Below the pieces are notes generated by a model, which was not told where the DNA came from, did no database searches, and was given only the letters and a program-made list of their open reading frames with translations. DNA of 64,000 nt from Eubacteriales bacterium. Its GTDB lineage: Bacteria > Bacillota > Clostridia > Lachnospirales > Lachnospiraceae. This document shows, in pieces, positions 1-64,000 of this stretch. Each line of letters begins with the position of its first letter. The stretch's first letter is position 1. Where the stretch lies: the NCBI GenBank assembly GCA_030526005.1, contig JAUNDP010000006.1, forward strand, positions 1 to 64,000, in the 5' to 3' direction. The position numbers were made by a program, and so were the translations under genes.

Positions 1-1
1 G

Positions 2-28
2 TACTCCCACTGGGATAGGGCTTTGTGA
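2..28 (+). CDS. tnpB: C-terminal end of a probable TnpB (IS200/IS605), partial
   Basis: Only the last eight codons and the TGA stop (26-28) are inside the window; they read YSHWDRAL. From memory this ending is common in clostridial TnpB proteins, the RNA-guided nucleases carried by IS200/IS605 elements. The tail is followed after 32 bases by a strong GC hairpin (61-97) of the kind that forms the right end of such elements. The identification rests on this short tail plus the hairpin, so it is moderate. The rest of the gene lies upstream of the window. Confidence 0.5.
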   Translation, partial: YSHWDRAL

Positions 29-60
29 ATAGCCATAAGCCTTCGTCTTTTTATAAGAAA

Positions 61-97
61 CCCCGCCTAATGGCAGGGAATCTGACTTTAGACGGGG
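61..97 (+). mobile_element. IS200/IS605-type right-end hairpin
   Basis: An imperfect palindrome opens with CCCCGCCTAA and closes with TTAGACGGGG, a 10-bp stem with one mismatch. It follows the probable tnpB stop by 32 bases. In this family such subterminal hairpins are the TnpA recognition sites and the 3' end of the TnpB guide RNA, with the guide lying just beyond, here from about 98. A near-identical copy in the opposite orientation lies at 50245-50281. Confidence 0.6.
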
Positions 98-184
98 TAA
101 TTCATTTTTCTTTTATTATGATAAAATAAGATTGCAATTTTCCAACGGACTGTTGGATGCGAAAACACTGATATCAGTTAAAAA

Positions 185-229
185 TTTACAGGGCTTCTCC
201 CTCGCCTGAAAGCAGAGGGGTATCGCCTG
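185..229 (+). other. Possible structured leader upstream of the DUF4317 gene
   Basis: The 5' leader folds into a hairpin (CCCTC pairing with GAGGG around a GAAA-containing loop). It ends in AAACGAAAGGG, which also supplies the ribosome binding site of the gene at 253. It aligns without gaps to 1571-1615 (about 30 of 45 positions identical, my manual count). I cannot match either copy to a known riboswitch class. It could be a cis-regulatory RNA or a mobile-element remnant. Confidence 0.3.
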
Positions 230-252
230 CAACAAACGAAAGGGTTTTATTT

Positions 253-1377
253 ATGAATAAAAAAGAAGTAAGTGAAATCAAAAAACAGTTTACGCCTGAA
301 AACTGCGCCATCACAAGACTGTGCGGCTGCTATGTGGACGGTGAAAAAACAAAAAAGACAGAATTAAAAGATGCTTTCCTCTCTCTGCCTGAGGAAGAAA
401 TCTTTAAATATTTTGAAATTTTCCGCAAAGCGCTCTCCGGCACAATCGGAAAGAATCTGATCAATATGGAATTTCCGCTTCATACGGAAGAGGAGGGAGG
501 CACGCAGGAGTTTTTGATGCGTCTTCGCGCAAGCCGTCTCACCGATCCAAATCTTCTGGAACAATTTTATGATCAGATTATTGCGTCTTACGATTATGGA
601 GAAAATTATCTCATTCTTTTGATCCATGCAGCGTATGATATTCCCGGCAAAGCACTGGACGGCGAAGAAATGTTTGACGCTTCTGACGAGACATATGAAT
701 ATCTCTTATGCTGCATCTGTCCTGTCAATCTCTCCAAGCCGGGGCTTGCCTACAACACAGTGGAAAATTGTTTCCAGAACAGAATCCGTGACTGGGTAGT
801 CGATATGCCGGATCTTGGTTTTCTTTTCCCAGCATTTACAGATCGCTCCACTGATATCCACAGCCTGCTTTACTACACAAAAAAGCCAGAAGATCTGCAC
901 GACGCTTTTGTAGAACAGATTTTAGGCTCCACACTCCCTCTGACGGCAGGGAATCAAAAAACCGGTTTTCAGTCTCTTGTAGAAAATTCTCTCGGAGATC
1001 AATGTGATTTTGAAGTTGTAAAAACAATCCATGAAAAACTGACAGAGCTGGCGCAGACAAGAAAAGATGATCCCGAGCCTCCGTCTCTTGATAAAAATGA
1101 GATCAAATCTCTGCTTGTACAAAGCGGAGCGGACCGTGAAAAGCTGGAAGATTTTGAGATGCAGTACGAATCGTGTACAGGAAGCGACCTGCCGCTTCTC
1201 GTCTCCAATGTTGCCAGCACAAGAAAATTTGAGATAAAAACCCCAGACATCGTGATCACGGTAAATCCGGAACGCACCGATCTTGTTGAGACGCAGGTGA
1301 TTGACGGCCGAAAATATCTGATGATCCCTGTGGATGACCGCGTGGAGCTGAATGGAATTTCTGTGAAGATGATCTGA
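253..1377 (+). CDS. DUF4317 domain-containing protein
   Basis: A 374-residue soluble protein with no signal peptide or membrane segment. The opening (NKKEVSEIKKQF, then ITRLCGCYV) and overall length match the DUF4317 family, which is widespread in Lachnospiraceae and has no assigned function. The ATG at 253 has AAAGGG eight bases upstream. It is a single-gene unit: an IS end and a possible structured leader lie upstream, and two strong terminators follow. No catalytic motif is evident, and I do not propose a role. The family call is from recognition of the N-terminus. Confidence 0.8.
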   Translation: MNKKEVSEIKKQFTPENCAITRLCGCYVDGEKTKKTELKDAFLSLPEEEIFKYFEIFRKALSGTIGKNLINMEFPLHTEEEGGTQEFLMRLRASRLTDPNLLEQFYDQIIASYDYGENYLILLIHAAYDIPGKALDGEEMFDASDETYEYLLCCICPVNLSKPGLAYNTVENCFQNRIRDWVVDMPDLGFLFPAFTDRSTDIHSLLYYTKKPEDLHDAFVEQILGSTLPLTAGNQKTGFQSLVENSLGDQCDFEVVKTIHEKLTELAQTRKDDPEPPSLDKNEIKSLLVQSGADREKLEDFEMQYESCTGSDLPLLVSNVASTRKFEIKTPDIVITVNPERTDLVETQVIDGRKYLMIPVDDRVELNGISVKMI

Positions 1378-1420
1378 TCGTTTCTCTCTCTATTTCCAGC
1401 CTCAAATTGTCCAAAATCAA

Positions 1421-1496
1421 AAAAGGCAGATTCTTCCGCTTTTCCTTACTTCGTTTTTTGAAGTAAGAAATCGGAAGTATCCGCCTTTTCTTTACG
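1421..1496 (+). terminator. Rho-independent terminator after the DUF4317 gene
   Basis: A long hairpin (GGCAGAT.CTTCCG pairing with CGGAAGTATCCGCC, with an inner CTTACTTC/GAAGTAAG stem) is followed by a T-rich stretch. It lies 44 bases after the stop at 1377. Confidence 0.75.
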
Positions 1497-1520
1497 TTTT
1501 TATTTCTCTTTCCCTTTACA

Positions 1521-1568
1521 AACAGCTTCTCATCGCATCAATGAGAAGCTGTTGCTCATCTTTTTCTC
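1521..1568 (+). terminator. Second terminator-like hairpin
   Basis: AACAGCTTCTCAT pairs perfectly with ATGAGAAGCTGTT across a 7-base loop, followed by GCTCATCTTTTTCTC. It is a back-up terminator for the plus strand. The rest of 1378-1675 holds only the 1571-1615 repeat and no gene. Confidence 0.65.
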
Positions 1569-1570
1569 TT

Positions 1571-1615
1571 GTTAACTATCAATCACCTAAAGGTAATGGG
1601 TTTCCGCCTACGAGA
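1571..1615 (+). repeat. Second copy of the motif at 185-229
   Basis: This aligns to 185-229 without gaps. The shared core is GCCTRC, then AAACGAAA and GG. Flanking TCAATC and GATTGA could close a stem around it. There is no plus-strand gene downstream, which argues against a simple cis-regulatory leader here. Confidence 0.3.
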
Positions 1616-1675
1616 AACGAAAAGGATTGATTTGTGAGGTCTAAAAAATTATAAAGCCTCAAAAATCTCTGAATA

Positions 1676-4423
1676 TTATTTTGTCACTTCTGCTTTTTCT
1701 ACAGTAGAATATGTCAGCATCTGTGCGTCTGTTGTATATGGCTGTGCCTCAACGCCCTGTTCTGCATTCATTTTTGCAAACTGTGTAGAATCCATTAACA
1801 GATCCAGAACTCGCATTGCGCATTTCTGGAGATCTCCAAGGATCACTGTTGTATCTTTAAATCCATTTTCTTCAATCACAAACTGCTCGTCTGTTCCTTC
1901 TACCGATGGATCTAATGCTTTGATAATTCTTTCCTGCTGTCCGCCTGGCATTGTCAGATCGTTTCCTGCATGTAAGGATTCAGAAATGATGGAACGTCCG
2001 CCTGCGCCCCAGTCAGTCATAACCATTCCCTTGAAGTTCCACTCTCCGCGCAGAACATTCTCTAACAGATCATAGTTGGAGTCTGCATAGATGCCGTTGA
2101 TAAAGTTGTAAGAAGACATTACAGACATAGGCTGTGCTTCTTTTACTGCCATCTCAAATCCTTTTAAGTAGATTTCTCTGAATGCACGCTCTGATACGGT
2201 ATCATTCTGTGTATTTCTGTTGATTTCCTGGTTGTTTCCTGCATAGTGCTTGATGGTAACGCCGATTCCCGGGTTCGACTGAACGCCCAGTGTGGAAGCC
2301 GTTCCCATTGCTCCTGTCAGGTATGGATCTTCGGAGTAATATTCAAAGTTACGTCCGCAAAGAGGATCTCTGTGGATGTTCATCGCTGGTGCAAGCCACA
2401 GTGTCACGCCATATTCTACCATCTCAGCTCCGATTGCTTCTCCTAATTCTTTCACAAGATCTGCATCCCATGTCTGCGCCATCATTGTTCCGATTGGCCA
2501 TGCTGTACAGAACTGATAAAATGTCTCGTTTGTCTCTTCGTCTGTGTAAGACTGTGTGATGCGCACGCCTGCCGGTCCGTCAGCCAGAACAATGTTTGGA
2601 ATGCCATGGCTCTCAAAGTACAGACTTGTCGTCTCTCCTGCCGCTCCGTCTACGCTGTTTGCCTGTGCGCCTACGAATGTGTCTTTTGTATCCACACCGC
2701 GGTTTCCATTTACAATATTTGCAAGAGCTTCGTCAGACAGACTTGCAACAAATTCTTCCATTGTGATATCGCCATTGTATACCTGATACAGAGTCGGATT
2801 TTCTACTGCGTCTACAATCACAACTTCTTCATTTTCCACTGGTTTATAGTCAGCTGCTTTTTCTTCTGTCAAATACGTCTTGATTGTCTCTGTGCGCACT
2901 TCTTCGATACGCGCCATATCCTCTTCTGTCGTCGCATCCATTCCGGCTTCCAGAGCTGCCGCATCCAGTGCGATCTTCTCAGCTGCTGCGATTTCATCTG
3001 CCTCTCCGTCATATGTATATGGAGTTGCTCCTTCTTTGCTCATCTCTTCCAGCTGATCGTTGTTTTCATCAAATGTATTGGCAAGCTGTTCTGTCAGCGC
3101 TTCTTCCTCCAGTGTCAAAACAGCTGCAACGTGCGTATTTCTGGAGCTGTTTCCGACACGGACAACATAGTCGCCGTCTTCCATCACATAAGCCGCTTTT
3201 TCTTCATTGTAAGAAGACATCTCTGTCGTCAGATAAGAGATTTTAATTTCCTGACTCTCGCCTGGCTGCAAGAGATCCGTCTTTCCAAATGCTGCCAGTT
3301 CCTGATATGGTTTTTCCAGATCTCCGTCCGGAGCTGAGAAGTAAACTTCCACTACTTCTTTTCCGGCATATGTATCGCCTGTATTTGTAACTTTTGCTGT
3401 TACCGTTACATAGTCTGCATCTGCTTCCACATCTACAATCTCTGTAGAGAAATCGGTATAAGATAAGCCATATCCAAATGGATAGGAGACTTCTTTTCCG
3501 AATGTATCAAAGTAACGATATCCAACGTAGATTCCTTCTACATATTCTTCTTCAATCGCATCTCCGTCTGCATTTCCAATAATTCCGCTTGCCGGATAAT
3601 CGCTGTAAGATTTTGCCCATGTATCTGCTGTCTTTCCGGAAGGAGTTGCTTTTCCTGTCAAAATATCAACAAGAGCAGTTCCTGTCTCCTGTCCGCCCTG
3701 GCTCATTAAAAGCAGCGCATCCAGTCCGTTTGGAATCTCTGCATTGATATTCTCAAAGAATGTTGTGTCTACAACGCCGCCGACATTTAAGCAGACAATA
3801 ACATTTTCAAATGTCGCAGCAAGTTTTTTCAGGTTTGCTTCTTCTGCCTCAGACAGATAATAATCTCCTTTGTAGAAAGAGCCGTCTTCATTTAAGACTG
3901 TACGGTCGTCGCCTTCACCGGAGTTTCTTGCCACTACATAGATCGCTGTGTCTGCTGCGGATGCTGCTTCCAGTTCTTCGTCTGTAATTTCCAGATCCTG
4001 ATGTTTGTATGTAATCCAGCGTGATTCATGTTCTTCTGCATCGAATGCCGCCTGTTTCTCTTCGTAGTCTGCCTGCGCATTTTTCAGATAATCTGTCGTT
4101 GTGATTTCAAATCCTGCATTTTCAAATGCTTCCCATACAGTTGTGACATCTCTCTGATTTACATCACCGGAACCTGTTCCTCCTTTTACTGTGTTATAGA
4201 CGCCTTTTCCAAACAGCGCTACTTTTCCGGAGTCAGCCATCGGCAGAACGCCGTTGTTCTGGAATAAAACCATTCCCTCTGTCGCTGCTCTTTTGGAAAG
4301 TTCAGCATGAGCAGTCTCCATCTCTGTCACTTCATCTGTTGTATGTGCTGCAAAAGCAGATGTACTTGTTCCACAAATCATTGTTCCTGCAAGAAGCAGA
4401 GCCATTACCTGTTTTCTTTTCAT
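1676..4423 (-). CDS. Secreted glycoside hydrolase family 3 (beta-glucosidase-like), permuted domain order
   Basis: A 915-residue exported protein. The N-terminus is a Sec signal peptide with a likely AFA|A cleavage near residue 25. The domains are circularly permuted relative to classical GH3: the C-terminal alpha/beta sandwich comes first (ATEGMVLFQNNGVLP), then a fibronectin-III-like part, then the TIM-barrel. The barrel carries GRNFEYYSEDP, the KHYAGNNQE stretch and the nucleophile Asp in VMTDWGAGG. This order is known from rumen and gut clostridial beta-glucosidases. The start has AAGGAG eight bases upstream. It lies 12 bases after the solute-binding lipoprotein gene, so the two are likely cotranscribed. 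A paralogue lies at 10311-13094. The exact glycoside specificity cannot be read from sequence. Confidence 0.88.
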   Translation of the reverse strand: MKRKQVMALLLAGTMICGTSTSAFAAHTTDEVTEMETAHAELSKRAATEGMVLFQNNGVLPMADSGKVALFGKGVYNTVKGGTGSGDVNQRDVTTVWEAFENAGFEITTTDYLKNAQADYEEKQAAFDAEEHESRWITYKHQDLEITDEELEAASAADTAIYVVARNSGEGDDRTVLNEDGSFYKGDYYLSEAEEANLKKLAATFENVIVCLNVGGVVDTTFFENINAEIPNGLDALLLMSQGGQETGTALVDILTGKATPSGKTADTWAKSYSDYPASGIIGNADGDAIEEEYVEGIYVGYRYFDTFGKEVSYPFGYGLSYTDFSTEIVDVEADADYVTVTAKVTNTGDTYAGKEVVEVYFSAPDGDLEKPYQELAAFGKTDLLQPGESQEIKISYLTTEMSSYNEEKAAYVMEDGDYVVRVGNSSRNTHVAAVLTLEEEALTEQLANTFDENNDQLEEMSKEGATPYTYDGEADEIAAAEKIALDAAALEAGMDATTEEDMARIEEVRTETIKTYLTEEKAADYKPVENEEVVIVDAVENPTLYQVYNGDITMEEFVASLSDEALANIVNGNRGVDTKDTFVGAQANSVDGAAGETTSLYFESHGIPNIVLADGPAGVRITQSYTDEETNETFYQFCTAWPIGTMMAQTWDADLVKELGEAIGAEMVEYGVTLWLAPAMNIHRDPLCGRNFEYYSEDPYLTGAMGTASTLGVQSNPGIGVTIKHYAGNNQEINRNTQNDTVSERAFREIYLKGFEMAVKEAQPMSVMSSYNFINGIYADSNYDLLENVLRGEWNFKGMVMTDWGAGGRSIISESLHAGNDLTMPGGQQERIIKALDPSVEGTDEQFVIEENGFKDTTVILGDLQKCAMRVLDLLMDSTQFAKMNAEQGVEAQPYTTDAQMLTYSTVEKAEVTK

Positions 4424-4435
4424 CTTGTCTTCTCC

Positions 4436-5974
4436 TTAATTTTTTCTTTCTTCTTTCCATTGATCTAATTGATCCTGCACCTGTGCGATCAGTTCCTCTG
4501 ATCCATTTTCTCTTAACTTCCTCTGAAATTCAGGCAGAGCCGTATCGACATCCAGAATGCCGCATCCCAATTTTCGCTCATACTCTTCAATCAGATCTCG
4601 GATCGGCGTTAAATCAACAGTGATTTTGCTGTAATCGAGCCGGAACCCATATGCCGGGGAGACGACTGCGCTCTCATTAAACTGGCGCATCTTTTCGTTG
4701 ATATTCTCTGAAACACCGTTCCATCTCTTTGAAAGATATCGGTTGAAAATCCATTTCGTCTTGTTAAAATATGGCGCATTATCCAGAGAATACGGATCTG
4801 GAAAGTCAATGCTTCCGTCGTCCAGTACCACATAATCTTTTTGTTCCACTCCATACAGCAAAAGGTCTGTCAGTTCTTCATCGCTGTAAATCAAATCAAT
4901 CGCTTTTACGCTTTCTTCCGGATATTTTGTTGAGGAGGAGACACACCACATGATTTCCCAGACACCATTTGTCGTCAGCACCGGCAGACGATCAAACGGC
5001 ACGATCATAATGTCGTCTCCATAAAGCGCTTCTTCGTATTCTACTTCATCCGGACGAACCACAAATTCACTGCAAAACGCATCTCCATTGTATACCTGCG
5101 TTCTCCCGCTCTCGCACGTTGTAAGAATATCCGGATTGATATATCCTTCTTCATACCAGCGTCGGATCAGACGGCACTGTTGTTCATATTCCGGTGTTTC
5201 ATACAAATTTCGGACAGTTAAAGTTTTATCGTCAAAATAAACCATGGAAAGCATCCGATCCAGAACATCGCCGATCGGCTGACGGCTGATGATCCCTGAT
5301 GTCGTCTGATGGGGAACAATAGGCGTAACATCACGTTCATTTTCTTTGATGATCTCTAAAAACGGTTCCATGTCTTCCATACATTTAATAGATGTGACAT
5401 CCATATGATATTTCTCAACAAATGAAGACTTCATCAAAATTCCATTTGAATTGATATCCGGCATGGGTTTTGGAATCCCGTAAATCTCTCCGTCATTTTC
5501 ATACAGTTCTTCTTTTGGAATGGTAATCACATCCAGAATGTTCGCTCCATACTGCTCAATGTAATCTCCCAGTCCTAAAATCAGACCTTTCTCGATATAA
5601 GAACGATAATAATCTCTGTCATAGAGTACGAAAATATCAAGCGCCTGCGCTGTCAGCCCATAGACATACTTTTCAAACTCAAGCGGATCAATCCAGACAG
5701 GTTCCAGGCGGAATCCTGCTTTTTTCTCTGTCAGATCTCCCAAGGCCTGACTGATTTCCGCCAGATCCTCCTCATCTCTCCACGAGTTTGTAATTGTTCC
5801 CATACGGATGACCGGCACTTCATGCTCCTCTGTCTTTGAAGCTTCCTCTTTTGCGCCGCACCCGCACAGGAGAACTGCAGCTCCCAGCACGCAAGCGATC
5901 TTTTTTATTCTCCTCAACTTCCATTTTCCTTTTTTCTGCGTAAATTTCTCTGCGTGATTCGTATTATATCCCAT
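4436..5974 (-). CDS. Extracellular solute-binding lipoprotein (carbohydrate ABC type)
   Basis: A 512-residue type II lipoprotein. A basic N-terminus and hydrophobic core end in a lipobox (LLCGCG), followed by a charged linker and a body typical of family 1 solute-binding proteins. I use the ATG at 5974 because GGAG lies five bases upstream; an in-frame start 15 codons earlier lacks a good site. It is the first gene of a two-gene unit with the GH3 enzyme and is divergent from a YesM/YesN-like two-component pair. No ABC permease is adjacent. It may deliver substrate to a distant transporter or act as the input for the neighbouring kinase (inference). Confidence 0.8.
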   Translation of the reverse strand: MGYNTNHAEKFTQKKGKWKLRRIKKIACVLGAAVLLCGCGAKEEASKTEEHEVPVIRMGTITNSWRDEEDLAEISQALGDLTEKKAGFRLEPVWIDPLEFEKYVYGLTAQALDIFVLYDRDYYRSYIEKGLILGLGDYIEQYGANILDVITIPKEELYENDGEIYGIPKPMPDINSNGILMKSSFVEKYHMDVTSIKCMEDMEPFLEIIKENERDVTPIVPHQTTSGIISRQPIGDVLDRMLSMVYFDDKTLTVRNLYETPEYEQQCRLIRRWYEEGYINPDILTTCESGRTQVYNGDAFCSEFVVRPDEVEYEEALYGDDIMIVPFDRLPVLTTNGVWEIMWCVSSSTKYPEESVKAIDLIYSDEELTDLLLYGVEQKDYVVLDDGSIDFPDPYSLDNAPYFNKTKWIFNRYLSKRWNGVSENINEKMRQFNESAVVSPAYGFRLDYSKITVDLTPIRDLIEEYERKLGCGILDVDTALPEFQRKLRENGSEELIAQVQDQLDQWKEERKN

Positions 5975-6029
5975 TTTTTCTCCTTTTTTCTGCCATATTT
6001 TTGACCTGCGCTGTTCCAATTTTGACTTT

Positions 6030-6066
6030 TTGACCCTTGCTCTTTCTTTCTTTTTTTTATTATAAT
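6030..6066 (+). promoter_or_regulatory. Candidate promoter for the kinase/regulator operon
   Basis: A perfect TATAAT lies at 6061-6066. The best -35 is TTGCTC at 6037-6042 (18-base spacer); TTGACC at 6030 is too far away. TTGAC recurs three times in 6000-6035 and might serve as regulator half-sites. Confidence 0.35.
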
Positions 6067-6133
6067 AGAATTGATTTTATATAACCAGAACACTTTTATG
6101 TTCTGGGATTTTATCAGAAATGGAGGATTTTTC

Positions 6134-7900
6134 TTGATTTCCAGTAAAACTCAGAAACATCATCATATTGTCAGAACACAGCTTTTTCTTATTTTAGGAA
6201 CAGCTTTTTTGCTGCTTTTTCTTATCTATGGCTTTACAATTTTGTACACACAGCGTCTGATGAAAGAAGAAGCAATTTCCAGCACACAGACAACGCTTTC
6301 CCTCTATGTCGATAATATCGACACCCAGCTTCAGCAGACTTCGTCTTTTCTTTCCAGCTATATCATTTCCCATGATTTTTCCGGACTCCACAGAGAAACC
6401 GATGAATCGCAGAATGCAAAGCTGGAAATCTATAAAGATTTTCAGGCGTATATTAAATCTTACAGCAACACGGATGCGCTTTTCTTTTTTGACATGACGG
6501 ATGATACTTTTATCCTATATTCTCAAAGCAGAGAATCATATTCTTTTCGTCAGAAATTTTCAAAGCAACTCAAAGAAGATTTTTCTTCCCAGGAATCATC
6601 TTCTCTCCCCATTTTTCGATATTGGACCCCTGTTGCCATTGATCATGAGATGGTATTATATGAAGTGATTCAATATCAAAATTACTTTGTCGGATCATGG
6701 ATGTACCTCCCTCATCTTTCCAGACCGTTACAGACGCTGCAGGAATCTACTCAGGGAACCGTATTTTTTTTATCCTCCGACCAGCCGTCTGAAAATCGTA
6801 CCTTTTTTCAGGTTTTGCCTGAGATTCAGGTTTCGGATTCCTCGCAATATTCTTCCGATCATCTTCTAATCACAGCAGAGTCAGACAGCGGAAATTTTTC
6901 ACTTGCCCTGTATTTGACTCCGGAGAATATATTAAAAAATCTGACGCAGTATACCGTATACAGCTCTGTCATCTTACTTGTTATCTTTTTCGTAGCTCTG
7001 ATTGTCCTCGCCTTTGTTTGGAGACAGGTTATCACTCCTACGGAGACGCTCACCTCCGGCATGAACGCACTCAAAAGCGGAGAGCAAAGCGTCATTCTTC
7101 CTGTCTCAAAATGGAAAAATGAATTTTCTGTTCTGACGGAGCAGTTTAATGAGATGAGCAGCGAACTGTATCGGCTGAAAGTTCAGATCTATGAAGAACA
7201 GCTATGCAAAGCGGATACCGAACTGCAGTACTTGAATCTTCAAATCAAACCTCATTTTTTCTTAAATTCGCTGAATATCATCTACAATCTCGCGCTGACT
7301 CAGAACTACCGTGAAATTTTAGAGATGTCGCGCTGCCTGATGGATTATTTTCGGTATACGTTCCGCTCGTCGGACAGTCTTGTCTGTATCAGCGAAGAAT
7401 TAAAACATGTAAAAAATTATCTTCATATACAGGAATTGAGATACGACTCGAACTTTGATACCGTGATCGAGGCAGATGAAAAGGCATTGGACGGAAAGAT
7501 CCCTGTTCTTTTTCTTCAGACTTTTGTGGAAAATACGATCAAACATGCGTACTCAAAAATACAGAATATGAGAATTTCGATCACGATTCAGCGTGTTGTC
7601 CTGGATAAAAACTTTTTAAAAATTGAAATTTCAGATAACGGATGTGGTTTTTCAGAGAAACAGATTGAAGAGTTAAACAGCCCGCTGTCGGCCGGACCAT
7701 ATCCGAACGAACACATTGGGATTTTGAATGTCCGCAGACGCCTCTCTTATCTTTACGGCTCAGAAGCCCGATTGATCTTTTCTAATACAGAGGAATACGG
7801 CGGCGCTAAAATCACTGCTCTGCTGCCTTTCGATGGCTCAGAACCCGCTCTTTCGCCAGACCATACAAAAAAATTTATACCGCCTCTGATGCGGTGTTAG
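6134..7900 (+). CDS. Sensor histidine kinase, LytS/YesM family
   Basis: A 588-residue membrane kinase. It has a transmembrane helix near residues 17-38, an extracytoplasmic sensor of about 230 residues, a second helix, a HAMP-like linker, then the His_kinase region with the phospho-acceptor His in IKPHFFLNSL. A HATPase domain follows (DNGCGF, then HIGILNVRRRL). I prefer the TTG start at 6134 because GGAGG lies seven bases upstream; an ATG at 6071 has no such site. It is followed nine bases later by its AraC-type partner. The pair is divergent from the solute-binding protein/GH3 genes and probably controls them in response to a sugar (inference). Confidence 0.88.
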   Translation: MISSKTQKHHHIVRTQLFLILGTAFLLLFLIYGFTILYTQRLMKEEAISSTQTTLSLYVDNIDTQLQQTSSFLSSYIISHDFSGLHRETDESQNAKLEIYKDFQAYIKSYSNTDALFFFDMTDDTFILYSQSRESYSFRQKFSKQLKEDFSSQESSSLPIFRYWTPVAIDHEMVLYEVIQYQNYFVGSWMYLPHLSRPLQTLQESTQGTVFFLSSDQPSENRTFFQVLPEIQVSDSSQYSSDHLLITAESDSGNFSLALYLTPENILKNLTQYTVYSSVILLVIFFVALIVLAFVWRQVITPTETLTSGMNALKSGEQSVILPVSKWKNEFSVLTEQFNEMSSELYRLKVQIYEEQLCKADTELQYLNLQIKPHFFLNSLNIIYNLALTQNYREILEMSRCLMDYFRYTFRSSDSLVCISEELKHVKNYLHIQELRYDSNFDTVIEADEKALDGKIPVLFLQTFVENTIKHAYSKIQNMRISITIQRVVLDKNFLKIEISDNGCGFSEKQIEELNSPLSAGPYPNEHIGILNVRRRLSYLYGSEARLIFSNTEEYGGAKITALLPFDGSEPALSPDHTKKFIPPLMRC

Positions 7901-7909
7901 GAGGAAAAT

Positions 7910-9130
7910 ATGAATCTGCTGCTCGTAGATGATGAAGTCATTACACTCAACACATTAAAAATTGTGGTTCCATGGAACGATCTTGGAATCCATGAAATTT
8001 TTACAGCCTGCAATATCATCGAAGCAAAAGAAATTTTAAAAACACAGGCTGTCCAGATTGTCATAACAGATATCGAGATGCCAAATGGTTCAGGTCTCGA
8101 TTTAATCTCATGGATGCAGGAACATACGCCTGATATTGTTAAAATTTTACTGACTTGCCATTCTCGTTTTGACTATGCTTCCATGGCGTTAAAATGCGGC
8201 GCCATGGACTATCTGTTAAAGCCGATTGATCTAAAAGAAATAGAAGAGATCATCCAAAGGGCAATCCAGAAAGTAAATGAAACTTCCATGATTCGTCTCA
8301 GTATCAAAAGACAGCACAGAAGCGATCTTTTAGTCAACGAACAATTCTGGAGAAATTTTGCTACAGGATTGTATCACAGTCAGGATTATGAGCACATCGT
8401 TCTGACGGCAAAGCAGCAGGCGATTCACTTCGATCAGAACCGCCTCTTTCTGCCCGTTCTTTTTTCCGTCAATGAAACGGACCCGGATAAACTGGATGGA
8501 ACGTTCTCTTTCTCTCTGAAAAATATTTTAAATGAAGTGATTCTGGAGAGTCATGAAGATCCTCCTGCCATCATGCTCTCTCCCAGTCTCTATCTCACAT
8601 TGATTGACACTGCTTTTTCTGTTTCCCGCTCCAATGTGCAGATACGCTGCGAAAAGATTCCGATTTTTTTAAATACTTATTTTAATATGACAGCAGAATT
8701 TTTCATTGGTTCTGAGATTCCTGTATTTCAGATTCACGATGCAGTTCAGAAACTTTCTCAGGAGGCACAGAAACGAAAAAATAAGACGCTTGATCTTCCG
8801 GCTTCTCTCACGATCGTCTCCAAGATTGAAGAAATCATCCGGCAGAATTTGGACAAACCGATTACCTGTGAAGAAATCGCTCGTCAAGTCTTTCTGAACT
8901 CTGAATATCTTTCCCGGATGTTCAAAAAAAAGACAGGAAAAAATCTTTCCAACTATATCATTGAATTAAAAATGGAAGAGGCAAAAAAGCAGCTGGAGAC
9001 AACAGAAAAATCCATCAGTTCCATCTCCATTGAACTGGGATACGGAAATTTTTCCCATTTTTCCAAATGTTTCCGTAAAGTCTACGGCGTATCTCCACAA
9101 GAATATCGAGAATCTTTTGAGAGGCTATAG
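7910..9130 (+). CDS. Response regulator, YesN type (receiver plus AraC HTH)
   Basis: A 406-residue protein. The N-terminal receiver has the acidic pair in VDDE, the phospho-acceptor Asp in ITDIEMPNG and the conserved Lys in LLKPID. A middle region of about 170 residues links to a C-terminal AraC-type double HTH (EEIARQVFLNSEYLSRMFKK, then GYGNFSHFSKCFRKVYGVSP). GGAGG lies upstream of the ATG at 7910. It is paired with the kinase at 6134. It most likely activates the divergent lipoprotein/GH3 unit or an unlinked sugar transporter. Confidence 0.9.
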   Translation: MNLLLVDDEVITLNTLKIVVPWNDLGIHEIFTACNIIEAKEILKTQAVQIVITDIEMPNGSGLDLISWMQEHTPDIVKILLTCHSRFDYASMALKCGAMDYLLKPIDLKEIEEIIQRAIQKVNETSMIRLSIKRQHRSDLLVNEQFWRNFATGLYHSQDYEHIVLTAKQQAIHFDQNRLFLPVLFSVNETDPDKLDGTFSFSLKNILNEVILESHEDPPAIMLSPSLYLTLIDTAFSVSRSNVQIRCEKIPIFLNTYFNMTAEFFIGSEIPVFQIHDAVQKLSQEAQKRKNKTLDLPASLTIVSKIEEIIRQNLDKPITCEEIARQVFLNSEYLSRMFKKKTGKNLSNYIIELKMEEAKKQLETTEKSISSISIELGYGNFSHFSKCFRKVYGVSPQEYRESFERL

Positions 9131-9171
9131 TATGACTTTTTAGCATAAAACGAGAACTTTTATGAGCTACA

Positions 9172-10029
9172 TTATGAAAAATTACCATAGCAATCACAGC
9201 CAGATTTTCTCTGTCCTAACTGCCAAAACGCAACTGCGCTTGCCGCTGCCACATTCAGAGAATCTACTCCATGGGACATTGGGATTTTCACCGTATAATC
9301 ACACTGTGCAATCGTCTCCTGTGTGAGACCTTCTCCCTCCGATCCCAGTACTACCGCTAATTTTTCTGCTTCTCTCAATTTCGGATTATCAATGGAAATC
9401 GATTGATCGTTCAGCGCCATCGCTGCAGTCTGAAATCCAAATTTCTGAAGGAGCTGTATTCCTTTATACTGCTGCTCCGCCTTATGTTCCAAAAATGTCC
9501 ATGGAATTTGAAAAACAGTTCCCATACTGACTCGGATTGCGCGGCGATACAATGGATTGCTGCAATCGCTTGTGAGCAGAACGGCATCCATGTTCAATGC
9601 AGCGGCAGAACGGAAAATGGCTCCGATATTTGTCGGATTCATAATATTTTCCAGCACGGCAATTCTATAAGCGCCTGCGCATACTTCTTCTACAGATGGA
9701 AGCTTGGGACGGTACATTGCGCAGAGCGTTCCACGCGTCAGCTGAAACCCTGTCAGTTTCGTCAGCACATGAAATTCTGCTGTATACACAGGAACGTCTC
9801 CACATCTTTGAATCAGCTCTTTTGCCTCTCCTTCGATATGTCTATGCTCTGTCAGAAAAGAAATCGGTATACATCCTGCGTCCAGAGCACGTTCTATAAC
9901 CTTTGGACTTTCCGCAATAAAAATACCTTTTTCCGGCTCATGTCTGTTTAAGAGCTGTACTTCCGTCAATCTGGCATAGATATCCAGTTCCGGCGCCTCA
10001 AAATCGGTGATTTCAATAATATGTCTCAT
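9172..10029 (-). CDS. SpoU/TrmH-family RNA 2'-O-methyltransferase
   Basis: A 285-residue SPOUT-fold methyltransferase. An N-terminal substrate-binding domain (EKGIFIAESPKVIERAL) precedes the catalytic part with the three SpoU motifs: NPTNIGAIFRSAAAL, VLGSEGEGL and IPMSHGVDSLNVAAA. The family methylates ribose 2'-OH in rRNA or tRNA using S-adenosylmethionine, and the precise target cannot be assigned here. The ATG at 10029 has AAGGAG upstream. It stands alone, convergent with the upstream regulator, and is probably a housekeeping gene. Confidence 0.9.
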   Translation of the reverse strand: MRHIIEITDFEAPELDIYARLTEVQLLNRHEPEKGIFIAESPKVIERALDAGCIPISFLTEHRHIEGEAKELIQRCGDVPVYTAEFHVLTKLTGFQLTRGTLCAMYRPKLPSVEEVCAGAYRIAVLENIMNPTNIGAIFRSAAALNMDAVLLTSDCSNPLYRRAIRVSMGTVFQIPWTFLEHKAEQQYKGIQLLQKFGFQTAAMALNDQSISIDNPKLREAEKLAVVLGSEGEGLTQETIAQCDYTVKIPMSHGVDSLNVAAASAVAFWQLGQRKSGCDCYGNFS

Positions 10030-10232
10030 TTGTTTTCTCCTTTTATTTTTTTAAGAAATATTTTGCTTTTTAAATTTCCTCACCTTATAAAAATTGGTGA
10101 TTCTGTCTGTACTCCTGTTTTTTGTCATCAATACCGCTGTGTACATAAATCAGATACTCTTTTCTAATATATCATATACGCCGATCTATCCCAAATATAA
10201 ATATTAAAATTTCAGGACAAAGGATCTTCCTT

Positions 10233-10276
10233 CTAAAAAACGCTGCCGCACTAACTCTTTCTTTTAGCACGGCAGC
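10233..10276 (-). terminator. Terminator of the second GH3 operon
   Basis: On the minus strand an inverted repeat (GCTGCCG paired with CGGCAGC, with inner CTAA/TTAG) is followed by GTTTTTTAG, 35 bases after the GH3 stop. The rest of 10030-10310 is AT-rich and holds no gene I can support. Confidence 0.75.
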
Positions 10277-10310
10277 CTCCCTTTATAAAAATTTCATTCT
10301 ATTTTTTCTT

Positions 10311-13094
10311 TTATTCTGCTGTTGCTGCAGTTGCGGCAGGCGCCTCGTCTACTGCATCATACGCTCCAAGTAAGATAATACTTTCAAAGACATTTTCTGC
10401 ACATCGTTCGATCTCTCCCAATGATACGTCTCCCGCAACAAATCCTGTGATCAGTCCTGTGCTGTCGAGCAGCCAGGAGGAATATCCTGTCACAATATTT
10501 CCCTCTTCGTCATAGATATATTCGTCATCGTTTGTGTATCCTTCCGGCAGCTGCGGAATTTCAGCTTCTTCATATGGACGGTCGCAGGATTCCACTGTGC
10601 CATTTACGTCAAAGCAAGGCTCTGTCGCCGGAACGTACAAATTGTTAATCTTAAACAGAGAATAATCTCCATATTTTGTTCCACAATATTCACAGTAAAT
10701 TTCTCCGCTGTGTACCGTTCCATACCAGTTGTCTGTTGCGCCTTCTGTTGTGAATCCTTCCGGAAGGACAGGATCGCCGCGTCCTACAAGGCTTGGCATA
10801 CAAAGATCGCCCTGTGCGCGAAGCATACTTGCATTTCCATTATCTTTTCCGGATGCCCAGTCTGTCATGACAGATCCTGTAAATCCCCATTCCTCACGCA
10901 GTACGGTTGTCAAAAGTTCATAGTTTGTCGCCGCATAAGAACCGTTAATTTTATTATAAGAAGTCATAATAAACCATGGATCACTTTGTTCTGTCAGAAT
11001 CTCAAATGGTTTCAGATAGATTTCTCTCTGCGCGCGTTCTGTCACAATGGAGTCTCCGCCGCTGCGGCTGTATTCCTGATTGTTCAGGGCAAAATGTTTT
11101 ACAGCGACGCCTACGCCTGCAGACTGGATTCCTTTTGTCACCGCTGCGCCGCACTGTCCGGCAAGAACCGGATCTTCTGAATAATATTCAAAGTTACGTC
11201 CGCACAGAGGGTCTCTATGGATATTGATTGCAGGAGCCAGCCATACGCTGACCTGATTGTATTTTGCTTCTTTTCCGATTTCAGCGCCTGTCTGTTCCAG
11301 TAAGTCCAGATTCCATGTACAAGCCTGCATGGTTCCCATCGGGAAGTAGGTATTTCCCTGGTCGTCCTCATCCATTGTCAGACGCAGTCCGGCAGGGCCA
11401 TCTGCCATAACAGCAAAGTTTACGCCGCGGTTTTCCAATGTCTGGCCGATTCCGCCTGCCGCCCCAGCTGCTGATTCAGGGAAATAATGGTAATTATCCG
11501 TACGAACACCGTAGATTCCTCCAAAGATCTGAACAAGTTCCGGAAGTGTAAACTGAGAGATAAACTCTTCCATTGCAGCAGATCCATCTGCCACATGCCC
11601 CAGTTTGATTCCTTTGTCCACTCCTGTCAGTTCATAGGATTCCAGATCTGTATCCCATTTTTCTTCTATCTTATTGTCCTCTGAGCGCAAAGCCGCTTTT
11701 TCCATGCTCATCACATAGTTTCCTTCTTCATCCTGAACAGCCTTTGCCACATCAAATGCAAATGTCGGCGCCAGAACTTCTGTCAGTTCTTCTGTCACAA
11801 CAAGCTCGTCCACTGTATATGTCGTCACAGGTTCCTTCTCTTTCACGGTTGATCCCACATAGATCTCATAATCTCCTGCCTCCAGCACATAGCTGTTCTC
11901 ACAGCCTGTCACACCTGAGTCGTCATAGGAAGCCATATCTGCCACATCAAAAGACAGATCTAATGTGCAGCTCTCTCCCGGAGCCAGTTCCGGTGTCTTT
12001 GCAAATGCTCCCATCTCATATGCCGGATTTCCAAGCGTTCCCACAGGCGCGCTGTAGTAAGCCTGAATGACTTCTTTTCCGCTGCAGTCTCCTGTGTTTG
12101 TGACATCTACACGGATTTCAACCTTATCATTTTCTACTTTTGCTTCTTTTACTTCATATTCGAATGTTGTATAGCTCAGTCCATATCCAAATTCATAGCG
12201 GACTGCCTCCGGATCAAATGTCTCAAAATAGCGGTATCCAACGTAGATGTCTTCCCCATAGATCGGATTTACCACATTTATTCCAAAAGAGGAGCTTGCC
12301 ACGCTCTGTGCCGGATAGGAATCGTACTCATATGCCCAGCTGTCCATCATGCTTCCGGAAGGGTTAATCTCACCTGTCATAATTTTTCCGATTGAGATTG
12401 CGCCATATCCGCCCGGCTGCCATGCTTCCAAAACTGCATTGACGCCGTATGTCTCAATCCAGCTTGTGTCAACCATACCGCCTGTATTTAAAATAACGAC
12501 AACCTTGTCAAAAGAATCGCTTACAGAGGCAAGCAGTTGTTCCTCGCCTTCTGAGAGATACCAGTCTCCCTCGATTGCCTGACGGTCTCCGCCTTCACTG
12601 GAGTTGCGTCCGAAAATGACAACAGCAACGTCGCTGCGCTGTGCAATCTCATCCATATTTAATCCATCAATCGGCATTTCCGGCTGAGACGCTCCATTTC
12701 CCATTGTTCCGAATGTGCTGCTGTCACCCTCGGCGGAGTTGGCTGCACACCATTCTTCATATGTCTTATATAATTCCTGATCGTATGAAATACCAGCCTC
12801 TTCAAATCCTTGTATAAAGTTATAAGAAGCCTTTGTGTGAACCGTTCCTGATCCGCCGCCTCCCTTGCTGATATCAATCTGTGTTCTTCCAAACACTGCA
12901 ACGTTTGTCTCATCTTTCTGAATCGGTAAAATTCCGTCGTTTTCCAACAGAACTGCTCCCTCTGCCGCTACCTGCAGCGCTACGCTCTTTGCATCAGATT
13001 CCGGATCTAAATTTCCTGCACAGCTGACCATCGGCGCCGCCGTCATCGTCATTGCCATCGCCATCATCATCGCCATGACTTGTTTTCTTTTCAT
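10311..13094 (-). CDS. Exported GH3 glycoside hydrolase, permuted domain order (paralogue)
   Basis: A 927-residue protein with the same permuted layout as the enzyme at 1676-4423. After a signal peptide (possibly a lipoprotein, PMVSCAG) come the GH3 C-terminal sandwich, an Fn3-like section and the TIM-barrel. The barrel carries GRNFEYYSEDP, KHFALNNQE and the nucleophile Asp in VMTDWASG. An extra segment of about 80 residues near the C-terminus carries two CxxC-like pairs (SGEIYCEYCGTKYG) that could bind a metal. The start at 13094 has GGAGG upstream; the longer reading is unlikely. It is last in an apparent operon after the sensor protein, kinase and regulator. Confidence 0.87.
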   Translation of the reverse strand: MKRKQVMAMMMAMAMTMTAAPMVSCAGNLDPESDAKSVALQVAAEGAVLLENDGILPIQKDETNVAVFGRTQIDISKGGGGSGTVHTKASYNFIQGFEEAGISYDQELYKTYEEWCAANSAEGDSSTFGTMGNGASQPEMPIDGLNMDEIAQRSDVAVVIFGRNSSEGGDRQAIEGDWYLSEGEEQLLASVSDSFDKVVVILNTGGMVDTSWIETYGVNAVLEAWQPGGYGAISIGKIMTGEINPSGSMMDSWAYEYDSYPAQSVASSSFGINVVNPIYGEDIYVGYRYFETFDPEAVRYEFGYGLSYTTFEYEVKEAKVENDKVEIRVDVTNTGDCSGKEVIQAYYSAPVGTLGNPAYEMGAFAKTPELAPGESCTLDLSFDVADMASYDDSGVTGCENSYVLEAGDYEIYVGSTVKEKEPVTTYTVDELVVTEELTEVLAPTFAFDVAKAVQDEEGNYVMSMEKAALRSEDNKIEEKWDTDLESYELTGVDKGIKLGHVADGSAAMEEFISQFTLPELVQIFGGIYGVRTDNYHYFPESAAGAAGGIGQTLENRGVNFAVMADGPAGLRLTMDEDDQGNTYFPMGTMQACTWNLDLLEQTGAEIGKEAKYNQVSVWLAPAINIHRDPLCGRNFEYYSEDPVLAGQCGAAVTKGIQSAGVGVAVKHFALNNQEYSRSGGDSIVTERAQREIYLKPFEILTEQSDPWFIMTSYNKINGSYAATNYELLTTVLREEWGFTGSVMTDWASGKDNGNASMLRAQGDLCMPSLVGRGDPVLPEGFTTEGATDNWYGTVHSGEIYCEYCGTKYGDYSLFKINNLYVPATEPCFDVNGTVESCDRPYEEAEIPQLPEGYTNDDEYIYDEEGNIVTGYSSWLLDSTGLITGFVAGDVSLGEIERCAENVFESIILLGAYDAVDEAPAATAATAE

Positions 13095-13272
13095 CTTTTC
13101 ATTCCTCCGTTTTTCTTTTATACTCTCTGCCAAAGTACTGCGCGCTTTTCCTTTGTTTTGTCGTTCTTTATTAACGTAAACACACCATAAAAGATTTCAG
13201 ATGAAAAGTCAATTCTTTCGGCGGAAGACAAAAAGATCTCCGAGAAAATCAAAAGATTTCCCACTTCATCTC

Positions 13273-13980
13273 TTATTTTCTGTACTGTGCCGGCGACACT
13301 TGATAGTATTTCTGAAAAACGCTGCTAAAATGTTTTGCATCTCTATATCCGACCATCTCTGAAATCTGCGCAACTGTATATTCCGCGTCATCCAAAAGTC
13401 GTTTTGCATTCTCCATCCGCACATTTGTCACATATTCGCTGAAATTGACTCCCGTCTCTTTCTTAAACAGCGTGGAAAAATAGCTTGGGCTCACATACAC
13501 ATGAGAAGCCACGCTGTCCAGGGTCAGATGCTTGTCAAAATTTAAATCTATATATCCCTTTGCCGTCTGGATCAGCTTTCGGTAGGATTCCTCCTTATGT
13601 TCCGGCATTTTTAGTTTTTCCAGCACCAGCTTCAGCGTCTTTACAAGTTCCGCTCTGCTCACTGGCTTAGGCAAAAAGTCTTCTGCGCCGAGTTGGATTG
13701 CTTTTCTGGCATACTCAAAACTTGTATGCGAGCTTATGATAATAAAATGTGTCGGCATCCCTGCTTCCAGCGTTTTTGCAATAATCTCAAGTCCTGATTT
13801 TCCCGGCATCCGAATGTCCGTAATCACAATCTCAGGCTGAAAAGTCAGAACCATCTCATATAATTCATCCCCATTTTTTGCACATCCAGAAAGCGTCAGC
13901 CCAAACCGCTTCCAGTCAATCATATGCTGCAATAATGTCAATGCCAGCGGCTCGTCATCCGCCAAAACTACTTTTACCAT
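13273..13980 (-). CDS. Response regulator with AraC HTH (short form)
   Basis: A 235-residue regulator. The receiver domain has the acidic pair in LADDEP, the phospho-acceptor Asp in ITDIRMPGKSG and the conserved Lys in LPKPVS. It is joined by a short linker to an AraC-type HTH (YVSPSYFSTLFKKETGVNF, then YRDAKHFSSVFQKYYQ). It lacks the long middle region of the paralogue at 7910. The start overlaps the kinase stop by seven bases, which indicates translational coupling. The likely target is the downstream GH3 gene. Confidence 0.9.
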   Translation of the reverse strand: MVKVVLADDEPLALTLLQHMIDWKRFGLTLSGCAKNGDELYEMVLTFQPEIVITDIRMPGKSGLEIIAKTLEAGMPTHFIIISSHTSFEYARKAIQLGAEDFLPKPVSRAELVKTLKLVLEKLKMPEHKEESYRKLIQTAKGYIDLNFDKHLTLDSVASHVYVSPSYFSTLFKKETGVNFSEYVTNVRMENAKRLLDDAEYTVAQISEMVGYRDAKHFSSVFQKYYQVSPAQYRK

Positions 13981-15494
13981 ATTTTCCCCCTGCCTTGTTC
14001 TTCTTTGTCTATGCGCTGCATCTGCGCCGGAAAACTTACGATCACATTCGTTCCTTTTCCTGTTTCACTCTCAATCTCACACGTCACCGCTCTGTGAAAA
14101 TACATCTTCAGCCGCTGTATCGTATTATTTATTCCAATTCCCTGCGTGTCATCGTATTCATTCTGTTCCAGCCGCGCACGAATTTCCTCCAATCGTTCCT
14201 TTGAAAATCCTACTCCGTCATCTGTCACACGAATGTGAATCATCTCCCCTGTCTTCCATGAGGTCACGCAGATTTTTCCGCCCTCCTTCACAGGCATTAT
14301 GCCATGGATCAGCGCATTTTCACACAGCGGCTGCAAAATCATAGAAGGAATCTGTGCCTTTTTACATTCCTCCTCACACTCGATGAAAAAATTCAGTCGT
14401 TGTGCAAATCTGTGTTTCTGGATCATCAGATAATCTTCCACATTTTGAAATTCTTCCTCCAGCGTCACGATTTTATCCAGCTTGCTCAGTGAGTAGCGTA
14501 GATAATCGGCTGTCTGAAAAATCATGTCCAGGGTCTGATCGGCTCCTTCTTCCGCGGCCTGTCCTCCGATCACATTTAACGCATTGAACAGAAAATGGGG
14601 ATTGACACGGGACTGCAGTGTCAGAAGCTGCGCGTGTTCCAGCCTCGCTTTCATCTTAGCTTCCTTCACTCCTGCCTCTTTTAAGCGCCGCTCTATCTCC
14701 TTTTGTATCTTTAACTGTTCAATCTGCATATTTATCATCTGAAGCATCCGATAAAAAGCCTTTGTCAGCACGGTTACCTCGTTCCTGTCTTTTTTTACCA
14801 TCTCAAACTCTTCATCTGATATCTGGGTATCCCATTTGCCATCACAGATTTTTTCAGCCCGATTTGTCAGCAATGTCAGATTTCTCGTAATTCTTTTTGA
14901 AAAACTCATCAGAAAAGCAATGCACACAGCCAGCAGCATGACTCCTGCAATCACTGTCACACGTTCTGTCACTTTCTGGATCTCTTTTAGTTTTTTCTGA
15001 CATTCGATTCTGTCCTGATCGACTGCCGCTGTATACTGCCCCATCAATCCGTCCATCAAACTGATATGTTCTGCCGATTCCTGATACCTGGCTAAAAACT
15101 GTCCTGTTCCCGCTTCTGTCTCTGTCAAAATACGGTTTGCACTTTGTATGTACGCTTCTACCATATAGGAAAGATCTGTGAAAATCGGCTGATTTAAATA
15201 GTGCGACAGTTCATCTGCCGCCGTTTTTATCTCCTGTAAAATACTGCCGCATCGCTCTTTTAACTCTTCCTTTCGTCCCTGGGCATAAGTATACAGGCTG
15301 CCGTCCGCCCCATGAAGTCCGTTCACAACAACAGAAAACTGATGCTGAATTTCCAGCAAACGGTTTTGCTGTCCGACGATATAACGGCTGCTCGCCCAGA
15401 ATCCCAGAAAAAACAGAACAAAAAAGGCAGACAGGAAAATACCGAACAGAAAAATCTTTTTATTCAATGAAAAAAATTTCTTTTTACGGTTCAT
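13974..15494 (-). CDS. Sensor histidine kinase, LytS/YesM family
   Basis: A 506-residue membrane kinase with two transmembrane helices (about residues 13-33 and 180-200) around an extracytoplasmic helical sensor, then HAMP and coiled-coil. The phospho-acceptor His lies in RVNPHFLFNALN. The HATPase domain has DDGVGF and the GIGINNTIQRL box. The ATG at 15494 is chosen for the GGAGGAGG six bases upstream; a longer reading of 31 extra codons overlaps the preceding gene. It overlaps the upstream sugar-binding gene by 11 bases. It presumably reads the ligand state of that binding protein. Confidence 0.88.
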   Translation of the reverse strand: MNRKKKFFSLNKKIFLFGIFLSAFFVLFFLGFWASSRYIVGQQNRLLEIQHQFSVVVNGLHGADGSLYTYAQGRKEELKERCGSILQEIKTAADELSHYLNQPIFTDLSYMVEAYIQSANRILTETEAGTGQFLARYQESAEHISLMDGLMGQYTAAVDQDRIECQKKLKEIQKVTERVTVIAGVMLLAVCIAFLMSFSKRITRNLTLLTNRAEKICDGKWDTQISDEEFEMVKKDRNEVTVLTKAFYRMLQMINMQIEQLKIQKEIERRLKEAGVKEAKMKARLEHAQLLTLQSRVNPHFLFNALNVIGGQAAEEGADQTLDMIFQTADYLRYSLSKLDKIVTLEEEFQNVEDYLMIQKHRFAQRLNFFIECEEECKKAQIPSMILQPLCENALIHGIMPVKEGGKICVTSWKTGEMIHIRVTDDGVGFSKERLEEIRARLEQNEYDDTQGIGINNTIQRLKMYFHRAVTCEIESETGKGTNVIVSFPAQMQRIDKEEQGRGKIW

Positions 15495-16440
15495 ACTCTT
15501 CCTCCTCCAGATCCTGATCTGTGAGCGGAATACATTCAAACGCTGCATCATCGCCGCTCTCCATCGTTCGGTCTGCCGCAAGCGCAATCAGCTGCTGTGC
15601 GCACGCCTTTCCGATTGCTTCCGTGTCTTGCGCCAGCGTCACATCAATCGCTTCCTTTCTCAAATCTTCCTCGATGCGCTGATTTTTGTCATATGTAATC
15701 ACCATCATCTGATCTTTCAGCCCCATCTCTTCCACCACGTCCGCCGCTGCCTGCCCTGAGACTGCCTCTGCGCAGAACAGCGCCTCCAGATCTGGATTTT
15801 CTTCCAAAAGAATTTCAATCTTTTCGATTGCAGTCAGCGAATCATATGTCGTCTCACAGTATGCTGTGATATTCATCTTATTTTCCTTTGCGGCAGCCTC
15901 AAATCCGTCCAGCCGCGCCCCGACGCTGCGCAGTCCTGTTCCTAAACTTGGCGCAAGCACAGCCACTTTTGCTTCTTTTCCTTTTTCATTCAATATAATC
16001 TCTGCCGCCTGGATTCCTCCTCCATAGTTGTCTGTTCCAATATATGCAAATCGCCCGCTGTCCTCCACGTCTCCATCCACCATAAGGATGCGGATATCGT
16101 GGTCGGTCAGACTTTTGTATCCAGCCCTTGCCTCCTCGGAATCCACGCCATAGCAGATCATGACATCTGCTCTCATGTTGACTGCCGCTTTCATCGATTG
16201 CGTCATCGACAGATTTTCCGTCCCGTAACAGCTCAGCGCCACCTCCGGATGATCCTCCAGATTTCTCTGTATACTTTGTGCGATCTGCTGCATGATATTA
16301 ATGTCTTGTATCCAGGTCTGTTCCTGATAAAAAATGACCGCCCGCAGAGGAGCGCTTGCCTCTTCTGCGTCTGCCGCCGTTGCTGACATCATCATCACAG
16401 CGGTGCCAAACAGAAACATACTTTTTTTCTTTCTCATCAT
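15484..16440 (-). CDS. Periplasmic sugar-binding protein (LacI/RbsB-like), probable sensor partner
   Basis: A 318-residue exported protein with a short signal peptide (cleavage near ADA|EE) and a type I periplasmic binding fold. Diagnostic stretches are IGTDNYGGGIQAAEIIL and the segment around RLDGFEAAAKE. The start at 16440 has GGTGGGG just upstream; an adjacent ATG at 16437 is possible. No ABC transporter genes accompany it. It is the first gene of a sensor, kinase, regulator, GH3 series on one strand, so it more likely feeds ligand information to the kinase than to a transporter (inference). Confidence 0.82.
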   Translation of the reverse strand: MMRKKKSMFLFGTAVMMMSATAADAEEASAPLRAVIFYQEQTWIQDINIMQQIAQSIQRNLEDHPEVALSCYGTENLSMTQSMKAAVNMRADVMICYGVDSEEARAGYKSLTDHDIRILMVDGDVEDSGRFAYIGTDNYGGGIQAAEIILNEKGKEAKVAVLAPSLGTGLRSVGARLDGFEAAAKENKMNITAYCETTYDSLTAIEKIEILLEENPDLEALFCAEAVSGQAAADVVEEMGLKDQMMVITYDKNQRIEEDLRKEAIDVTLAQDTEAIGKACAQQLIALAADRTMESGDDAAFECIPLTDQDLEEEEYEP

Positions 16441-16560
16441 TCCCCACCTTTTCGTTTGTTCTTCCCCATGAATCACCTTGTCTGCATGTAATCGGCTTCC
16501 CAACTATACTTTAATAAATTGTATCATATAATATCTCTGTTACGCCAAAATATTTTTCTG

Positions 16561-17352
16561 TCAACTTTCAAATTCAAAACTCGCCTGTCTTGAATGCAAA
16601 TGAAAGATAATCTCTTTTTTTCTGTAAAATCGAAATTCCGCATCACACGAAGCCGTCTCCAGAATCGTTCTTTTCATCTCGCCATTTTGAGGCGCATTTA
16701 ATTCCTGACCATTCTGCCCTTTTATTTTTATCTCCAATCTGTATTTCCCCTGTCTCAGCACAATTTTATCTTTTGTACATACAACGACTCGAACACCCAG
16801 ATACGTTGCCATTCTGTATTCTTTTCCTTTGTATTGAATCACACAGATGCACCCTCGAAATTTCAGACCGAAAAATGGTATCGTCGCCACTGCTGCCATG
16901 ATGGAGCACGGCTCTTTGAAATCATTTGCCTGTATCCAGGTATACTTCGTTGGAAAAGATCTTCCGCTGTCTTTTTCAATATATCCTTTTCCGCCTGTAA
17001 AGTCGATGACGGTTCCATTTAATTCTACTTTTCCTTCCAGTCTGTGCCACATACTGACCACGCCATGACTGCACTCCATCGAAAAAAAGCGAAACGGTCC
17101 CATGATATCATATCGAATCGGAGACAACTCCCGATATCGGATTTTTCCTCTCAGAACAAGCTGCGGTGTTTTTATATTCAAAATGATTCCTTTATCGGAA
17201 AACAGATTTCCTTTCTGATATGGCGCTTTCCAGACATGATCCTGTGTGATCACCTGGATAAACGATTCCGATTCAGAATGTCCTGCGATGATACACAGCG
17301 TGTCTTTCCCTTTCTGGTGTTTGTAATAAAATCCTTCAAAATATTTATTCAA
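16561..17352 (-). CDS. Tocopherol cyclase-like family protein
   Basis: About 263 residues, no signal peptide, predicted all-beta. The opening (NKYFEGFYYKHQ) and the TGGKGYIEKDSGRSFP and TWIQANDF stretches match the bacterial branch of the tocopherol-cyclase-like family (lipocalin-like fold). Firmicutes make no tocopherol, so the real substrate is unknown. Three starts are possible: TTG 17352 (nine bases after GGAG, preferred), ATG 17361 (site too close) and TTG 17382. All overlap the stop of the FAD/Rieske oxidoreductase, so the two are translationally coupled and probably act together. Confidence 0.75.
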   Translation of the reverse strand: MNKYFEGFYYKHQKGKDTLCIIAGHSESESFIQVITQDHVWKAPYQKGNLFSDKGIILNIKTPQLVLRGKIRYRELSPIRYDIMGPFRFFSMECSHGVVSMWHRLEGKVELNGTVIDFTGGKGYIEKDSGRSFPTKYTWIQANDFKEPCSIMAAVATIPFFGLKFRGCICVIQYKGKEYRMATYLGVRVVVCTKDKIVLRQGKYRLEIKIKGQNGQELNAPQNGEMKRTILETASCDAEFRFYRKKEIIFHLHSRQASFEFES

Positions 17353-18649
17353 CTTCTGCATCTCCTGTCGCCGGATTATCAATCAAACTGCCATCTTTTT
17401 CAAAACGTGACCCATGGCACGGGCAGTCCCATGTATGTTCCTGCTTATTCCATTTCAGCGCGCATCCCATATGCGGGCATCGCCTCAAAGACGGCGTCAG
17501 CAGATTAAGCGCTGCCTCTGCGCCATTTAAAAACAGCTGCGGTTTCCAGATGCTTCGGTACGGCAAAAATAACTCCTGCCACTCGTGCCCTTTTTCCATC
17601 ACCAGATCGCACAGCAGCATGGCAGCGACCATGGATGAAGTCATGCCCCACTTGTTAAACCCAGAAGCAACATATAAATCAGGCGTCCTTTTTGAGTACT
17701 GCCCAATATATGGAACATTGTCAAGGCTCATACAGTCCTGGGTCGCCCAGGCATACTTTTCCGTCGCTGACGGATAGCACGCGGCTGCAAACTCTCTCAG
17801 CTCCTGCCAGCCTCCGCCTGTCTTTCCCGTTCGGTGACTGCCTCCGCCTACAAAAAGCAAATTTTTATAATCTCGAAATGACATCCCCGTCTTTGATTCA
17901 TCGACATACATTCCATGGACATGAGGCGCATTCTCAAGCGCCAGCACATAAGAACGGTGCTGATACAGCTTCATAAAGTAACTTCCATGTTTATTTAAAA
18001 ATGGAAAGTGCGTCGCCACAATCATCTTTTTCGCTGTCACCTGCCCATGATCGCTCCACGCCGTATCAGGCGAAAGATCCCTTATAAATGTGTGTTCATA
18101 TATCTTCAGATCTTTTGATATCGCTTCCAGAAATTTCAGAGGATGAAACTGCGCCTGTCTCGGAAATTTGATCGCTCCCTCCGTCTCGAACGGCAGCGGC
18201 AGTTCCTCACAAAATTCAGCCGAAAAGCCAAGTGAATTTACGGCAGTCACTTCTCTTTCTATTTTGTCTCGGTCCAGAAGAGAGTAGACAAACGCATCTT
18301 TTTCCTCAAAATCACAGTCGATTTCTCCTGCAAGTTCCCTGTATTTCTCCAGCGCTCTCTCATTTGCCTGAAGATAGAAAAGCGCTTTCTCTTTTCCCTT
18401 TGACCGGATCAGCTTATCATAAATCAATCCATGCTGAGATGTAATTTTCGCCGTTGTATTTTTTGTGATGCCGCTGCCGATCGTGTCCGCTTCGACAAGC
18501 AGGCAGTCCACTCCTGCGTTCTTTAAAAAGTAAGCGCATAAAACTCCGCACAGACCGCCTCCAATAATCAGCACATCTGTTTTTTTACTTCCCTCTAATG
18601 TTTGAAACTCATGCTTTTTTTGGCTGTCCAGCCAGACCGATTCTGCCAT
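17345..18649 (-). CDS. FAD-dependent oxidoreductase with C-terminal Rieske domain
   Basis: A 434-residue two-domain protein. The N-terminus is a DAO-type FAD domain with the dinucleotide motif (VLIIGGGLCGVLCAYFLK). The C-terminal 45 residues form a short Rieske [2Fe-2S] domain with CPHMGC and CPCHGS, supplying two Cys and two His ligands. This fusion resembles the YhfW-type group of oxidoreductases in Firmicutes. I start at ATG 18649 because GGAGGG lies four bases upstream. It is coupled to the tocopherol-cyclase-like gene downstream. The substrate is not predictable; the Rieske centre suggests electron transfer from the flavin. Confidence 0.87.
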   Translation of the reverse strand: MAESVWLDSQKKHEFQTLEGSKKTDVLIIGGGLCGVLCAYFLKNAGVDCLLVEADTIGSGITKNTTAKITSQHGLIYDKLIRSKGKEKALFYLQANERALEKYRELAGEIDCDFEEKDAFVYSLLDRDKIEREVTAVNSLGFSAEFCEELPLPFETEGAIKFPRQAQFHPLKFLEAISKDLKIYEHTFIRDLSPDTAWSDHGQVTAKKMIVATHFPFLNKHGSYFMKLYQHRSYVLALENAPHVHGMYVDESKTGMSFRDYKNLLFVGGGSHRTGKTGGGWQELREFAAACYPSATEKYAWATQDCMSLDNVPYIGQYSKRTPDLYVASGFNKWGMTSSMVAAMLLCDLVMEKGHEWQELFLPYRSIWKPQLFLNGAEAALNLLTPSLRRCPHMGCALKWNKQEHTWDCPCHGSRFEKDGSLIDNPATGDAEVE

Positions 18650-18744
18650 GATTCCCTCCATCTGTTCAAGTTACTTCTATTCTCTCCCAGATTTTAAAAT
18701 CTATTCCGGACAGCAGATATCGCCACTCACACATTCAAAAAATA

Positions 18745-18782
18745 TAAGAAAAGACTGCGCACTAATTACTTAGTGCGACAGC
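18745..18782 (-). terminator. Terminator after the ABC-3C cassette
   Basis: CTGTCGCACTAA pairs with TTAGTGCGCAG over a four-base loop on the minus strand, followed by TCTTTTC, 12 bases past the DUF2326 stop. Confidence 0.7.
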
Positions 18783-18793
18783 CTCTTCCTGCT

Positions 18794-20551
18794 TTATTTT
18801 TCCTGATAGTTTTGTCCTAAAAATTTCTTTTCTTTCGTAAACACAGCTACCTGATGTTCATCAATATTCATCTGAATCAATTTCCGCTGCTCCTCATTTT
18901 CGACTTTATCTCGATTCAATGTGAGAATATATTGAAAGTCCTGATATTGTTCTTCCTGTTTGTAAATGTAATTCAAACACTGAACAAGCGTATCCTGATC
19001 CACATCGAAAATATTGTCATGCACTAAAAATAACGGATGCCTGTCTCTAGTATATTGATTAAATAATAATGCCATATCATAAATAAACACTTTTGTTCTG
19101 TCTACACTATGGCTTCCGTCATCATAAATGCGAAGTGTCAACTCAACTGGCGTTTTTCTGCGTGCCTTATCAATAGTCTGGATACTAAATGAACATTCCT
19201 TATTTCCCATGATAGATTCATGAATTTCCAAAACAGTATTGATAAAGTCATTAATGATTTCTTTATTTTTCTCGATCTCTCTATCGATTTCTATAAGCTG
19301 CTGCGTTTTTTGTAAATTCAGTATTCTTTTCTTTTTCTCATTCTTTTCGTATTGATCAAACAAAAACTTCGTATGCGAAATGGAATCTTTCTTCGCCTCA
19401 TAAATCTTTAAACTTACTTTTAGATTCTTTAGCACTCCTTTTTTATCAATGACTTGCAGTTTCTCTGAATATTCATCATCTAGCACCCGAATCTGTTCCG
19501 CAATACTTTTCAATTGGCCTTCTAATTCTTTTGCTTTTTGGTTTACCAATGTTCTTTGAAATTCCTCTATCTTGCTCTTAAACCCTATGACTTCATTCAA
19601 AGATTTTACTACTGCTGTTCCCAGCTCACTCTTAAATTGATTATAGACCAATTCAATTTCTTTGTCGTCTATCTGTTCCGGCTTTGGCATTTTTCTGATT
19701 TTTTCATAATCATACCGCAAAGCCTTCTGACGTTTGCGCAACTGATCCAGCAAGTTCTCCAGCTCAATAAGTTCTGCCTCCATAGAATCAAATGTCTCAT
19801 TTGTTTTAAAACTTTCAATCGCATCTTCCAATTTTTTTAATTCATCTTCCAACGCATTCAACTCTGCCCTGACATCTGAGATCTTCTTTTTCCCTTCTTG
19901 CGTCAGTTCCTTTTTATCTTTTTTAAGGACAGTATTGACTGCTCCTATCTCCTTAATGGTTTCTAAAGTGTTTTTATATGATTCCAAGGAAAATCCTAAC
20001 AAAAACAAGTGTGCGCTTAAATCATCCGGAATGTTTTTTGCTGAATCATGGCATTTGATAATATCTTTAAATTCTGAACGTTCATCTCGCATCAAAATTG
20101 AAAACAAAGTTCTGAAGCTAGGTACTTTCTGCCCATTTAACTTCGGGAAAATAATTCCGGTCAGATATTCTCTTGCATCCTGAATTTTATCAAAAGATAC
20201 TGTTTTTCCTTCTCTAATGATTATAGGTTGATCTGCCTGTTTCCGGTTTCTTTTTATAGTGATAGCTTCATCTCCTATATCTAGATCCAATATTACGTTT
20301 TCTTCTAATGGAAACACTTCTTTCGGTATTTTCACAATTCTGGATTTTTCATAGTCATTCAAGAAACCAAAATCCAAAAATTCAATACTCATAGACTTGC
20401 CAACACCATTTGTTTTCCTGCCTTTTACAGAACGATTATCATACTTCTCACCTAATATAATATTGACTCCGTCATGAAAAGAAATCTCCTCAAAAATATT
20501 ATTTTCTGAATAAAGCCGGTTGAGGCGAATACGATTTATTTCTTTACCCAT
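18794..20551 (-). CDS. DUF2326 ATPase of an ABC-three-component (ABC-3C) system
   Basis: A 585-residue SMC/RecN-like ATPase. The N-terminal half-domain has a P-loop (KTNGVGKS, about residue 45-52), then a long coiled coil (roughly residues 200-430). The C-terminal half carries the DUF2326 signature with a Walker-B-like LFLVHDNIFD. ABC-3C systems are inferred from comparative genomics (the Aravind laboratory's classification of ABC ATPases) to be conflict/defence systems, in which this ATPase senses nucleic acid and licenses an effector. GGAGG lies seven bases before the ATG. It is last of three overlapping genes, and its start overlaps the middle component by 16 bases. Confidence 0.82.
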   Translation of the reverse strand: MGKEINRIRLNRLYSENNIFEEISFHDGVNIILGEKYDNRSVKGRKTNGVGKSMSIEFLDFGFLNDYEKSRIVKIPKEVFPLEENVILDLDIGDEAITIKRNRKQADQPIIIREGKTVSFDKIQDAREYLTGIIFPKLNGQKVPSFRTLFSILMRDERSEFKDIIKCHDSAKNIPDDLSAHLFLLGFSLESYKNTLETIKEIGAVNTVLKKDKKELTQEGKKKISDVRAELNALEDELKKLEDAIESFKTNETFDSMEAELIELENLLDQLRKRQKALRYDYEKIRKMPKPEQIDDKEIELVYNQFKSELGTAVVKSLNEVIGFKSKIEEFQRTLVNQKAKELEGQLKSIAEQIRVLDDEYSEKLQVIDKKGVLKNLKVSLKIYEAKKDSISHTKFLFDQYEKNEKKKRILNLQKTQQLIEIDREIEKNKEIINDFINTVLEIHESIMGNKECSFSIQTIDKARRKTPVELTLRIYDDGSHSVDRTKVFIYDMALLFNQYTRDRHPLFLVHDNIFDVDQDTLVQCLNYIYKQEEQYQDFQYILTLNRDKVENEEQRKLIQMNIDEHQVAVFTKEKKFLGQNYQEK

Positions 20552-20766
20552 ACATTCGCCTCCTCAAATTCAACAATATTAACAGAATATAAAAAGGAAA
20601 GACCCAAAATCAGCTGTCTGCTGCTTGTGATTCCCGCCTTCTTCAATGCTTTGGATATATCATAAATGGAAATCTTTTCCGCTTCCTGCTTTTGTATCTC
20701 TTTGAGTATGAGATAGCCAATATACATTGCGGAAGATTTCAGTGCATTGCTACTTGCCAGCATCAT
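20536..20766 (-). CDS. Small middle component of the ABC-3C system (MC6-like)
   Basis: A 76-residue protein with a winged-helix look: helices around NALKSSAMYIGYLILKEI, then ISIYDISKALKKAG and a beta wing (VNIVEFEEANVWV). Size, position between the SMEK gene and the DUF2326 ATPase, and overlaps with both match the small middle component, for which I recall the label MC6. The start at 20766 has GGAG five bases upstream; the adjacent ATG at 20763 is also possible. In such systems the component is thought to link ATPase and effector. Confidence 0.7.
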   Translation of the reverse strand: MMLASSNALKSSAMYIGYLILKEIQKQEAEKISIYDISKALKKAGITSSRQLILGLSFLYSVNIVEFEEANVWVKK

Positions 20767-21721
20767 ACTCACTCCTTTCATTTGGGAATACTCTGCATTT
20801 AATCATTTCGTTGACAAGATAAAATTTAATTGCAGAACGGTCATACTTTTTACCATTACTACTTAATTTTGTTTCAAAATATGTAACCAGTTTATTCAAT
20901 GCTGCAATCGGATTATTATTTTCCTCTTCCAAAAATTGTATGCTGATATCCTGTAAATAGAACATAATAGTAATGTCTTGCGCTTCATCTATCCCCAGTG
21001 TTTCATTTACAATATTCAATGCTTCTCCATAAAGTGTGTAAAGTGTCGTATATTCCGCAATCAATTTATCTGCAAAATCTCGAAACCTTTTATAAATTTT
21101 ATACTCCGGATCTACCGTTGTTTCACAAGGTTTCTTCCATGTTCTATGTTTTGAAATATACTCTATCAAATCTATGATTGTATCTACTTCACTGGCCTGC
21201 GTTTTTTTCACCGAATAATATTTATTACACAATTCTTCTGACAGGTAATTACTGATTGCTTTTATTTGTTCTGTTTCCAACTCTCGAACATCTTTCATCA
21301 GTTTTTCCATATCCCAAATATCTCTTCCTTTTTCAAACGAAAACATTCCCTTGGTATCAAAATTGGATGAGTATCTTTTCTTCTGCGTCAAAATCAGTAC
21401 AATCAATCTATCATAGGTCTGATACGCTTGGTTTTTATTAAATTCTTCTATCGTATGCTTGATCTTTGTGCTGCTATTATCTGATGTAACTTGAACTGCT
21501 ACCCGATTTTTGGGATCTACTAAATCAATCGCAGGGGCATTTTTCTCTAAATGATTTACATTTTTCAATTCATATCCATAGATAAGATTCAACAGTCCGG
21601 GAAAAAAATCTTCTGCAATGATGTTAATGTCATAGAGATTTACCGCATTTAAAATTGACACTTCCAGACTCAATAAGGCTAAACTCTCAGCCACATTTTT
21701 TAAATAAACCTCTTTGTTCAT
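20750..21721 (-). CDS. SMEK-domain protein, probable nuclease effector of the ABC-3C system
   Basis: A 323-residue protein. The first 140 residues match the SMEK domain, a restriction-endonuclease-like fold, with a core of AIDLVDPKNRVAVQVTSD (Asp, then Q-V-T in the place of the ExK-type strand). The C-terminal 150 residues are helical, as expected of the ABC-3C C-terminal region. The second of two tandem ATGs (21721) has better spacing from AAAGGAG. It is the first gene of the three-gene cassette and overlaps the next by 17 bases. Nuclease activity is inferred from the fold. The D/QxT signature differs from classical PD-(D/E)xK, so the catalytic residues are uncertain. Confidence 0.75.
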   Translation of the reverse strand: MNKEVYLKNVAESLALLSLEVSILNAVNLYDINIIAEDFFPGLLNLIYGYELKNVNHLEKNAPAIDLVDPKNRVAVQVTSDNSSTKIKHTIEEFNKNQAYQTYDRLIVLILTQKKRYSSNFDTKGMFSFEKGRDIWDMEKLMKDVRELETEQIKAISNYLSEELCNKYYSVKKTQASEVDTIIDLIEYISKHRTWKKPCETTVDPEYKIYKRFRDFADKLIAEYTTLYTLYGEALNIVNETLGIDEAQDITIMFYLQDISIQFLEEENNNPIAALNKLVTYFETKLSSNGKKYDRSAIKFYLVNEMIKCRVFPNERSEYDAGK

Positions 21722-21861
21722 CATGCTCCTTTATTCTCCTCATTTGTTGTTTTCTTTATTTTACCACACTTTTTTGTAAATTACTATTGATTTCCCCAGA
21801 AAACTATGGTATAGCTTTTATCTTTTCTAATATCACCATGCTATTTTTCACATACCGTCTC

Positions 21862-22302
21862 TTACCGCTTCCGCATCAGATATACCATATCCACCAGCTG
21901 CTTTCCTCCCTCAAAAATCGGATGGTCATAATAATCGGTAAAGAAATTTTTTACTCTCTTAAATTCTTGAAAACCACATCGTTCATAAAATGGTATTGTC
22001 AAAATACTGTCCCCTGTTCCGACAATCATTGTCTCACAATCTGTATAACGCTCGAATAAAAATTGTATCAGCGCTCTGCCATATCCCCTTCTCTGACACA
22101 TTGGACAGACTGCCAGATTTTTGATCTCATACAGTCCTTCCCCCTCTTTTGTCACTACACATTCTGCTTTTACGCCATTGTCTTCCAGCACAAACATCTC
22201 TCCTCTTGAGAGATAGCGATCAATCATATCCTCCTGCTCATCTGCTAAAAGCAAAAGATCCAGATATTGTTTTTTTCTTTCTTTAATCTGTCTTATTTTC
22301 AC
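21862..22302 (-). CDS. GNAT family N-acetyltransferase
   Basis: A 146-residue protein with the GNAT acetyl-CoA motif (LAVCPMCQRRGYGRALIQFL; R-R-G-Y-G loop) and a typical C-terminal FYERCGFQ. A GTG start at 22302 is chosen because GGAG lies seven bases upstream; the ATG 16 codons earlier has no site and would fuse a lysine-rich tail. The acceptor substrate is unknown. It stands alone between the ABC-3C cassette and a tandem-repeat region. Confidence 0.85.
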   Translation of the reverse strand: MKIRQIKERKKQYLDLLLLADEQEDMIDRYLSRGEMFVLEDNGVKAECVVTKEGEGLYEIKNLAVCPMCQRRGYGRALIQFLFERYTDCETMIVGTGDSILTIPFYERCGFQEFKRVKNFFTDYYDHPIFEGGKQLVDMVYLMRKR

Positions 22303-22360
22303 TGTATTTCTCCTTTTTGTTTTGATCTGTCTTATCTGTTTTATGTTCATCTGTCATCCT

Positions 22361-22432
22361 ATTGTTTCCATCCGCCTTATTCTTATCTCTTATTTCATTG
22401 TTTTCATCCGCCTTATTCTTATCTCTTATTCC
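22361..22432. repeat. Two tandem 36-bp repeats
   Basis: Copy 1 (22361-22396) and copy 2 (22397-22432) differ at two positions. Weaker echoes (TTATCT, TGTCTTATCTG) precede them. The region lies just upstream of the GNAT start on the minus strand and could alter its promoter or leader. Confidence 0.8.
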
Positions 22433-22557
22433 ATTTATTTTGATCTTCCCTCTCATTTTATCACACAATCATATTTTTCAGAATCTTATCACCCAGACAA
22501 CGCATTTATGTTATAATTTTATTGGGAAAATTTAAGCACGAAAAGAGGGAAAAACTT

Positions 22558-22743
22558 ATGGAAAAAAAATCATTGTCTTATGAAAAAAAGAAACAGCTCA
22601 ATCAAGTCGCCGCAACCATGGCAGTCGAAAATATGCTTCTGACAAAAGCATCTTATCAAAACTTATATAGCATCGCCAGCGGTGAAAAGACAGTAGAGCA
22701 AATCATTGACGAAATCACTGCCAAATACAAAAGAGAAGTGTAA
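22558..22743 (+). CDS. VbhA-like antitoxin domain protein (orphan)
   Basis: A 61-residue basic protein. Its centre and end (VAATMAVENMLLT, SGEKTVEQIIDEITAKY) fit the antitoxin VbhA-type domain that neutralises Fic AMP-transferases through an inhibitory helix. The Fic-inhibition motif [S/T]xxxE[G/N] is present as TMAVEN. I start at ATG 22558 (GAGGG eight bases upstream) instead of TTG 22522. No Fic gene lies within the window, so it is either an orphan or acts on an unlinked partner. A TATAAT lies at 22512-22517. Confidence 0.6.
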   Translation: MEKKSLSYEKKKQLNQVAATMAVENMLLTKASYQNLYSIASGEKTVEQIIDEITAKYKREV

Positions 22744-22832
22744 AAAATAAATCGATAAAAAATCTCTTGCCCCTATTTCGAGAACCGCTATAATAAAAAA
22801 AGAAAGAACATTTGAGGAAAGAGGATTTTATT

Positions 22833-24203
22833 ATGAAAAAGACAAATCTTACTGACGGGAGTATTGGAAAGACTCTGTTTTTGTTTGCGATTCCATTTTT
22901 AATTGCAAACATTTTACAGTCTCTGTACGGCGCAGTCGATCTCTTTGTTGTCGGAAAATACTGCGATTCCGAGAGTGTCGCCGCCGTCTCCACGGGAACG
23001 CAGGTCACCCAGATCATCACTAGCCTTGTCTCTGGTCTGACGCTTGGAAGTACCATTTTAATCGGAAAGTATATGGGGCAGAAAAATCTCACGCGTGTCA
23101 GGCAGACGATCGGAACGACGCTCAGCGTCTTTGCCGTCACAGCCGTCTTGCTCACTGTGGGAATGATTTCATTTCGAGATCCGCTGCTGAATCTTTTGCA
23201 GACACCAAAAGAAGCTTTTGATCTGACGGCACAGTATGTCACCATCTGTTCTCTCGGAAATATTTTTATCTGCGGATACAATGCGATCAGCGCTCTGTTA
23301 AGAGGATACGGCGACTCCACACGGCCGATGATCTTTGTGGGAATTGCCTGCTTTTTGAACATCGTCCTCGATATTATTTTTGTAAAATACTGTCATATGG
23401 GAGTCAGCGGTACAGCGCTCGCCACCGTTTTGTCACAGGCATTCAGCATGATCTTATCCATCATTTATCTGAAAAAGAGTCATTTTCTGTTTGATTTTAA
23501 GCTCTCCAGCTTTCGGATCACGGGAACAGTCGCAAAGGAACTGGCTTTTGTCGGAATACCGATTTCTTTTCAGGAGATGATGGTTCGGATTTCCTTTCTG
23601 TATCTGATGACAGTGATGAACAAATGCGGCGTCTTTGCAGCATCCGTCGTCGGAATCAGCAGCAAATATGACGTCTTTGCCATGCTGTCTGCAACGTCAA
23701 TGGCAAACGCCCTCGCCGCTGTCACAGCGCAGAATATCGGCGCCGGAAAGCCGGAACGAGCCAGAAAATCTTTGTGGTATGGAATGAGTTTTGCACTGTC
23801 AGTATCCTTTTTATTTTGGATCTGGGCACAGCTTAGTCCTGCTTCTATGATCCGCGTCTTTTCCAGTGATGAAAATGTAATTGCGGCAGGAATCCCATTT
23901 TTCCGCTCCTGCAGTTACGATTATATCCTCGTTGCGATTGTATTCTGTCTGAACGGCTATCTGAACGGACGCCAGAAGACCGTGTGGACGATGGTGAGCT
24001 GCAGTGCGAGCGCACTCCTTCTGCGCATCCCTATGGTCTATTTCTTTGGTAAATATTTTGCCTCAGACCTCGGAATGCTGGGAAAAATTGCCCCGATTGT
24101 CTCCGGCATTATGGCTTTGTATACTTTAATCTATGTGCTGTATGAGGGCAAAAAAATCAGCCGCTGCCAAAACGCAATATTTGAGTTCTCATTGAAATCA
24201 TGA
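22833..24203 (+). CDS. MATE family efflux transporter
   Basis: 456 residues with about 12 hydrophobic segments in two similar halves, as in MATE exporters. The N-terminal LTDGSIGKTLFLFAIPFLIA and LYGAVDLFVVGKY are typical of the DinF/NorM-like clostridial subgroup. Members export cationic drugs or metabolites using a Na+ or H+ gradient; the substrate is unknown. The start at 22833 follows AGAGGA. The stop abuts a promoter-like sequence for hsdR. A second MATE gene of a different subgroup is at 48537. Confidence 0.9.
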   Translation: MKKTNLTDGSIGKTLFLFAIPFLIANILQSLYGAVDLFVVGKYCDSESVAAVSTGTQVTQIITSLVSGLTLGSTILIGKYMGQKNLTRVRQTIGTTLSVFAVTAVLLTVGMISFRDPLLNLLQTPKEAFDLTAQYVTICSLGNIFICGYNAISALLRGYGDSTRPMIFVGIACFLNIVLDIIFVKYCHMGVSGTALATVLSQAFSMILSIIYLKKSHFLFDFKLSSFRITGTVAKELAFVGIPISFQEMMVRISFLYLMTVMNKCGVFAASVVGISSKYDVFAMLSATSMANALAAVTAQNIGAGKPERARKSLWYGMSFALSVSFLFWIWAQLSPASMIRVFSSDENVIAAGIPFFRSCSYDYILVAIVFCLNGYLNGRQKTVWTMVSCSASALLLRIPMVYFFGKYFASDLGMLGKIAPIVSGIMALYTLIYVLYEGKKISRCQNAIFEFSLKS

Positions 24204-24209
24204 TATACT
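24181..24209 (+). promoter_or_regulatory. Candidate promoter for hsdRMS
   Basis: TTGAGT (24181-24186), a 17-base spacer and TATACT (24204-24209). It overlaps the end of the MATE gene and sits about 75 bases upstream of the hsdR start. Confidence 0.5.
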
Positions 24210-24284
24210 ATGAATAGTTATGATTTTCCATTAAAATCAGCTTATTTTAAAAGAAAAAAATACTCAAATATTGGAGTTGAAGAT

Positions 24285-27050
24285 ATGCCATACCAAAGCG
24301 AAGCTGCTCTTGAGCAACAGCTCATTGATCAATTAAATAAACAAGAATATCGCACGGTTTCGATCCCTGACTATAATACTTTAGTAGAAAATTTCAAAAT
24401 TCAATTTGAATTATTTAATTCTGCAAAGCTGGATTCGCCTCTGACAGATAAAGAATGGGAACGTATTTTTAATATTATGCTTGGAAAATCTGTTTTCCAA
24501 AGTGCAAAAATCCTAAGAGATAAGTTCGTGTTGGAACGTGAAGATGGAAGTAAAATCTATCTATCTTTTTTTGATTCCGACCATACAAAAAATATTTTCC
24601 AAGTCGCCAATCAAACGACGGTCGTTGGTAAATATGTAAATCGCTATGATGTTACCATTCTTGTAAATGGACTGCCTTTGATTCAGATTGAATTGAAACG
24701 CCGCGGCATTGACATTCGCGAAGCAGTCAATCAGGTAATGCGATACAAAAAGCATTCTTATAACGGACTATATCATTTTATTCAGCTTTTTGTTGTTTCC
24801 AACGGTGTTGATACAAAGTATTTTACAAATTCTGACAGGGATATGCTCTACAGCCTTGCTTTTTTCTGGACCGATTTCAATAATGTCCGTATTACAAATT
24901 TAAAAGAGTTTTGTATTTCCTTCCTTGCACGGGATCATATTATTAAAATGCTGACTCGTTATACCATTTTGAATGATACCGATAAGCTTTTGATGGTTAT
25001 GCGTCCTTATCAGGTGTACGCAGTAGAAGCTCTTGTCCGCCAGGCTACGCTAACAAACAGAAATGCTTACGTTTGGCACACAACGGGAGCCGGAAAAACG
25101 CTGACATCATTTAAGACGGCACAGATTCTTGCAAAAAATCCCAATATTAAAAAAGTAATCTTTCTTGTTGACCGTAAAGATTTGGATTCCCAAACTACAG
25201 AAGAATTCAATAAATTTGAAGCTGGTTCTGTTGATACAACAGATCGCACGGATGTCCTTGTAAAGCAGATGCAAGATAAAAACCGGCAACTGATCGTTAC
25301 TACAATGCAGAAAATGGCAAATGCTGTCAAACGTCCTCAATATGCTAAAATTATGAGTGCATACAAGGATGAAAAAGTAGTCTTTATCATTGACGAATGC
25401 CATCGCAGTCAATTTGGCGATATGCATAAGGATATTGTACGTCATTTCCAGAAAGCACAATTTTTCGGATTTACTGGAACACCTCGTTTTGAGGTCAATG
25501 GAAAAACAGAAGGCAAGATTACGCAGACTACAGAAATGCTTTTCGGAGAATGTGTACATAACTATCTTATAAAGGATGCTATCTTTGATAATAATGTTCT
25601 TGGTTTCCATGTAGAGTATATAAAGACAATGGAGGGAGACTTTGACTGGGACGATCCCACTATGGCAGATGCCATCGACGTCGGAGAATTATATCGCTCT
25701 GAAAAAAGAATGTCTTTGATTGCCAACCATATTATTCAAAACCATAAATCCAAGACAAGAAATTGTCAATACACAGCAATTTTTGCTGTTTCTTCAATAG
25801 AAGCGCTGGTAAAATATTACGATATTTTCAAACAAATCAAACATGATCTGAATATCACCGGCATTTTCTCTTATGGCCAAAATGAAGATGCTGAAGGCAA
25901 AGATGAGCATAGCCGCGATGCTCTTGAACGTATTATTTCAGACTATAATGAAAAATATAGTACAAACTTTTCTACCGATACATTCTCGGCATATCATAAA
26001 GATATTTCGGATCGTGTAAAAGGTAAAAAAACAAAATCATTGGATATTTTACTTGTAGTGAATATGTTCCTTACTGGTTTTGACAGTAAGCAACTGGCTG
26101 TTCTCTATGTGGATAAAGATCTGAAATATCATGATTTACTGCAAGCTTTCTCTCGTACCAATCGTGTGGAAAAAGAAACAAAACCTTTCGGCATCATTAT
26201 CTGCTACCGTAATCTAAAAAAGCGTACGGACGATGCTATTGCATTATTTTCTCAGAGTCATGATACAAGTGGAGTAATTGTTCCAGAATATCCATATTTT
26301 GTTGAAAAATTTAATGAAATGGTTTTAAAACTGAAAGATATTGCGCTTTCTCCAGAATGTGTAGATACCATGCAAAACGAGGATGATCAAAAACTCTTTG
26401 TTATTACATTCCGTGAGCTGACAAAATATTTGCAATCTTTACAGACCTTTGTTGAATTTCGCTTCGATAAGGATGCGCTTATCATGTCAGAACAGGAATA
26501 TCAGGACTATAAGAGCAAATATCTTATGCTTTATGCAAAACAAAAAGCGCATCGAGAAATTGTATCGGTTCTGAATGATGTGGATTTTTGTATTGAGCTA
26601 ATGGAAAGCGATCGCATCAATGTTGCTTACATTATGAATCTGATTCGCAATATCCATTTTGATGATACGGAGCAAAAAAATTATGACATCAAACACATAA
26701 AAGAAGAACTGAAAAGAACAGATAATCCACAGTTACTGCGCAAAGTGGAAATTTTGCAGGCATTTCTGGATCGAGTGGTTGTAGGATTGGAAAGTGCAGA
26801 TGAGATTGATTCTGCTTATAATGATTTTGAAAATGAAGCAAAACAAGAAGAAATTATTGCTTTTGCCCAATCTGAAGATATCGATTCTTCTATGCTGACA
26901 GAATTTATCTCGGAATATGAGTTCTCTGGCATCATGGATGCCGGTAATATCCGCGACCGAATCAACAAAGCGCTGCCACTATTGAAAAAGCGTTCTTTAG
27001 TCAATCGTATCGTAGAATTTATTAGAACGCACACAGAGAAATATCAATAA
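24285..27050 (+). CDS. hsdR: Type I restriction enzyme, R subunit (HsdR)
   Basis: A 921-residue motor and nuclease subunit. The N-terminal nuclease has the ExK strand (LIQIELKRRG) of the PD-(D/E)xK fold. The helicase core has Walker A (TTGAGKT, about residues 266-272) and the DECH box (from residue 370). Motif VI-type sequence LLQAFSRTNR and a helical C-terminal domain complete the family layout. I start at ATG 24285 with GGAG eight bases upstream; an in-frame ATG at 24210 has no site. It is first of hsdR-hsdM-hsdS with short spacings (12 and 2 bases). Its activity depends on HsdM and the current HsdS for site choice. Confidence 0.93.
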   Translation: MPYQSEAALEQQLIDQLNKQEYRTVSIPDYNTLVENFKIQFELFNSAKLDSPLTDKEWERIFNIMLGKSVFQSAKILRDKFVLEREDGSKIYLSFFDSDHTKNIFQVANQTTVVGKYVNRYDVTILVNGLPLIQIELKRRGIDIREAVNQVMRYKKHSYNGLYHFIQLFVVSNGVDTKYFTNSDRDMLYSLAFFWTDFNNVRITNLKEFCISFLARDHIIKMLTRYTILNDTDKLLMVMRPYQVYAVEALVRQATLTNRNAYVWHTTGAGKTLTSFKTAQILAKNPNIKKVIFLVDRKDLDSQTTEEFNKFEAGSVDTTDRTDVLVKQMQDKNRQLIVTTMQKMANAVKRPQYAKIMSAYKDEKVVFIIDECHRSQFGDMHKDIVRHFQKAQFFGFTGTPRFEVNGKTEGKITQTTEMLFGECVHNYLIKDAIFDNNVLGFHVEYIKTMEGDFDWDDPTMADAIDVGELYRSEKRMSLIANHIIQNHKSKTRNCQYTAIFAVSSIEALVKYYDIFKQIKHDLNITGIFSYGQNEDAEGKDEHSRDALERIISDYNEKYSTNFSTDTFSAYHKDISDRVKGKKTKSLDILLVVNMFLTGFDSKQLAVLYVDKDLKYHDLLQAFSRTNRVEKETKPFGIIICYRNLKKRTDDAIALFSQSHDTSGVIVPEYPYFVEKFNEMVLKLKDIALSPECVDTMQNEDDQKLFVITFRELTKYLQSLQTFVEFRFDKDALIMSEQEYQDYKSKYLMLYAKQKAHREIVSVLNDVDFCIELMESDRINVAYIMNLIRNIHFDDTEQKNYDIKHIKEELKRTDNPQLLRKVEILQAFLDRVVVGLESADEIDSAYNDFENEAKQEEIIAFAQSEDIDSSMLTEFISEYEFSGIMDAGNIRDRINKALPLLKKRSLVNRIVEFIRTHTEKYQ

Positions 27051-27062
27051 GGAGATTTAAAA

Positions 27063-28631
27063 ATGGATAATTCAATTCAGGCTCATCAAAAAGAGCTTTG
27101 TAACAAATTGTGGGCAATGGCAAATGCCCTCAGAGGAAATATGGAAGCTTATGAGTTCAAAAATTATATCTTGGGCATGATCTTCTACTACTATCTTTCT
27201 GACAGAACAGAAAAATATATGGTAAATCTTTTAAAAGATGATGATATCACTTATGAAGAAGCATGGAAAGATGAAGAATACAAAGCAGCTGTCATTGAAG
27301 AAGCTTTGCGTGATTTAGGATATATCATTGAACCACAGTTTTTGTTTCATAAAATGGTAAAAATGGTGGAGAATCGTTCTTTTGATATTGAGTTTCTGCA
27401 AAAAGCAATCAACTCATTAATGGATTCCACTATTGGAAATGATTCCCAAGAAGATTTTGACGGTTTGTTTTCCGATATGCAGCTTGATTCCACTAAACTT
27501 GGTCATACCGTAAAGGACAGAAGCGCCGTCATGGCTAAAATTATCGCTTCATTGGATGAAATCAATTTTAGTGTAGAAGATACAAAAATTGATGTTCTTG
27601 GAAATGCCTATGAATATCTGATTGGACAATTTGCCGCAACTGCCGGAAAAAAAGCCGGCGAATTTTACACGCCTTCCGGACCTGCTGAACTGCTATGCCG
27701 TCTTGCTTGTCTTGGATTGACAGACGTAAAGGAAGCAGCTGATCCAACCTGCGGTTCTGGCTCACTGCTGCTTCGCCTTAAAAACTATGCAAATGTCCGC
27801 AATTATTATGGTCAGGAATTGACCTCTACTACATATAATCTAGCTCGAATGAACATGATTCTTCGTGGTATCCCATATCGCAATTTTAATATCTATAATG
27901 GCGATACTTTAGAACATGATTGCTTTGGAAATATGAAATTCCGTGTTCAAGTTGCCAATCCTCCATATTCTGCAAAATGGTCTGCAGATATGCGTTTCAT
28001 GGAGGATGAACGTTTCAATGAATATGGAAAACTCGCCCCTAAGAGCAAAGCTGACTTTGCCTTTGTTCAGCATATGGTTCATCATATGGACGAAGATGGT
28101 CGTGCTGTTGTTTTATTGCCTCATGGTGTTCTCTTCCGCGGAGCTGCGGAAGCAGTAATTCGTAAATATCTTATACAAAAATTAAATGTTCTTGACGCTG
28201 TGATAGGTCTGCCTGCAAATCTCTTTTTTGGTACTGGTATTCCGGTTTGTGTCCTGGTACTTAGAAAAGAACGCAGCGCTAATTTTAATAATATTCTTTT
28301 CATTGATGCCTCTAAAGATTTTGAAGCTGGGAAAAATCAGAATATTCTCAGAGAATGTGATATTGATAAAATTGTAGAGACTTACGAACAGCGCAAAGAT
28401 GTTGACAAATATGCCCATGTTGCAACTATGCAGGAAATTGAAGACAACGACTTTAACCTCAATATTCCTCGCTATGTAGATACCTTTGAACCTGAAGAAG
28501 AAATTGATCTTAATGAAGTTGCTGCTGAAATTCGTAAGCTACAAAAAGAAATTAAAGGAATTGACGCCGAGTTAAAACCATTTTTTGATGAGCTTGGACT
28601 TGATTTTCCTTTTGAAGTGGAGGGTGAATAA
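27063..28631 (+). CDS. hsdM: Type I DNA methyltransferase subunit (HsdM)
   Basis: 522 residues. An N-terminal helical HsdM domain is followed by an N6-adenine methyltransferase domain: S-adenosylmethionine motif I as DPTCGSGSLLL (Asp about 227) and catalytic motif IV NPPY (from Asn 299). The C-terminal helical tail (LNEVAAEIRKLQKEIKGI) is the usual HsdS-contact region. AAGGAG precedes the start. Because HsdM modifies whatever site HsdS dictates, rearrangement of hsdS would change the genome methylation pattern. Confidence 0.95.
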   Translation: MDNSIQAHQKELCNKLWAMANALRGNMEAYEFKNYILGMIFYYYLSDRTEKYMVNLLKDDDITYEEAWKDEEYKAAVIEEALRDLGYIIEPQFLFHKMVKMVENRSFDIEFLQKAINSLMDSTIGNDSQEDFDGLFSDMQLDSTKLGHTVKDRSAVMAKIIASLDEINFSVEDTKIDVLGNAYEYLIGQFAATAGKKAGEFYTPSGPAELLCRLACLGLTDVKEAADPTCGSGSLLLRLKNYANVRNYYGQELTSTTYNLARMNMILRGIPYRNFNIYNGDTLEHDCFGNMKFRVQVANPPYSAKWSADMRFMEDERFNEYGKLAPKSKADFAFVQHMVHHMDEDGRAVVLLPHGVLFRGAAEAVIRKYLIQKLNVLDAVIGLPANLFFGTGIPVCVLVLRKERSANFNNILFIDASKDFEAGKNQNILRECDIDKIVETYEQRKDVDKYAHVATMQEIEDNDFNLNIPRYVDTFEPEEEIDLNEVAAEIRKLQKEIKGIDAELKPFFDELGLDFPFEVEGE

Positions 28632-28633
28632 TT

Positions 28634-29872
28634 ATGGCAAATGTATCCTCTAGTAACGGTCTCGAAAAGCGTCCGAAGCTCCGCTTTCCGGGCTTTGACG
28701 AGCCGTGGGAAGAAAAGGAACTATCACACTATCTTGTTGAAAACGTAGAGCGTAATAGAGGCTTGGCGTTTGGAAAAGAAGATGTTCTTTCTGTTTCTGG
28801 CGAATATGGCGTTGTAAATCAAATAGCTTTTCAGGGGCGGTCATTTGCAGGTGAGAGTGTGGCTGAATACCATGTTGTTGAAACAGATGATATTGTATAT
28901 ACAAAGAGTCCACTCAAGGCAAATCCCTACGGTATTGTAAAAGTCAATAAAGGCGTTCCAGGTATTGTATCTACTCTTTATGCCGTGTATCATCCTCTAA
29001 ATACCGTTGTTCCACGGTTCATTGATTTGTATTTTGCCAATGATCTCCGATTAAATAAATTTCTCAAGCCTCTGGTTAATATTGGCGCAAAACATGACAT
29101 GAAAGTGAACAACTCATTTGTTCTAACGGGAACGGTGATATTTCCTTCTATTGGCGAGCAGCAGAGACTTGTGGACTTTTTCGCAATACTTGATCGTCGT
29201 ATTGAATCTCAAAAAAAAATAGTAGACGCCCTCAAGAAGTATAAAAGAGGTGTCATGTCTGTACTTCTCAGCTCAAAAGCCAATCCTTACTATTCGCCTG
29301 AAACATGGAAAGAAGTGTCTCTGAGTGATGTAGCAAGTGGCTTTGAGTATGGTATAAATGCCGCTGCGACGATCTACGACGGGTCCCATAAGTACATTAG
29401 GATCACGGATATAGACGATAGCTCCCATCTTTATATTCAAGACGAGCTGGTTTCCCCAGAAGGGCAAGTGGAAGAGAAATATCGAGTTGAGGAAAACGAC
29501 ATTTTATTTGCTCGTACAGGGGCATCTGTGGGTAAAAGCTATTGCTATCGGCGAAGCGATGGGGAGCTATATTTTGCAGGGTTTCTTATTCGCATCCATG
29601 TAAATTCAGGCGTGGATTGTAGTTATGTCTTTCAGAACACATTAACCGAAGCATATAGACGATGGGTAATGCTTGAGTCTGCTCGATCTGGTCAACCGGG
29701 AATTAACGCTGAGCAATATAAACAATATCGCTTTCTTCTTCCACCAATAGAAATACAGAAAAAGATTTCATTCTTGGCTTCTAATCTTGATGCTCTAATC
29801 TCTAAAGGTGAAGGTCTTATATCTCAGCTCGGACGGACTAAGGCAGCATTGTTGCAGCAGCTCTTTATATGA
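28634..29872 (+). CDS. hsdS: Type I specificity subunit, expressed copy (HsdS)
   Basis: 412 residues, two target-recognition domains (TRD1 about residues 20-195, TRD2 about 225-390), each ending in a conserved helix. The first helix leads into the KKYKRG repeat (DNA 29231-29254) and the protein ends LLQQLFI. Only this copy has a start codon and ribosome binding site (GGAGGG spanning the hsdM stop). The first six residues (MANVSS) come from DNA outside the inverted repeat; the rest is the exchangeable cassette. It is the expression locus of an inversion-driven shufflon with the seven silent cassettes at 29865-36698. Confidence 0.94.
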   Translation: MANVSSSNGLEKRPKLRFPGFDEPWEEKELSHYLVENVERNRGLAFGKEDVLSVSGEYGVVNQIAFQGRSFAGESVAEYHVVETDDIVYTKSPLKANPYGIVKVNKGVPGIVSTLYAVYHPLNTVVPRFIDLYFANDLRLNKFLKPLVNIGAKHDMKVNNSFVLTGTVIFPSIGEQQRLVDFFAILDRRIESQKKIVDALKKYKRGVMSVLLSSKANPYYSPETWKEVSLSDVASGFEYGINAAATIYDGSHKYIRITDIDDSSHLYIQDELVSPEGQVEEKYRVEENDILFARTGASVGKSYCYRRSDGELYFAGFLIRIHVNSGVDCSYVFQNTLTEAYRRWVMLESARSGQPGINAEQYKQYRFLLPPIEIQKKISFLASNLDALISKGEGLISQLGRTKAALLQQLFI

Positions 29873-31028
29873 AGAGCTGCTGCAACAAGCCCTCCCTAAA
29901 GTTCATGAGCATTCTTAGGCTATCGCCGGATGTGCAGATTTTCTTGTCTATTGCTTCAAGAATTGAAACTATTTTCTCTTGAGTTGGAATGCAAGGTATG
30001 TCAAAAAGTTCTTTTTCTATGTTTGCCCATTCTGCTCTTGGCATTTTGGTGCCAGAGCTTATGTTGGCTACTCTAAGAAAATGCTCTGTCTGAACAAGAT
30101 AATAGAGGTATTGGGGGATAACATATTCTGAGGGGATAAATGCCCATATTTCCGATGAGCAAACAATATCCTGCTCTGCAAACGCAAACTTTCTCAAATA
30201 AGGTCGCAGTTTTCCAAAGAGAACATCTCCGCTTCTCGCCACCGTTTTAATGCTGCTCTGCATCGTAGATGAAACGCTACCAAGCAATCTGCCCGTTCCT
30301 GGCTCAATGTGTTCCAGCTCGATACACGGATATTCAACTCCGCTATCGGGACTGTACTTTTCCTTTCTTCGCTGAGCAATTTCTGAGAAAAGATATGCAG
30401 TTGAGTCTGCGTCATTAGAAACGGACATTTCCTCAAAAACATAGGAAAGGAGACCTCTTTTATACTTCTTGAGCTGTTCGACAAGCGTTGCCTGTATCGC
30501 AATCCTTTTGTCGAGGGTGACAAGCATAGAGGCTACTTTTTCCTGCTCTGCAATTTCCGGCAAATACACCTTGATTGTTTCTATTTTCGGATATTTCAAG
30601 TTCCATGTATCGGAGGTCATGCCCTGTGAGTTCTTTCTGAACTCGTTGATTAGTTTATAGTTCTTGAAAAGTGCTGCAAAATACTCATTGCAGATAGGGA
30701 TCTTTGCCGTAAGGACAGTGTAGGCAGGGCTGACGATACCGTCATAAGAAGACACTCCATTCGCTCCTTGCCACATCCTCATCGAGTTATAGACCATATC
30801 TCCCTTGCGGACAACCTTGTAGTTGCTTTTATCTTCGCTTGAGTTGTCTTTCCCCTCAATTTCGGAACGCTGCATAACCCCACCGTTCATTGTGACGGAA
30901 AGCAATTCCATATCAGCAGCTCCACGCTCACTACGCTCGGCGTATATGTCCCCGATGCGATGTAATATATACGGCTCATCAAAGTCCGGAAACCTGAGTT
31001 TCGGACGCTTTTCGAGACCGTTACTTGA
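29865..31028 (-). CDS. Silent hsdS cassette 2 (complete: TRD1 + TRD2)
   Basis: The minus-strand frame is open from the 5' repeat (SNGLEKRPKLRFPDFDEP at 30971-31030) to the stop at 29865, through a central KKYKRG repeat (30453-30473), ending LLQQLFI. There is no start codon or ribosome site upstream, so it is silent unless recombined into the expression locus; an internal ATG at 30911 lacks the conserved N-terminus. TRD1 begins YILHRIGDIY and TRD2 follows RGLLSYVFEEM; both differ from the expressed copy. Its 3' end overlaps that of hsdS by eight bases inside a palindrome. Confidence 0.85.
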   Translation of the reverse strand, partial: SSNGLEKRPKLRFPDFDEPYILHRIGDIYAERSERGAADMELLSVTMNGGVMQRSEIEGKDNSSEDKSNYKVVRKGDMVYNSMRMWQGANGVSSYDGIVSPAYTVLTAKIPICNEYFAALFKNYKLINEFRKNSQGMTSDTWNLKYPKIETIKVYLPEIAEQEKVASMLVTLDKRIAIQATLVEQLKKYKRGLLSYVFEEMSVSNDADSTAYLFSEIAQRRKEKYSPDSGVEYPCIELEHIEPGTGRLLGSVSSTMQSSIKTVARSGDVLFGKLRPYLRKFAFAEQDIVCSSEIWAFIPSEYVIPQYLYYLVQTEHFLRVANISSGTKMPRAEWANIEKELFDIPCIPTQEKIVSILEAIDKKICTSGDSLRMLMNFREGLLQQLFI

Positions 31029-31067
31029 GGTCTATTTTCCAACTGAATAGTAGCAAGAACTTAAAGC

Positions 31068-31114
31068 AAAATCCCTTGCAGTAGCAGAGAATTTCCGCTA
31101 TTGCAAGGGATTTT
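31068..31114. repeat. Spacer palindrome between cassettes 2 and 3
   Basis: AAAATCCCTTGCA pairs with TGCAAGGGATTTT around TAGC/GCTA arms. The A- and T-rich ends make it terminator-like on both strands. Near-identical copies lie at 32990-33035 and 34302-34348. Confidence 0.75.
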
Positions 31115-31149
31115 CGTCTTTCGTATAGCTTTTTTGCGTACTTAGTCAG

Positions 31150-31779
31150 AAGTATAAAAGAGGGCTGTTTCAAGTTATGTTTCCGCAAAAAGGCGCAACT
31201 GTCCCCAAGCTTCGATTTGTAGGATTTGCTGGCACTTGGGAACAGCGTAAGTTGGAAGAAGTAGCTAAATACCGTAATGGTAAGGCTCATGAAAATTGTA
31301 TTGATGACAATGGAAAATATATTGTTGTAAACTCAAAATTTGTTTCTACAGAGGGAGAAGTTAAAAAGTTTTCTAATATGCAGAATGAAGCTCTATTTGA
31401 AAATGAAATAGCTTTTGTATTGAGTGATGTGCCAAATGGGCGAGCAATAGCAAGGACTTTTTTGGTTGAAAAAAGCGATAAATACACGCTAAATCAACGA
31501 ATTGCAGGTATAACTCCTTTGAACGAAACATATCCATATTACCTTTATATTTTGATGAATAGACACCCATATTTTCTAGCATTTGATGACGGCGCAAAAC
31601 AAACTAATTTATCAATTTCAGATGTGATGGAATTTGAATCATATTACCCAATATATGACGAACAGAAAAAAATTGGTAAATTTTTTCGTAATCTTGATCA
31701 CCTTATCACCCTTCATCAGTGTAAACTTGACATCCTGATGCAATATAAAAACGGGTTCTTGCAGCAGCTCTTTATATAA
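31150..31779 (+). CDS. Silent hsdS half-cassette 3 (TRD2 only)
   Basis: The frame opens at the central repeat (KYKRGLFQVMFPQKG) and runs to the LLQQLFI stop. There is no TRD1; upstream lies a 118-base spacer with a terminator-like palindrome. It is therefore a donor for the C-terminal recognition domain only. The first stretch (MFPQKGATVPKLR, then WEQRKL) closely matches cassette 8, although the later TRD2 sequence differs. An annotation pipeline may call it as a 200-residue HsdS starting at 31177. Confidence 0.83.
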   Translation, partial: KYKRGLFQVMFPQKGATVPKLRFVGFAGTWEQRKLEEVAKYRNGKAHENCIDDNGKYIVVNSKFVSTEGEVKKFSNMQNEALFENEIAFVLSDVPNGRAIARTFLVEKSDKYTLNQRIAGITPLNETYPYYLYILMNRHPYFLAFDDGAKQTNLSISDVMEFESYYPIYDEQKKIGKFFRNLDHLITLHQCKLDILMQYKNGFLQQLFI

Positions 31780-32950
31780 AAAGCTGCTGCAAGAGACCAA
31801 GTTTGATAGACAAGAAAGATTGAAGTATTTTTTCTTCTTGCGATATGTGGAGGTCAATCAACCCTAAATATTCTCCAATTCGCTTTTGTTCATTTACATT
31901 GTTAGGAATAAGCACCTCGACATTTTCTATGTCAACCCTATTGATTGCCGTAAAGGTTCCTCCTTGCTCAATAGTTTTCCAGGAAGGCTCAAGATAAAGA
32001 AATAACTGTCGTACAAAGGCATTATTTTCTGAGTTTATAGCACACACGCCTCGTCCTAAACAAACTTCACGATCTGCGATACAAACAGTTCCAACCGGGG
32101 CACGCACTGACAATAGAATACTGCCTTTTTTGCACACTTTTGTAGGTTGAGATGTATAGCGATACGGTGTTGTCACTCCATCTGTTATATCGGCATTTCC
32201 CTGAACGAGTGGTACACCTACACATTCTGAATTATACGAGTTAGAATCTGGAGATTGTCCCATGGTAATGCTACAAAATTCGCCTATTTTTTTCTTTGTC
32301 CAAGTATTCTTATAATGTTGTTTTGAACTAAAGACATAATTTAACAACCCTCTTTTATACTTCTTGAGGTTATCTACGAGGGACTGCTGCGTCTCGATGC
32401 GACGATCCAATGCGATAAGGAAGTCTGCAATCTTTCTTTGCTCATTGGTGTTTTCTGGCAGATAATGTTTTGTGTCAAAGAACTCTTCGGTTGGAACATT
32501 CAACAGACCATGATTTCTTGCACCTTCGGCAGAGATCATGTATATTTCCCTATACCATTTCAGAGAATCGAAATAGGCTTTGATGAAGTCGCTTTCGTGC
32601 CTTTTGAGTGCAAAACAGATGTAAAGCGTTGATAAAGCCCCCATCGGATAACGATCCAGCCGTTTGATAGAGCCAAAGTCATACCCCACGGAATAGCTCT
32701 TGTTGTAAGCAAACTCGCCATTTTTGAGCAGATAGTACCCACTCATGTCTTTACTCGCAACCGTCTTATTGAAGTAGCTTACCTGATCAACAAGACCATC
32801 TTTTGAGGAAATAGTTAAAGGAAGATCAGTTTCGTTTTTGCTGTTCTTCCGTGTTACACGATCTGCGAAGTCAGATAATCTCTCGGCTCTCCACGGCTCG
32901 TCAAAGCCCGGAAAGCGGAGTTTCGGACGCTTTTCGAGACCGTTACTTGA
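31772..32950 (-). CDS. Silent hsdS cassette 4 (complete: TRD1 + TRD2)
   Basis: The minus-strand frame is open from the 5' repeat at 32891-32952 (SNGLEKRPKLRFPGFDEPW) through TRD1 (RAERLSDFADRVTRKN), the central repeat at 32348-32368, and TRD2 (NTWTKKKIGEFCSITMGQSP) to LLQQLFI. No start codon or ribosome site is present. An internal ATG at 32746 gives a shorter 324-residue reading. Its 3' end overlaps half-cassette 3 by eight bases. Confidence 0.85.
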   Translation of the reverse strand, partial: SSNGLEKRPKLRFPGFDEPWRAERLSDFADRVTRKNSKNETDLPLTISSKDGLVDQVSYFNKTVASKDMSGYYLLKNGEFAYNKSYSVGYDFGSIKRLDRYPMGALSTLYICFALKRHESDFIKAYFDSLKWYREIYMISAEGARNHGLLNVPTEEFFDTKHYLPENTNEQRKIADFLIALDRRIETQQSLVDNLKKYKRGLLNYVFSSKQHYKNTWTKKKIGEFCSITMGQSPDSNSYNSECVGVPLVQGNADITDGVTTPYRYTSQPTKVCKKGSILLSVRAPVGTVCIADREVCLGRGVCAINSENNAFVRQLFLYLEPSWKTIEQGGTFTAINRVDIENVEVLIPNNVNEQKRIGEYLGLIDLHISQEEKILQSFLSIKLGLLQQLFI

Positions 32951-32989
32951 GGTTTATTTTCCAGGCTGATTTGCTCACGAACTCAAAGT

Positions 32990-33035
32990 AAAATCCCTTG
33001 CAGTAGCAGAGAGTTTCCGCTATTGCAAGGGATTT
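32990..33035. repeat. Spacer palindrome between cassettes 4 and 5
   Basis: Second copy of the palindrome at 31068-31114, with a few changes in the flanks. It sits in the equivalent position between a 5' repeat and a central repeat. Confidence 0.75.
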
Positions 33036-33070
33036 CGTCTGTCATATAACTATTTCTGCGTACTTGATCA

Positions 33071-33644
33071 GAAGTATAAAAGAGGTGCTATTTCCCATAT
33101 TCTTTCAGGCAAAGACAGCGAGTTTTCTGGCGAAGCTATATGGGCTGAGAAGACACTTTCTGACTTATGTTGTGAGTTCAGAAGTGGGCGTAACATATCA
33201 GCAACACTCATCCATGAAAGCGGAGATTATCCTGTGTATGGGGGTAATGGCATACGAGGGTATTGTGACCATTATAGTCATGAGGGTGAATATGTAGTAG
33301 TGGGACGACAAGGTGCATTATGCGGAAATGTCCGGCTTATTCGAGGGCAAAACTATTTGTCTGAACACGCTATTGCGGTTCGTGCGAACGAGGAAAACGA
33401 TACCAAGTTTCTATTGTATTTACTTGATTTCATGAATCTTGGTCAGTATTCAGACCAAGGCGCACAACCCGGTCTTGCCGTAAACAAACTTCTGAGGCTC
33501 AAATGTAATGTTCCTGAGAAAAAAATACAGTCAAAAATATCGGCTTTTCTTCTGACTTATGATAAACAAATTGCTTTTCAGAAAAGTATTCTTTCTTTAC
33601 TAACTGCTCAGCGCAAAGCATTCTTGCAGCAGCTTTTTATATAA
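33071..33644 (+). CDS. Silent hsdS half-cassette 5 (TRD2 only)
   Basis: The frame opens at the central repeat (KYKRGAISHILSGKD) and encodes one recognition domain (TLSDLCCEFRSGRNIS, YPVYGGNGIRGY) ending in LLQQLFI. There is no TRD1. The visible ATG at 33234 is internal, so calling this a 136-residue gene would miss its first third. It is preceded by a spacer with the shared palindrome and overlaps half-cassette 6 by eight bases at the 3' end. Confidence 0.82.
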
Positions 33645-34267
33645 AGAGCTGCTGCAAGAGGGAAACTCGCATTCTAACCAACTGACGCTCCATACTTTCA
33701 GCATTCGCTATTTTTTTATTTACTGCTTCAAATAGCTTTGACAAGTGTTTCTGTTCTTCCATTGACGGCAAACACCGACGGATACCGACAAATTGGGAAT
33801 AATGTACTCTTTGCTTTTCAATAAGCGATCCTGTAGCAATGAGCTTGTAGTGAATTAGCATGGGGTACGATGTCAGGTATTCTTCCCAGAAACTAATAGT
33901 ATCAGTTTCATTGACAGAAAAGATATTATAATAACCCGAAACGGCGGCAGTATATCCGAGATGATTGGGGGCGATTGCTCCTAAATGGGCATTCATGGGA
34001 TTATATGCAAACCAACCGGGCTTGATTGCTTTATAGTTGTCTCCCTCCTTAGTTATAAGAAATTCACGGTAATAACGCTCTGTTTTGGGTGTTATTCCAT
34101 CCTCAACAGTGAGACTAACCAGAGGTGTGTCTGGGCTATTTGATGTCTTTATAATTTGTTCGGTGAAAAATTCACCAAAAGATGATACTTCCCATGTTGG
34201 ATAATGATCTTTTCCATTTCCTTTTCTTCCAGAGAATACTCGCTGAATGACACCTCTTTTATACTTC
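33637..34267 (-). CDS. Silent hsdS half-cassette 6 (TRD2 only)
   Basis: The minus-strand frame runs from the central repeat (KYKRGVIQRVFSGRKG) through a recognition domain (YPTWEVSSFGEFF, PLVSLTVEDGITP) to LLQQLFI at 33637. No TRD1 and no start are present. The ATG-initiated reading from 33996 covers only its second half. It is back to back with full cassette 7 across a spacer nearly identical, in inverse orientation, to that beside half-cassette 3. Confidence 0.82.
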
Positions 34268-34301
34268 TGACTAAGTACGCAGAAAAGCTATATGAAAGAC
34301 G

Positions 34302-34348
34302 AAAATCCCTTGCAATAGCGGAAATTCTCTGCTACTGCAAGGGATTTT
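34302..34348. repeat. Spacer palindrome between cassettes 6 and 7
   Basis: Third copy, within a spacer (34269-34385) that is almost the exact reverse complement of the spacer at 31031-31147. Confidence 0.75.
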
Positions 34349-34387
34349 GCTTTATGTTCTTGCCACTATTCAGTTGGAAAAAAGACC

Positions 34388-35545
34388 TCAAGTAACGGTC
34401 TCGAAAAGCGCCCAAAACTTAGGTTTCCGGGCTTTGACGAGCCGTGGTGTGAAGTAAAAATCAAAGATATTTTCCGTGTTACCAGAGGCAGTGTATTAGC
34501 GGCAGATATGGTTTCATCATCTAACACTGCTGAATATAAGTTTCCTGTATACTCATCACAAACTAAATCTGATGGTTTGCTCGGTTATTTTGACTCGTAT
34601 CTATACGAGAATGCAATAACTTGGACAACAGACGGTGCAAATGCTGGGACGGTTCATTATCGTGATGGAAAGTTCTATTGCACAAATGTGTGTGGTGTTC
34701 TTTTGAATGAAAATGGATATGCAAACAGATGCACGGCGGCTATTTTGGGTTCTTTGAGTAAGAAATATGTTTCTTATGTTGGAAATCCAAAACTTATGAA
34801 CAATATAATGTCTGAGATACCAATCGTCATACCATCTTTAGAAGAACAATATAAAATCGACAGTTTGATCGCCGTATTGGATAAACGAATTAAGGCTCAG
34901 CAAATGATTATTTTCCACCTCAAGAAGTATAAAAGAGGTGTCACAGCCAAGCTTATTGCAGCGATTGAGAAAAAATATCCTGTTGTAAAATTAGGCGATC
35001 ATGTAACTATAATGCGTGGTGGCTCCCCCCGTCCGATAGATGCTTATATTACCAATGTAGAGAACGGAATACGATGGATCAAAATTGGAGATGCCCTGCC
35101 GGATCAGTTGTACATTTTAGACACAAAGGAAAAGATAAAGCCGGAAGGCGCAAAAAAGTCTCGTCGTGTCTATGATGGGGATTTAATTTTGTCAAACTCG
35201 ATGAGTTTTGGCAGACCATATATTCTTAAAGTTAATGGTTGCATTCACGACGGTTGGTTGCTGATACGGGATGAGGAAAAGAAATTTGACAAACGCTTTT
35301 TATGTTTTTATCTCGCTTCTGATTCAACCTTAGCTCAATATAAGAAATACGCTGCCGGTAGTTGTGTAAACAATCTTAACTCTGAATTGGTAGCCAGTGT
35401 GGAAATCGGTATGCCGCCCATAGAGCAGCAGATTCATGTGGCTGACATTCTCGAAAAGATTGATAGACAGGTGCAAGCATTAAGCACAATGTACGCGTTG
35501 CTTAACAGGGTACGCAGTGCATTGTTGCAACAACTCTTTATATAA
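34388..35545 (+). CDS. Silent hsdS cassette 7 (complete: TRD1 + TRD2)
   Basis: The plus-strand frame runs from the 5' repeat (34386-34447) through TRD1 (CEVKIKDIFRVTRGSVL), the central repeat at 34919-34942 and TRD2 (YPVVKLGDHVTIMRGGSP) to LLQQLFI. It has the same orientation as the expressed hsdS, so its 5' repeat is a direct repeat of the expression site. It could enter only after a prior inversion of the intervening DNA. No start codon precedes the repeat. Confidence 0.85.
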   Translation, partial: SSNGLEKRPKLRFPGFDEPWCEVKIKDIFRVTRGSVLAADMVSSSNTAEYKFPVYSSQTKSDGLLGYFDSYLYENAITWTTDGANAGTVHYRDGKFYCTNVCGVLLNENGYANRCTAAILGSLSKKYVSYVGNPKLMNNIMSEIPIVIPSLEEQYKIDSLIAVLDKRIKAQQMIIFHLKKYKRGVTAKLIAAIEKKYPVVKLGDHVTIMRGGSPRPIDAYITNVENGIRWIKIGDALPDQLYILDTKEKIKPEGAKKSRRVYDGDLILSNSMSFGRPYILKVNGCIHDGWLLIRDEEKKFDKRFLCFYLASDSTLAQYKKYAAGSCVNNLNSELVASVEIGMPPIEQQIHVADILEKIDRQVQALSTMYALLNRVRSALLQQLFI

Positions 35546-36698
35546 AGAGCTGCTGCAACAGACCGTTTTTCTGTTTCCTTAAAAGAACAAGCTTACTCTG
35601 ATGAAAAATGATAAGATTGTCGAGATTTTCAAAAAGGGCACCTATTTGTTTTTGTTCATCACGATTATTGGTAAAGAAAACTTCTCTATCAGCAAGAATA
35701 GAATAATAGCGTTTATATCCCTCTGATATAGGTTTGTTCTTTTCTAAAAGGGAGAGAAGATAGTTTCCATCCATTTCATTGACACCTTGAAGAATACGAA
35801 CTCCGTCAGTGGCAACAAAGAACGGTCTTTTCGGCTTGTATAGCGATAAAGTATGATCTCCAAAAATCACTATATCTCTGAACTCATTGCATGGTTCTCC
35901 ATTGGCAAAACCGATAATCGGGTCATTGCCTTGCTGTATTATTTCAAATTTCCCACCTTGTTCCGGCACTTTCAAGTAGACCTTGAACGGTAGTGTTTTC
36001 AATATTTCCCCTAACTTACGTTGCTCCCAAGCACCAGCAAATCCTGCTAGTCGTAGCTTGGGGACAGTTGCGCCTTTTTGCGGAAACATAACTTGAAGCA
36101 ACCCTCTTTTATACTTCTTGAGAGTTTCGATTAGTTTCTGCTGTGTTGCAATTCGCCTGTCAATACTTTCAAGAAGGCTTAGTATTTTTTGTTGTTCATC
36201 TAAAGCCGGAAATGTAACGCTAATTTTTGATAATTCTTCTGCCCGAACATGAACAACAGACTTTCCCTGAGCGACACTTGAAATTTGTTTGTTTACTTTG
36301 TTTTTTACACAAAAACTAACAAATCTACCATCAATCTGCTCGGTTCTATAAATAAGAAGATCCCCTGCGAGGATTACATCAGGTATCATAATACATGACG
36401 CAGTTGCTATATCTTCCGGCGTTTCGCCGGAGGTAGGCATTATTACATCTCCTATTTTACTATAAAACTGATGTTCAACGGTTTTATCTGTTTTTCTTTT
36501 TACAGAATTAGTGACTTCTGAATAAGTTGTATATAGTTCCCCGTACAAAATAAAGGGAGTCCCTTCATCAGAAATGTCAGCTTTAGATAATGGCGCACCT
36601 TTTATGAATGTACCCATTTCACCCAATTTCCGTGTCATCCACGGCTCGTCAAAGCCCGGAAAGCGGAGCTTCGGACGCTTTTCGAGACCGTTACTAGA
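35538..36698 (-). CDS. Silent hsdS cassette 8 (complete: TRD1 + TRD2)
   Basis: The minus-strand frame runs from the 5' repeat at 36639-36700 through TRD1 (MTRKLGEMGTFIKGAPLS), the central repeat at 36102-36122 and TRD2 (MFPQKGATVPKLR, WEQRKLGEIL) to LLQQLFI. It has an in-repeat ATG at 36638 but lacks the normal ribosome site. It is the last cassette, adjacent to the recombinase. The inverted orientation relative to the expression locus makes a direct N-repeat by N-repeat inversion possible. Confidence 0.85.
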   Translation of the reverse strand, partial: SSNGLEKRPKLRFPGFDEPWMTRKLGEMGTFIKGAPLSKADISDEGTPFILYGELYTTYSEVTNSVKRKTDKTVEHQFYSKIGDVIMPTSGETPEDIATASCIMIPDVILAGDLLIYRTEQIDGRFVSFCVKNKVNKQISSVAQGKSVVHVRAEELSKISVTFPALDEQQKILSLLESIDRRIATQQKLIETLKKYKRGLLQVMFPQKGATVPKLRLAGFAGAWEQRKLGEILKTLPFKVYLKVPEQGGKFEIIQQGNDPIIGFANGEPCNEFRDIVIFGDHTLSLYKPKRPFFVATDGVRILQGVNEMDGNYLLSLLEKNKPISEGYKRYYSILADREVFFTNNRDEQKQIGALFENLDNLIIFHQSKLVLLRKQKNGLLQQLFI

Positions 36699-36753
36699 GG
36701 TTTATAATGTGCTGATTATTTCTCCATCGGATAATGTTCATGGAGGTGGTAAT

Positions 36754-37701
36754 ATGACTAAGAACACACAATTCAAGACGCTTGTGAATGCTTGGTTAAA
36801 TCAAAAGAAGCCAATGATCACGCCGTCAACCCATGCCAGTTTTACGCTGATTGCTGAAAATCATCTGATACCATACTTCGGCAAGCGAAAAATTGGCAGC
36901 ATTACAGAAGCAGATATCCAGAGCTACATTTCGTATCTCTACAATTCCGGCAGATTGGACAACACTGGAGGACTCACAGTTAAAACTATCCGGGATGTCA
37001 TTCTTGTTCTCAGGCTTTCGATGGAATATGCCTACAAAGAAAGAGCTATTCCTCTGCTGAACTGGGAACTCATCGAATATCCAAAAGATCTTAGTATCAA
37101 GAAAGTGATCTCACTTTCTAAAGATCAAGAACAATCTCTGATTCAGTGTATCTATATGGATCTTAACAGAAAAACAGCTGGCATTCTGATTGCTCTATTT
37201 ACTGGAATCAGAATTGGAGAACTTTGTGGTTTACAGATGAAGGATATCTCCCTGACTGATAAAACCATCAGTATTAACAAAACTGTCCAACGCATTTATG
37301 ACAAAAAAAAGCGAGAGTCCTATCTGCATATTGGTCCGCCAAAAACAAAGACATCTGCAAGAACAATACCTGTGCCGTCATTGCTCATGAACATTATCAA
37401 AAAGTTTTACACGGAAAATCCAAATCACTACTTCTTGACTGGAAAAACAAAACCAACGGAGCCCCGTACATATCGGCAGTTTTTCGCCCGTTTCTTGAAG
37501 CGAAATGAACTTGAAAAAGTAAAATTTCATGAAATACGCCACACCTTTGCAGTAAGAGCGATTGAAATACCAGAATTTGATGTAAAATCTCTTTCTGAAA
37601 TTCTTGGACATAAAAATGTTTCTTTCACTCTTAATGTTTATGGCAGTGCAAACTTGCAACAGAAGATCAAATGTATGAATCTGTTAAATGAACTTTTGTA
37701 A
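36754..37701 (+). CDS. Tyrosine recombinase, probable hsdS invertase
   Basis: A 315-residue phage-integrase-family recombinase. The N-terminal SAM-like core-binding domain covers about residues 1-100. The catalytic domain has Arg153 (GIRIGEL), a beta-hairpin Lys near 197-199, His259-x-x-Arg262 (HEIRHTF), His286 (LGHKNV) and nucleophile Tyr296. All catalytic residues are present, so it should be active. I start at ATG 36754 after GGAGGTGG; an open frame reaches back into cassette 8 but has no site. Its position beside the cassettes matches known hsdS-inverting recombinases. A strong terminator follows. Confidence 0.9.
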   Translation: MTKNTQFKTLVNAWLNQKKPMITPSTHASFTLIAENHLIPYFGKRKIGSITEADIQSYISYLYNSGRLDNTGGLTVKTIRDVILVLRLSMEYAYKERAIPLLNWELIEYPKDLSIKKVISLSKDQEQSLIQCIYMDLNRKTAGILIALFTGIRIGELCGLQMKDISLTDKTISINKTVQRIYDKKKRESYLHIGPPKTKTSARTIPVPSLLMNIIKKFYTENPNHYFLTGKTKPTEPRTYRQFFARFLKRNELEKVKFHEIRHTFAVRAIEIPEFDVKSLSEILGHKNVSFTLNVYGSANLQQKIKCMNLLNELL

Positions 37702-37707
37702 AAAATC

Positions 37708-37752
37708 AGCGAACAGGAACGGTATTTTACTGTTCCTGCTCGCTCTTTTTTT
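37708..37752 (+). terminator. Terminator after the recombinase
   Basis: AGCG.ACAGGAAC pairs with GTTCCTG.TCGCT, followed by CTTTTTTTC, seven bases beyond the stop. Confidence 0.8.
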
Positions 37753-37882
37753 CTTTACTTCTTTTCTACTGTCTATTTTCTATTAATCTCTTCTTTAACT
37801 TCTTAAACTTCCTGATAATTTTTTACCTTTTTATACTCGATTTTTTTCTATTTTTTGTAGACCCTCATAAATAAACTTCATT

Positions 37883-38392
37883 TTATCTTTCCATCATACT
37901 GATCGACTCAATCCCAACGCTTCCTCCGCGCACAACTTCGATGCTTTCAAATTCCTCTTTCATCAGCTTCACAACGGCGTCATTTTTCGTCGCAGTCTGA
38001 ACAAATTCCAGAAGCAGACTGTCTCTTCCATAGTCAATCACTTTCGCCTTAAACGTCTCTGCAATCTGAAACAGTTCCACTTTATCTTCCGGGGTACATT
38101 TTCTCACCTTCACATACAGAATTTCTTTCATTCTCACAAAGATATTTGTAAAATCAATCACTTTTATCACTTCCACCATACGGTTCAGCTGCTTTTTGAT
38201 CTGCTCAAACGTCTCATCGTCGCTGACCGTTGCGATTGTCATTCTTGATATGGTAGGGTCCTCCGTCGTGCCTACCGTCAGACTGTCCAGATTGTAACAT
38301 TTTCCTGAAAACAGACCTGAAATTTTTGAGAGTACGCCTACCTGATTTTCTACATAAAGAGAAATCCATCTTTTTTTCATACCTTTTTCCAT
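37883..38392 (-). CDS. ilvN: Acetolactate synthase small (regulatory) subunit
   Basis: A 169-residue protein with an N-terminal ACT domain (WISLYVENQVGVLSKISGLF, then YNLDSLTVG) that binds valine for feedback control. A C-terminal ALS_ss domain (KVRKCTPEDK, VIDYGRDSLLLEF) follows. The ATG at 38392 is preferred (about 169 residues is the usual family size), and an internal ATG at 38380 is possible. It follows ilvB by about 70 bases, shares the T-box leader, and forms the holoenzyme with IlvB for branched-chain amino acid synthesis. Confidence 0.92.
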   Translation of the reverse strand: MEKGMKKRWISLYVENQVGVLSKISGLFSGKCYNLDSLTVGTTEDPTISRMTIATVSDDETFEQIKKQLNRMVEVIKVIDFTNIFVRMKEILYVKVRKCTPEDKVELFQIAETFKAKVIDYGRDSLLLEFVQTATKNDAVVKLMKEEFESIEVVRGGSVGIESISMMER

Positions 38393-38463
38393 ATTAATTC
38401 CCGTTCCTTTCATCCGGCGCAGAAAAAACAATCTTGTCCCTGCGCCGAAATATTTTTCTATTC

Positions 38464-40179
38464 TCAGCAGTCCATAATCATATCTTCCAGCGTTCCGCCC
38501 GGTTTAATCATCGGATAAACCATCTCCTCCGGATCAATGATAAATTCAATCAGAGTCGGTGTCTTCGTATTTTTTCTTGCCTCCTCAAATGCCGCTGCAA
38601 TCTCTTCTTTTTTCGTCACACGGATTCCCTTTGCGCCGTAGCTTTCCGCCAGCTTCACAAAGTCAGGCGTGTATTCCGGATACTGTTCTCCCTCTGTCCG
38701 GCGGGAAAGAGCGCCGGAGCGCAGGTTTGTCATCGCATACCGTTTTCCATAAAATAACTTCTGCCACTGGCGGACCATTCCAAGATATTCATTGTTAAAG
38801 ACACACGCAATCACTGGAAGTTCTTCCAGAACAGCCGTCGCAAACTCCTGAATATTCATCTGCATTCCGCCGTCGCCTGAGATCGCAATAACCGGTTTAT
38901 CGGGATTGCCGATCTTCGCCCCGATGGCTCCCGGAAAACCATATCCCATCGTTCCAAGTCCGCCCGACATAATGAGCTGTTTTTTCTCCGTGATTTCTGC
39001 ATACTGTGAGACGAGCATCTGATGCTGACCGACATCCGTCACAATGATTGCTTCGTCAAACTGCGTATTGATTTCTTTTAAAATATCCATCGGGCTCAGA
39101 GAACTTGGACGCATCAAAAGCGGATGTTCTTTCTTCCACTGCGCAATCTCAGACAGCCATTTCTCTGTATGGCAATTTTCCACATACTCTGCCATTTTTT
39201 CAACTGCTTCTTTCGCATCTGCCACAATCGGGACATCCACATGAATATTTCTGGAGATGGACGCCGTGTCGATATCAATGTGAATGATCTGTGCATTCGG
39301 AGCAAATGCGTGCAATTTTCCTGTGATTCGATCATTAAACCGCGTCCCGATCGAAAATAGAACGTCGCAGCTGCTGACTGCCATATTTGCCGCATAAGAG
39401 CCGTGCATTCCCAGATTTCCAATAAATAACGGATGATTCGTCGGAATCGATCCGCGTCCCATAACGGTTGTGACAACAGGCACTTGTGTCTTCTCAGCCA
39501 CTTCCTGAAAAAGCTTGTTTGCTCTTGCAATATTTACGCCGCCGCCAGCCAGAAAAAGCGGTTTTTTCGCATTGTTCAGCATCTTGATCGCTTTTTTCAG
39601 CTGTCCGATATGAACGTTTGTATTTGGTTTATATCCGCGGATGTTGACAGTTTTCGGATATTCTGCGCTTCCAAGCTCTGACATGACATCTTTTGGAAGG
39701 TCAATCAGGACAGGGCCCGGTCTTCCTGTTCTTGCAATATAAAATGCCTCTTTGATGATTCTTCCCAGATCCTCTCTGTTTTTTACCGTCACTCCGTATT
39801 TCGTGATACTTCTGGTGATGCCGACAATGTCTACTTCCTGAAACGCATCGTTTCCAATCAGATGACGTTCTACCTGTCCCGTAAAGCACACAAGCGGTAC
39901 GCTGTCATAGTTTGCCGTGGCAAGTCCAGTCACAAGATTTGTCGCGCCAGGGCCGCTCGTCACAAGACAAACGCCCACTTTTCCCGTTGTTCTGGCATAA
40001 GCGTCCGCCTCATGCACGAGCGCCTGCTCATGTCTTGGCAAAACGACCGCAATCTCATTTTGTTTATACAGCTCGTCGCTGATATTGATCGTACACGCCC
40101 CCGGATATCCGAAAACAACTTCCACGCCTTCCTCTTTTAATGCTTTTACCAACAATTTATTTCCTGAGATTTGTTTCAT
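38464..40179 (-). CDS. ilvB: Acetolactate synthase large (catalytic) subunit
   Basis: 571 residues, a thiamine-diphosphate enzyme that condenses two pyruvates, or pyruvate with 2-oxobutyrate. Visible landmarks are the N-terminal GYPGACTINISDELY (a variant of the usual GYPGG), HEQALVHEADAYA, the central FAD-binding region and the ThDP motif GDGGMQMNIQEF with NNEYLGMVRQWQ. The start at 40179 has GGGAGGG eight bases upstream. It is preceded by a T-box leader and a consensus promoter, so expression should respond to charging of a branched-chain amino acid tRNA. Confidence 0.95.
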   Translation of the reverse strand: MKQISGNKLLVKALKEEGVEVVFGYPGACTINISDELYKQNEIAVVLPRHEQALVHEADAYARTTGKVGVCLVTSGPGATNLVTGLATANYDSVPLVCFTGQVERHLIGNDAFQEVDIVGITRSITKYGVTVKNREDLGRIIKEAFYIARTGRPGPVLIDLPKDVMSELGSAEYPKTVNIRGYKPNTNVHIGQLKKAIKMLNNAKKPLFLAGGGVNIARANKLFQEVAEKTQVPVVTTVMGRGSIPTNHPLFIGNLGMHGSYAANMAVSSCDVLFSIGTRFNDRITGKLHAFAPNAQIIHIDIDTASISRNIHVDVPIVADAKEAVEKMAEYVENCHTEKWLSEIAQWKKEHPLLMRPSSLSPMDILKEINTQFDEAIIVTDVGQHQMLVSQYAEITEKKQLIMSGGLGTMGYGFPGAIGAKIGNPDKPVIAISGDGGMQMNIQEFATAVLEELPVIACVFNNEYLGMVRQWQKLFYGKRYAMTNLRSGALSRRTEGEQYPEYTPDFVKLAESYGAKGIRVTKKEEIAAAFEEARKNTKTPTLIEFIIDPEEMVYPMIKPGGTLEDMIMDC

Positions 40180-40249
40180 AAAAAGAACCCTCCCTTTTTC
40201 CGATTTTATTGACGCAAATTCTCTTTCCACATCTATCGATTTTCTATAC

Positions 40250-40505
40250 AAAAAAAGCCCTAAGCTCTTGAAAGCCTAGGGCGGACAAAAATCCACGGTA
40301 CCACCTATTTTTTACAGAATTTCTCTGTACTCTGCCGGCACTGTATCTCATGCCGCTTCCCTGTAACGTGAGAATCACGTCAAAGCCTACTGAATAGAAA
40401 TCCTATCGTTCGGTCTGCTGCTCAAGGGCTACTTCCACAAATCCTTCACGAAGATTTTCACCAGCCATCTTCTCTCTGCGCATCTGGCATCTGTCTACTC
40501 CTCCC
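40250..40505 (-). ncRNA. T-box leader of ilvB-ilvN
   Basis: The minus-strand leader has a long stem I beginning near 40500, a T-box sequence AGGTGGTACCGTGG (40293-40306) and a terminator (40250-40282; GCCCTAGGC pairing with GCTTAGGGC, then seven T). Uncharged tRNA stabilises the antiterminator and permits transcription. The descending strand of stem I reads GGAAGTAGCC, so GTA (Val) is a candidate specifier codon. That reading is tentative. Confidence 0.88.
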
Positions 40506-40575
40506 TTTCACTGCATTTCTCATTTTTATTCAGTTTAAAATTTATTTTTTCAGAATACTTGTAAAAGTTATTCCT

Positions 40576-40605
40576 ATTATAGTGGGTAAGTTCCGTTTTT
40601 GTCAA
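40576..40605 (-). promoter_or_regulatory. Consensus promoter of the T-box/ilvBN transcript
   Basis: On the minus strand, TTGACA (40605-40600) and TATAAT (40581-40576) are separated by 18 bases, about 75 bases upstream of stem I. Confidence 0.75.
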
Positions 40606-40643
40606 CAAATATTTCTGAAATTTTTTACAGAAAATGATTTTGC

Positions 40644-41132
40644 TCAGATATCTTTTTCCTGCTTTTCTGCCATGGAAGAAGCTCTCTTTCTGATATTCTC
40701 CTGAAAATTGATCACTTCATGCTCATATTCCTGCGTCATGTACGTAGAAGTAATCATAAAATCAGCGCTTGATTTATTGTTTGCGATTGGGATATCGTAA
40801 ACCTGCGCGATACGCAGCAGCGCCTTCACATCCGGATCATGCGGCGCAGCCGTCAGAGGATCAGAAAAGAAAACGACAAGATCAATCTGCCCTTCCACAA
40901 TCTTAGCTCCAATCTGCTGATCTCCCCCAAGAGGTCCGCTGTTGTATCCCTTCACCGGCAGATTCGTCGCATCCGTAATCATGCGTGCCGTCGTCCCTGT
41001 ACCGCATAAGAAATGCTGTGACAAAATCTCTTTATGTCTCTGACACCATGCAATTAGTTCCTGCTTTTTTCCATCATGAGCAATCAAAGCAATGCTTTTT
41101 TGTTTTGGAATCGTCAATGTCAATTTTTCCAT
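40644..41132 (-). CDS. mgsA: Methylglyoxal synthase
   Basis: 162 residues. It converts dihydroxyacetone phosphate to methylglyoxal and phosphate, a bypass that relieves sugar-phosphate stress. Motifs: IALIAHDGKKQELIAW, GTGTTARMI, the substrate loop GPLGGDQQIGAKI and the catalytic-loop region SDPLTAAPHDPD. Length and sequence follow the family closely. GGAG lies eight bases upstream of the ATG. It is monocistronic between ilvBN and the Bce-like module. Confidence 0.94.
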   Translation of the reverse strand: MEKLTLTIPKQKSIALIAHDGKKQELIAWCQRHKEILSQHFLCGTGTTARMITDATNLPVKGYNSGPLGGDQQIGAKIVEGQIDLVVFFSDPLTAAPHDPDVKALLRIAQVYDIPIANNKSSADFMITSTYMTQEYEHEVINFQENIRKRASSMAEKQEKDI

Positions 41133-41373
41133 ATGTCCTTCTCCTGTTTGTTTTATTTTTTTCTGTATCTGACATTCTTTATGCCATCATTATATCTGAT
41201 TTTTTGAAAAAATTCTATTTCTTTTCTCTCTTTTTCTGTCATTTTTTATTTTTTCTCCTGCTGCTCCATCGTTTTTTGTCTATTGTGAAAGAGCATCACT
41301 ATTACTATTACTATTTCTATTTCTTTTCATATCTGATTCTTTTTATTATCTGCCGAAAGATCAAGATCATTTT

Positions 41374-41391
41374 ACTTACAAAACTGTAAGT
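41374..41391. promoter_or_regulatory. Candidate BceR-type operator
   Basis: A perfect inverted repeat, ACTTAC-6 bases-GTAAGT, lies about 22 bases upstream of a TATAAT (41413-41418). BceR-like regulators bind such repeats upstream of their ABC transporter genes. In 41133-41529 I also see an ACTATT microsatellite (41297-41323) and no gene. Confidence 0.5.
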
Positions 41392-41410
41392 GTATTTCGC
41401 AGCCTCTCTT

Positions 41411-41441
41411 GATATAATCGAATCAGATTCCAGATTATATC
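41411..41441 (+). promoter_or_regulatory. Inverted repeat in the leader of the Bce-like operon
   Basis: GATATAATC and GATTATATC form a perfect 9-bp inverted repeat, with inner GAATC/GATTC. It overlaps the -10 region and could be a stem-loop at the 5' end of the transcript or a second operator. Confidence 0.4.
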
Positions 41442-41529
41442 AATGATAACTTTGAATCTTTCAGTTGTGAAAACCACACGGATTCTCACACTATTCATCA
41501 CATTTCAGAAAGGAAACGGGGCGATTTTT

Positions 41530-42300
41530 ATGGAACATATATTAAGTTTAGATCAAGTCAGAAAATATTATGGTGCAAATACGAATCACATCACAAAAGC
41601 AGTGGACGGTATTTCGATGTCAGTGGACAAGGGGGAATTTACTGCGATCATGGGCGCAAGCGGTTCCGGAAAGACAACGCTTCTCAACTGTATTTCCACC
41701 ATCGATACCGTGACAAGCGGTCACATTTTTGTGAATAATCAGGATATCACCACAATAAAAGAAAAAGATTTTGCTGATTTCAGACGTGAAAACCTGGGAT
41801 TTATCTTTCAGGATTTCAACTTGTTAGACACGCTGACAATCGAAGAAAATATTTCTCTTTCTTTGATTATCAATAAAAAAAATCCATCGTTCATTCAAAA
41901 CAAAGTACAGCAGATTTCTGCCAAACTGGGGATTTTGGATATCCTCTCAAAATTTCCATATGAAGTCTCCGGAGGGCAGAAACAGCGCTGTGCCTGCGCC
42001 AGAGCGCTCATCAATAATCCAAAACTGATTCTGGCAGATGAACCGACAGGCGCGCTTGATTCCAAAGCTTCCCGGATGCTTCTGGAAACGATGTCCGATA
42101 TCAACACACAGCTTCAGGCAACGATTCTGATGGTCACGCACGACCCATTCTGCGCCTCTTTCTGCGAACGGATTTTATTTTTGAAAGACGGAAGAATTTT
42201 TGATGAGATTTTTAAGGGTGAAAAGACACGAAAAGAATTCTTTAATGAAATCCTCGATATTTTAACCCTGCTTGGAGGTGAGACAGAATATGTTAAGTAA
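41530..42300 (+). CDS. ABC transporter ATP-binding protein, BceA-like
   Basis: A 256-residue ATPase with Walker A GASGSGKTT, Q-loop FQDFN, signature VSGGQKQR and Walker B LILADEPTGALD. The closest family is MacB/BceA-type ATPases that pair with FtsX-fold permeases. ATG 41530 is preferred; the frame opens at 41443 with no site. It overlaps the permease gene by 11 bases. Together with the two-component pair downstream it forms a BceAB-RS-like module, typically for sensing and removing cell-wall-active peptides such as bacitracin or lantibiotics. The actual peptide is unknown. Confidence 0.88.
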   Translation: MEHILSLDQVRKYYGANTNHITKAVDGISMSVDKGEFTAIMGASGSGKTTLLNCISTIDTVTSGHIFVNNQDITTIKEKDFADFRRENLGFIFQDFNLLDTLTIEENISLSLIINKKNPSFIQNKVQQISAKLGILDILSKFPYEVSGGQKQRCACARALINNPKLILADEPTGALDSKASRMLLETMSDINTQLQATILMVTHDPFCASFCERILFLKDGRIFDEIFKGEKTRKEFFNEILDILTLLGGETEYVK

Positions 42301-44257
42301 ATTAGCGTATCGAAATGCAAAGCGAAGTCTGAAAGATTATCTCGTTTATCTGATTACGATTACCATCTCATTTTCCCTGATACTCGCTTTCAGCCTTGTA
42401 TCAAATTCCGACGCAGTGACCTCCTTGTCTTTCGGCATGGATTCCTTCAAAAATGTTCTGACCTTTGTAAACTGCGTCATTGTATTTGTAGTTTGTTTTC
42501 TCATCAATTACACAACAAAATTTATGTTTGAAAAGAGAAGCAAAGAACTTGGAATGTATATGCTTCTTGGAATAAAAAAGACAAAAATAGCAAAGATGTT
42601 TGTGACAGAAAATATTATTTTAGGTTTTCTGGCGCTGATTTTATCCATCCCATGCGGTTTTATTTTCAGTCAGTTTATCTCTTTGGTGATTGTCAAAATT
42701 TTAGGAATTCCGGAAGTAATTTTCATCTCCTTTAACGCTGTTTCCATCGGGTCTCTTGCAATTTGCTTTTTGGTCATTTATACTTTAGTTCTGTTCAATT
42801 TGCTCTGTAAGATCAGGAAAATGACAATCCACCATTTTCTTTATCTGGAAAAGCAAAATGAAAAAAAGATGTTTCAGAGCAATAGAAAAAGAAATCTGAT
42901 TTTTCTTTTCAGCCTTGTGCTCGGAGCCGCCTGCCTGATTGTATGGCACTCACGCTTTCAGGAAAGCGCATTTTCTCAGACAGAAACGCTGACCGTTCTG
43001 ATTTTCAGTATGATTGGACTGATCGCCAGTATCTATGGTATCTCTGCCACAATCAGTGATATGATCCTATCCTGGATTCTGAAAAATCCAAAACTGAAAT
43101 ATCAAAAAGATCATCTTTTTGTCGCGCGCACGTTTGCTTCCAAAGCCAGAACCATGAGCTTTACGTTCGGCACACTTTCCATGCTGATTCTGATCTCTGT
43201 TCTGTCTCTGAATTTTTCAGGTCTCAACAAAGCAGGATATCATTCCAGCATAGAGTTGGAAGCGCCGTACGATGTCACTCTTTTTGATGACAAAGAATCT
43301 TTTGATGAATATATAGAAGTGATTGCACAAGATTATACGATCAATGAGACGATCGCATATGATATTTATAAAGATCCGGCAAATCAGATTCAGCCATTGT
43401 ACAGCTATTTTAATGATTTTGACAGTCTTATCACCTTAAGCGATTATAACAGACTGCGAAAACTCCGAAATATGGAATCCGTATCGCTGTCTGAAGATGA
43501 ATATCTGATTGTCACAAGCAGTCAGAAAAAATATCTTGTGGACGATAACGATCATCTTGAACACATTCAGTTGTCAAATGGTTTTTCTCTTCATCTCAAA
43601 GGCATCGATACCGAATCATTCTGGAACAGATTAAACAGCGAGGAAGAGTTTGTGATGGTTGTCCCGGATCGCTGTATCGAGGGTCTTGAAATCTCAGAAA
43701 GCCATCTGATTGTAGATACAGCCGAGGAAACAACCAATGATCTGAAAGAAAAAATCAACCATGATATGGCGCATCACCTGTGCAAAACAGATGAAGATGG
43801 CGACGTTTACTGCCAGTACTACAGAGTGATGGTGAGAGGAACCGTCATTGAAGAGCAAAATACCATGACGGCAATGCTCGCAAGCATCTGTCTGTATATT
43901 GCTTTTATTCTGACATCAGCTGTCGGAACGATTCTTGCGATTCAATCCTTAAGCGACGCCGCAAAATATAAATATCGCTACATGACTCTGAGAAGACTCG
44001 GCGTAAACGATTCTTCCCTATACCGAACCATCCGAAAACAGTTAGGTATCCTGTTCAGTATTCCTGTTGCATATCCTGTCATCTGCTGCTTTTTTATGAT
44101 GACATCGGTCAACCATATGTATCAGTTCGTTCTGGAAAGCAAATGGACCTATCTGTTATACTTCGCCGGAAGCCTCGCTGTTTTCCTCCTGATCTATGGA
44201 ATTTACTGGATCACAACTTATATTGGATTTAAACGAAATATCAACGAGGAAAGTTAG
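42290..44257 (+). CDS. ABC transporter permease, BceB-like (FtsX fold)
   Basis: A 655-residue membrane protein. It has a first FtsX-type helix group, a pair of central helices, an extracytoplasmic domain of roughly 200 residues (from about 330 to 540) and three C-terminal helices. The large external loop is the hallmark of BceB-type peptide-sensing permeases. The start at 42290 follows GGAGGT. It is the sensor/transport partner of the upstream ATPase. Flux through it is thought to be relayed to the BceS-like kinase, which lacks its own sensor domain. Confidence 0.88.
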   Translation: MLSKLAYRNAKRSLKDYLVYLITITISFSLILAFSLVSNSDAVTSLSFGMDSFKNVLTFVNCVIVFVVCFLINYTTKFMFEKRSKELGMYMLLGIKKTKIAKMFVTENIILGFLALILSIPCGFIFSQFISLVIVKILGIPEVIFISFNAVSIGSLAICFLVIYTLVLFNLLCKIRKMTIHHFLYLEKQNEKKMFQSNRKRNLIFLFSLVLGAACLIVWHSRFQESAFSQTETLTVLIFSMIGLIASIYGISATISDMILSWILKNPKLKYQKDHLFVARTFASKARTMSFTFGTLSMLILISVLSLNFSGLNKAGYHSSIELEAPYDVTLFDDKESFDEYIEVIAQDYTINETIAYDIYKDPANQIQPLYSYFNDFDSLITLSDYNRLRKLRNMESVSLSEDEYLIVTSSQKKYLVDDNDHLEHIQLSNGFSLHLKGIDTESFWNRLNSEEEFVMVVPDRCIEGLEISESHLIVDTAEETTNDLKEKINHDMAHHLCKTDEDGDVYCQYYRVMVRGTVIEEQNTMTAMLASICLYIAFILTSAVGTILAIQSLSDAAKYKYRYMTLRRLGVNDSSLYRTIRKQLGILFSIPVAYPVICCFFMMTSVNHMYQFVLESKWTYLLYFAGSLAVFLLIYGIYWITTYIGFKRNINEES

Positions 44258-44271
44258 AAAGGACTTTACTT

Positions 44272-44931
44272 ATGGAAATTGCAATTATTGAAGACGATGA
44301 GATCACTCGACTTGAGCTTTCTAAACTGTTAGAGGGGCATGGATATTCCACTGCCCTTCTGACAGATTTTGAAAATCTGTCAGAAGAATTGTCACAGCAC
44401 TGTGCGGATTTAGTTTTATTAGATATCAACCTGCCCTTTGAGAACGGATATGCCGTCTGTGAAAAAATCAAACAATTCACCGCCGTGCCGATTATCTTTG
44501 TCACAAGCCGGGATACAAATGCAGACGAATTAAAAAGTATTCAGGCAGGCGGGATTGATTTCATTCCAAAACCATACGATTCTCTGATTCTGCTGGAAAA
44601 AATCAAGCGCGCATTAAAGTTATCCGATCCTAATAACTTTCGTGAAATTACAAAAAAAGACTGTACGCTTGACCTTCACCTGTCTGTTCTGAAATATCAT
44701 GGAAAAGATGCAGAACTGACAAGAAATGAATTTCGGATTCTATATTACTTTTTTATGAATGATGATAAAATTATCAGCAAAGAGGAACTGCTGGAACAAT
44801 TATGGAATGACAAATATTATCTGGATGAAAATGTTTTGCTTGTCAACATGACACGTCTGAAAAAGAAAATGCGTGACATCGGCGTCACCCATCTTTTGGA
44901 AAATATACGCGGAAAGGGCTGGAAACTTTGA
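44272..44931 (+). CDS. Response regulator, OmpR family (BceR-like)
   Basis: 219 residues. The receiver has the acidic pair in IEDDE, phospho-acceptor Asp in LVLLDINLPFENG and the conserved Lys in PKPYD. The C-terminal winged helix ends NMTRLKKKMRDIG and ENIRGKGWKL. It is followed with a 4-base overlap by its kinase. It probably binds the inverted repeat at 41374-41391 to induce the transporter genes. Confidence 0.92.
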   Translation: MEIAIIEDDEITRLELSKLLEGHGYSTALLTDFENLSEELSQHCADLVLLDINLPFENGYAVCEKIKQFTAVPIIFVTSRDTNADELKSIQAGGIDFIPKPYDSLILLEKIKRALKLSDPNNFREITKKDCTLDLHLSVLKYHGKDAELTRNEFRILYYFFMNDDKIISKEELLEQLWNDKYYLDENVLLVNMTRLKKKMRDIGVTHLLENIRGKGWKL

Positions 44932-45935
44932 ATTTTTTTACATTTTTAGAAGAAAAAATATTGGATCTGATCTTTCAGATTTTCTTTCTGATATGCACCG
45001 TATTTCTGCTTTTCTTCTGTGGTGTGGACAGCTTTTATATTTTTTTGCTGATTCTTGTCTTTGGCGCTGTGCACCTTCTCTTCCAGTTTTTTCTGTATCG
45101 CAGAAAATTAAAAGAATACAACAAAATCGTCCATCTGGCAGACAGTCTTGAAGAAAGTTATTATATCGCTGATATTTTAAAAAAGCCAAGAGAGTTTCAA
45201 AATGCCGGATATTATTATGCGCTGAAAAAAGCGTGCAAAGCGATGAATGATAAAATCAGCGAAATCCTGACAGAAAAACAGGAGTATCAGGAATATGTGG
45301 AAAGTTTTGCCCATGAGATCAAAATTCCAATCGGAGCTTTGTCTCTCACTTTCGACAACTGCAAAAATTATACTTTAAAAAAAGAGACTGATAAGATCTT
45401 TCAGCTTGTAGAACAAATGCTTTATTATGCCAGAAGCGAAAATACCGAAAAAGATTATTTTGTAAAACAGCTGAATCTGGAGGATGTGATGCACAGTGTC
45501 ATTTTAAAATTTCGCCACCCTCTGATGGAATTAAAAGTGGCAGTAGATCTGCATGATATGAACCATATGGTATACACGGATGAAAAATGGCTGACTTTTA
45601 TTTTCTCACAGATCATCCAGAATTCCATTAAATATTTTAATAAATCAGAAAATAAGCTGACGATATACGCTTCCGATCACGATGCAAATATCGCTCTTGT
45701 AATTCAGGATAACGGCTGCGGTATGAAGCATTCCGACCTTCAAAGAGTATTTGAAAAAGGATTTACCGGTTCAGACAGAAAAAAATCAAGCTCAACCGGC
45801 ATGGGACTGTATCTGTCAAAAAAGCTGTGCGACCGGCTCGGTCTGAAATTACAGATTGCCTCGGAAGAAAATAAATACACACGCCTGACTGTTCTATTTC
45901 CAAAAGGAACTCTTCACTCCTTCTCCGAATCATAA
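44928..45935 (+). CDS. Intramembrane-sensing histidine kinase (BceS-like)
   Basis: 335 residues. Two closely spaced N-terminal helices with almost no external loop are typical of intramembrane-sensing kinases. The H-box is SFAHEIKIPIGAL, the N/G1 box QDNGCGM and the G2 box STGMGLYLSKKL. The TTG start overlaps the regulator stop (TTGA), indicating translational coupling; no better start is seen. It depends on the BceAB-like transporter for input in this family. Confidence 0.9.
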   Translation: MNFFTFLEEKILDLIFQIFFLICTVFLLFFCGVDSFYIFLLILVFGAVHLLFQFFLYRRKLKEYNKIVHLADSLEESYYIADILKKPREFQNAGYYYALKKACKAMNDKISEILTEKQEYQEYVESFAHEIKIPIGALSLTFDNCKNYTLKKETDKIFQLVEQMLYYARSENTEKDYFVKQLNLEDVMHSVILKFRHPLMELKVAVDLHDMNHMVYTDEKWLTFIFSQIIQNSIKYFNKSENKLTIYASDHDANIALVIQDNGCGMKHSDLQRVFEKGFTGSDRKKSSSTGMGLYLSKKLCDRLGLKLQIASEENKYTRLTVLFPKGTLHSFSES

Positions 45936-46022
45936 TAATTTGATACTGTTCTGTATATCGTTGTGTATCCGCTTTTCCCGGCTGAAGTCACGCGTGTTCT
46001 TATTTGCGATTTCTAAAACAAA

Positions 46023-46073
46023 ATGCCGGATCTCTTCAAATATTTTTTACCTGAGATCCGGCATCCTTTTTTC
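46023..46073. terminator. Bidirectional terminator
   Basis: ATGCCGGATCTC pairs perfectly with GAGATCCGGCAT. T-rich stretches flank it on both strands, and it lies between the converging kinase and symporter genes. Confidence 0.8.
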
Positions 46074-46087
46074 TGTCTGTTTTATTT

Positions 46088-47482
46088 TTATTTTTTTTCT
46101 TCCTGTTTTCTGCTTTCTTTTACCAGTTTGACAACGGTTCCCGAGAGTAAGAACAAAGCGATCAGGTTCGGGATCGACATCAGACCATTGAATGTCTCTG
46201 CGATACTCCACAGAAGTCCTAAATCCATGGTTGCCCCGATAATGGCAACGAGCGAATAGATAACCATAAATGGTTTGATCATTTTAGAAGAAAATAAAAA
46301 TTCCACACATCTGGCTCCATAAAGTCCCCATCCGATAATCGTTGAAAATGCAAAACAGCACATTGCAACTGCCGTAAAAATAGAAACCCAGTTTCCATAT
46401 GTGGAAGTAAAGCCTAAAATGGTCAGCTCTGCTCCCGCTGCCTCACCATAGTTTACCGGCACACCGCTGCACAAAATGACAAGCGCGGTCAGTGTACAGA
46501 TCACAATCGTATCTGTGAACACTTCAAAGATTCCAAAATATCCCTGCTTCACTGGATTTTTCGTATCTGCGCACGCATGTGCGATAGAACCTGTTCCAAG
46601 ACCTGCCTCATTTGAAAAAATACCTCTTGAGACGCCTTTTTTCATGCTCAGGAAGAAGCTTCCCACGATTCCTCCCGTGACAGCTTTCGGATTGAATGCT
46701 CCATATACAATAGAAGAAAATACTTCCGGCACATTTTGAATATTTAAAATCACAACTCCAAGTCCTAATGCGATATAGAGCAGCGCCATAAAAGGAACTA
46801 ATTTTTCTGTCACTTTTCCGATTCTCTTGATTCCGCCCAGAAGGATTACTCCCACGAGGGCTGCCAGCACGATTCCCATCACCAGATTGAATGTATCTAC
46901 GCCAGACTCCGGAAGAATATGATAATTCAAAAGAGCGGAATTAATCGCCGTAGTGATCGTGTTGACCTGTGTTGCATTTCCAGTGCCAAATACGGTCATC
47001 ACTCCAAAAATACAGAAGAGCACTGCCAGCCAATGCCATTTCTTTCCGAGACCGTTTTTAATATAATACATCGGACCTCCGATGTATTCGCCGTGTTCAT
47101 TTTTTTCACGGTAGTGAACAGCCAGCGTTACTTCTGCAAATTTTGTACACATTCCAAGCAAAGCGGAAACCCACATCCAAAATACTGCTCCCGGACCGCC
47201 GATTGCGATTGCGCCTGCCACCCCGGCAATATTTCCGGTTCCAACTGTACCTGCAAGAGCCGTACAGACTGCCTGAAACGGCGTCAGCGCTCCGTCTGAG
47301 GCATTTTTCTTTTTAAATACCCTTCCGACTGTTGTTTTCATTGCATAGGGGAACTTGCGAATTTGTAAGAAATTGGTGCGCAGTGTCAGATACAGCCCGA
47401 CACCGATAATGCAGATCATAGCGGGGACACCCCAGACAAAATCATTGACTGCTTTATTGATTGTCTCAATCATCTGTAGCAT
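46088..47482 (-). CDS. Sodium:alanine symporter (AlsT/AgcS family)
   Basis: 464 residues with about 11 transmembrane segments. The family signatures are clear: GNIAGVAGAIAIGGPGAVFWMW near the N-terminus (shown here in two pieces, GNIAGVAGA and GGPGAVFWMW), EYIGGPMYYI, and SNEAGLGTGSIAH. Members import alanine or glycine with Na+ or H+. I start at ATG 47482 because AGAGGA lies upstream and the topology begins normally there; the longer frame adds 41 unlikely residues. It is monocistronic. Confidence 0.92.
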   Translation of the reverse strand: MLQMIETINKAVNDFVWGVPAMICIIGVGLYLTLRTNFLQIRKFPYAMKTTVGRVFKKKNASDGALTPFQAVCTALAGTVGTGNIAGVAGAIAIGGPGAVFWMWVSALLGMCTKFAEVTLAVHYREKNEHGEYIGGPMYYIKNGLGKKWHWLAVLFCIFGVMTVFGTGNATQVNTITTAINSALLNYHILPESGVDTFNLVMGIVLAALVGVILLGGIKRIGKVTEKLVPFMALLYIALGLGVVILNIQNVPEVFSSIVYGAFNPKAVTGGIVGSFFLSMKKGVSRGIFSNEAGLGTGSIAHACADTKNPVKQGYFGIFEVFTDTIVICTLTALVILCSGVPVNYGEAAGAELTILGFTSTYGNWVSIFTAVAMCCFAFSTIIGWGLYGARCVEFLFSSKMIKPFMVIYSLVAIIGATMDLGLLWSIAETFNGLMSIPNLIALFLLSGTVVKLVKESRKQEEKK

Positions 47483-47835
47483 AATTTTAAATCCTCTTAT
47501 TTTCTTAGTATAGAAAAACATCTCTGCAATCATTGCAGTATTTGACGCAATTTCGCAGTAAAACTGCGAGTTTTTCCGCCCTTGTGTTTTTAAAAATGAT
47601 ATCACATTCTGGAACGCTTGTCTATTTTTTTGTATTTTTTCTCTGATTTACGTCTGTTTTATACATTTTTATGCAAAATATTATCGGATTGTTCGTCCCT
47701 ATTTTTTCTGTATTTCCTCTCATTCTTCTCCATATCATCGTAAATCATTTGCTGTCTGTTCCAAAATTGAAACAAGAAGTCCTGAACTTCTGTCCGTCGA
47801 TATCAGTCAGTCAAATATTGCAGTGATTTTCTCCA

Positions 47836-47864
47836 TTGACAATAGTCCGAAATCGTACTATAAT
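47836..47864 (+). promoter_or_regulatory. Perfect consensus promoter of the MarR gene
   Basis: TTGACA (47836-47841), a 17-base spacer and TATAAT (47859-47864). GTCCGAAAT and GTCCGATTT flank the -10 and could be regulator half-sites. The rest of 47483-47835 is AT-rich with no gene. Confidence 0.85.
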
Positions 47865-47908
47865 ATTTTCGTCCGATTTCATACCAAATATCATCTGGAG
47901 GAAATGCC

Positions 47909-48346
47909 ATGAATATCAAAATTTCTGAATCGCTGAAACATTTTAACTATCTGCAAAGTGAGTTAGACGCTGTGTACCATGAAGCATCGCTGAAACTGGG
48001 AATGTCTGACAGCTCTATGATTATTTTATACACGCTCTGCAATGAAGGCGGAAGCTGTCTTTTAAATGACATCTGTATCTTAACGTGTCTGAGCAAGCAG
48101 ACAATCAATTCGTCCATCCGTAAGATGGAAGCTGAAGAAATCCTCTACTTGAAAGCTTCCGATGGAAAGCGCAAACTTGTATGTCTCACAGAAAAAGGAA
48201 AACAGCTCTCCGAAAAAACGGTCGCCAAAATCGTTGATATTGAAAATCGTATTTTCGACTCTTGGTCTGCTGAGGCAAAGCAGCAATATTTTGGCGCAAT
48301 TCAAAATTATGTAGCTGCATTTAAAGAGGAGCTGAAAAATCTTTAA
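47909..48346 (+). CDS. MarR family transcriptional regulator
   Basis: A 145-residue winged-helix regulator: helix-turn-helix around LLNDICILTCLSKQTINSSI, followed by the wing with DGRK-like ASDGKRKLVCLTEKG. GGAGG precedes the ATG. It has a consensus promoter and is followed 190 bases later by a MATE exporter on the same strand. That arrangement is common for drug-responsive MarR repressors that control their own operon. Confidence 0.92.
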   Translation: MNIKISESLKHFNYLQSELDAVYHEASLKLGMSDSSMIILYTLCNEGGSCLLNDICILTCLSKQTINSSIRKMEAEEILYLKASDGKRKLVCLTEKGKQLSEKTVAKIVDIENRIFDSWSAEAKQQYFGAIQNYVAAFKEELKNL

Positions 48347-48536
48347 ATGCTTTTTTCTGTGCTTTTTGATCCCCTCAGAACTCAAGGTTGCGAGCATTGT
48401 CGTCTCTTCATACTTTGAATGATGCAGGAAGCTTATTTGTAAACATTTTATATTATTTGCCTAAGGCATTCTCTGTCTTTTATTTTAAGCTTTGAGGAAT
48501 GTCAACTATACTTTATTTATCGATACTGGAGGAAAT

Positions 48537-49865
48537 ATGACTATTCAATTATCGGATCACTTTTCATATAAAAAATTATTACGTTTCACATTTCCATCCA
48601 TCATTATGATGATTTTCACCTCCATCTATGGTGTGGTGGACGGTGTCTTCGTCTCTAACTTTGTAGGAAAGACACCTTTTGCGGCTGTCAACTTTATCAT
48701 GCCGTTTCTGATGATACTTGGCGCTGTCGGATTTATGTTCGGTACAGGAGGAAGCGCCCTGATCGCAAAGACGATGGGAGAAAACAAACTGCAAAAAGCG
48801 AATGAACTGTTTTCTCTCTTTGTCTATGTCTCTTTTATTTTAGGCATTGTAATTGCCGGATTTTCTTTTTTTCTGATCCGGCCGATTGCGCAGCTGATGG
48901 GAGCGGAAGGAATCCTGCTCGACCAATGTGTCTTATATGGCCGTATTGTTATCTTAGCTGTACCCGGTTTTATTTTACAGATGGAATTTCAGAGTTTCTT
49001 TATCACTGCGGAAAAACCAAACCTTGGACTGTATGTCACGGTAATATCCGGAGTGGCAAATATGGTCTTAGACGCTCTTTTTATGGCTGTATTTCACTGG
49101 GGACTTGCCGGAGCGGCAGCTGCAACAGCGCTTAGTCAGACACTGGGCGGGGTAATTCCACTGTTTTATTTTTCCCGAAAAAATACAAGTCTTCTGCGCC
49201 TTGGCAAAACTAAATTTGACGGAAAAGCGCTTTGGAAAGCATGTATCAACGGTTCCTCGGAGCTGATGTCCAACGTTTCCATGTCGCTTGTCAGTATGCT
49301 CTACAATATACAGCTCATCAAATATGCCGGCGAAAATGGAGTTGCAGCATACGGTGTTCTTATGTATGTCAATATGATTTTTCTTGCCATCTTTATTGGC
49401 TATTCCATCGGCACAGCGCCTATCATCAGTTATCACTACGGCGCTCAAAATCACAGTGAACTGAAAAGTCTGCTGAAAAAAAGTTTCCGGATTCTGATCC
49501 TTGCATCCCTCAGTATGCTGGCGCTGTCTGAACTTCTGGCAAGACCGCTGTCACAGATCTTTGTCAGTTATGACGCAGATCTTCTGGATCTGACGGTGAG
49601 AGGATTTACTATTTATTCTTTCTCCTTCCTTTTTGCAGGCATCAATATTTTTGCTTCTTCCTTTTTCACTGCGCTGAACAACGGCTTGATCTCCGCATTG
49701 ATTTCCTTTTTGCGTACGCTTGTATTCCAGGTCGCTTCCGTCTTACTGCTGCCTTTGATTCTTGGCATCGACGGTATCTGGATTTCTATTGTTGCAGCAG
49801 AATTAATCGCCTGCGGTGTTTCCTTAGCCTTTATTTTGAAAAAAAGGGCTGTTTATCACTATTAA
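48537..49865 (+). CDS. MATE family efflux transporter
   Basis: 442 residues, about 12 helices. It begins FSYKKLLRFTFPSIIMMIF and contains YGVVDGVFVSNFVGKTPFAAVN and MFGTGGSALIAKTMGE (both typical of the MepA-like clostridial MATE group). I start at ATG 48537 because GGAGG lies four bases upstream. It is downstream of the MarR regulator, probably in the same regulon. The substrate is unknown. It is not a close copy of the MATE at 22833. Confidence 0.9.
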   Translation: MTIQLSDHFSYKKLLRFTFPSIIMMIFTSIYGVVDGVFVSNFVGKTPFAAVNFIMPFLMILGAVGFMFGTGGSALIAKTMGENKLQKANELFSLFVYVSFILGIVIAGFSFFLIRPIAQLMGAEGILLDQCVLYGRIVILAVPGFILQMEFQSFFITAEKPNLGLYVTVISGVANMVLDALFMAVFHWGLAGAAAATALSQTLGGVIPLFYFSRKNTSLLRLGKTKFDGKALWKACINGSSELMSNVSMSLVSMLYNIQLIKYAGENGVAAYGVLMYVNMIFLAIFIGYSIGTAPIISYHYGAQNHSELKSLLKKSFRILILASLSMLALSELLARPLSQIFVSYDADLLDLTVRGFTIYSFSFLFAGINIFASSFFTALNNGLISALISFLRTLVFQVASVLLLPLILGIDGIWISIVAAELIACGVSLAFILKKRAVYHY

Positions 49866-49877
49866 ACCTGTTAAAAT

Positions 49878-49920
49878 CGAAAAAACGAAAGGCAAATCTG
49901 ATCATGATTTGTCTTTCGCC
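49878..49920 (-). terminator. Terminator of the truncated flavin reductase gene
   Basis: CGAAAGACAAATC pairs with GATTTGCCTTTCG on the minus strand, followed by TTTTTTCG. It is the original terminator of the gene whose 3' half remains. Confidence 0.7.
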
Positions 49921-49950
49921 ATAATAATATTCTTATTGGAATCTTTTTTA

Positions 49951-50271
49951 TTATTCCAGTCTATTTCCAAGCGCATATGCTTTTTTCATCACATCCGTAT
50001 GATTGACAGCATCGTTCGCATCGCCAATTCCCATTCCGGTTACAATGCCCTTAAGAGCTGCCTTCTCAAAACAATCTACCCATCCCTGCAAACCATTGTA
50101 TGCCTTTTCAAAAGCCGACTCTTCATTCTCTGCCGCTGTTGCAATCATATAAATGTCTCTGAATTTATAATCCGCTTTATACAGAGGATTTAACCGATCC
50201 AGGAGAACTTTCATCTGGCCGCTCATCTCATAATAATGAATTCCCCCGTCTAAAGTCAGATTCCCTGCCAT
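49951..50271 (-). pseudogene. NADPH-dependent FMN reductase family, 5' half missing
   Basis: About 97 native residues remain: HYYEMSGQMKVLLDRLNPLY, FRDIYMIATAAE, and a GLQGWVDCFEKA helix, all from the C-terminal half of flavodoxin-fold NADPH-dependent FMN reductases. The flavin-binding N-terminus is absent. The ATG of the open frame (50271) and the next nine codons lie inside the IS-type hairpin, so the current start is an artefact of the insertion. Upstream (50282-50489) I find no missing half; a 39-codon frame at 50325-50444 (-) has no recognisable match. Confidence 0.75.
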
Positions 50272-50281
50272 TAGGCGGGGT
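50245..50281 (-). mobile_element. Solo IS200/IS605-type hairpin
   Basis: The reverse complement matches 61-97 at essentially every base of the 37-base hairpin. No tnpA or tnpB sequence adjoins it. The flank just outside shares AATTCATT with the flank at 98-107. It interrupts the flavin reductase gene and may be a remnant or a non-autonomous palindromic element. Confidence 0.65.
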
Positions 50282-50489
50282 AATTTATCAAAAAATCAAT
50301 TTACTGGAATTCCATCGCAGAATACTAAGATAAAAATCTTTTGAATGTATCCTTCAGAGAATCTGCTTGCCACGGAATGACTTTTGAATAAGGGAGGTTA
50401 AAAAGATATATTGTATTAAGAAAAAACAGGATGTCGCATATCATTTGTATCCCATTATATGATATCGTATACAGCAACTATCTTTTCAT

Positions 50490-51629
50490 TTATTCAGCTG
50501 CTGAAAAATCTATACTGTACAGATCCGCTACAAAGTTCCAATAAGCTTCTCCGTCCACATCGTAAACTATTGTACATGTTGTTGATCCCTCCGGACCTGT
50601 TCCTTCCGGCCATGCCACAGACTCGCCATATGCGTATCCCATATCGGTCACCATTGCGACATCTCTCACATCTGTCTTGGAAATCAAATCCGGGCAAAGG
50701 AAGATTCCAGGAACCTGCGCATCCCATAAGCTCTGTTTGCGCTCTGGATCTTCAGCAAATTTTGGATATGCGTGCTCTTCAATCAAATTATTGTATACCG
50801 TATCTCCTGTCTCAACAATATGTTCTACCAGATCTTTTGTCAGTTTCTGATTATAAGAAATATCATGAGGAACGATAACTTGTTTCGGGAAGTTTGCGCG
50901 CAGACAGATATCTACAGATTCCGGATCATAATACCAGTTACGCTCCGCACATGGCGTGTCATTTCCCGGTACGTCAATCGCGCCGCCCATGTAATAAATC
51001 CCAGCTGTTTTTTCTGCGAATGTAGGATCGCTCATAATAGCCATTGCTACGTTTGTGCAGGCTCCTACAGCCATAATTGTCACTTCGCCCGGATGTGCAT
51101 TTACTTCTTCTACCATAAATTCCCATGCCGGTTTTTCTTCTGGTTTTAATGAACTGTATCCCCATGTTTCATCTTCCAGATCTCCTAAGTTATCATAGGA
51201 AATGGTATTACCATAATCGAGCACCTTCTGCATACTCTTAATTCGTTTTAATCCATTTGCTGCGATTGTGGCATCGTCATGCAGGCCCATAAATGGGATA
51301 TCCGTTCCCACATATACCGGAACATCTTTACGTCCAACTGCCTCTAACTGGTTTAAAATTGCCGTTGTTCCCTCTGCTACTGTCACATTGCCGCCAACAG
51401 AAGTGATTCCTGCCAGATCAATCCAGCCTGCTGCATCTGCCTGCAATAAGATAAACAAAGCATAGGTATCGTCTCCGAAATATCCCATATCCGTGTCAAA
51501 AATAACTTTGTTTGTCTCAGCATTTGTGACGATATTATAATCGTCGAGAGCCGCAAAAGCAGTTGCAGGTGTCAATAATGTTCCGATCAGACCTGTGGCA
51601 AGCGCCATTGATAAAAGTTTCTTTTTCAT
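50490..51629 (-). CDS. Secreted nucleoside hydrolase (IunH-type)
   Basis: 379 residues. A Sec signal peptide (cleavage near AFA|ALDD) precedes an inosine/uridine-preferring hydrolase domain. DTDMGYFGDDTYALF fits the DxDxxxDD calcium and ribose-binding motif, with MAVGACTNVAMAI and MGGAIDVPGND further on. The family splits the N-glycosidic bond of nucleosides. Most bacterial members are cytosolic, so an exported form suggests nucleoside scavenging outside the cell. GGAG lies seven bases before the start. A cre-like site lies at 51681-51694, about 50 bases upstream of the gene. Confidence 0.88.
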   Translation of the reverse strand: MKKKLLSMALATGLIGTLLTPATAFAALDDYNIVTNAETNKVIFDTDMGYFGDDTYALFILLQADAAGWIDLAGITSVGGNVTVAEGTTAILNQLEAVGRKDVPVYVGTDIPFMGLHDDATIAANGLKRIKSMQKVLDYGNTISYDNLGDLEDETWGYSSLKPEEKPAWEFMVEEVNAHPGEVTIMAVGACTNVAMAIMSDPTFAEKTAGIYYMGGAIDVPGNDTPCAERNWYYDPESVDICLRANFPKQVIVPHDISYNQKLTKDLVEHIVETGDTVYNNLIEEHAYPKFAEDPERKQSLWDAQVPGIFLCPDLISKTDVRDVAMVTDMGYAYGESVAWPEGTGPEGSTTCTIVYDVDGEAYWNFVADLYSIDFSAAE

Positions 51630-51680
51630 AGAGTTTCTCCTTTCTTTTTGTTTTTAGTTACGCCTTCATGAAAGTCTTTT

Positions 51681-51694
51681 TGAAACCGGTTTCA
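51681..51694. promoter_or_regulatory. cre-like LacI-family operator
   Basis: TGAAACCGGTTTCA is a perfect palindrome fitting the CcpA consensus TGNNANCGNTNNCA. It could be a CcpA site or that of another LacI-type regulator controlling the nucleoside hydrolase. Confidence 0.6.
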
Positions 51695-52018
51695 AAAAAT
51701 AGTAACCGCTTTTAATTTTATGCAAATAAATCTATATATTATTCATTTCCAGCATCTACATTTTTACTTCCGTTTCCCTCAAAAGCCTCACATGTTTTCT
51801 GTGATTCCTATACTATCATTTTATATTCTCATTGTATATTGACATATTTTCCGAATTTTATTATATTTTTTTGTATATTTTTAATAATATTTTATTTATC
51901 TTGTATTTTTCAGTCTTTTTATTTTCATAAATATTTTTCCTATATTTTTTGTATTTTTATACATTATTATTCAAAAATATATTCTTAATAGCTTAATTTT
52001 TCAATTTTATTTTTATTT

Positions 52019-52032
52019 TGAAACCGTTTTCA
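52019..52032. promoter_or_regulatory. Second cre-like operator
   Basis: TGAAACCGTTTTCA also fits TGNNANCGNTNNCA. Between the two sites (51695-52018) the DNA is very AT-rich with T/A runs and carries no gene; it may hold the promoter of the nucleoside hydrolase. Confidence 0.5.
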
Positions 52033-52133
52033 TGCAATTTCAGTATTTTCATGCGGCGTTCTTTAAAAAAATCTAAAAAAATATTTCCTATTATTATGTC
52101 CTACGTTTCTTTCTGAACTGTTTCTCTTTTATT

Positions 52134-52176
52134 TTTTAAAAATGAATCCCACTTTTCAAAAGAAAAATGGGATTTC
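52134..52176 (-). terminator. Terminator of the secreted-protein gene
   Basis: AATCCCA and TGGGATT pair on the minus strand with inner A/T arms, followed by CATTTTTAAAA, 31 bases past the stop at 52207. Confidence 0.65.
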
Positions 52177-52206
52177 TCAAATTTTTGTAATTTATCTGTT
52201 TTTGTT

Positions 52207-53889
52207 TTATTTACTTTCTGTATTCGTCTGTGCAAGCGCTTCATTGATCCGAGCAATAGCTTCAGCGGCATCTGCACTATTTTTTATCATTGTTTCCTTT
52301 GCCTCTGTTTCTTGTATATCTTTCAGCTTTTCTGCTTCTTCTGCCGCGTGTTGTACAGCCTCCCAGGAATCCTCTGTATATTTTGTTTTTTCCACGTTTT
52401 CAGCATCGGCGATCGCCTGTTCCAGAGCGGCAGATACTGTCATTCTTGTATAGTTATAATTTTCATCACGTCGATACAAATCTGCTCCCGTCTCACCGTT
52501 TGATACGAGATAGTATCCCTGATCCAGCGATGTAATTCCAAATGTCGCTTTTCCCGGAATCACAGCGCCGCAGATCATAGCAGTCTTTCCTGTATCGCTC
52601 CATTCCTGTTCCTGGCAGTCATTTCCGCAGATGCATTTCAGTACAGCATGTTTTACTACAGGATAAGCATCCACTATACCGTCATCATCTGTGTCAATTT
52701 TATAGCACTCTGCTTTTTCCAAAGCTTCCTTATCATTTGCGGTATTGCTCTGCCCTACTTCTAACTCTTCCAGAACAGGTTCTTTTTCTCCATCAATGAC
52801 ATACAGTGTTTTATCTGTCCATCCTGTCTTTGTATTTTCATAAGTATATAAAACAAGATCTCCTGTATCTCGATCTACATCCAGATTCTGGCATCCATAA
52901 TTTGTCGTTCCTGTCCATACATAGAGCGTATCGCATGCCTCCAGATATTCACCGCCTTCTACATCTACATCGCTTGAAATTCCTCTCTCATAGGTAAACC
53001 GACGCAAACATTTGCCGCGAGATTCTTCTGTGTGAAAATCATCCGGATCATAAACCTGAATGACGTTATAATTATTGTCATATCGATCTTCCCAACCATA
53101 GATTCCATAAGCCACAAACAAATACGTTTTTCCGCTGTCGTCCCCCGGCATCTGTCCGAATGCAACGCCGTCAATTCCGGAACAGGCAAACTTATGTCCT
53201 AAATTTTGTTCATTTTCGGCAAATCCATCCGATTTTTCTGTCTCAGTTGTATTTTCAGCAACAATCTCTTCATAATCATTCAGAGGATCACGAAAATCTT
53301 CTGTCGGCTCTTTCAGAAGGATTCCATCGACGCCTTCTGGCATATCTTTTATATCCATTCCTGTCTCTGTTATATTATCTTCATCGAATGCAGCGATGAA
53401 AAACTTCTTTCCCGGTTCTTTGTATTCCAGAGAACCATAAATTTTCCCATCATAATATGCCAGATCTCCCAGATGAGCTCCTCCGGGCGTTCCAAAACTG
53501 CCCTCTCCAAATCCGCCGACTGATCCTACCACTTCTCCTGTTTTCATATCTACCTTTGCAAGAGAACTTGTATAAGAAAAATACAGATATTCCATCTCGT
53601 CATCCACACAAATCCCCTGCATATGGGAATTTCCTCCGCACAAATCAATCGTATCGTAGGAATAATTGCTGACACCGTATTCCAGTACAATCTGTGACAG
53701 TGATTTTCCTGCTGTCTCATTCAAAAGCTCATCTGCTTCTTCATATGTCAATACACCGCCATCTCCATTTTCCTCTGTCGAAGCCGCCTTTACTGATGGA
53801 ATTCCTCCTATCATAAGCGCTGCCATACAAATCAATGAGCTTGTTGTCTTTACCATCTGTCGTCTTATCGTCTTCTTTTTCTGTCTCAT
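52207..53889 (-). CDS. Secreted protein of unknown function with FIVAR-like C-terminus
   Basis: 560 residues. A signal peptide (cleavage near VKA|AST) is followed by a beta-rich body with repeated hydrophobic/Asp-Gly strands (MEYLYFSYTSSLAKVDMKTG, LYVWTGTTNYGC, DTGDLVLYTYENT) suggesting a beta-propeller. A cysteine cluster (CICGNDC) and a helical FIVAR-like tail from about residue 490 (ALEQAIADAENV) follow. FIVAR modules occur in cell-wall and sugar-binding proteins. ATG 53889 is chosen; 14 codons upstream are unlikely. It precedes the nucleoside hydrolase on the same strand but has its own terminator. Function unknown. Confidence 0.7.
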   Translation of the reverse strand: MRQKKKTIRRQMVKTTSSLICMAALMIGGIPSVKAASTEENGDGGVLTYEEADELLNETAGKSLSQIVLEYGVSNYSYDTIDLCGGNSHMQGICVDDEMEYLYFSYTSSLAKVDMKTGEVVGSVGGFGEGSFGTPGGAHLGDLAYYDGKIYGSLEYKEPGKKFFIAAFDEDNITETGMDIKDMPEGVDGILLKEPTEDFRDPLNDYEEIVAENTTETEKSDGFAENEQNLGHKFACSGIDGVAFGQMPGDDSGKTYLFVAYGIYGWEDRYDNNYNVIQVYDPDDFHTEESRGKCLRRFTYERGISSDVDVEGGEYLEACDTLYVWTGTTNYGCQNLDVDRDTGDLVLYTYENTKTGWTDKTLYVIDGEKEPVLEELEVGQSNTANDKEALEKAECYKIDTDDDGIVDAYPVVKHAVLKCICGNDCQEQEWSDTGKTAMICGAVIPGKATFGITSLDQGYYLVSNGETGADLYRRDENYNYTRMTVSAALEQAIADAENVEKTKYTEDSWEAVQHAAEEAEKLKDIQETEAKETMIKNSADAAEAIARINEALAQTNTESK

Positions 53890-54138
53890 AATCTGTTTTC
53901 CTTTCACCAAAAAATACGGTTCAAAATACATTTTCTGTTTCCTGTTTCATCATAGATTTTTATAAAAATGATGTTTGTAACATATGTAATTTTTCACATA
54001 ATCGGACTGTATCGGTCCATCTCAGCTGATGATATGTATTTTATATTACATTCCTATCATACTTATTTATCTCCAAAAATACTATCCGTGTTTCGTATTA
54101 TTTCGGTAAAAAAACAGTAAAACTTTGATTGTTGTTTT

Positions 54139-54420
54139 TTATCTTCGATCTTTTCTAACTTTCCATGTTTGATATAAAATATCTTTCAGAGCCAGCATGG
54201 CATCTTGTTCACTGTATTGATATTCTTTCCTTTTCGATTAAACTATCCAGTGAAACCTTATACAGCTTTGCCATTTTTTTGATTGGCAGATATCAGGTAT
54301 CGTCTCATCTGTCTTCCATTTAGAGATCGTCTGACGGCTTACACCCAATTTTTCCGCCACTTCTTCCTGCGATAGACCGCACTTTTTGCTTGCATGAAAT
54401 AAATTGTTTCCCAAATTCAT
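54139..54420 (-). pseudogene. Xre-family HTH regulator, frameshifted
   Basis: The first 45 codons encode a clean HTH_3 domain (LSQEEVAEKLGVSRQTISKW, then TDETIPDI). At a run of seven A on the minus strand (about 54280-54287) the frame is lost. One added base restores SKKMAKLYKVSLDSLIEKE, the normal family continuation. A second shift leads to a plausible tail (YSEQDAMLALKDILYQTW) ending at 54139. Two shifts argue for decay; the first lies in a homopolymer and could be reversible. Confidence 0.65.
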
Positions 54421-54619
54421 TCTTTTCCTCCTGCCAACTGATACTTTTATTATGAACTGCCCATCACGTTTCGTTGATGAGCAGTTCCAATTATGTTTTT
54501 ATAAAAAGTATAATAAACAGAAATTCAAAATTCTACCAATCACACCTTCCTTTTTCGCCCGAAAACTTTACCATTTTCTTATCTACACTTCCAATGCTCG
54601 CAATCCCTGCACAACTGTC

Positions 54620-56431
54620 CTACATTCTAAATTTTTTATGCACTTCCTGTGACAGCTCTTTTCCCCGGAATATTATGATCCAGAGCAAGCTCAGAAAACT
54701 GAAGCCAGAGCAGATCACAGAAGGATAAGATTGTTTCACCACACCCAGCAAAAGCAAGAAAAATGGAAGCATTCCAAATGCGCTGACCTGAACAAAATAA
54801 AACAGATATTCTTCCTGTTCCAGATGACGTATGCTAGCAATCACAGGGACAGAACACAGCACGGCGATGGACGCAAGCGGAATCACAAAATCTGTTGCCC
54901 ATCCATGATATCCGGTATAATAATCCCACAAGAATGCAATCACTGAAATAAGAATCAGCTGCCACATACTATTTTTCAGCAGATTTCTCCGTTTTTTATA
55001 TCCTACCGCTACAATCAGCCATGTGCTGAAACATCCTGCCGTTACAAATCCGGCATAGCTGACTGTCCCGTCCACAATATAGTTTATCATACAGCTCATC
55101 ACTGCCAGCGCAATGCAAAGAAATGAAAAAATCTGAAACATCTTTTTGCCTGTCTCTTTTCTGTCTTTTTGATACCCTGGAAACTCATTTTGTTCTTCTG
55201 TGCAGGATATCCCCTGCTGTCTCAAAATGTGAAAGAAATTTCGCTCTATATTTGTACTTGGAATTTTTGAAGTAAATCCCAAAACAAGCTGATCCTGAAA
55301 AGAACAGGTGCACAGCTGAAATCCTCCCGTACTTGTGAAGATTCCAAACCGCTCAATATAGTCTTCATATGCCTTTGGCATACGGATGACACCGATATTG
55401 GAAAACACAGCAGTGATACTCTTACCGCCAAAATTTGCTCCAATCTGAAGAAATAATGTCTTCAGTTCCAGAGGAACCATCCGCAGAAAAAAGTTTTTCT
55501 CCAGTCTCACCCAGTCATTCATTCTCATCCCGACCCGTTCCTTTGTCAGTTCCTTTGTAAACTGACTTTTCACATCACACAGCACCTCTTCAAATGTTGT
55601 CTGTTCCCGGAAATGATATCCAACCTCAATCCATCCAAAAAAATTTGTCATAGACTGAGAAGGAAAATAATTGCGCAGATTGACAGGAACCATCAGGCTG
55701 ATCCACTTCCCCATCTTTTCTCTTGGCATCTCTTCATGGATTGCACACAGCATCACTGCTGTCAGAAATACCGTCAAAGATACTCCATATTTTCTTGATC
55801 TTTCCAGCGTCTCTTTTACGGAGATCACCGCCTCTGTAATGTGCATTTCTTCCTGTGACAATCGTCTTCCCGGAATCCTTGCAGCAGTCTCTTTTTTCTC
55901 TTTCAGCCGCGGCATTTTTTCAGAATAATACTGTGAAAAACTGTCTTCTTCCTGGTCTTTTCCCGTCACTTCTTCATCTGGCAACTCTGGAAATTGGACG
56001 TCTGTATGAGCGCAAATCAGATAATTTTTTACTAATTCTTTCAAAAATTTCATTGCCCCTGTTCCATCTGTCAGCGCATGAAAAACTTCAAAATTGATTC
56101 TCTTTTTTTCATAAGAAACTTGAAACAAAAGACTCTTTTTATCTGGTATATAAATCTTACTGCAAGGAGGACGGTCTTCCTTTTTTATAGTCGCCGGTAT
56201 CTCCCTCTGTTCCAGATAAAACCAAAATAATCCTTTTCTAAGTACTGCCTGATACAGCGGATATTTTTGGATTGTCCGCTCAAGCGCTTCCTGCAAAAAA
56301 TCTCCATCTACATCTTCTTTCAGTTTACAGTAAAACCGAAATACTCTTGTATCATTCTTCCCTGTAACGGCTGGAAATGCAAGCGCTGCATTGTCTAATT
56401 TTCTCCATTGTGAATGTCCTGAGACTGACAT
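54620..56431 (-). CDS. Condensation/alcohol-acetyltransferase-like protein with membrane C-terminus (DUF6320-like)
   Basis: 603 residues. The N-terminal 400 residues have a condensation-domain/acyltransferase fold: the active-site motif is HALTDG (first His of the usual HH pair replaced by Phe-Glu-Val context, catalytic His kept), and a second landmark is VPVNLRNYFP. The C-terminal 190 residues hold five to six transmembrane helices, as in DUF6320 proteins. It likely moves acyl groups at the membrane, but the substrate is unknown. The start overlaps the upstream alpha/beta hydrolase by 37 bases, so synthesis and hydrolysis of an ester may be linked. Confidence 0.7.
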   Translation of the reverse strand: MSVSGHSQWRKLDNAALAFPAVTGKNDTRVFRFYCKLKEDVDGDFLQEALERTIQKYPLYQAVLRKGLFWFYLEQREIPATIKKEDRPPCSKIYIPDKKSLLFQVSYEKKRINFEVFHALTDGTGAMKFLKELVKNYLICAHTDVQFPELPDEEVTGKDQEEDSFSQYYSEKMPRLKEKKETAARIPGRRLSQEEMHITEAVISVKETLERSRKYGVSLTVFLTAVMLCAIHEEMPREKMGKWISLMVPVNLRNYFPSQSMTNFFGWIEVGYHFREQTTFEEVLCDVKSQFTKELTKERVGMRMNDWVRLEKNFFLRMVPLELKTLFLQIGANFGGKSITAVFSNIGVIRMPKAYEDYIERFGIFTSTGGFQLCTCSFQDQLVLGFTSKIPSTNIERNFFHILRQQGISCTEEQNEFPGYQKDRKETGKKMFQIFSFLCIALAVMSCMINYIVDGTVSYAGFVTAGCFSTWLIVAVGYKKRRNLLKNSMWQLILISVIAFLWDYYTGYHGWATDFVIPLASIAVLCSVPVIASIRHLEQEEYLFYFVQVSAFGMLPFFLLLLGVVKQSYPSVICSGFSFLSLLWIIIFRGKELSQEVHKKFRM

Positions 56432-57372
56432 AACTCTGCCCCCCTTCTTAAAAATTGATTGATATATTGAAAACTTTCCTCCACATGGAAAAATTTAATT
56501 CCAAGAGCAAAATATCCATGAAGCGCCTCTTTGATTCGATGTACTTCTACATAATTTCCGGCTTCCTGAAGTTTTTTTCCGTATGCCTCCCCCTCATCTC
56601 TGAGAGGATCAAATTCTGCTGTCAAAATCAATGTATCCGGCATTTCTCTTAAATCTTTTTCCAAAATAGGGGCAAAATATGGATTTTCCCGATCCTCCTG
56701 CGTACTCTGATACAGATTCAGATAATCCTCCATTTTTACGCTCGTCAGAAGATAACCCTCCCCATTTTCACGGACAGATGGAAATGGGGATTCCTCTGTA
56801 TAACAATTATTCAGCGCCGGATAAATTAAGATCTGTCTTTTCGGAAAAAATTCTCTTTTATTTTTTGCCATTGTACAGACAGCTGCCGCAAGATTTCCGC
56901 CTGCGCTGTCCCCCATAATCGTAATCTGATCTGGATCCGTATTCAGCAAAAATTTATTTGTGTACAGCGCTTTTGCCGCCTCATAGCAGTCATACAGCCC
57001 GATAGGAAAATGGTATTCCGGGGCAAGTCGATATTCCACAGACGCTACAATCTGTCCTGTGGATTTTGCCATCTGCGCACACACTCGATCATAATTTTCC
57101 ACGCTCTCTGTGACCCATCCTCCTCCATGAAAAAAGAGCAGAATCGGAAGCGTATGTCCCTTTCCTGTTCCTTTCTTCATCACCTCCTCCGATGGAAAAT
57201 ACAGACGAATTGGTATCTCGTGATCTTCATTGCAGACCTCTGCATCCAGCTTCTTCGCAAAAATACGCATAGGGTCCAGTTTTTTTAAATCAGCCAGACG
57301 CCTTGCCCCTTCCACTTCAATATTTCCATAAGAAAGAGCCTGCAGTACAGCCCGCATTGTCTTTGATTTCAA
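56395..57372 (-). CDS. Alpha/beta hydrolase, HSL-type esterase
   Basis: 325 residues. It has the hormone-sensitive-lipase signature HGGGW (oxyanion hole), nucleophile elbow GDSAGGNLA, and later Asp in AEFDPLRDEG and His in LHGYFAL completing the triad. There is no signal peptide. A TTG start at 57372 has GGGGG about eight bases upstream; ATG 57357 is an alternative. It is translationally coupled with the condensation-like gene downstream. Confidence 0.87.
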   Translation of the reverse strand: MKSKTMRAVLQALSYGNIEVEGARRLADLKKLDPMRIFAKKLDAEVCNEDHEIPIRLYFPSEEVMKKGTGKGHTLPILLFFHGGGWVTESVENYDRVCAQMAKSTGQIVASVEYRLAPEYHFPIGLYDCYEAAKALYTNKFLLNTDPDQITIMGDSAGGNLAAAVCTMAKNKREFFPKRQILIYPALNNCYTEESPFPSVRENGEGYLLTSVKMEDYLNLYQSTQEDRENPYFAPILEKDLREMPDTLILTAEFDPLRDEGEAYGKKLQEAGNYVEVHRIKEALHGYFALGIKFFHVEESFQYINQFLRRGAELCQSQDIHNGEN

Positions 57373-57537
57373 TCATAATTCCCCCTTTCTTCTTTCATAT
57401 TTTTTTATATTTTTTATTTGAAATTTTTTCAGTTTCTCTGTCCGTCTTCCGCTGCCTTTTCCTGATGGAAGTTCGACATTTTGAACATAGTATATCGTAT
57501 TTCTTTTTATTTTACAACGAATCTCTCCTGACGCTGT

Positions 57538-57590
57538 TCAAAAAAAGAATACCGCAGTCACGATATGCTGCTTCTTCGTGGCTGCGGTTT
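57538..57590 (-). terminator. Terminator of the tat operon
   Basis: ACCGCAG.CACGA pairs with TCGTG.CTGCGGT on the minus strand, followed by ATTCTTTTTTT, about 70 bases after the tatC stop. Confidence 0.75.
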
Positions 57591-57662
57591 CCATACCATA
57601 AAAATTTTATGGTTTCTTTTTTTATTTTTATTGTGTTCTGTTTTCAATCTGAAAATATATGC

Positions 57663-58421
57663 CTATTCTTCTTCCTTTTCTCTATGGCGTCTCTCTCTCA
57701 GCTTCATCAAAAGAGTGCAGATCACTATACTCAGTTCGTACAGTCCCAGCACTGGGATTGCAACCATAATCTGTGATACGACATCTGGAGGTGTGATCAC
57801 CGCCGCAATGAAAAAGATTGCAATGATGACAAATTTTCTTCCCTTTTTCATCCATTTTACTTTCAGAAATCCAAGTTGTGTCAACAATACAGACATGACA
57901 GGAAGTTCAAAAATAATTCCAAAAATTGTGAATGTACTCAGCACAAATGACATATAACTCTGCACACTGATCGACGCTGCAATCTCGCTTCCTGCACTTA
58001 AATCCATCAGAAAGTATAACATAAACGGCATCATAACCTTATATGCAAACAACACGCCCAGCACAAAGCAGATCAGTCCAAAAATCAGCGCTGCGACAAA
58101 CAGAATATTCTCATTTCTGCGCAGTCCCGGACGCACAAACGCCCAGATATGATATACAAGAATTGGAAGCGTTATGCAGACGGACGCAAGCATGGCAACT
58201 GAAAAATATTGCATCAGCAGTTCCTGAGGTGCGATGAAAATATAGGTATATCCATATTGTTCCCCTATGCCAGTCAGGATAGATACAAGTTCCGGTGCAA
58301 AATTCAGCCCGATAAAAAATGAGACAACCAGACAGATGACACAGATGATCACACGTTTTCTCAACTCACGCAAGTGACCAGACAACGTCATATTTTTTTC
58401 AGATGATTTTCTTCTCTTCAT
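57663..58421 (-). CDS. tatC: Twin-arginine translocase subunit TatC
   Basis: 252 residues with six transmembrane helices. N-terminal SGHLRELRKRVIICV contains the conserved cytoplasmic E and R residues that bind the twin-arginine signal. F-x-x-P-type sequences (LLTQLGFLKVKWMKKGRKF, IAAVITPPDVVSQI) follow the family. It is the receptor of the translocase. The gene starts two bases after the tatA stop. A highly charged tail (RERRHREKEEE) ends the protein. Confidence 0.95.
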   Translation of the reverse strand: MKRRKSSEKNMTLSGHLRELRKRVIICVICLVVSFFIGLNFAPELVSILTGIGEQYGYTYIFIAPQELLMQYFSVAMLASVCITLPILVYHIWAFVRPGLRRNENILFVAALIFGLICFVLGVLFAYKVMMPFMLYFLMDLSAGSEIAASISVQSYMSFVLSTFTIFGIIFELPVMSVLLTQLGFLKVKWMKKGRKFVIIAIFFIAAVITPPDVVSQIMVAIPVLGLYELSIVICTLLMKLRERRHREKEEE

Positions 58422-58423
58422 GT

Positions 58424-58594
58424 TTATTCTGCTTTGCCGGATGAAGGATCTGTCTCATCTTCCTCAGACATTCCCTTTCGGAAACTTTTTACACTTTTTC
58501 CAAACATTCTGGTCAGTTTTGGAAGCTGTGTAGGTCCAAACAGCAGCATAACAATCACTAAAATAACAAGTAATTCTGTAGTTCCAATTTTCAT
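58424..58594 (-). CDS. tatA: Twin-arginine translocase subunit TatA
   Basis: A 56-residue protein: one N-terminal hydrophobic helix, the FGP motif (LLFGPTQLPKLTR), an amphipathic helix (MFGKSVKSFRKGM) and a short acidic tail. AGGAGG lies nine bases upstream of the ATG at 58594. It lies between the tatB-like gene and tatC with gaps of one and two bases. It forms the export channel with TatC. Confidence 0.9.
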   Translation of the reverse strand: MKIGTTELLVILVIVMLLFGPTQLPKLTRMFGKSVKSFRKGMSEEDETDPSSGKAE

Positions 58595-58595
58595 T

Positions 58596-59024
58596 TCAAC
58601 ATTCCTCCTGATAAATTTTTACTGTCTCTTTCATCCCCTGAACCTCTGCATCAGAGACAGGATTTTCGCTCTCTTCCTCGCTAGCTTCTTTCTGTTCTTC
58701 CTGCATCTTTTCACTCTTTTCTGCATTGCAAGTTTCTGCAGGTTTTCCAAGATCTGCAAATGGTTTCTTTATTCCATTTACATTTTTGTTAATCTCTTTG
58801 TTCAGATCATTGATCGGCTCCATCGCCTCTTTCAAAGGCCGCTTGGCTTCTTCCAGCGGCTCTACAATATTTTCACGAATATCCTTTGTCGCCTCTGCCG
58901 TATATTTCTTAAACTGTTTCATCGCCTGTCCCAATTTCTGCGCATAGTACGGTAATTTATCAGGACCAAGTACAATCAGCGCTACGATAAAGATGACAAC
59001 CAATTCCTGAAGACCAATTTTCAT
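58596..59024 (-). CDS. tatB: TatA/TatB family translocase protein (TatB-like)
   Basis: 142 residues. It starts like TatA (hydrophobic helix, LGPDKLPYYAQKLG hinge and amphipathic helix) but has a longer helical, acidic tail like TatB (EEAKRPLKEAMEPI). Many Firmicutes manage with TatA and TatC alone, so a distinct second member is notable. GGAG lies six bases before the start. It is first of tatB-like/tatA/tatC and lies 184 bases after the twin-arginine substrate gene. Confidence 0.82.
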   Translation of the reverse strand: MKIGLQELVVIFIVALIVLGPDKLPYYAQKLGQAMKQFKKYTAEATKDIRENIVEPLEEAKRPLKEAMEPINDLNKEINKNVNGIKKPFADLGKPAETCNAEKSEKMQEEQKEASEEESENPVSDAEVQGMKETVKIYQEEC

Positions 59025-59208
59025 AAAAATCTCCGTTTCCCCGCTTATGACAACGGTATCGAACTTAAAAAGGAGAAGGTATCAGCCGTTTGAAAAACGG
59101 ATGCCTTCCCCTGCATAGAAACGCATAGCGTTTGCGCTTTTACTTCAGATTACACTCTGCAAGAAAAAACACGTCTGTCTCATTGACTGTTCTCTGAAAT
59201 TTTATTTT

Positions 59209-60480
59209 TTATTCTTCCGGTGCAATCCCTGCATACTCACGCATTGCATCGAGAGGACAGGTGATCGCTGCTGCTGATGTCAGCGTTGTTCCGAAATAAC
59301 TTGTGTAGCGTCCTGCACTTCCTACTGCTTTCAGCGCCACATAGCCTCGTCTCATCCAGTCTTCCATCGTCAGACCATCTACTCCGTCATATTGCCATTT
59401 ATCTCCGTCTGAAAGCACATGAATTAAATTCTGCATACTCTTGGCATACTCGATATCCATATTCATCACTCCGAAACGGTTTACATACTGCCATCCATGA
59501 CCGCCTAAAAACAGCATCTTTGCGCCTGTCTCTTCTCCGGCGCCTAGTCCGGCATCAAACGCAGTATAACTCTCTAATTTTTCAACAACAGCGTCGATTC
59601 CATCATTCAGCTGATTCAGACCATCTACACTGAAAATCCATACGCTTGAACCTGAGCCAATCGCATCACCGCTGAAAGATACATAGGTAGCTGTCGCATT
59701 CGTTACGCCGTAATTATAGGTAATCACCGGTGTTGTGATGACGAAGATCGTAGAAGCATTTGTATGTCCCGGACATAAAATAGTATCGATTGTGATATCT
59801 CCCACTGGAATCTGATATTCTCCCGGGGCAAATGTCTGGAAATCATACTCTGCAAATCTCTCTTTGATCTTATCATCCACATCTCCTTCCGGGAAGAAAA
59901 CGGTATATCCTTTTCCTGCCAGAGCAGTGGAGAATCCCACATGATCTCCATGTTTATGAGTGATTGCAATCTTTAATGTACGGTCTCCTGCCAGTGATAA
60001 TACAAGATCACGATATTCTGTATCAATCTTCTCAAGCACAGCCGCATCCTCGGCATCTTCACCAAAATGTGCTGCGGTCGATGCAGCGCCATTTCCCATA
60101 TCAATCAGCAATGCTTCTTTCCCTGAAGTGATTACATACATACTTGCCGTGTTGTTGTCACTTGTCGCACCGTTTGTCGCCATACTGTCTGCATATGGAA
60201 CAGCTTCTGTATAATCCATAATATGGTACACGCTAAAGGAAGCGTTTGGATTCATTTCCTCGCTGTTTGCATCAATGACGCTTGCTTCTACCGTAAAATG
60301 GCCATACTCATACTTGCTGCCATACCCATTGAATACTGGAGCCAATCCGGCTTTGCCGTCTGCTCCTGTTGCCTCTTCAGCTCCCGCTGAGATGCCTGCT
60401 GTTGCCCCCAATACGGCAATTCCCAGCGTGCTGGCCGCTGTCGCTTTTAAAAAGTCTCTTCTTGAAATTGTCTTTCCCAT
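59209..60480 (-). CDS. Tat-exported metallo-beta-lactamase-fold hydrolase
   Basis: 423 residues. The N-terminus carries a textbook twin-arginine signal (SRRDFLK, residues 6-12) with a mildly hydrophobic, alanine-rich h-region. The mature part is an MBL-fold enzyme with THKHGDH (His175, His177, Asp179, His180), later metal ligands likely in GHTNAS and GGHGW. The Tat route suggests folding and metal loading in the cytoplasm before export. It lies immediately upstream of the tat genes on the same strand. The substrate is unknown. A hairpin at 59049-59085 may partly terminate transcription before tatB. Confidence 0.87.
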   Translation of the reverse strand: MGKTISRRDFLKATAASTLGIAVLGATAGISAGAEEATGADGKAGLAPVFNGYGSKYEYGHFTVEASVIDANSEEMNPNASFSVYHIMDYTEAVPYADSMATNGATSDNNTASMYVITSGKEALLIDMGNGAASTAAHFGEDAEDAAVLEKIDTEYRDLVLSLAGDRTLKIAITHKHGDHVGFSTALAGKGYTVFFPEGDVDDKIKERFAEYDFQTFAPGEYQIPVGDITIDTILCPGHTNASTIFVITTPVITYNYGVTNATATYVSFSGDAIGSGSSVWIFSVDGLNQLNDGIDAVVEKLESYTAFDAGLGAGEETGAKMLFLGGHGWQYVNRFGVMNMDIEYAKSMQNLIHVLSDGDKWQYDGVDGLTMEDWMRRGYVALKAVGSAGRYTSYFGTTLTSAAAITCPLDAMREYAGIAPEE

Positions 60481-60727
60481 AATTTAACCCTCCTCCTGGT
60501 AATTTAAAGACTTTTGTTTGTATAAAAACACATATTTTTCTTTTTATACGATTTGATATTTCTTTCCCCGATCCTTTACATTTTTTTATTATATCAGAAT
60601 ATTTATATAAAATAAAGATTTTTTACCATATTTTTTTATGTATTTTTTCAATACTCTATTATTTTTTCAATATTTTACTATAATTTTTCACAGATATTAT
60701 GATTTTTTACATTCATTTTTATAATTT

Positions 60728-60779
60728 ATAAAAATAAGCCAACTCATTTTACTGTTTTTAACAGTTTAATGAATTGGCT
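60728..60779 (-). terminator. Terminator of the ABC transporter operon
   Basis: AGCCAA.TCATT pairs with AATGA.TTGGCT, with inner ACTGTT/AACAGT, followed by a T-rich run on the minus strand, eight bases after the stop. The rest of 60481-60787 is very AT-rich, probably containing the MBL gene promoter; no gene is seen. Confidence 0.75.
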
Positions 60780-60787
60780 GAAATGAT

Positions 60788-61462
60788 CTACCAACTTTTT
60801 ATTTTTCCCCCGTCAAGATAAAATATCTTATCTGAAAACCACTTTACAACTGTTTCATCATGAGAGATAAATAAATAGGTCAAACCATGTTGTTTTTTTA
60901 TATCTTTTAATAAATGCAAAATTTGTGCCTGCACTGAAACATCTAGCATAGAAGTTGCTTCATCCATAATCAATACTTTAGGTTCTAACAGCAAAGCTCT
61001 GCAAAGAGATACTCTTTGAATTTCGCCTCCACTAACCTGATAGGGATATCTTTCTAATACAGCAGAATTAATTTTAACCTGCTCTAATAACTCTGGAATC
61101 TTTTTTTCATACCACGCATCAGAAATATGATGAATGCGGCAGGCCTCTCTTACACTCTTTCCAAGCGTCCAAAATGGATCAAAAAAAGATTCCGGATGCT
61201 GTGAAATATATTGTACATTTCTTCTAAATTTTAAACTCTCTTTTCTATTCTTCCAGTTTACTTCCTTCTCATTCCATAAGATCTGTCCAGCATCCTTTTT
61301 TTCGATGCCAAGCAATATTCTGGCTAGTGTACTTTTTCCGCTTCCACTTGCTCCCATCAATGCTGTTGTCTGAAATTCTTCCAATGAAAAATCGATCTCA
61401 TCTAACACGCATATATTGGTCTTTCCTTTAAATGTCTTACTTACTTTTCTTGCTTCCAGCAT
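60788..61462 (-). CDS. Peptide/nickel-type ABC transporter ATP-binding protein (second ATPase)
   Basis: 224 residues. Walker A GASGSGKST, signature VSGGEIQR, Walker B VLIMDEATSMLD and the switch His in FISHDETV. It is shorter than typical DppF/OppF and lacks the C-terminal oligopeptide-transporter extension, as in NikE-like proteins. GAGGTG lies eight bases before the ATG. It overlaps the first ATPase gene by 26 bases and closes the operon. With the partner ATPase it powers the two permeases. Confidence 0.88.
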   Translation of the reverse strand: MLEARKVSKTFKGKTNICVLDEIDFSLEEFQTTALMGASGSGKSTLARILLGIEKKDAGQILWNEKEVNWKNRKESLKFRRNVQYISQHPESFFDPFWTLGKSVREACRIHHISDAWYEKKIPELLEQVKINSAVLERYPYQVSGGEIQRVSLCRALLLEPKVLIMDEATSMLDVSVQAQILHLLKDIKKQHGLTYLFISHDETVVKWFSDKIFYLDGGKIKSW

Positions 61463-62402
61463 AACGAAAACACCTCACCATACCATTTTCTGTCTGATAA
61501 TATCCTGGCACGCTTTTCCTACACTCTTCTTTCGCATAAGAACAACGTGGAGCAAATCTGCAACCTTCAAAATTTTCTCCTGGCGAAGGCGCTTTTCCTT
61601 TCATAGGCTGAAATCCATTTTCAGGTAAGGACTGCAATAATGCTTGTGTATATGGATGTTTAGGCTGATCCAATGTGCGTTCTCCTATTTCTATAATCTG
61701 TCCCGCATACATAACCATAACACAGTCGCACAATGTTTTTGCAAGTATAAGATCATGAGTTATAATCAACATACTGTCTGTACATTCTGTTTTTATCTGT
61801 TGTAATGTTTTATACATCTGCTTTCGCAGCTGTAAATCTAATCCTTTCGATGGTTCATCTGCCAGAATCCACTGTGGTTTTGATGCCACCCCCATCACAG
61901 CTGCAACACGTTGCTGCATACCTCCTGACAGTTCAAAGGCATACGCCTTTTCTACACGATGTACTATATTTTTGTCAAACCCAAATTGGATCAACATTTT
62001 GTCCATATTTTCCCGACTCTTTTGTTTTTTCTCACCTGTAAGAAGAGCTGCTTCTAAAATCTGGCTCCCTATCTTTCTCACTGGATTTAAAGAATCTGCT
62101 GGATTTTGCGGAATCAGTCCCAAATTTGTTCCCCTCATTTTTCTCATATCAGATGGGGAAAGCATCCTTAAATCTTTTCCCTGATATAAAATCTGTCCTT
62201 CTGCTTTCGCATATTGGGGCAGAAGTCCCAAAACAGCCATTCCCATTACAGATTTTCCACATCCGCTCTCTCCGATAATTCCGGTAATTTTTCCAAACTG
62301 AAAAGTAGCAGATACATGATCTACTGCTTTTACAATACCCTGCCGTACTGGAAAATAAACTACTAAATCCTTTAAGATAATATCGTTATTCTGTACACCC
62401 AT
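61437..62402 (-). CDS. Peptide/nickel-type ABC transporter ATP-binding protein (first ATPase)
   Basis: 321 residues. Walker A GESGCGKS, signature LSGGMQQR, Walker B WILADEPSKGLD. The C-terminal oligo_HPY extension has the cysteine motif CRFAPRCSYAKEEC, which in some DppD/OppD proteins binds an iron-sulfur cluster. The start and the permease stop share one base (TAATG), showing tight coupling. The family could transport di/oligopeptides, nickel or metallophores. The solute-binding protein that would decide lies outside the window. Confidence 0.9.
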   Translation of the reverse strand: MGVQNNDIILKDLVVYFPVRQGIVKAVDHVSATFQFGKITGIIGESGCGKSVMGMAVLGLLPQYAKAEGQILYQGKDLRMLSPSDMRKMRGTNLGLIPQNPADSLNPVRKIGSQILEAALLTGEKKQKSRENMDKMLIQFGFDKNIVHRVEKAYAFELSGGMQQRVAAVMGVASKPQWILADEPSKGLDLQLRKQMYKTLQQIKTECTDSMLIITHDLILAKTLCDCVMVMYAGQIIEIGERTLDQPKHPYTQALLQSLPENGFQPMKGKAPSPGENFEGCRFAPRCSYAKEECRKSVPGYYQTENGMVRCFRYAGSKKSK

Positions 62403-63229
62403 TACAACTCACTCGCCTCTCTATTCTGCCGATCCATCCAATCACGCAGAAAATCACCTATCAGCTGAATACTAAATACTACTAGCACAATACAAATTCC
62501 AGGAACCAAGATCAGATGAGGCGCAGAACGAAAACTTACTCTCGCATCGTTAATCATCACACTCCAGTCAGGAGTTGGAGGCTGAATTCCCAAGCCAAGA
62601 TAACTCATTCCTGCAATAGAAAGTAAATTTCTTCCAATTCTTGTAGTTAGCAATACGATCGTATTTCCCAACATATTCGGTAAAATATGCTGAAACAAAA
62701 TTCTAATTTTTCCAGCCCCTAAGATTTTCAATCCTTCTACAAAATTTTCTTCTCGATACTTTAACGTTTCTGTTCTCACAATTCTTGAAAACCCTGTCCA
62801 GCTTGTCAGAACCATCCCCAACATCAAGCTCTGAAAACTTGGACCCAAAATCCCTGCAATCGCTACCATCATGCTGACCCCCGGAAGCCCCTGAAAAATG
62901 TTTGTAAATACTGTCAGTATATAATCACAGATGCCTCCAAAATAGCCAGCTATCATCCCCAACAAGATTCCTATAACCATAGATATCACGGATGCCAGCA
63001 AAACAAGCATCATAGAACTTCTTCCGCCATACAAAATTCTGCTCAGCATATCTCTTCCAAGCATATCCGTTCCAAACAGATGCTGCGCAGAAGGTCCCTG
63101 GAGAGAAGCTGTCATATCAACCATATTGGGATCATATGGCGCAATCCATGGTGCAAGTATACTCAGTAAAAGAATGATTACAAGTATACCCAGACCAATG
63201 ACTCCAGGAATCTTTTGTTTTTTTGTCAT
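62402..63229 (-). CDS. Peptide/nickel-type ABC transporter permease (DppC/NikC-like)
   Basis: 275 residues, six transmembrane helices. N-terminal APWIAPYDPN and FGTDMLGRDMLSRILYGGR are family hallmarks, and the EAA-type coupling loop is near ETLKYREENFVEGLKILGA. It overlaps the upstream permease by four bases (ATGA) and the ATPase by one. It pairs with the partial permease at the window edge to form the channel. Confidence 0.92.
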   Translation of the reverse strand: MTKKQKIPGVIGLGILVIILLLSILAPWIAPYDPNMVDMTASLQGPSAQHLFGTDMLGRDMLSRILYGGRSSMMLVLLASVISMVIGILLGMIAGYFGGICDYILTVFTNIFQGLPGVSMMVAIAGILGPSFQSLMLGMVLTSWTGFSRIVRTETLKYREENFVEGLKILGAGKIRILFQHILPNMLGNTIVLLTTRIGRNLLSIAGMSYLGLGIQPPTPDWSVMINDARVSFRSAPHLILVPGICIVLVVFSIQLIGDFLRDWMDRQNREASEL

Positions 63230-64000
63230 AGATCTTTTCCTCCCAGTCTGATTTTAGGCTGAATCATTGCACAAAGTAAATCTATTACTAACGATATCAG
63301 TACATATGTAAATCCCATCACTAGCACATATCCCTGTATCACTGGATAGTCTCTGCTGTGAATGGCTCCCAGCACATAGCTGCCGATTCCTGGAAGCGAA
63401 AAAATATTTTCTACTACAAATGATCCTCCAAGAATTCCTCCCATATAATTTCCTATCAGCGTAATGACAGGAATAATTGCATTTGGCAAAGCATGTGCAA
63501 ATAGTACTTTTATTCTGCTTATTCCTTTCGCATTCGCTGCCAGCATATATTGTTTTCCAAATTCTGTAAGCATAGAAGATCTCATTAATCTCACTGTCAT
63601 CCCTATTGTAGCTGCTGAAAGTGTTATCGATGGTAAAATCATATGACGAATTCCACCCATACCATTTGTTGGAAGTATTTTCCAATTTTCTGCAAATACA
63701 ATAATCAAAATAATCGCCAGCCAAAATGAGGGAAAAGAAAGCAACAGATTAGTAATTAGTTTTATACATGAATCTGCTGCCTTTCCAGCTTTCGAAGCTG
63801 ACCAAATCCCTCCTGCAATTCCAAATATAATTACGCAGATTAGTGAACACGCAGACAGCTTTAATGTAACAGGTAAGCGGCGAAGTAACTCACCGCTTAC
63901 CTGTGTATTATCAGCATAGGATCGTCCCAAATCGCCGCGCAGCGCATTTGACAGCCATCGTAAATATTGAACTGCCACTGGATCATTCAATCCTAATTCT
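63226..64000 (-). CDS. Peptide/nickel-type ABC transporter permease (DppB/NikB-like), partial
   Basis: The C-terminal 258 residues or so are in the window; the frame is open past 64000 (ELGLNDPVAVQYLRWL), so the apparent TTG at 63990 is not the start. Visible features are the GDLGRSY motif, five helices, the coupling loop (LMRSSMLTEFGKQYMLAANAKG) and the conserved FVVENIFSLPGIG. It is the first permease of the operon within view. Confidence 0.9.
   Translation of the reverse strand, partial: ELGLNDPVAVQYLRWLSNALRGDLGRSYADNTQVSGELLRRLPVTLKLSACSLICVIIFGIAGGIWSASKAGKAADSCIKLITNLLLSFPSFWLAIILIIVFAENWKILPTNGMGGIRHMILPSITLSAATIGMTVRLMRSSMLTEFGKQYMLAANAKGISRIKVLFAHALPNAIIPVITLIGNYMGGILGGSFVVENIFSLPGIGSYVLGAIHSRDYPVIQGYVLVMGFTYVLISLVIDLLCAMIQPKIRLGGKDL

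Follow-up and report, generated by a model that had tools for sequence, protein, structure and literature searches.

The 64,000-nucleotide stretch of DNA that we analysed (the window), from a bacterium that is probably a gut inhabitant, very probably carries an inverting hsdS array, in which recombinase-driven inversions at short core repeats change the expressed specificity subunit (HsdS) of a type I restriction-modification (R-M) system and would allow switching within the strain. The locus is best read as originally predicted, as an inverting hsdS shufflon with a tyrosine recombinase of its own, and natural isomers in related loci back the mechanism. The kind of system, phase-variable type I R-M, is already known; new, relative to a set of published systems outside which two key surveys lie, are the array size, the module grammar and the sharing of cassettes across genera.

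All three genes of the predicted hsdR-hsdM-hsdS operon were found complete (Table 1), although the operon starts at 24210 and hence outside the interval 28634..37701 originally given. HsdR scored 415.8 bits against TIGR00348 (cut-off 284.55) and E = 2.7e-276 against PADLOC REase_I, HsdM scored 412 bits against TIGR00497 (cut-off 242.75), and the expressed HsdS matches the S subunits 1yf2, 7vru and 2y7c in the PDB. A second hsdS in the same genome (contig C14) was set aside, as it is part of an hsdM/hsdS pair that lies at the end of a contig, is unrelated and gave no blastn match to the array.

Table 1 Features of the hsdS array and its operon (cassette limits are the boundaries assigned in the present analysis).
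Feature	Position	Strand	Remarks
hsdR, type I restriction subunit, 946 aa	24210..27050	+	NCBIfam TIGR00348; Pfam HSDR_N, SWI2_SNF2, EcoR124_C; PADLOC REase_I
hsdM, N6-adenine methyltransferase subunit, 522 aa	27063..28631	+	NCBIfam TIGR00497; Pfam N6_Mtase, HsdM_N
Unit 1, expressed hsdS, full (TRD1 + TRD2)	28634..29872	+	ATG behind GGAGG; Pfam Methylase_S
Unit 2, silent, full	29865..31036	-	In-frame stop directly 5' of repeat
Unit 3, silent half-cassette, TRD2 only	31147..31779	+	
Unit 4, silent, full	31772..32958	-	In-frame stop directly 5' of repeat
Unit 5, silent half-cassette, TRD2 only	33069..33644	+	
Unit 6, silent half-cassette, TRD2 only	33637..34269	-	
Unit 7, silent, full	34383..35545	+	No in-frame stop directly 5' of repeat
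Unit 8, silent, full	35538..36706	-	In-frame stop directly 5' of repeat
5' core, unit 1	28647..28671	+	
5' core, unit 2	31006..31030	-	
5' core, unit 4	32928..32952	-	
5' core, unit 7	34386..34410	+	
5' core, unit 8	36676..36700	-	Faces recombinase
Central core, unit 1	29235..29250	+	
Central core, unit 2	30454..30469	-	
Central core, unit 3	31148..31163	+	
Central core, unit 4	32349..32364	-	
Central core, unit 5	33070..33085	+	
Central core, unit 6	34253..34268	-	
Central core, unit 7	34923..34938	+	
Central core, unit 8	36103..36118	-	
3' palindrome, units 1/2	29850..29888		Tail-to-tail junction; coding ends LLQQLFI*
3' palindrome, units 3/4	31757..31794		
3' palindrome, units 5/6	33622..33659		
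3' palindrome, units 7/8	35522..35560		
Hairpin, units 2/3	31069..31113		Head-to-head junction; 69-base stretch folds at -30.7 kcal/mol
Hairpin, units 4/5	32991..33035		Head-to-head junction; folds at -28.2 kcal/mol
Hairpin, units 6/7	34303..34347		Head-to-head junction; folds at -31.4 kcal/mol
Tyrosine recombinase, 315 aa	36754..37701	+	Pfam Phage_integrase, Phage_int_SAM_3

As predicted, one expressed and seven silent cassettes alternate in orientation (+/-/+/-/+/-/+/-), forming four tail-to-tail pairs, with the amendment that three of the seven silent ones (units 3, 5 and 6) are half-cassettes carrying only the second recognition domain (TRD2). Every frame is open, with no internal stop after the 5' repeat or central core in any of the eight cassettes, and the larger open frames in the array are all hsdS or antisense to hsdS. 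The silent cassettes had been said to lack starts: among the five full cassettes an in-frame ATG in the 10 codons upstream is found for unit 1 only, and no ATG at all occurs in the 60 bases preceding each of the three half-cassettes, in a check of upstream ATG (GTG/TTG starts and promoters lie outside it, and ATGs do occur inside silent cassettes). A promoter scan gave 35 hits against 38.3 expected and a terminator scan 14 against 10.7. A TRD profile, built in part from the array's own TRDs, finds 13 TRDs, in agreement with the predicted 5 TRD1 and 8 TRD2, and a breadth-first search (at least 766,677 states; allele count complete at step 3) bore out the figure of up to 40 HsdS, all of which are reached within 3 steps by inversions at the 5' and central cores together, while 5' cores alone give 5 alleles and central cores alone 8.

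Inverted repeats lie both before TRD1 (5' core, consensus CCTC[T/A]AGTAACGGTCTCGAAAAGCG) and between TRD1 and TRD2 (central core, 16 bp, AGAAGTATAAAAGAGG). The central 16-mer occurs in eight exact copies and the 5' 20-mer in five, against a mean of 0.00 each in 100 dinucleotide shuffles, and within the host genome (2.5 Mb) the 16-mer is confined to the array. Sequence divergence begins immediately beyond the 16-mer, and no symmetry within it is evident by eye. In 14 close loci, a search allowing up to 2 mismatches pre-selected 50 distinct sites, across which every position of the central core is conserved to at least 90%. The central core is not universal among related loci: at up to 1 mismatch the 16-mer is absent from most loci beyond L026 and from L033, which is a complete 9-TRD array with a recombinase 78% identical, and the first half of the central core is variable among distant loci. 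Single 16-mer copies in two other genomes are at the level of a reversed-pattern control (single matches in several genomes), so only arrays count; in print, the central 11-mer or its complement turned up in 8 papers, all with titles on other subjects.

The locus contains a site-specific recombinase, whose predicted full set of catalytic residues is present (R153, H259, R262, H286 and Y296, from motif positions) and whose start is most likely 36754, behind GGAGG, rather than 36574. Its closest solved chain by sequence is 6en0 ('Int protein'). Against the IntI-type integrase model TIGR02249 it reached 25.5 bits (cut-off 265), and against the mixed XerA/integron model NF040815 80 bits (cut-off 220). 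What links this putative catalyst to the cores is adjacency to the array and co-occurrence with them, the co-occurrence being drawn from loci collected with the recombinase itself as search bait.

Alternative arrangements were found between two near-identical pairs of relatives (L012/L013 and L018/L019), each pair consisting of different genomes (species representatives) rather than one culture. In L012/L013, seven extracted TRDs are 99.8–100% identical with changed order, and the expressed TRD1 and TRD2 both differ. In L018/L019, three extracted TRD2s are 100% identical and have moved, as has the remaining array by block comparison; the expressed TRD1 is the same and the TRD2 different. Bracketing by the flanks places crossovers within the 16-mer in both pairs and within the 5' core in L012/L013. 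The inversion distances are 5 and 4, respectively; neither pair can be connected via 5' cores alone or central cores alone, and 3' sites shorten neither distance. Of the three repeat classes originally proposed, the 5' and central classes have support as crossover sites from the relatives. The 3' repeat, a palindrome made by overlapping gene ends, is unsupported in this role because its junctions are unchanged in both pairs, and inversion at 3' palindromes between the L009 and L012 layouts was dropped as an idea since inversion at 5' cores yields the identical layout. In L018 and L019 the recombinase is ~90% identical although HsdR (44%) and HsdM (59%) are of another subfamily. By narrowing the likely crossovers to 16 and ~25 bp, the natural isomers make the recombinase directly testable.

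The proposed mechanism is that HsdR, HsdM and the unit 1 HsdS would form the active enzyme, and that the recombinase would invert DNA between oppositely oriented 5' cores, exchanging whole genes, or between oppositely oriented 16-bp central cores, exchanging TRD2 only. Each inversion would bring another TRD1 and/or TRD2 behind the sole start codon at 28634, so that the enzyme would recognise another bipartite target, provided that the TRDs have distinct specificities as we infer. The hairpins, one in each of the three inner head-to-head junctions, may together with the palindromes insulate silent cassettes from transcription.

The pilV shufflon of plasmid R64 pairs the Rci recombinase with sfx sites. 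Among hsdS systems, compared as described in the available portions of their reports, the Streptococcus pneumoniae cod/SpnIII locus with PsrA shares with the window the hsdR-hsdM-hsdS operon, silent donors, inverted repeats and a locus-borne tyrosine recombinase (PMC7096588; PMC4948785), and inversion at its 15-bp repeat strictly needs PsrA (PMC7096588). This likeness is one of architecture, with core sequences and kinship to PsrA outside the comparison, and SpnIII, which has three hsdS genes, reaches up to six alleles (PMC7557576), against 13 TRDs in eight cassettes and up to 40 HsdS in the window. Shufflon BB of Bacteroides fragilis is likewise an hsdS shufflon whose tyrosine integrase adjoins the last hsdS, but it has eight specificities and four inverted-repeat sets, and the available text mentions neither half-cassettes nor hairpin junctions (PMC3090145). 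SsuCC20p of Streptococcus suis also has short repeats (14-bp), with recombinase-dependent shuffling and horizontal transfer of the locus; its four TRDs, two identical repeat sets, prophage region and occurrence in streptococci only (PMC10790761) differ from the two distinct core classes, 13 TRDs and relatives in several families seen here. The S. pneumoniae SpnIV/tvr locus shuffles TRDs with a locus-borne tyrosine recombinase, but does so by excision and reintegration via direct repeats (TvrAT), whereas the window follows an inversion grammar (PMC6265443). The phase-variable type I locus of Enterococcus faecalis resembles the window in its recombinase and several variable hsdS; its large pool, 13 5'-TRDs and 16 3'-TRDs over 24 loci, is spread across strains, with no per-locus number in the available text, against 5 + 8 TRDs in one array here (PMC7394358). 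The predicted abundance of donor units also holds against 18 relatives, which have 4–9 TRDs against 13 here, and against the published systems compared, two large surveys being outside that comparison. Of the 19 arrays that could be counted, the window among them, 16 have TRD numbers that correspond to whole modules, a body module being what lies between two 5' cores of the same orientation (e.g., L009 5584 to 7527).

Excision and reintegration of circles, as at the pneumococcal tvr locus, would suit such body modules and the whole-module TRD numbers. We nevertheless consider it unlikely, as inversions alone explain both isomer pairs, adjacent cores alternate in orientation, and the window lacks the tvr-type layout of a direct-repeat array between hsdM and hsdR, its repeats lying downstream of hsdM and its hsdR upstream of that gene. 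RecA-type homologous recombination or gene conversion as the main process, with the recombinase dispensable, would gain from 5' repeats that match over 62 bases (one pair 100%), but is very unlikely given central crossovers inside 16 bp with divergent flanks in both isomer pairs, 16 bp being short for homologous recombination, and given the conservation of the recombinase in L018 and L019 beside divergent HsdR and HsdM. In the pneumococcus, the available text of the reports also describes rarer inversions without need of PsrA (PMC7096588), spnIII recombination independent of known recombinases, so that the need for one is debated (PMC6620402), and TvrR-independent excision at longer repeats (PMC6265443), all of which would favour a RecA-type process.

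The eight-cassette order could also be an assembly product, for example from joining the four-cassette arrays of two strains: two standard arrays would hold 6 TRD1 and 8 TRD2, near the 5 + 8 of the window, and the mixed lineages of its junctions would also suit a strain mixture. In a count by hand over 47 loci with full or nearly full recombinase (L009–L055), the contig ends no more than 220 bp before the recombinase in 16 and no more than 220 bp after it in 4, so such arrays do break assemblies. Against this, the 12 window TRDs (out of 13) that were extracted and compared include no duplicates (closest pair 35% protein identity), every junction keeps to the grammar and reported contamination is 0.44%, which leaves the explanation highly improbable. 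Marginally less probable still, the cassettes could form a static or decaying collection, with switching lost in this strain. Units 1 and 7 have their 5' cores in direct orientation, making deletion between them as conceivable as inversion, but all eight cassettes are open, all 13 cores exact and the recombinase complete with its catalytic residues.

The inverting array itself looks mosaic, built from shared modules. The unit 4 TRD1, taken from its 5' core to its central core, shares 99.3% identity with Clostridium porci (L014) and with Flavonifractor plautii (L025), the unit 8 TRD1 shares 98.8% with the TRD1 that C. porci expresses, and the hairpin junction 6/7 is 98.6% identical to a C. porci junction, set against 78–80% identity to that species in hsdR, hsdM and the recombinase. 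It is possible, though we put it forward only tentatively, that the array works not as a closed switch but as an open library: the cores that flip TRDs within a cell would also pass whole TRD modules from the arrays of one genus to those of another, giving gut Clostridia a shared pool of specificity cassettes. As parts of the same tentative reading, arrays may grow by whole modules, in an integron-like manner but with another enzyme family, and the window array may have drawn on several sources to reach roughly double the typical size. With regard to a possible virus origin, arrays of this kind occur on two IMG/VR contigs (L082; L083 and L087), and Pfam Phage_portal was found in none of three records (these contigs, possibly fragments, and the C. 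porci genome). Work on Helicobacter reportedly describes domain movement from the TRD1 to the TRD2 position; here no near-identical TRD occupies both positions, no 75% DNA cluster mixes them, and the highest cross-position protein identity among the best matches listed is 55.7% over 183 residues.

Sequence comparison finds TRD modules that are nearly identical across genera, which suggests that methylation specificities may circulate as cassettes. In this strain, the array would imply population-level switching of DNA methylation, phage resistance and gene expression. If active, it would offer up to 40 type I specificities per cell lineage, compared with 4, 6 and 8 in published systems for which a number is given, and would be a strong model in commensal Clostridia for the effects of fast switching of specificity on phage defence, DNA uptake and gene expression, as well as for how cells whose HsdR is intact live through such a change.

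The original prediction described a complete hsdR-hsdM-hsdS operon with seven silent specificity cassettes and a tyrosine recombinase, and gene calls together with a Phage_integrase domain confirmed it: the operon is followed downstream by seven further hsdS cassettes in alternating orientation and by the recombinase, which among solved chains is nearest in sequence to the 'Int protein' of 6en0 (taken here to be the Tn1549 integrase), with the arginine, HxxR, histidine and tyrosine motifs aligning. Reading frames are open past the 5' repeat or the central core in all eight cassettes, a stop codon lies just 5' of the repeat in units 2, 4 and 8, and among the five full cassettes an upstream ATG was found for unit 1 only. 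A TRD profile search found 13 TRDs (the interchangeable specificity parts of HsdS) in the array, five TRD1 and eight TRD2, which therefore give 40 combinations, as had been predicted. Among the 12 for which extraction succeeded, pairwise protein identity is no higher than 35%.

Features of the window around the hsdS array
Feature	Position	Remarks
SMEK-domain protein, small ORF, DUF2326 protein	18794-21724 (-)	upstream of the array operon
hsdR	24210-27050	complete type I restriction-modification operon
hsdM	27063-28631	same type I operon
hsdS (unit 1)	28634-29872	same type I operon
TATAAT hexamer	within 36701-36753	directly adjacent to the outermost 5' core, ahead of the recombinase
Tyrosine recombinase	36754-37701	315 residues; Phage_integrase domain

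The minus-strand genes upstream matched PDC-M68B, LmuB and Aga_REase-PNTD in PADLOC (the small ORF had no match) and likely form a defence operon, which resembles a three-component ABC-type defence system. The genome also has a second, unrelated hsdM/hsdS at the edge of a contig (G000:C14:1-2047, locus L077).

Short exact repeats bound the interchangeable parts: the central core AGAAGTATAAAAGAGG, between TRD1 and TRD2, occurs eight times in the array and the 5' core AGTAACGGTCTCGAAAAGCG, preceding TRD1, five times, both with 0 mismatches, where shuffles expect 0.00. The 16-mer central core is confined to the array in the whole genome of this strain, and it is present in 4 of 397 sampled genomes of the same family, with eight copies here, four in another genome and one in each of two more, the last being the level of a reversed-pattern control in the same search. 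The four-copy genome contains the sequence of locus L018, recorded as bacterium 1XD42-76 (NCBI lineage unclassified Bacteria). From the company it keeps, we infer that the host is a clostridium of the gut, close to Lachnospiraceae. At up to one mismatch the 16-mer is absent from many of the more distant loci, including L033 despite its complete array, and the core is therefore not universal. When inversions of the window array were computed, 5' cores alone gave access to five HsdS proteins, central cores alone to eight and both to 40, with seven alleles lying one inversion from the present arrangement, 19 at a distance of two and 13 at a distance of three.

Inversion as the mechanism is best supported by two pairs of natural isomers among relatives, in strains other than that of the window. 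Between L012 (Intestinimonas butyriciproducens An565) and L013 (Faecalibacterium sp. An122), identity is 99.8% through hsdR-hsdM and 96.7% across 11 kb from the recombinase onward. The seven TRDs extracted from each are the same (99.8-100%) but differently ordered, and the gene expressed combines TRD1 of DNA cluster c12 with TRD2 c13 in one locus, TRD1 c4 with TRD2 c1 in the other. L018 and L019, at 99.98% identity upstream, likewise differ in array order, with expressed genes that have TRD1 in common and different TRD2s. At all central cores in both pairs the sequence on the left tracks TRD1 (or the hairpin junction) and that on the right tracks TRD2, which confines the exchange to 16 bp. In L012/L013 the 5' core has a left flank that is fixed in place and a right flank that moves, so that exchange falls inside about 25 bp, a narrowing limited to this pair since the 5' repeats of L018/L019 were unmatched by the pattern. 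The shortest paths using both core classes take five inversions for L012/L013 and four for L018/L019, and neither class alone suffices. Three repeat classes had been described as bounding the recognition domains; crossovers support the central (both pairs) and 5' (L012/L013) classes, whereas the 3' junctions are unchanged between members of each pair and 3' sites shorten no path. With such corrections, the inverting-hsdS interpretation is supported.

Array size was compared across 19 arrays flanked by hsdM and by the recombinase: that of the window, those of 17 genome loci and that of L082, a contig labelled as viral. TRD numbers in 16 of these obey one rule, namely hsdRM, (5'core-TRD1-central-TRD2), n bodies, (TRD2'-TRD1'-5'core'), recombinase, where a body is TRD2', TRD1', hairpin, TRD2 in either orientation, yielding 2+n TRD1 and 2+2n TRD2. 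Arrays with n = 0 (4 TRDs) are L023, L039, L045 and the near-identical L053-L055, those with n = 1 (7 TRDs) are L009, L010, L012-L014, L016, L018, L019 and L082, and the window has n = 3 (13 TRDs); L035 (6 TRDs), L036 (8) and L033 (9) fall outside. The expectation of unusually many donor units thus held, the window array being the largest of the 19 counted by TRD profile, although contigs that end at most 220 bp upstream of the recombinase conceal array size in 16 of 47 loci. In the window, all three inner head-to-head junctions contain a hairpin, and the 3' ends of paired cassettes overlap, making palindromes. A hairpin pattern search returned 16 distinct stretches, four of other sequence and 12 being the array hairpin (-27.1 to -33.4 kcal/mol; the window three times, L009, L010, L012/L013, L014, L016, L018/L019, L025, L082 and L087).

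Relatives of the recombinase are encoded at 53 loci in the genome contigs scanned, with record titles including Oscillibacter, Eisenbergiella, Intestinimonas, Faecalibacterium, Clostridium porci, Holdemania and others, as well as MAGs labelled (as given) with more distant phyla; at E <= 1e-60 the recombinase occurs in 2 of 391 sampled genomes of the class, this one included. In the seven relatives fetched with both hsdR and recombinase (L009, L010, L012-L014, L016, L023), DNA homology to the window starts at 24244-24260 and stops at 37701-37764, and no neighbouring genes outside these limits were among the matches listed; the travelling unit is therefore hsdR to recombinase, ~13.5 kb. L018 and L019 have a recombinase 90% identical to that of the window with HsdR at 44% and HsdM at 59%, which places the array machinery on a different type I subfamily as well, and the shared recombinase and central core indicate that the switching module moves between subfamilies. 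At 7310-10948 of L021 (Holdemania filiformis) lie an hsdS pair, its first frame called from TTG, and a recombinase; window HsdR and HsdM were unmatched in the fetched 10 kb, which is partly masked, and the locus is perhaps an orphan specificity module serving an HsdM elsewhere. Two IMG/VR contigs classed as viral bear arrays with the same cores (L082 with seven TRDs; L083 and L087, on one contig, with four and three), and because Phage_portal was unmatched in both they may be chromosomal stretches or mobile elements of another kind, wrongly classed.

The modules of the window appear to be of mixed origin. In comparisons spanning 5' core to central core, the TRD1 of unit 8 matches the TRD1 that Clostridium porci (L014) expresses at 98.8% identity, near-identity ending at the final base of the 16-mer, and that of unit 4 matches both L014 and Flavonifractor plautii (L025) at 99.3%. 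The head-to-head junction of units 6 and 7 matches L014 at 98.6%, and the other two junctions at 94% and 90% (the latter over 91 of 117 bases). By comparison, DNA identity to L014 is only 78-80% for hsdR, hsdM and the recombinase, and identity to L025 is 79% for the recombinase. None of the extracted window TRD2s clusters with those of L014, and the TRD2 of unit 5 is 87% identical to L016. This mosaic pattern, read from sequence identity, would reflect exchange of modules between arrays and not recent whole-element transfer; import by the recombinase and by ordinary recombination would look alike, because subsequent inversions would cut back either kind of import as far as the cores. Over 180 residues, the TRD1 of unit 8 shares 55% protein identity with TRD2 c1 of L012/L013; movement of TRDs between the TRD1 and TRD2 positions long ago is suggested.

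Systems of this kind are already known. Published reports describe cod/SpnIII of Streptococcus pneumoniae with PsrA (PMC7096588), a shufflon in B. fragilis that offers eight specificities (PMC3090145), SsuCC20p of S. suis, which has 14-bp repeats, depends on its recombinase and spreads horizontally (PMC10790761), and a large TRD pool in E. faecalis (PMC7394358). In cod/SpnIII and SsuCC20p, according to these reports, 14-15 bp repeats recombine with a locus-borne tyrosine recombinase, a precedent for the short cores of the window, while one title has spnIII recombination independent of known recombinases (PMC6620402). As far as checked in the open-licence literature, the TRD number per array and the half-cassette and hairpin grammar are new, as are near-identical TRD modules across genera, bounded at the cores; larger arrays may have been published elsewhere.

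The TATAAT hexamer ahead of the recombinase, which was not flagged by a promoter scan, has a similar hexamer at its position in some relatives, by eye, and could be a -10 box. If so, expression of the recombinase would not depend on the order of the array.
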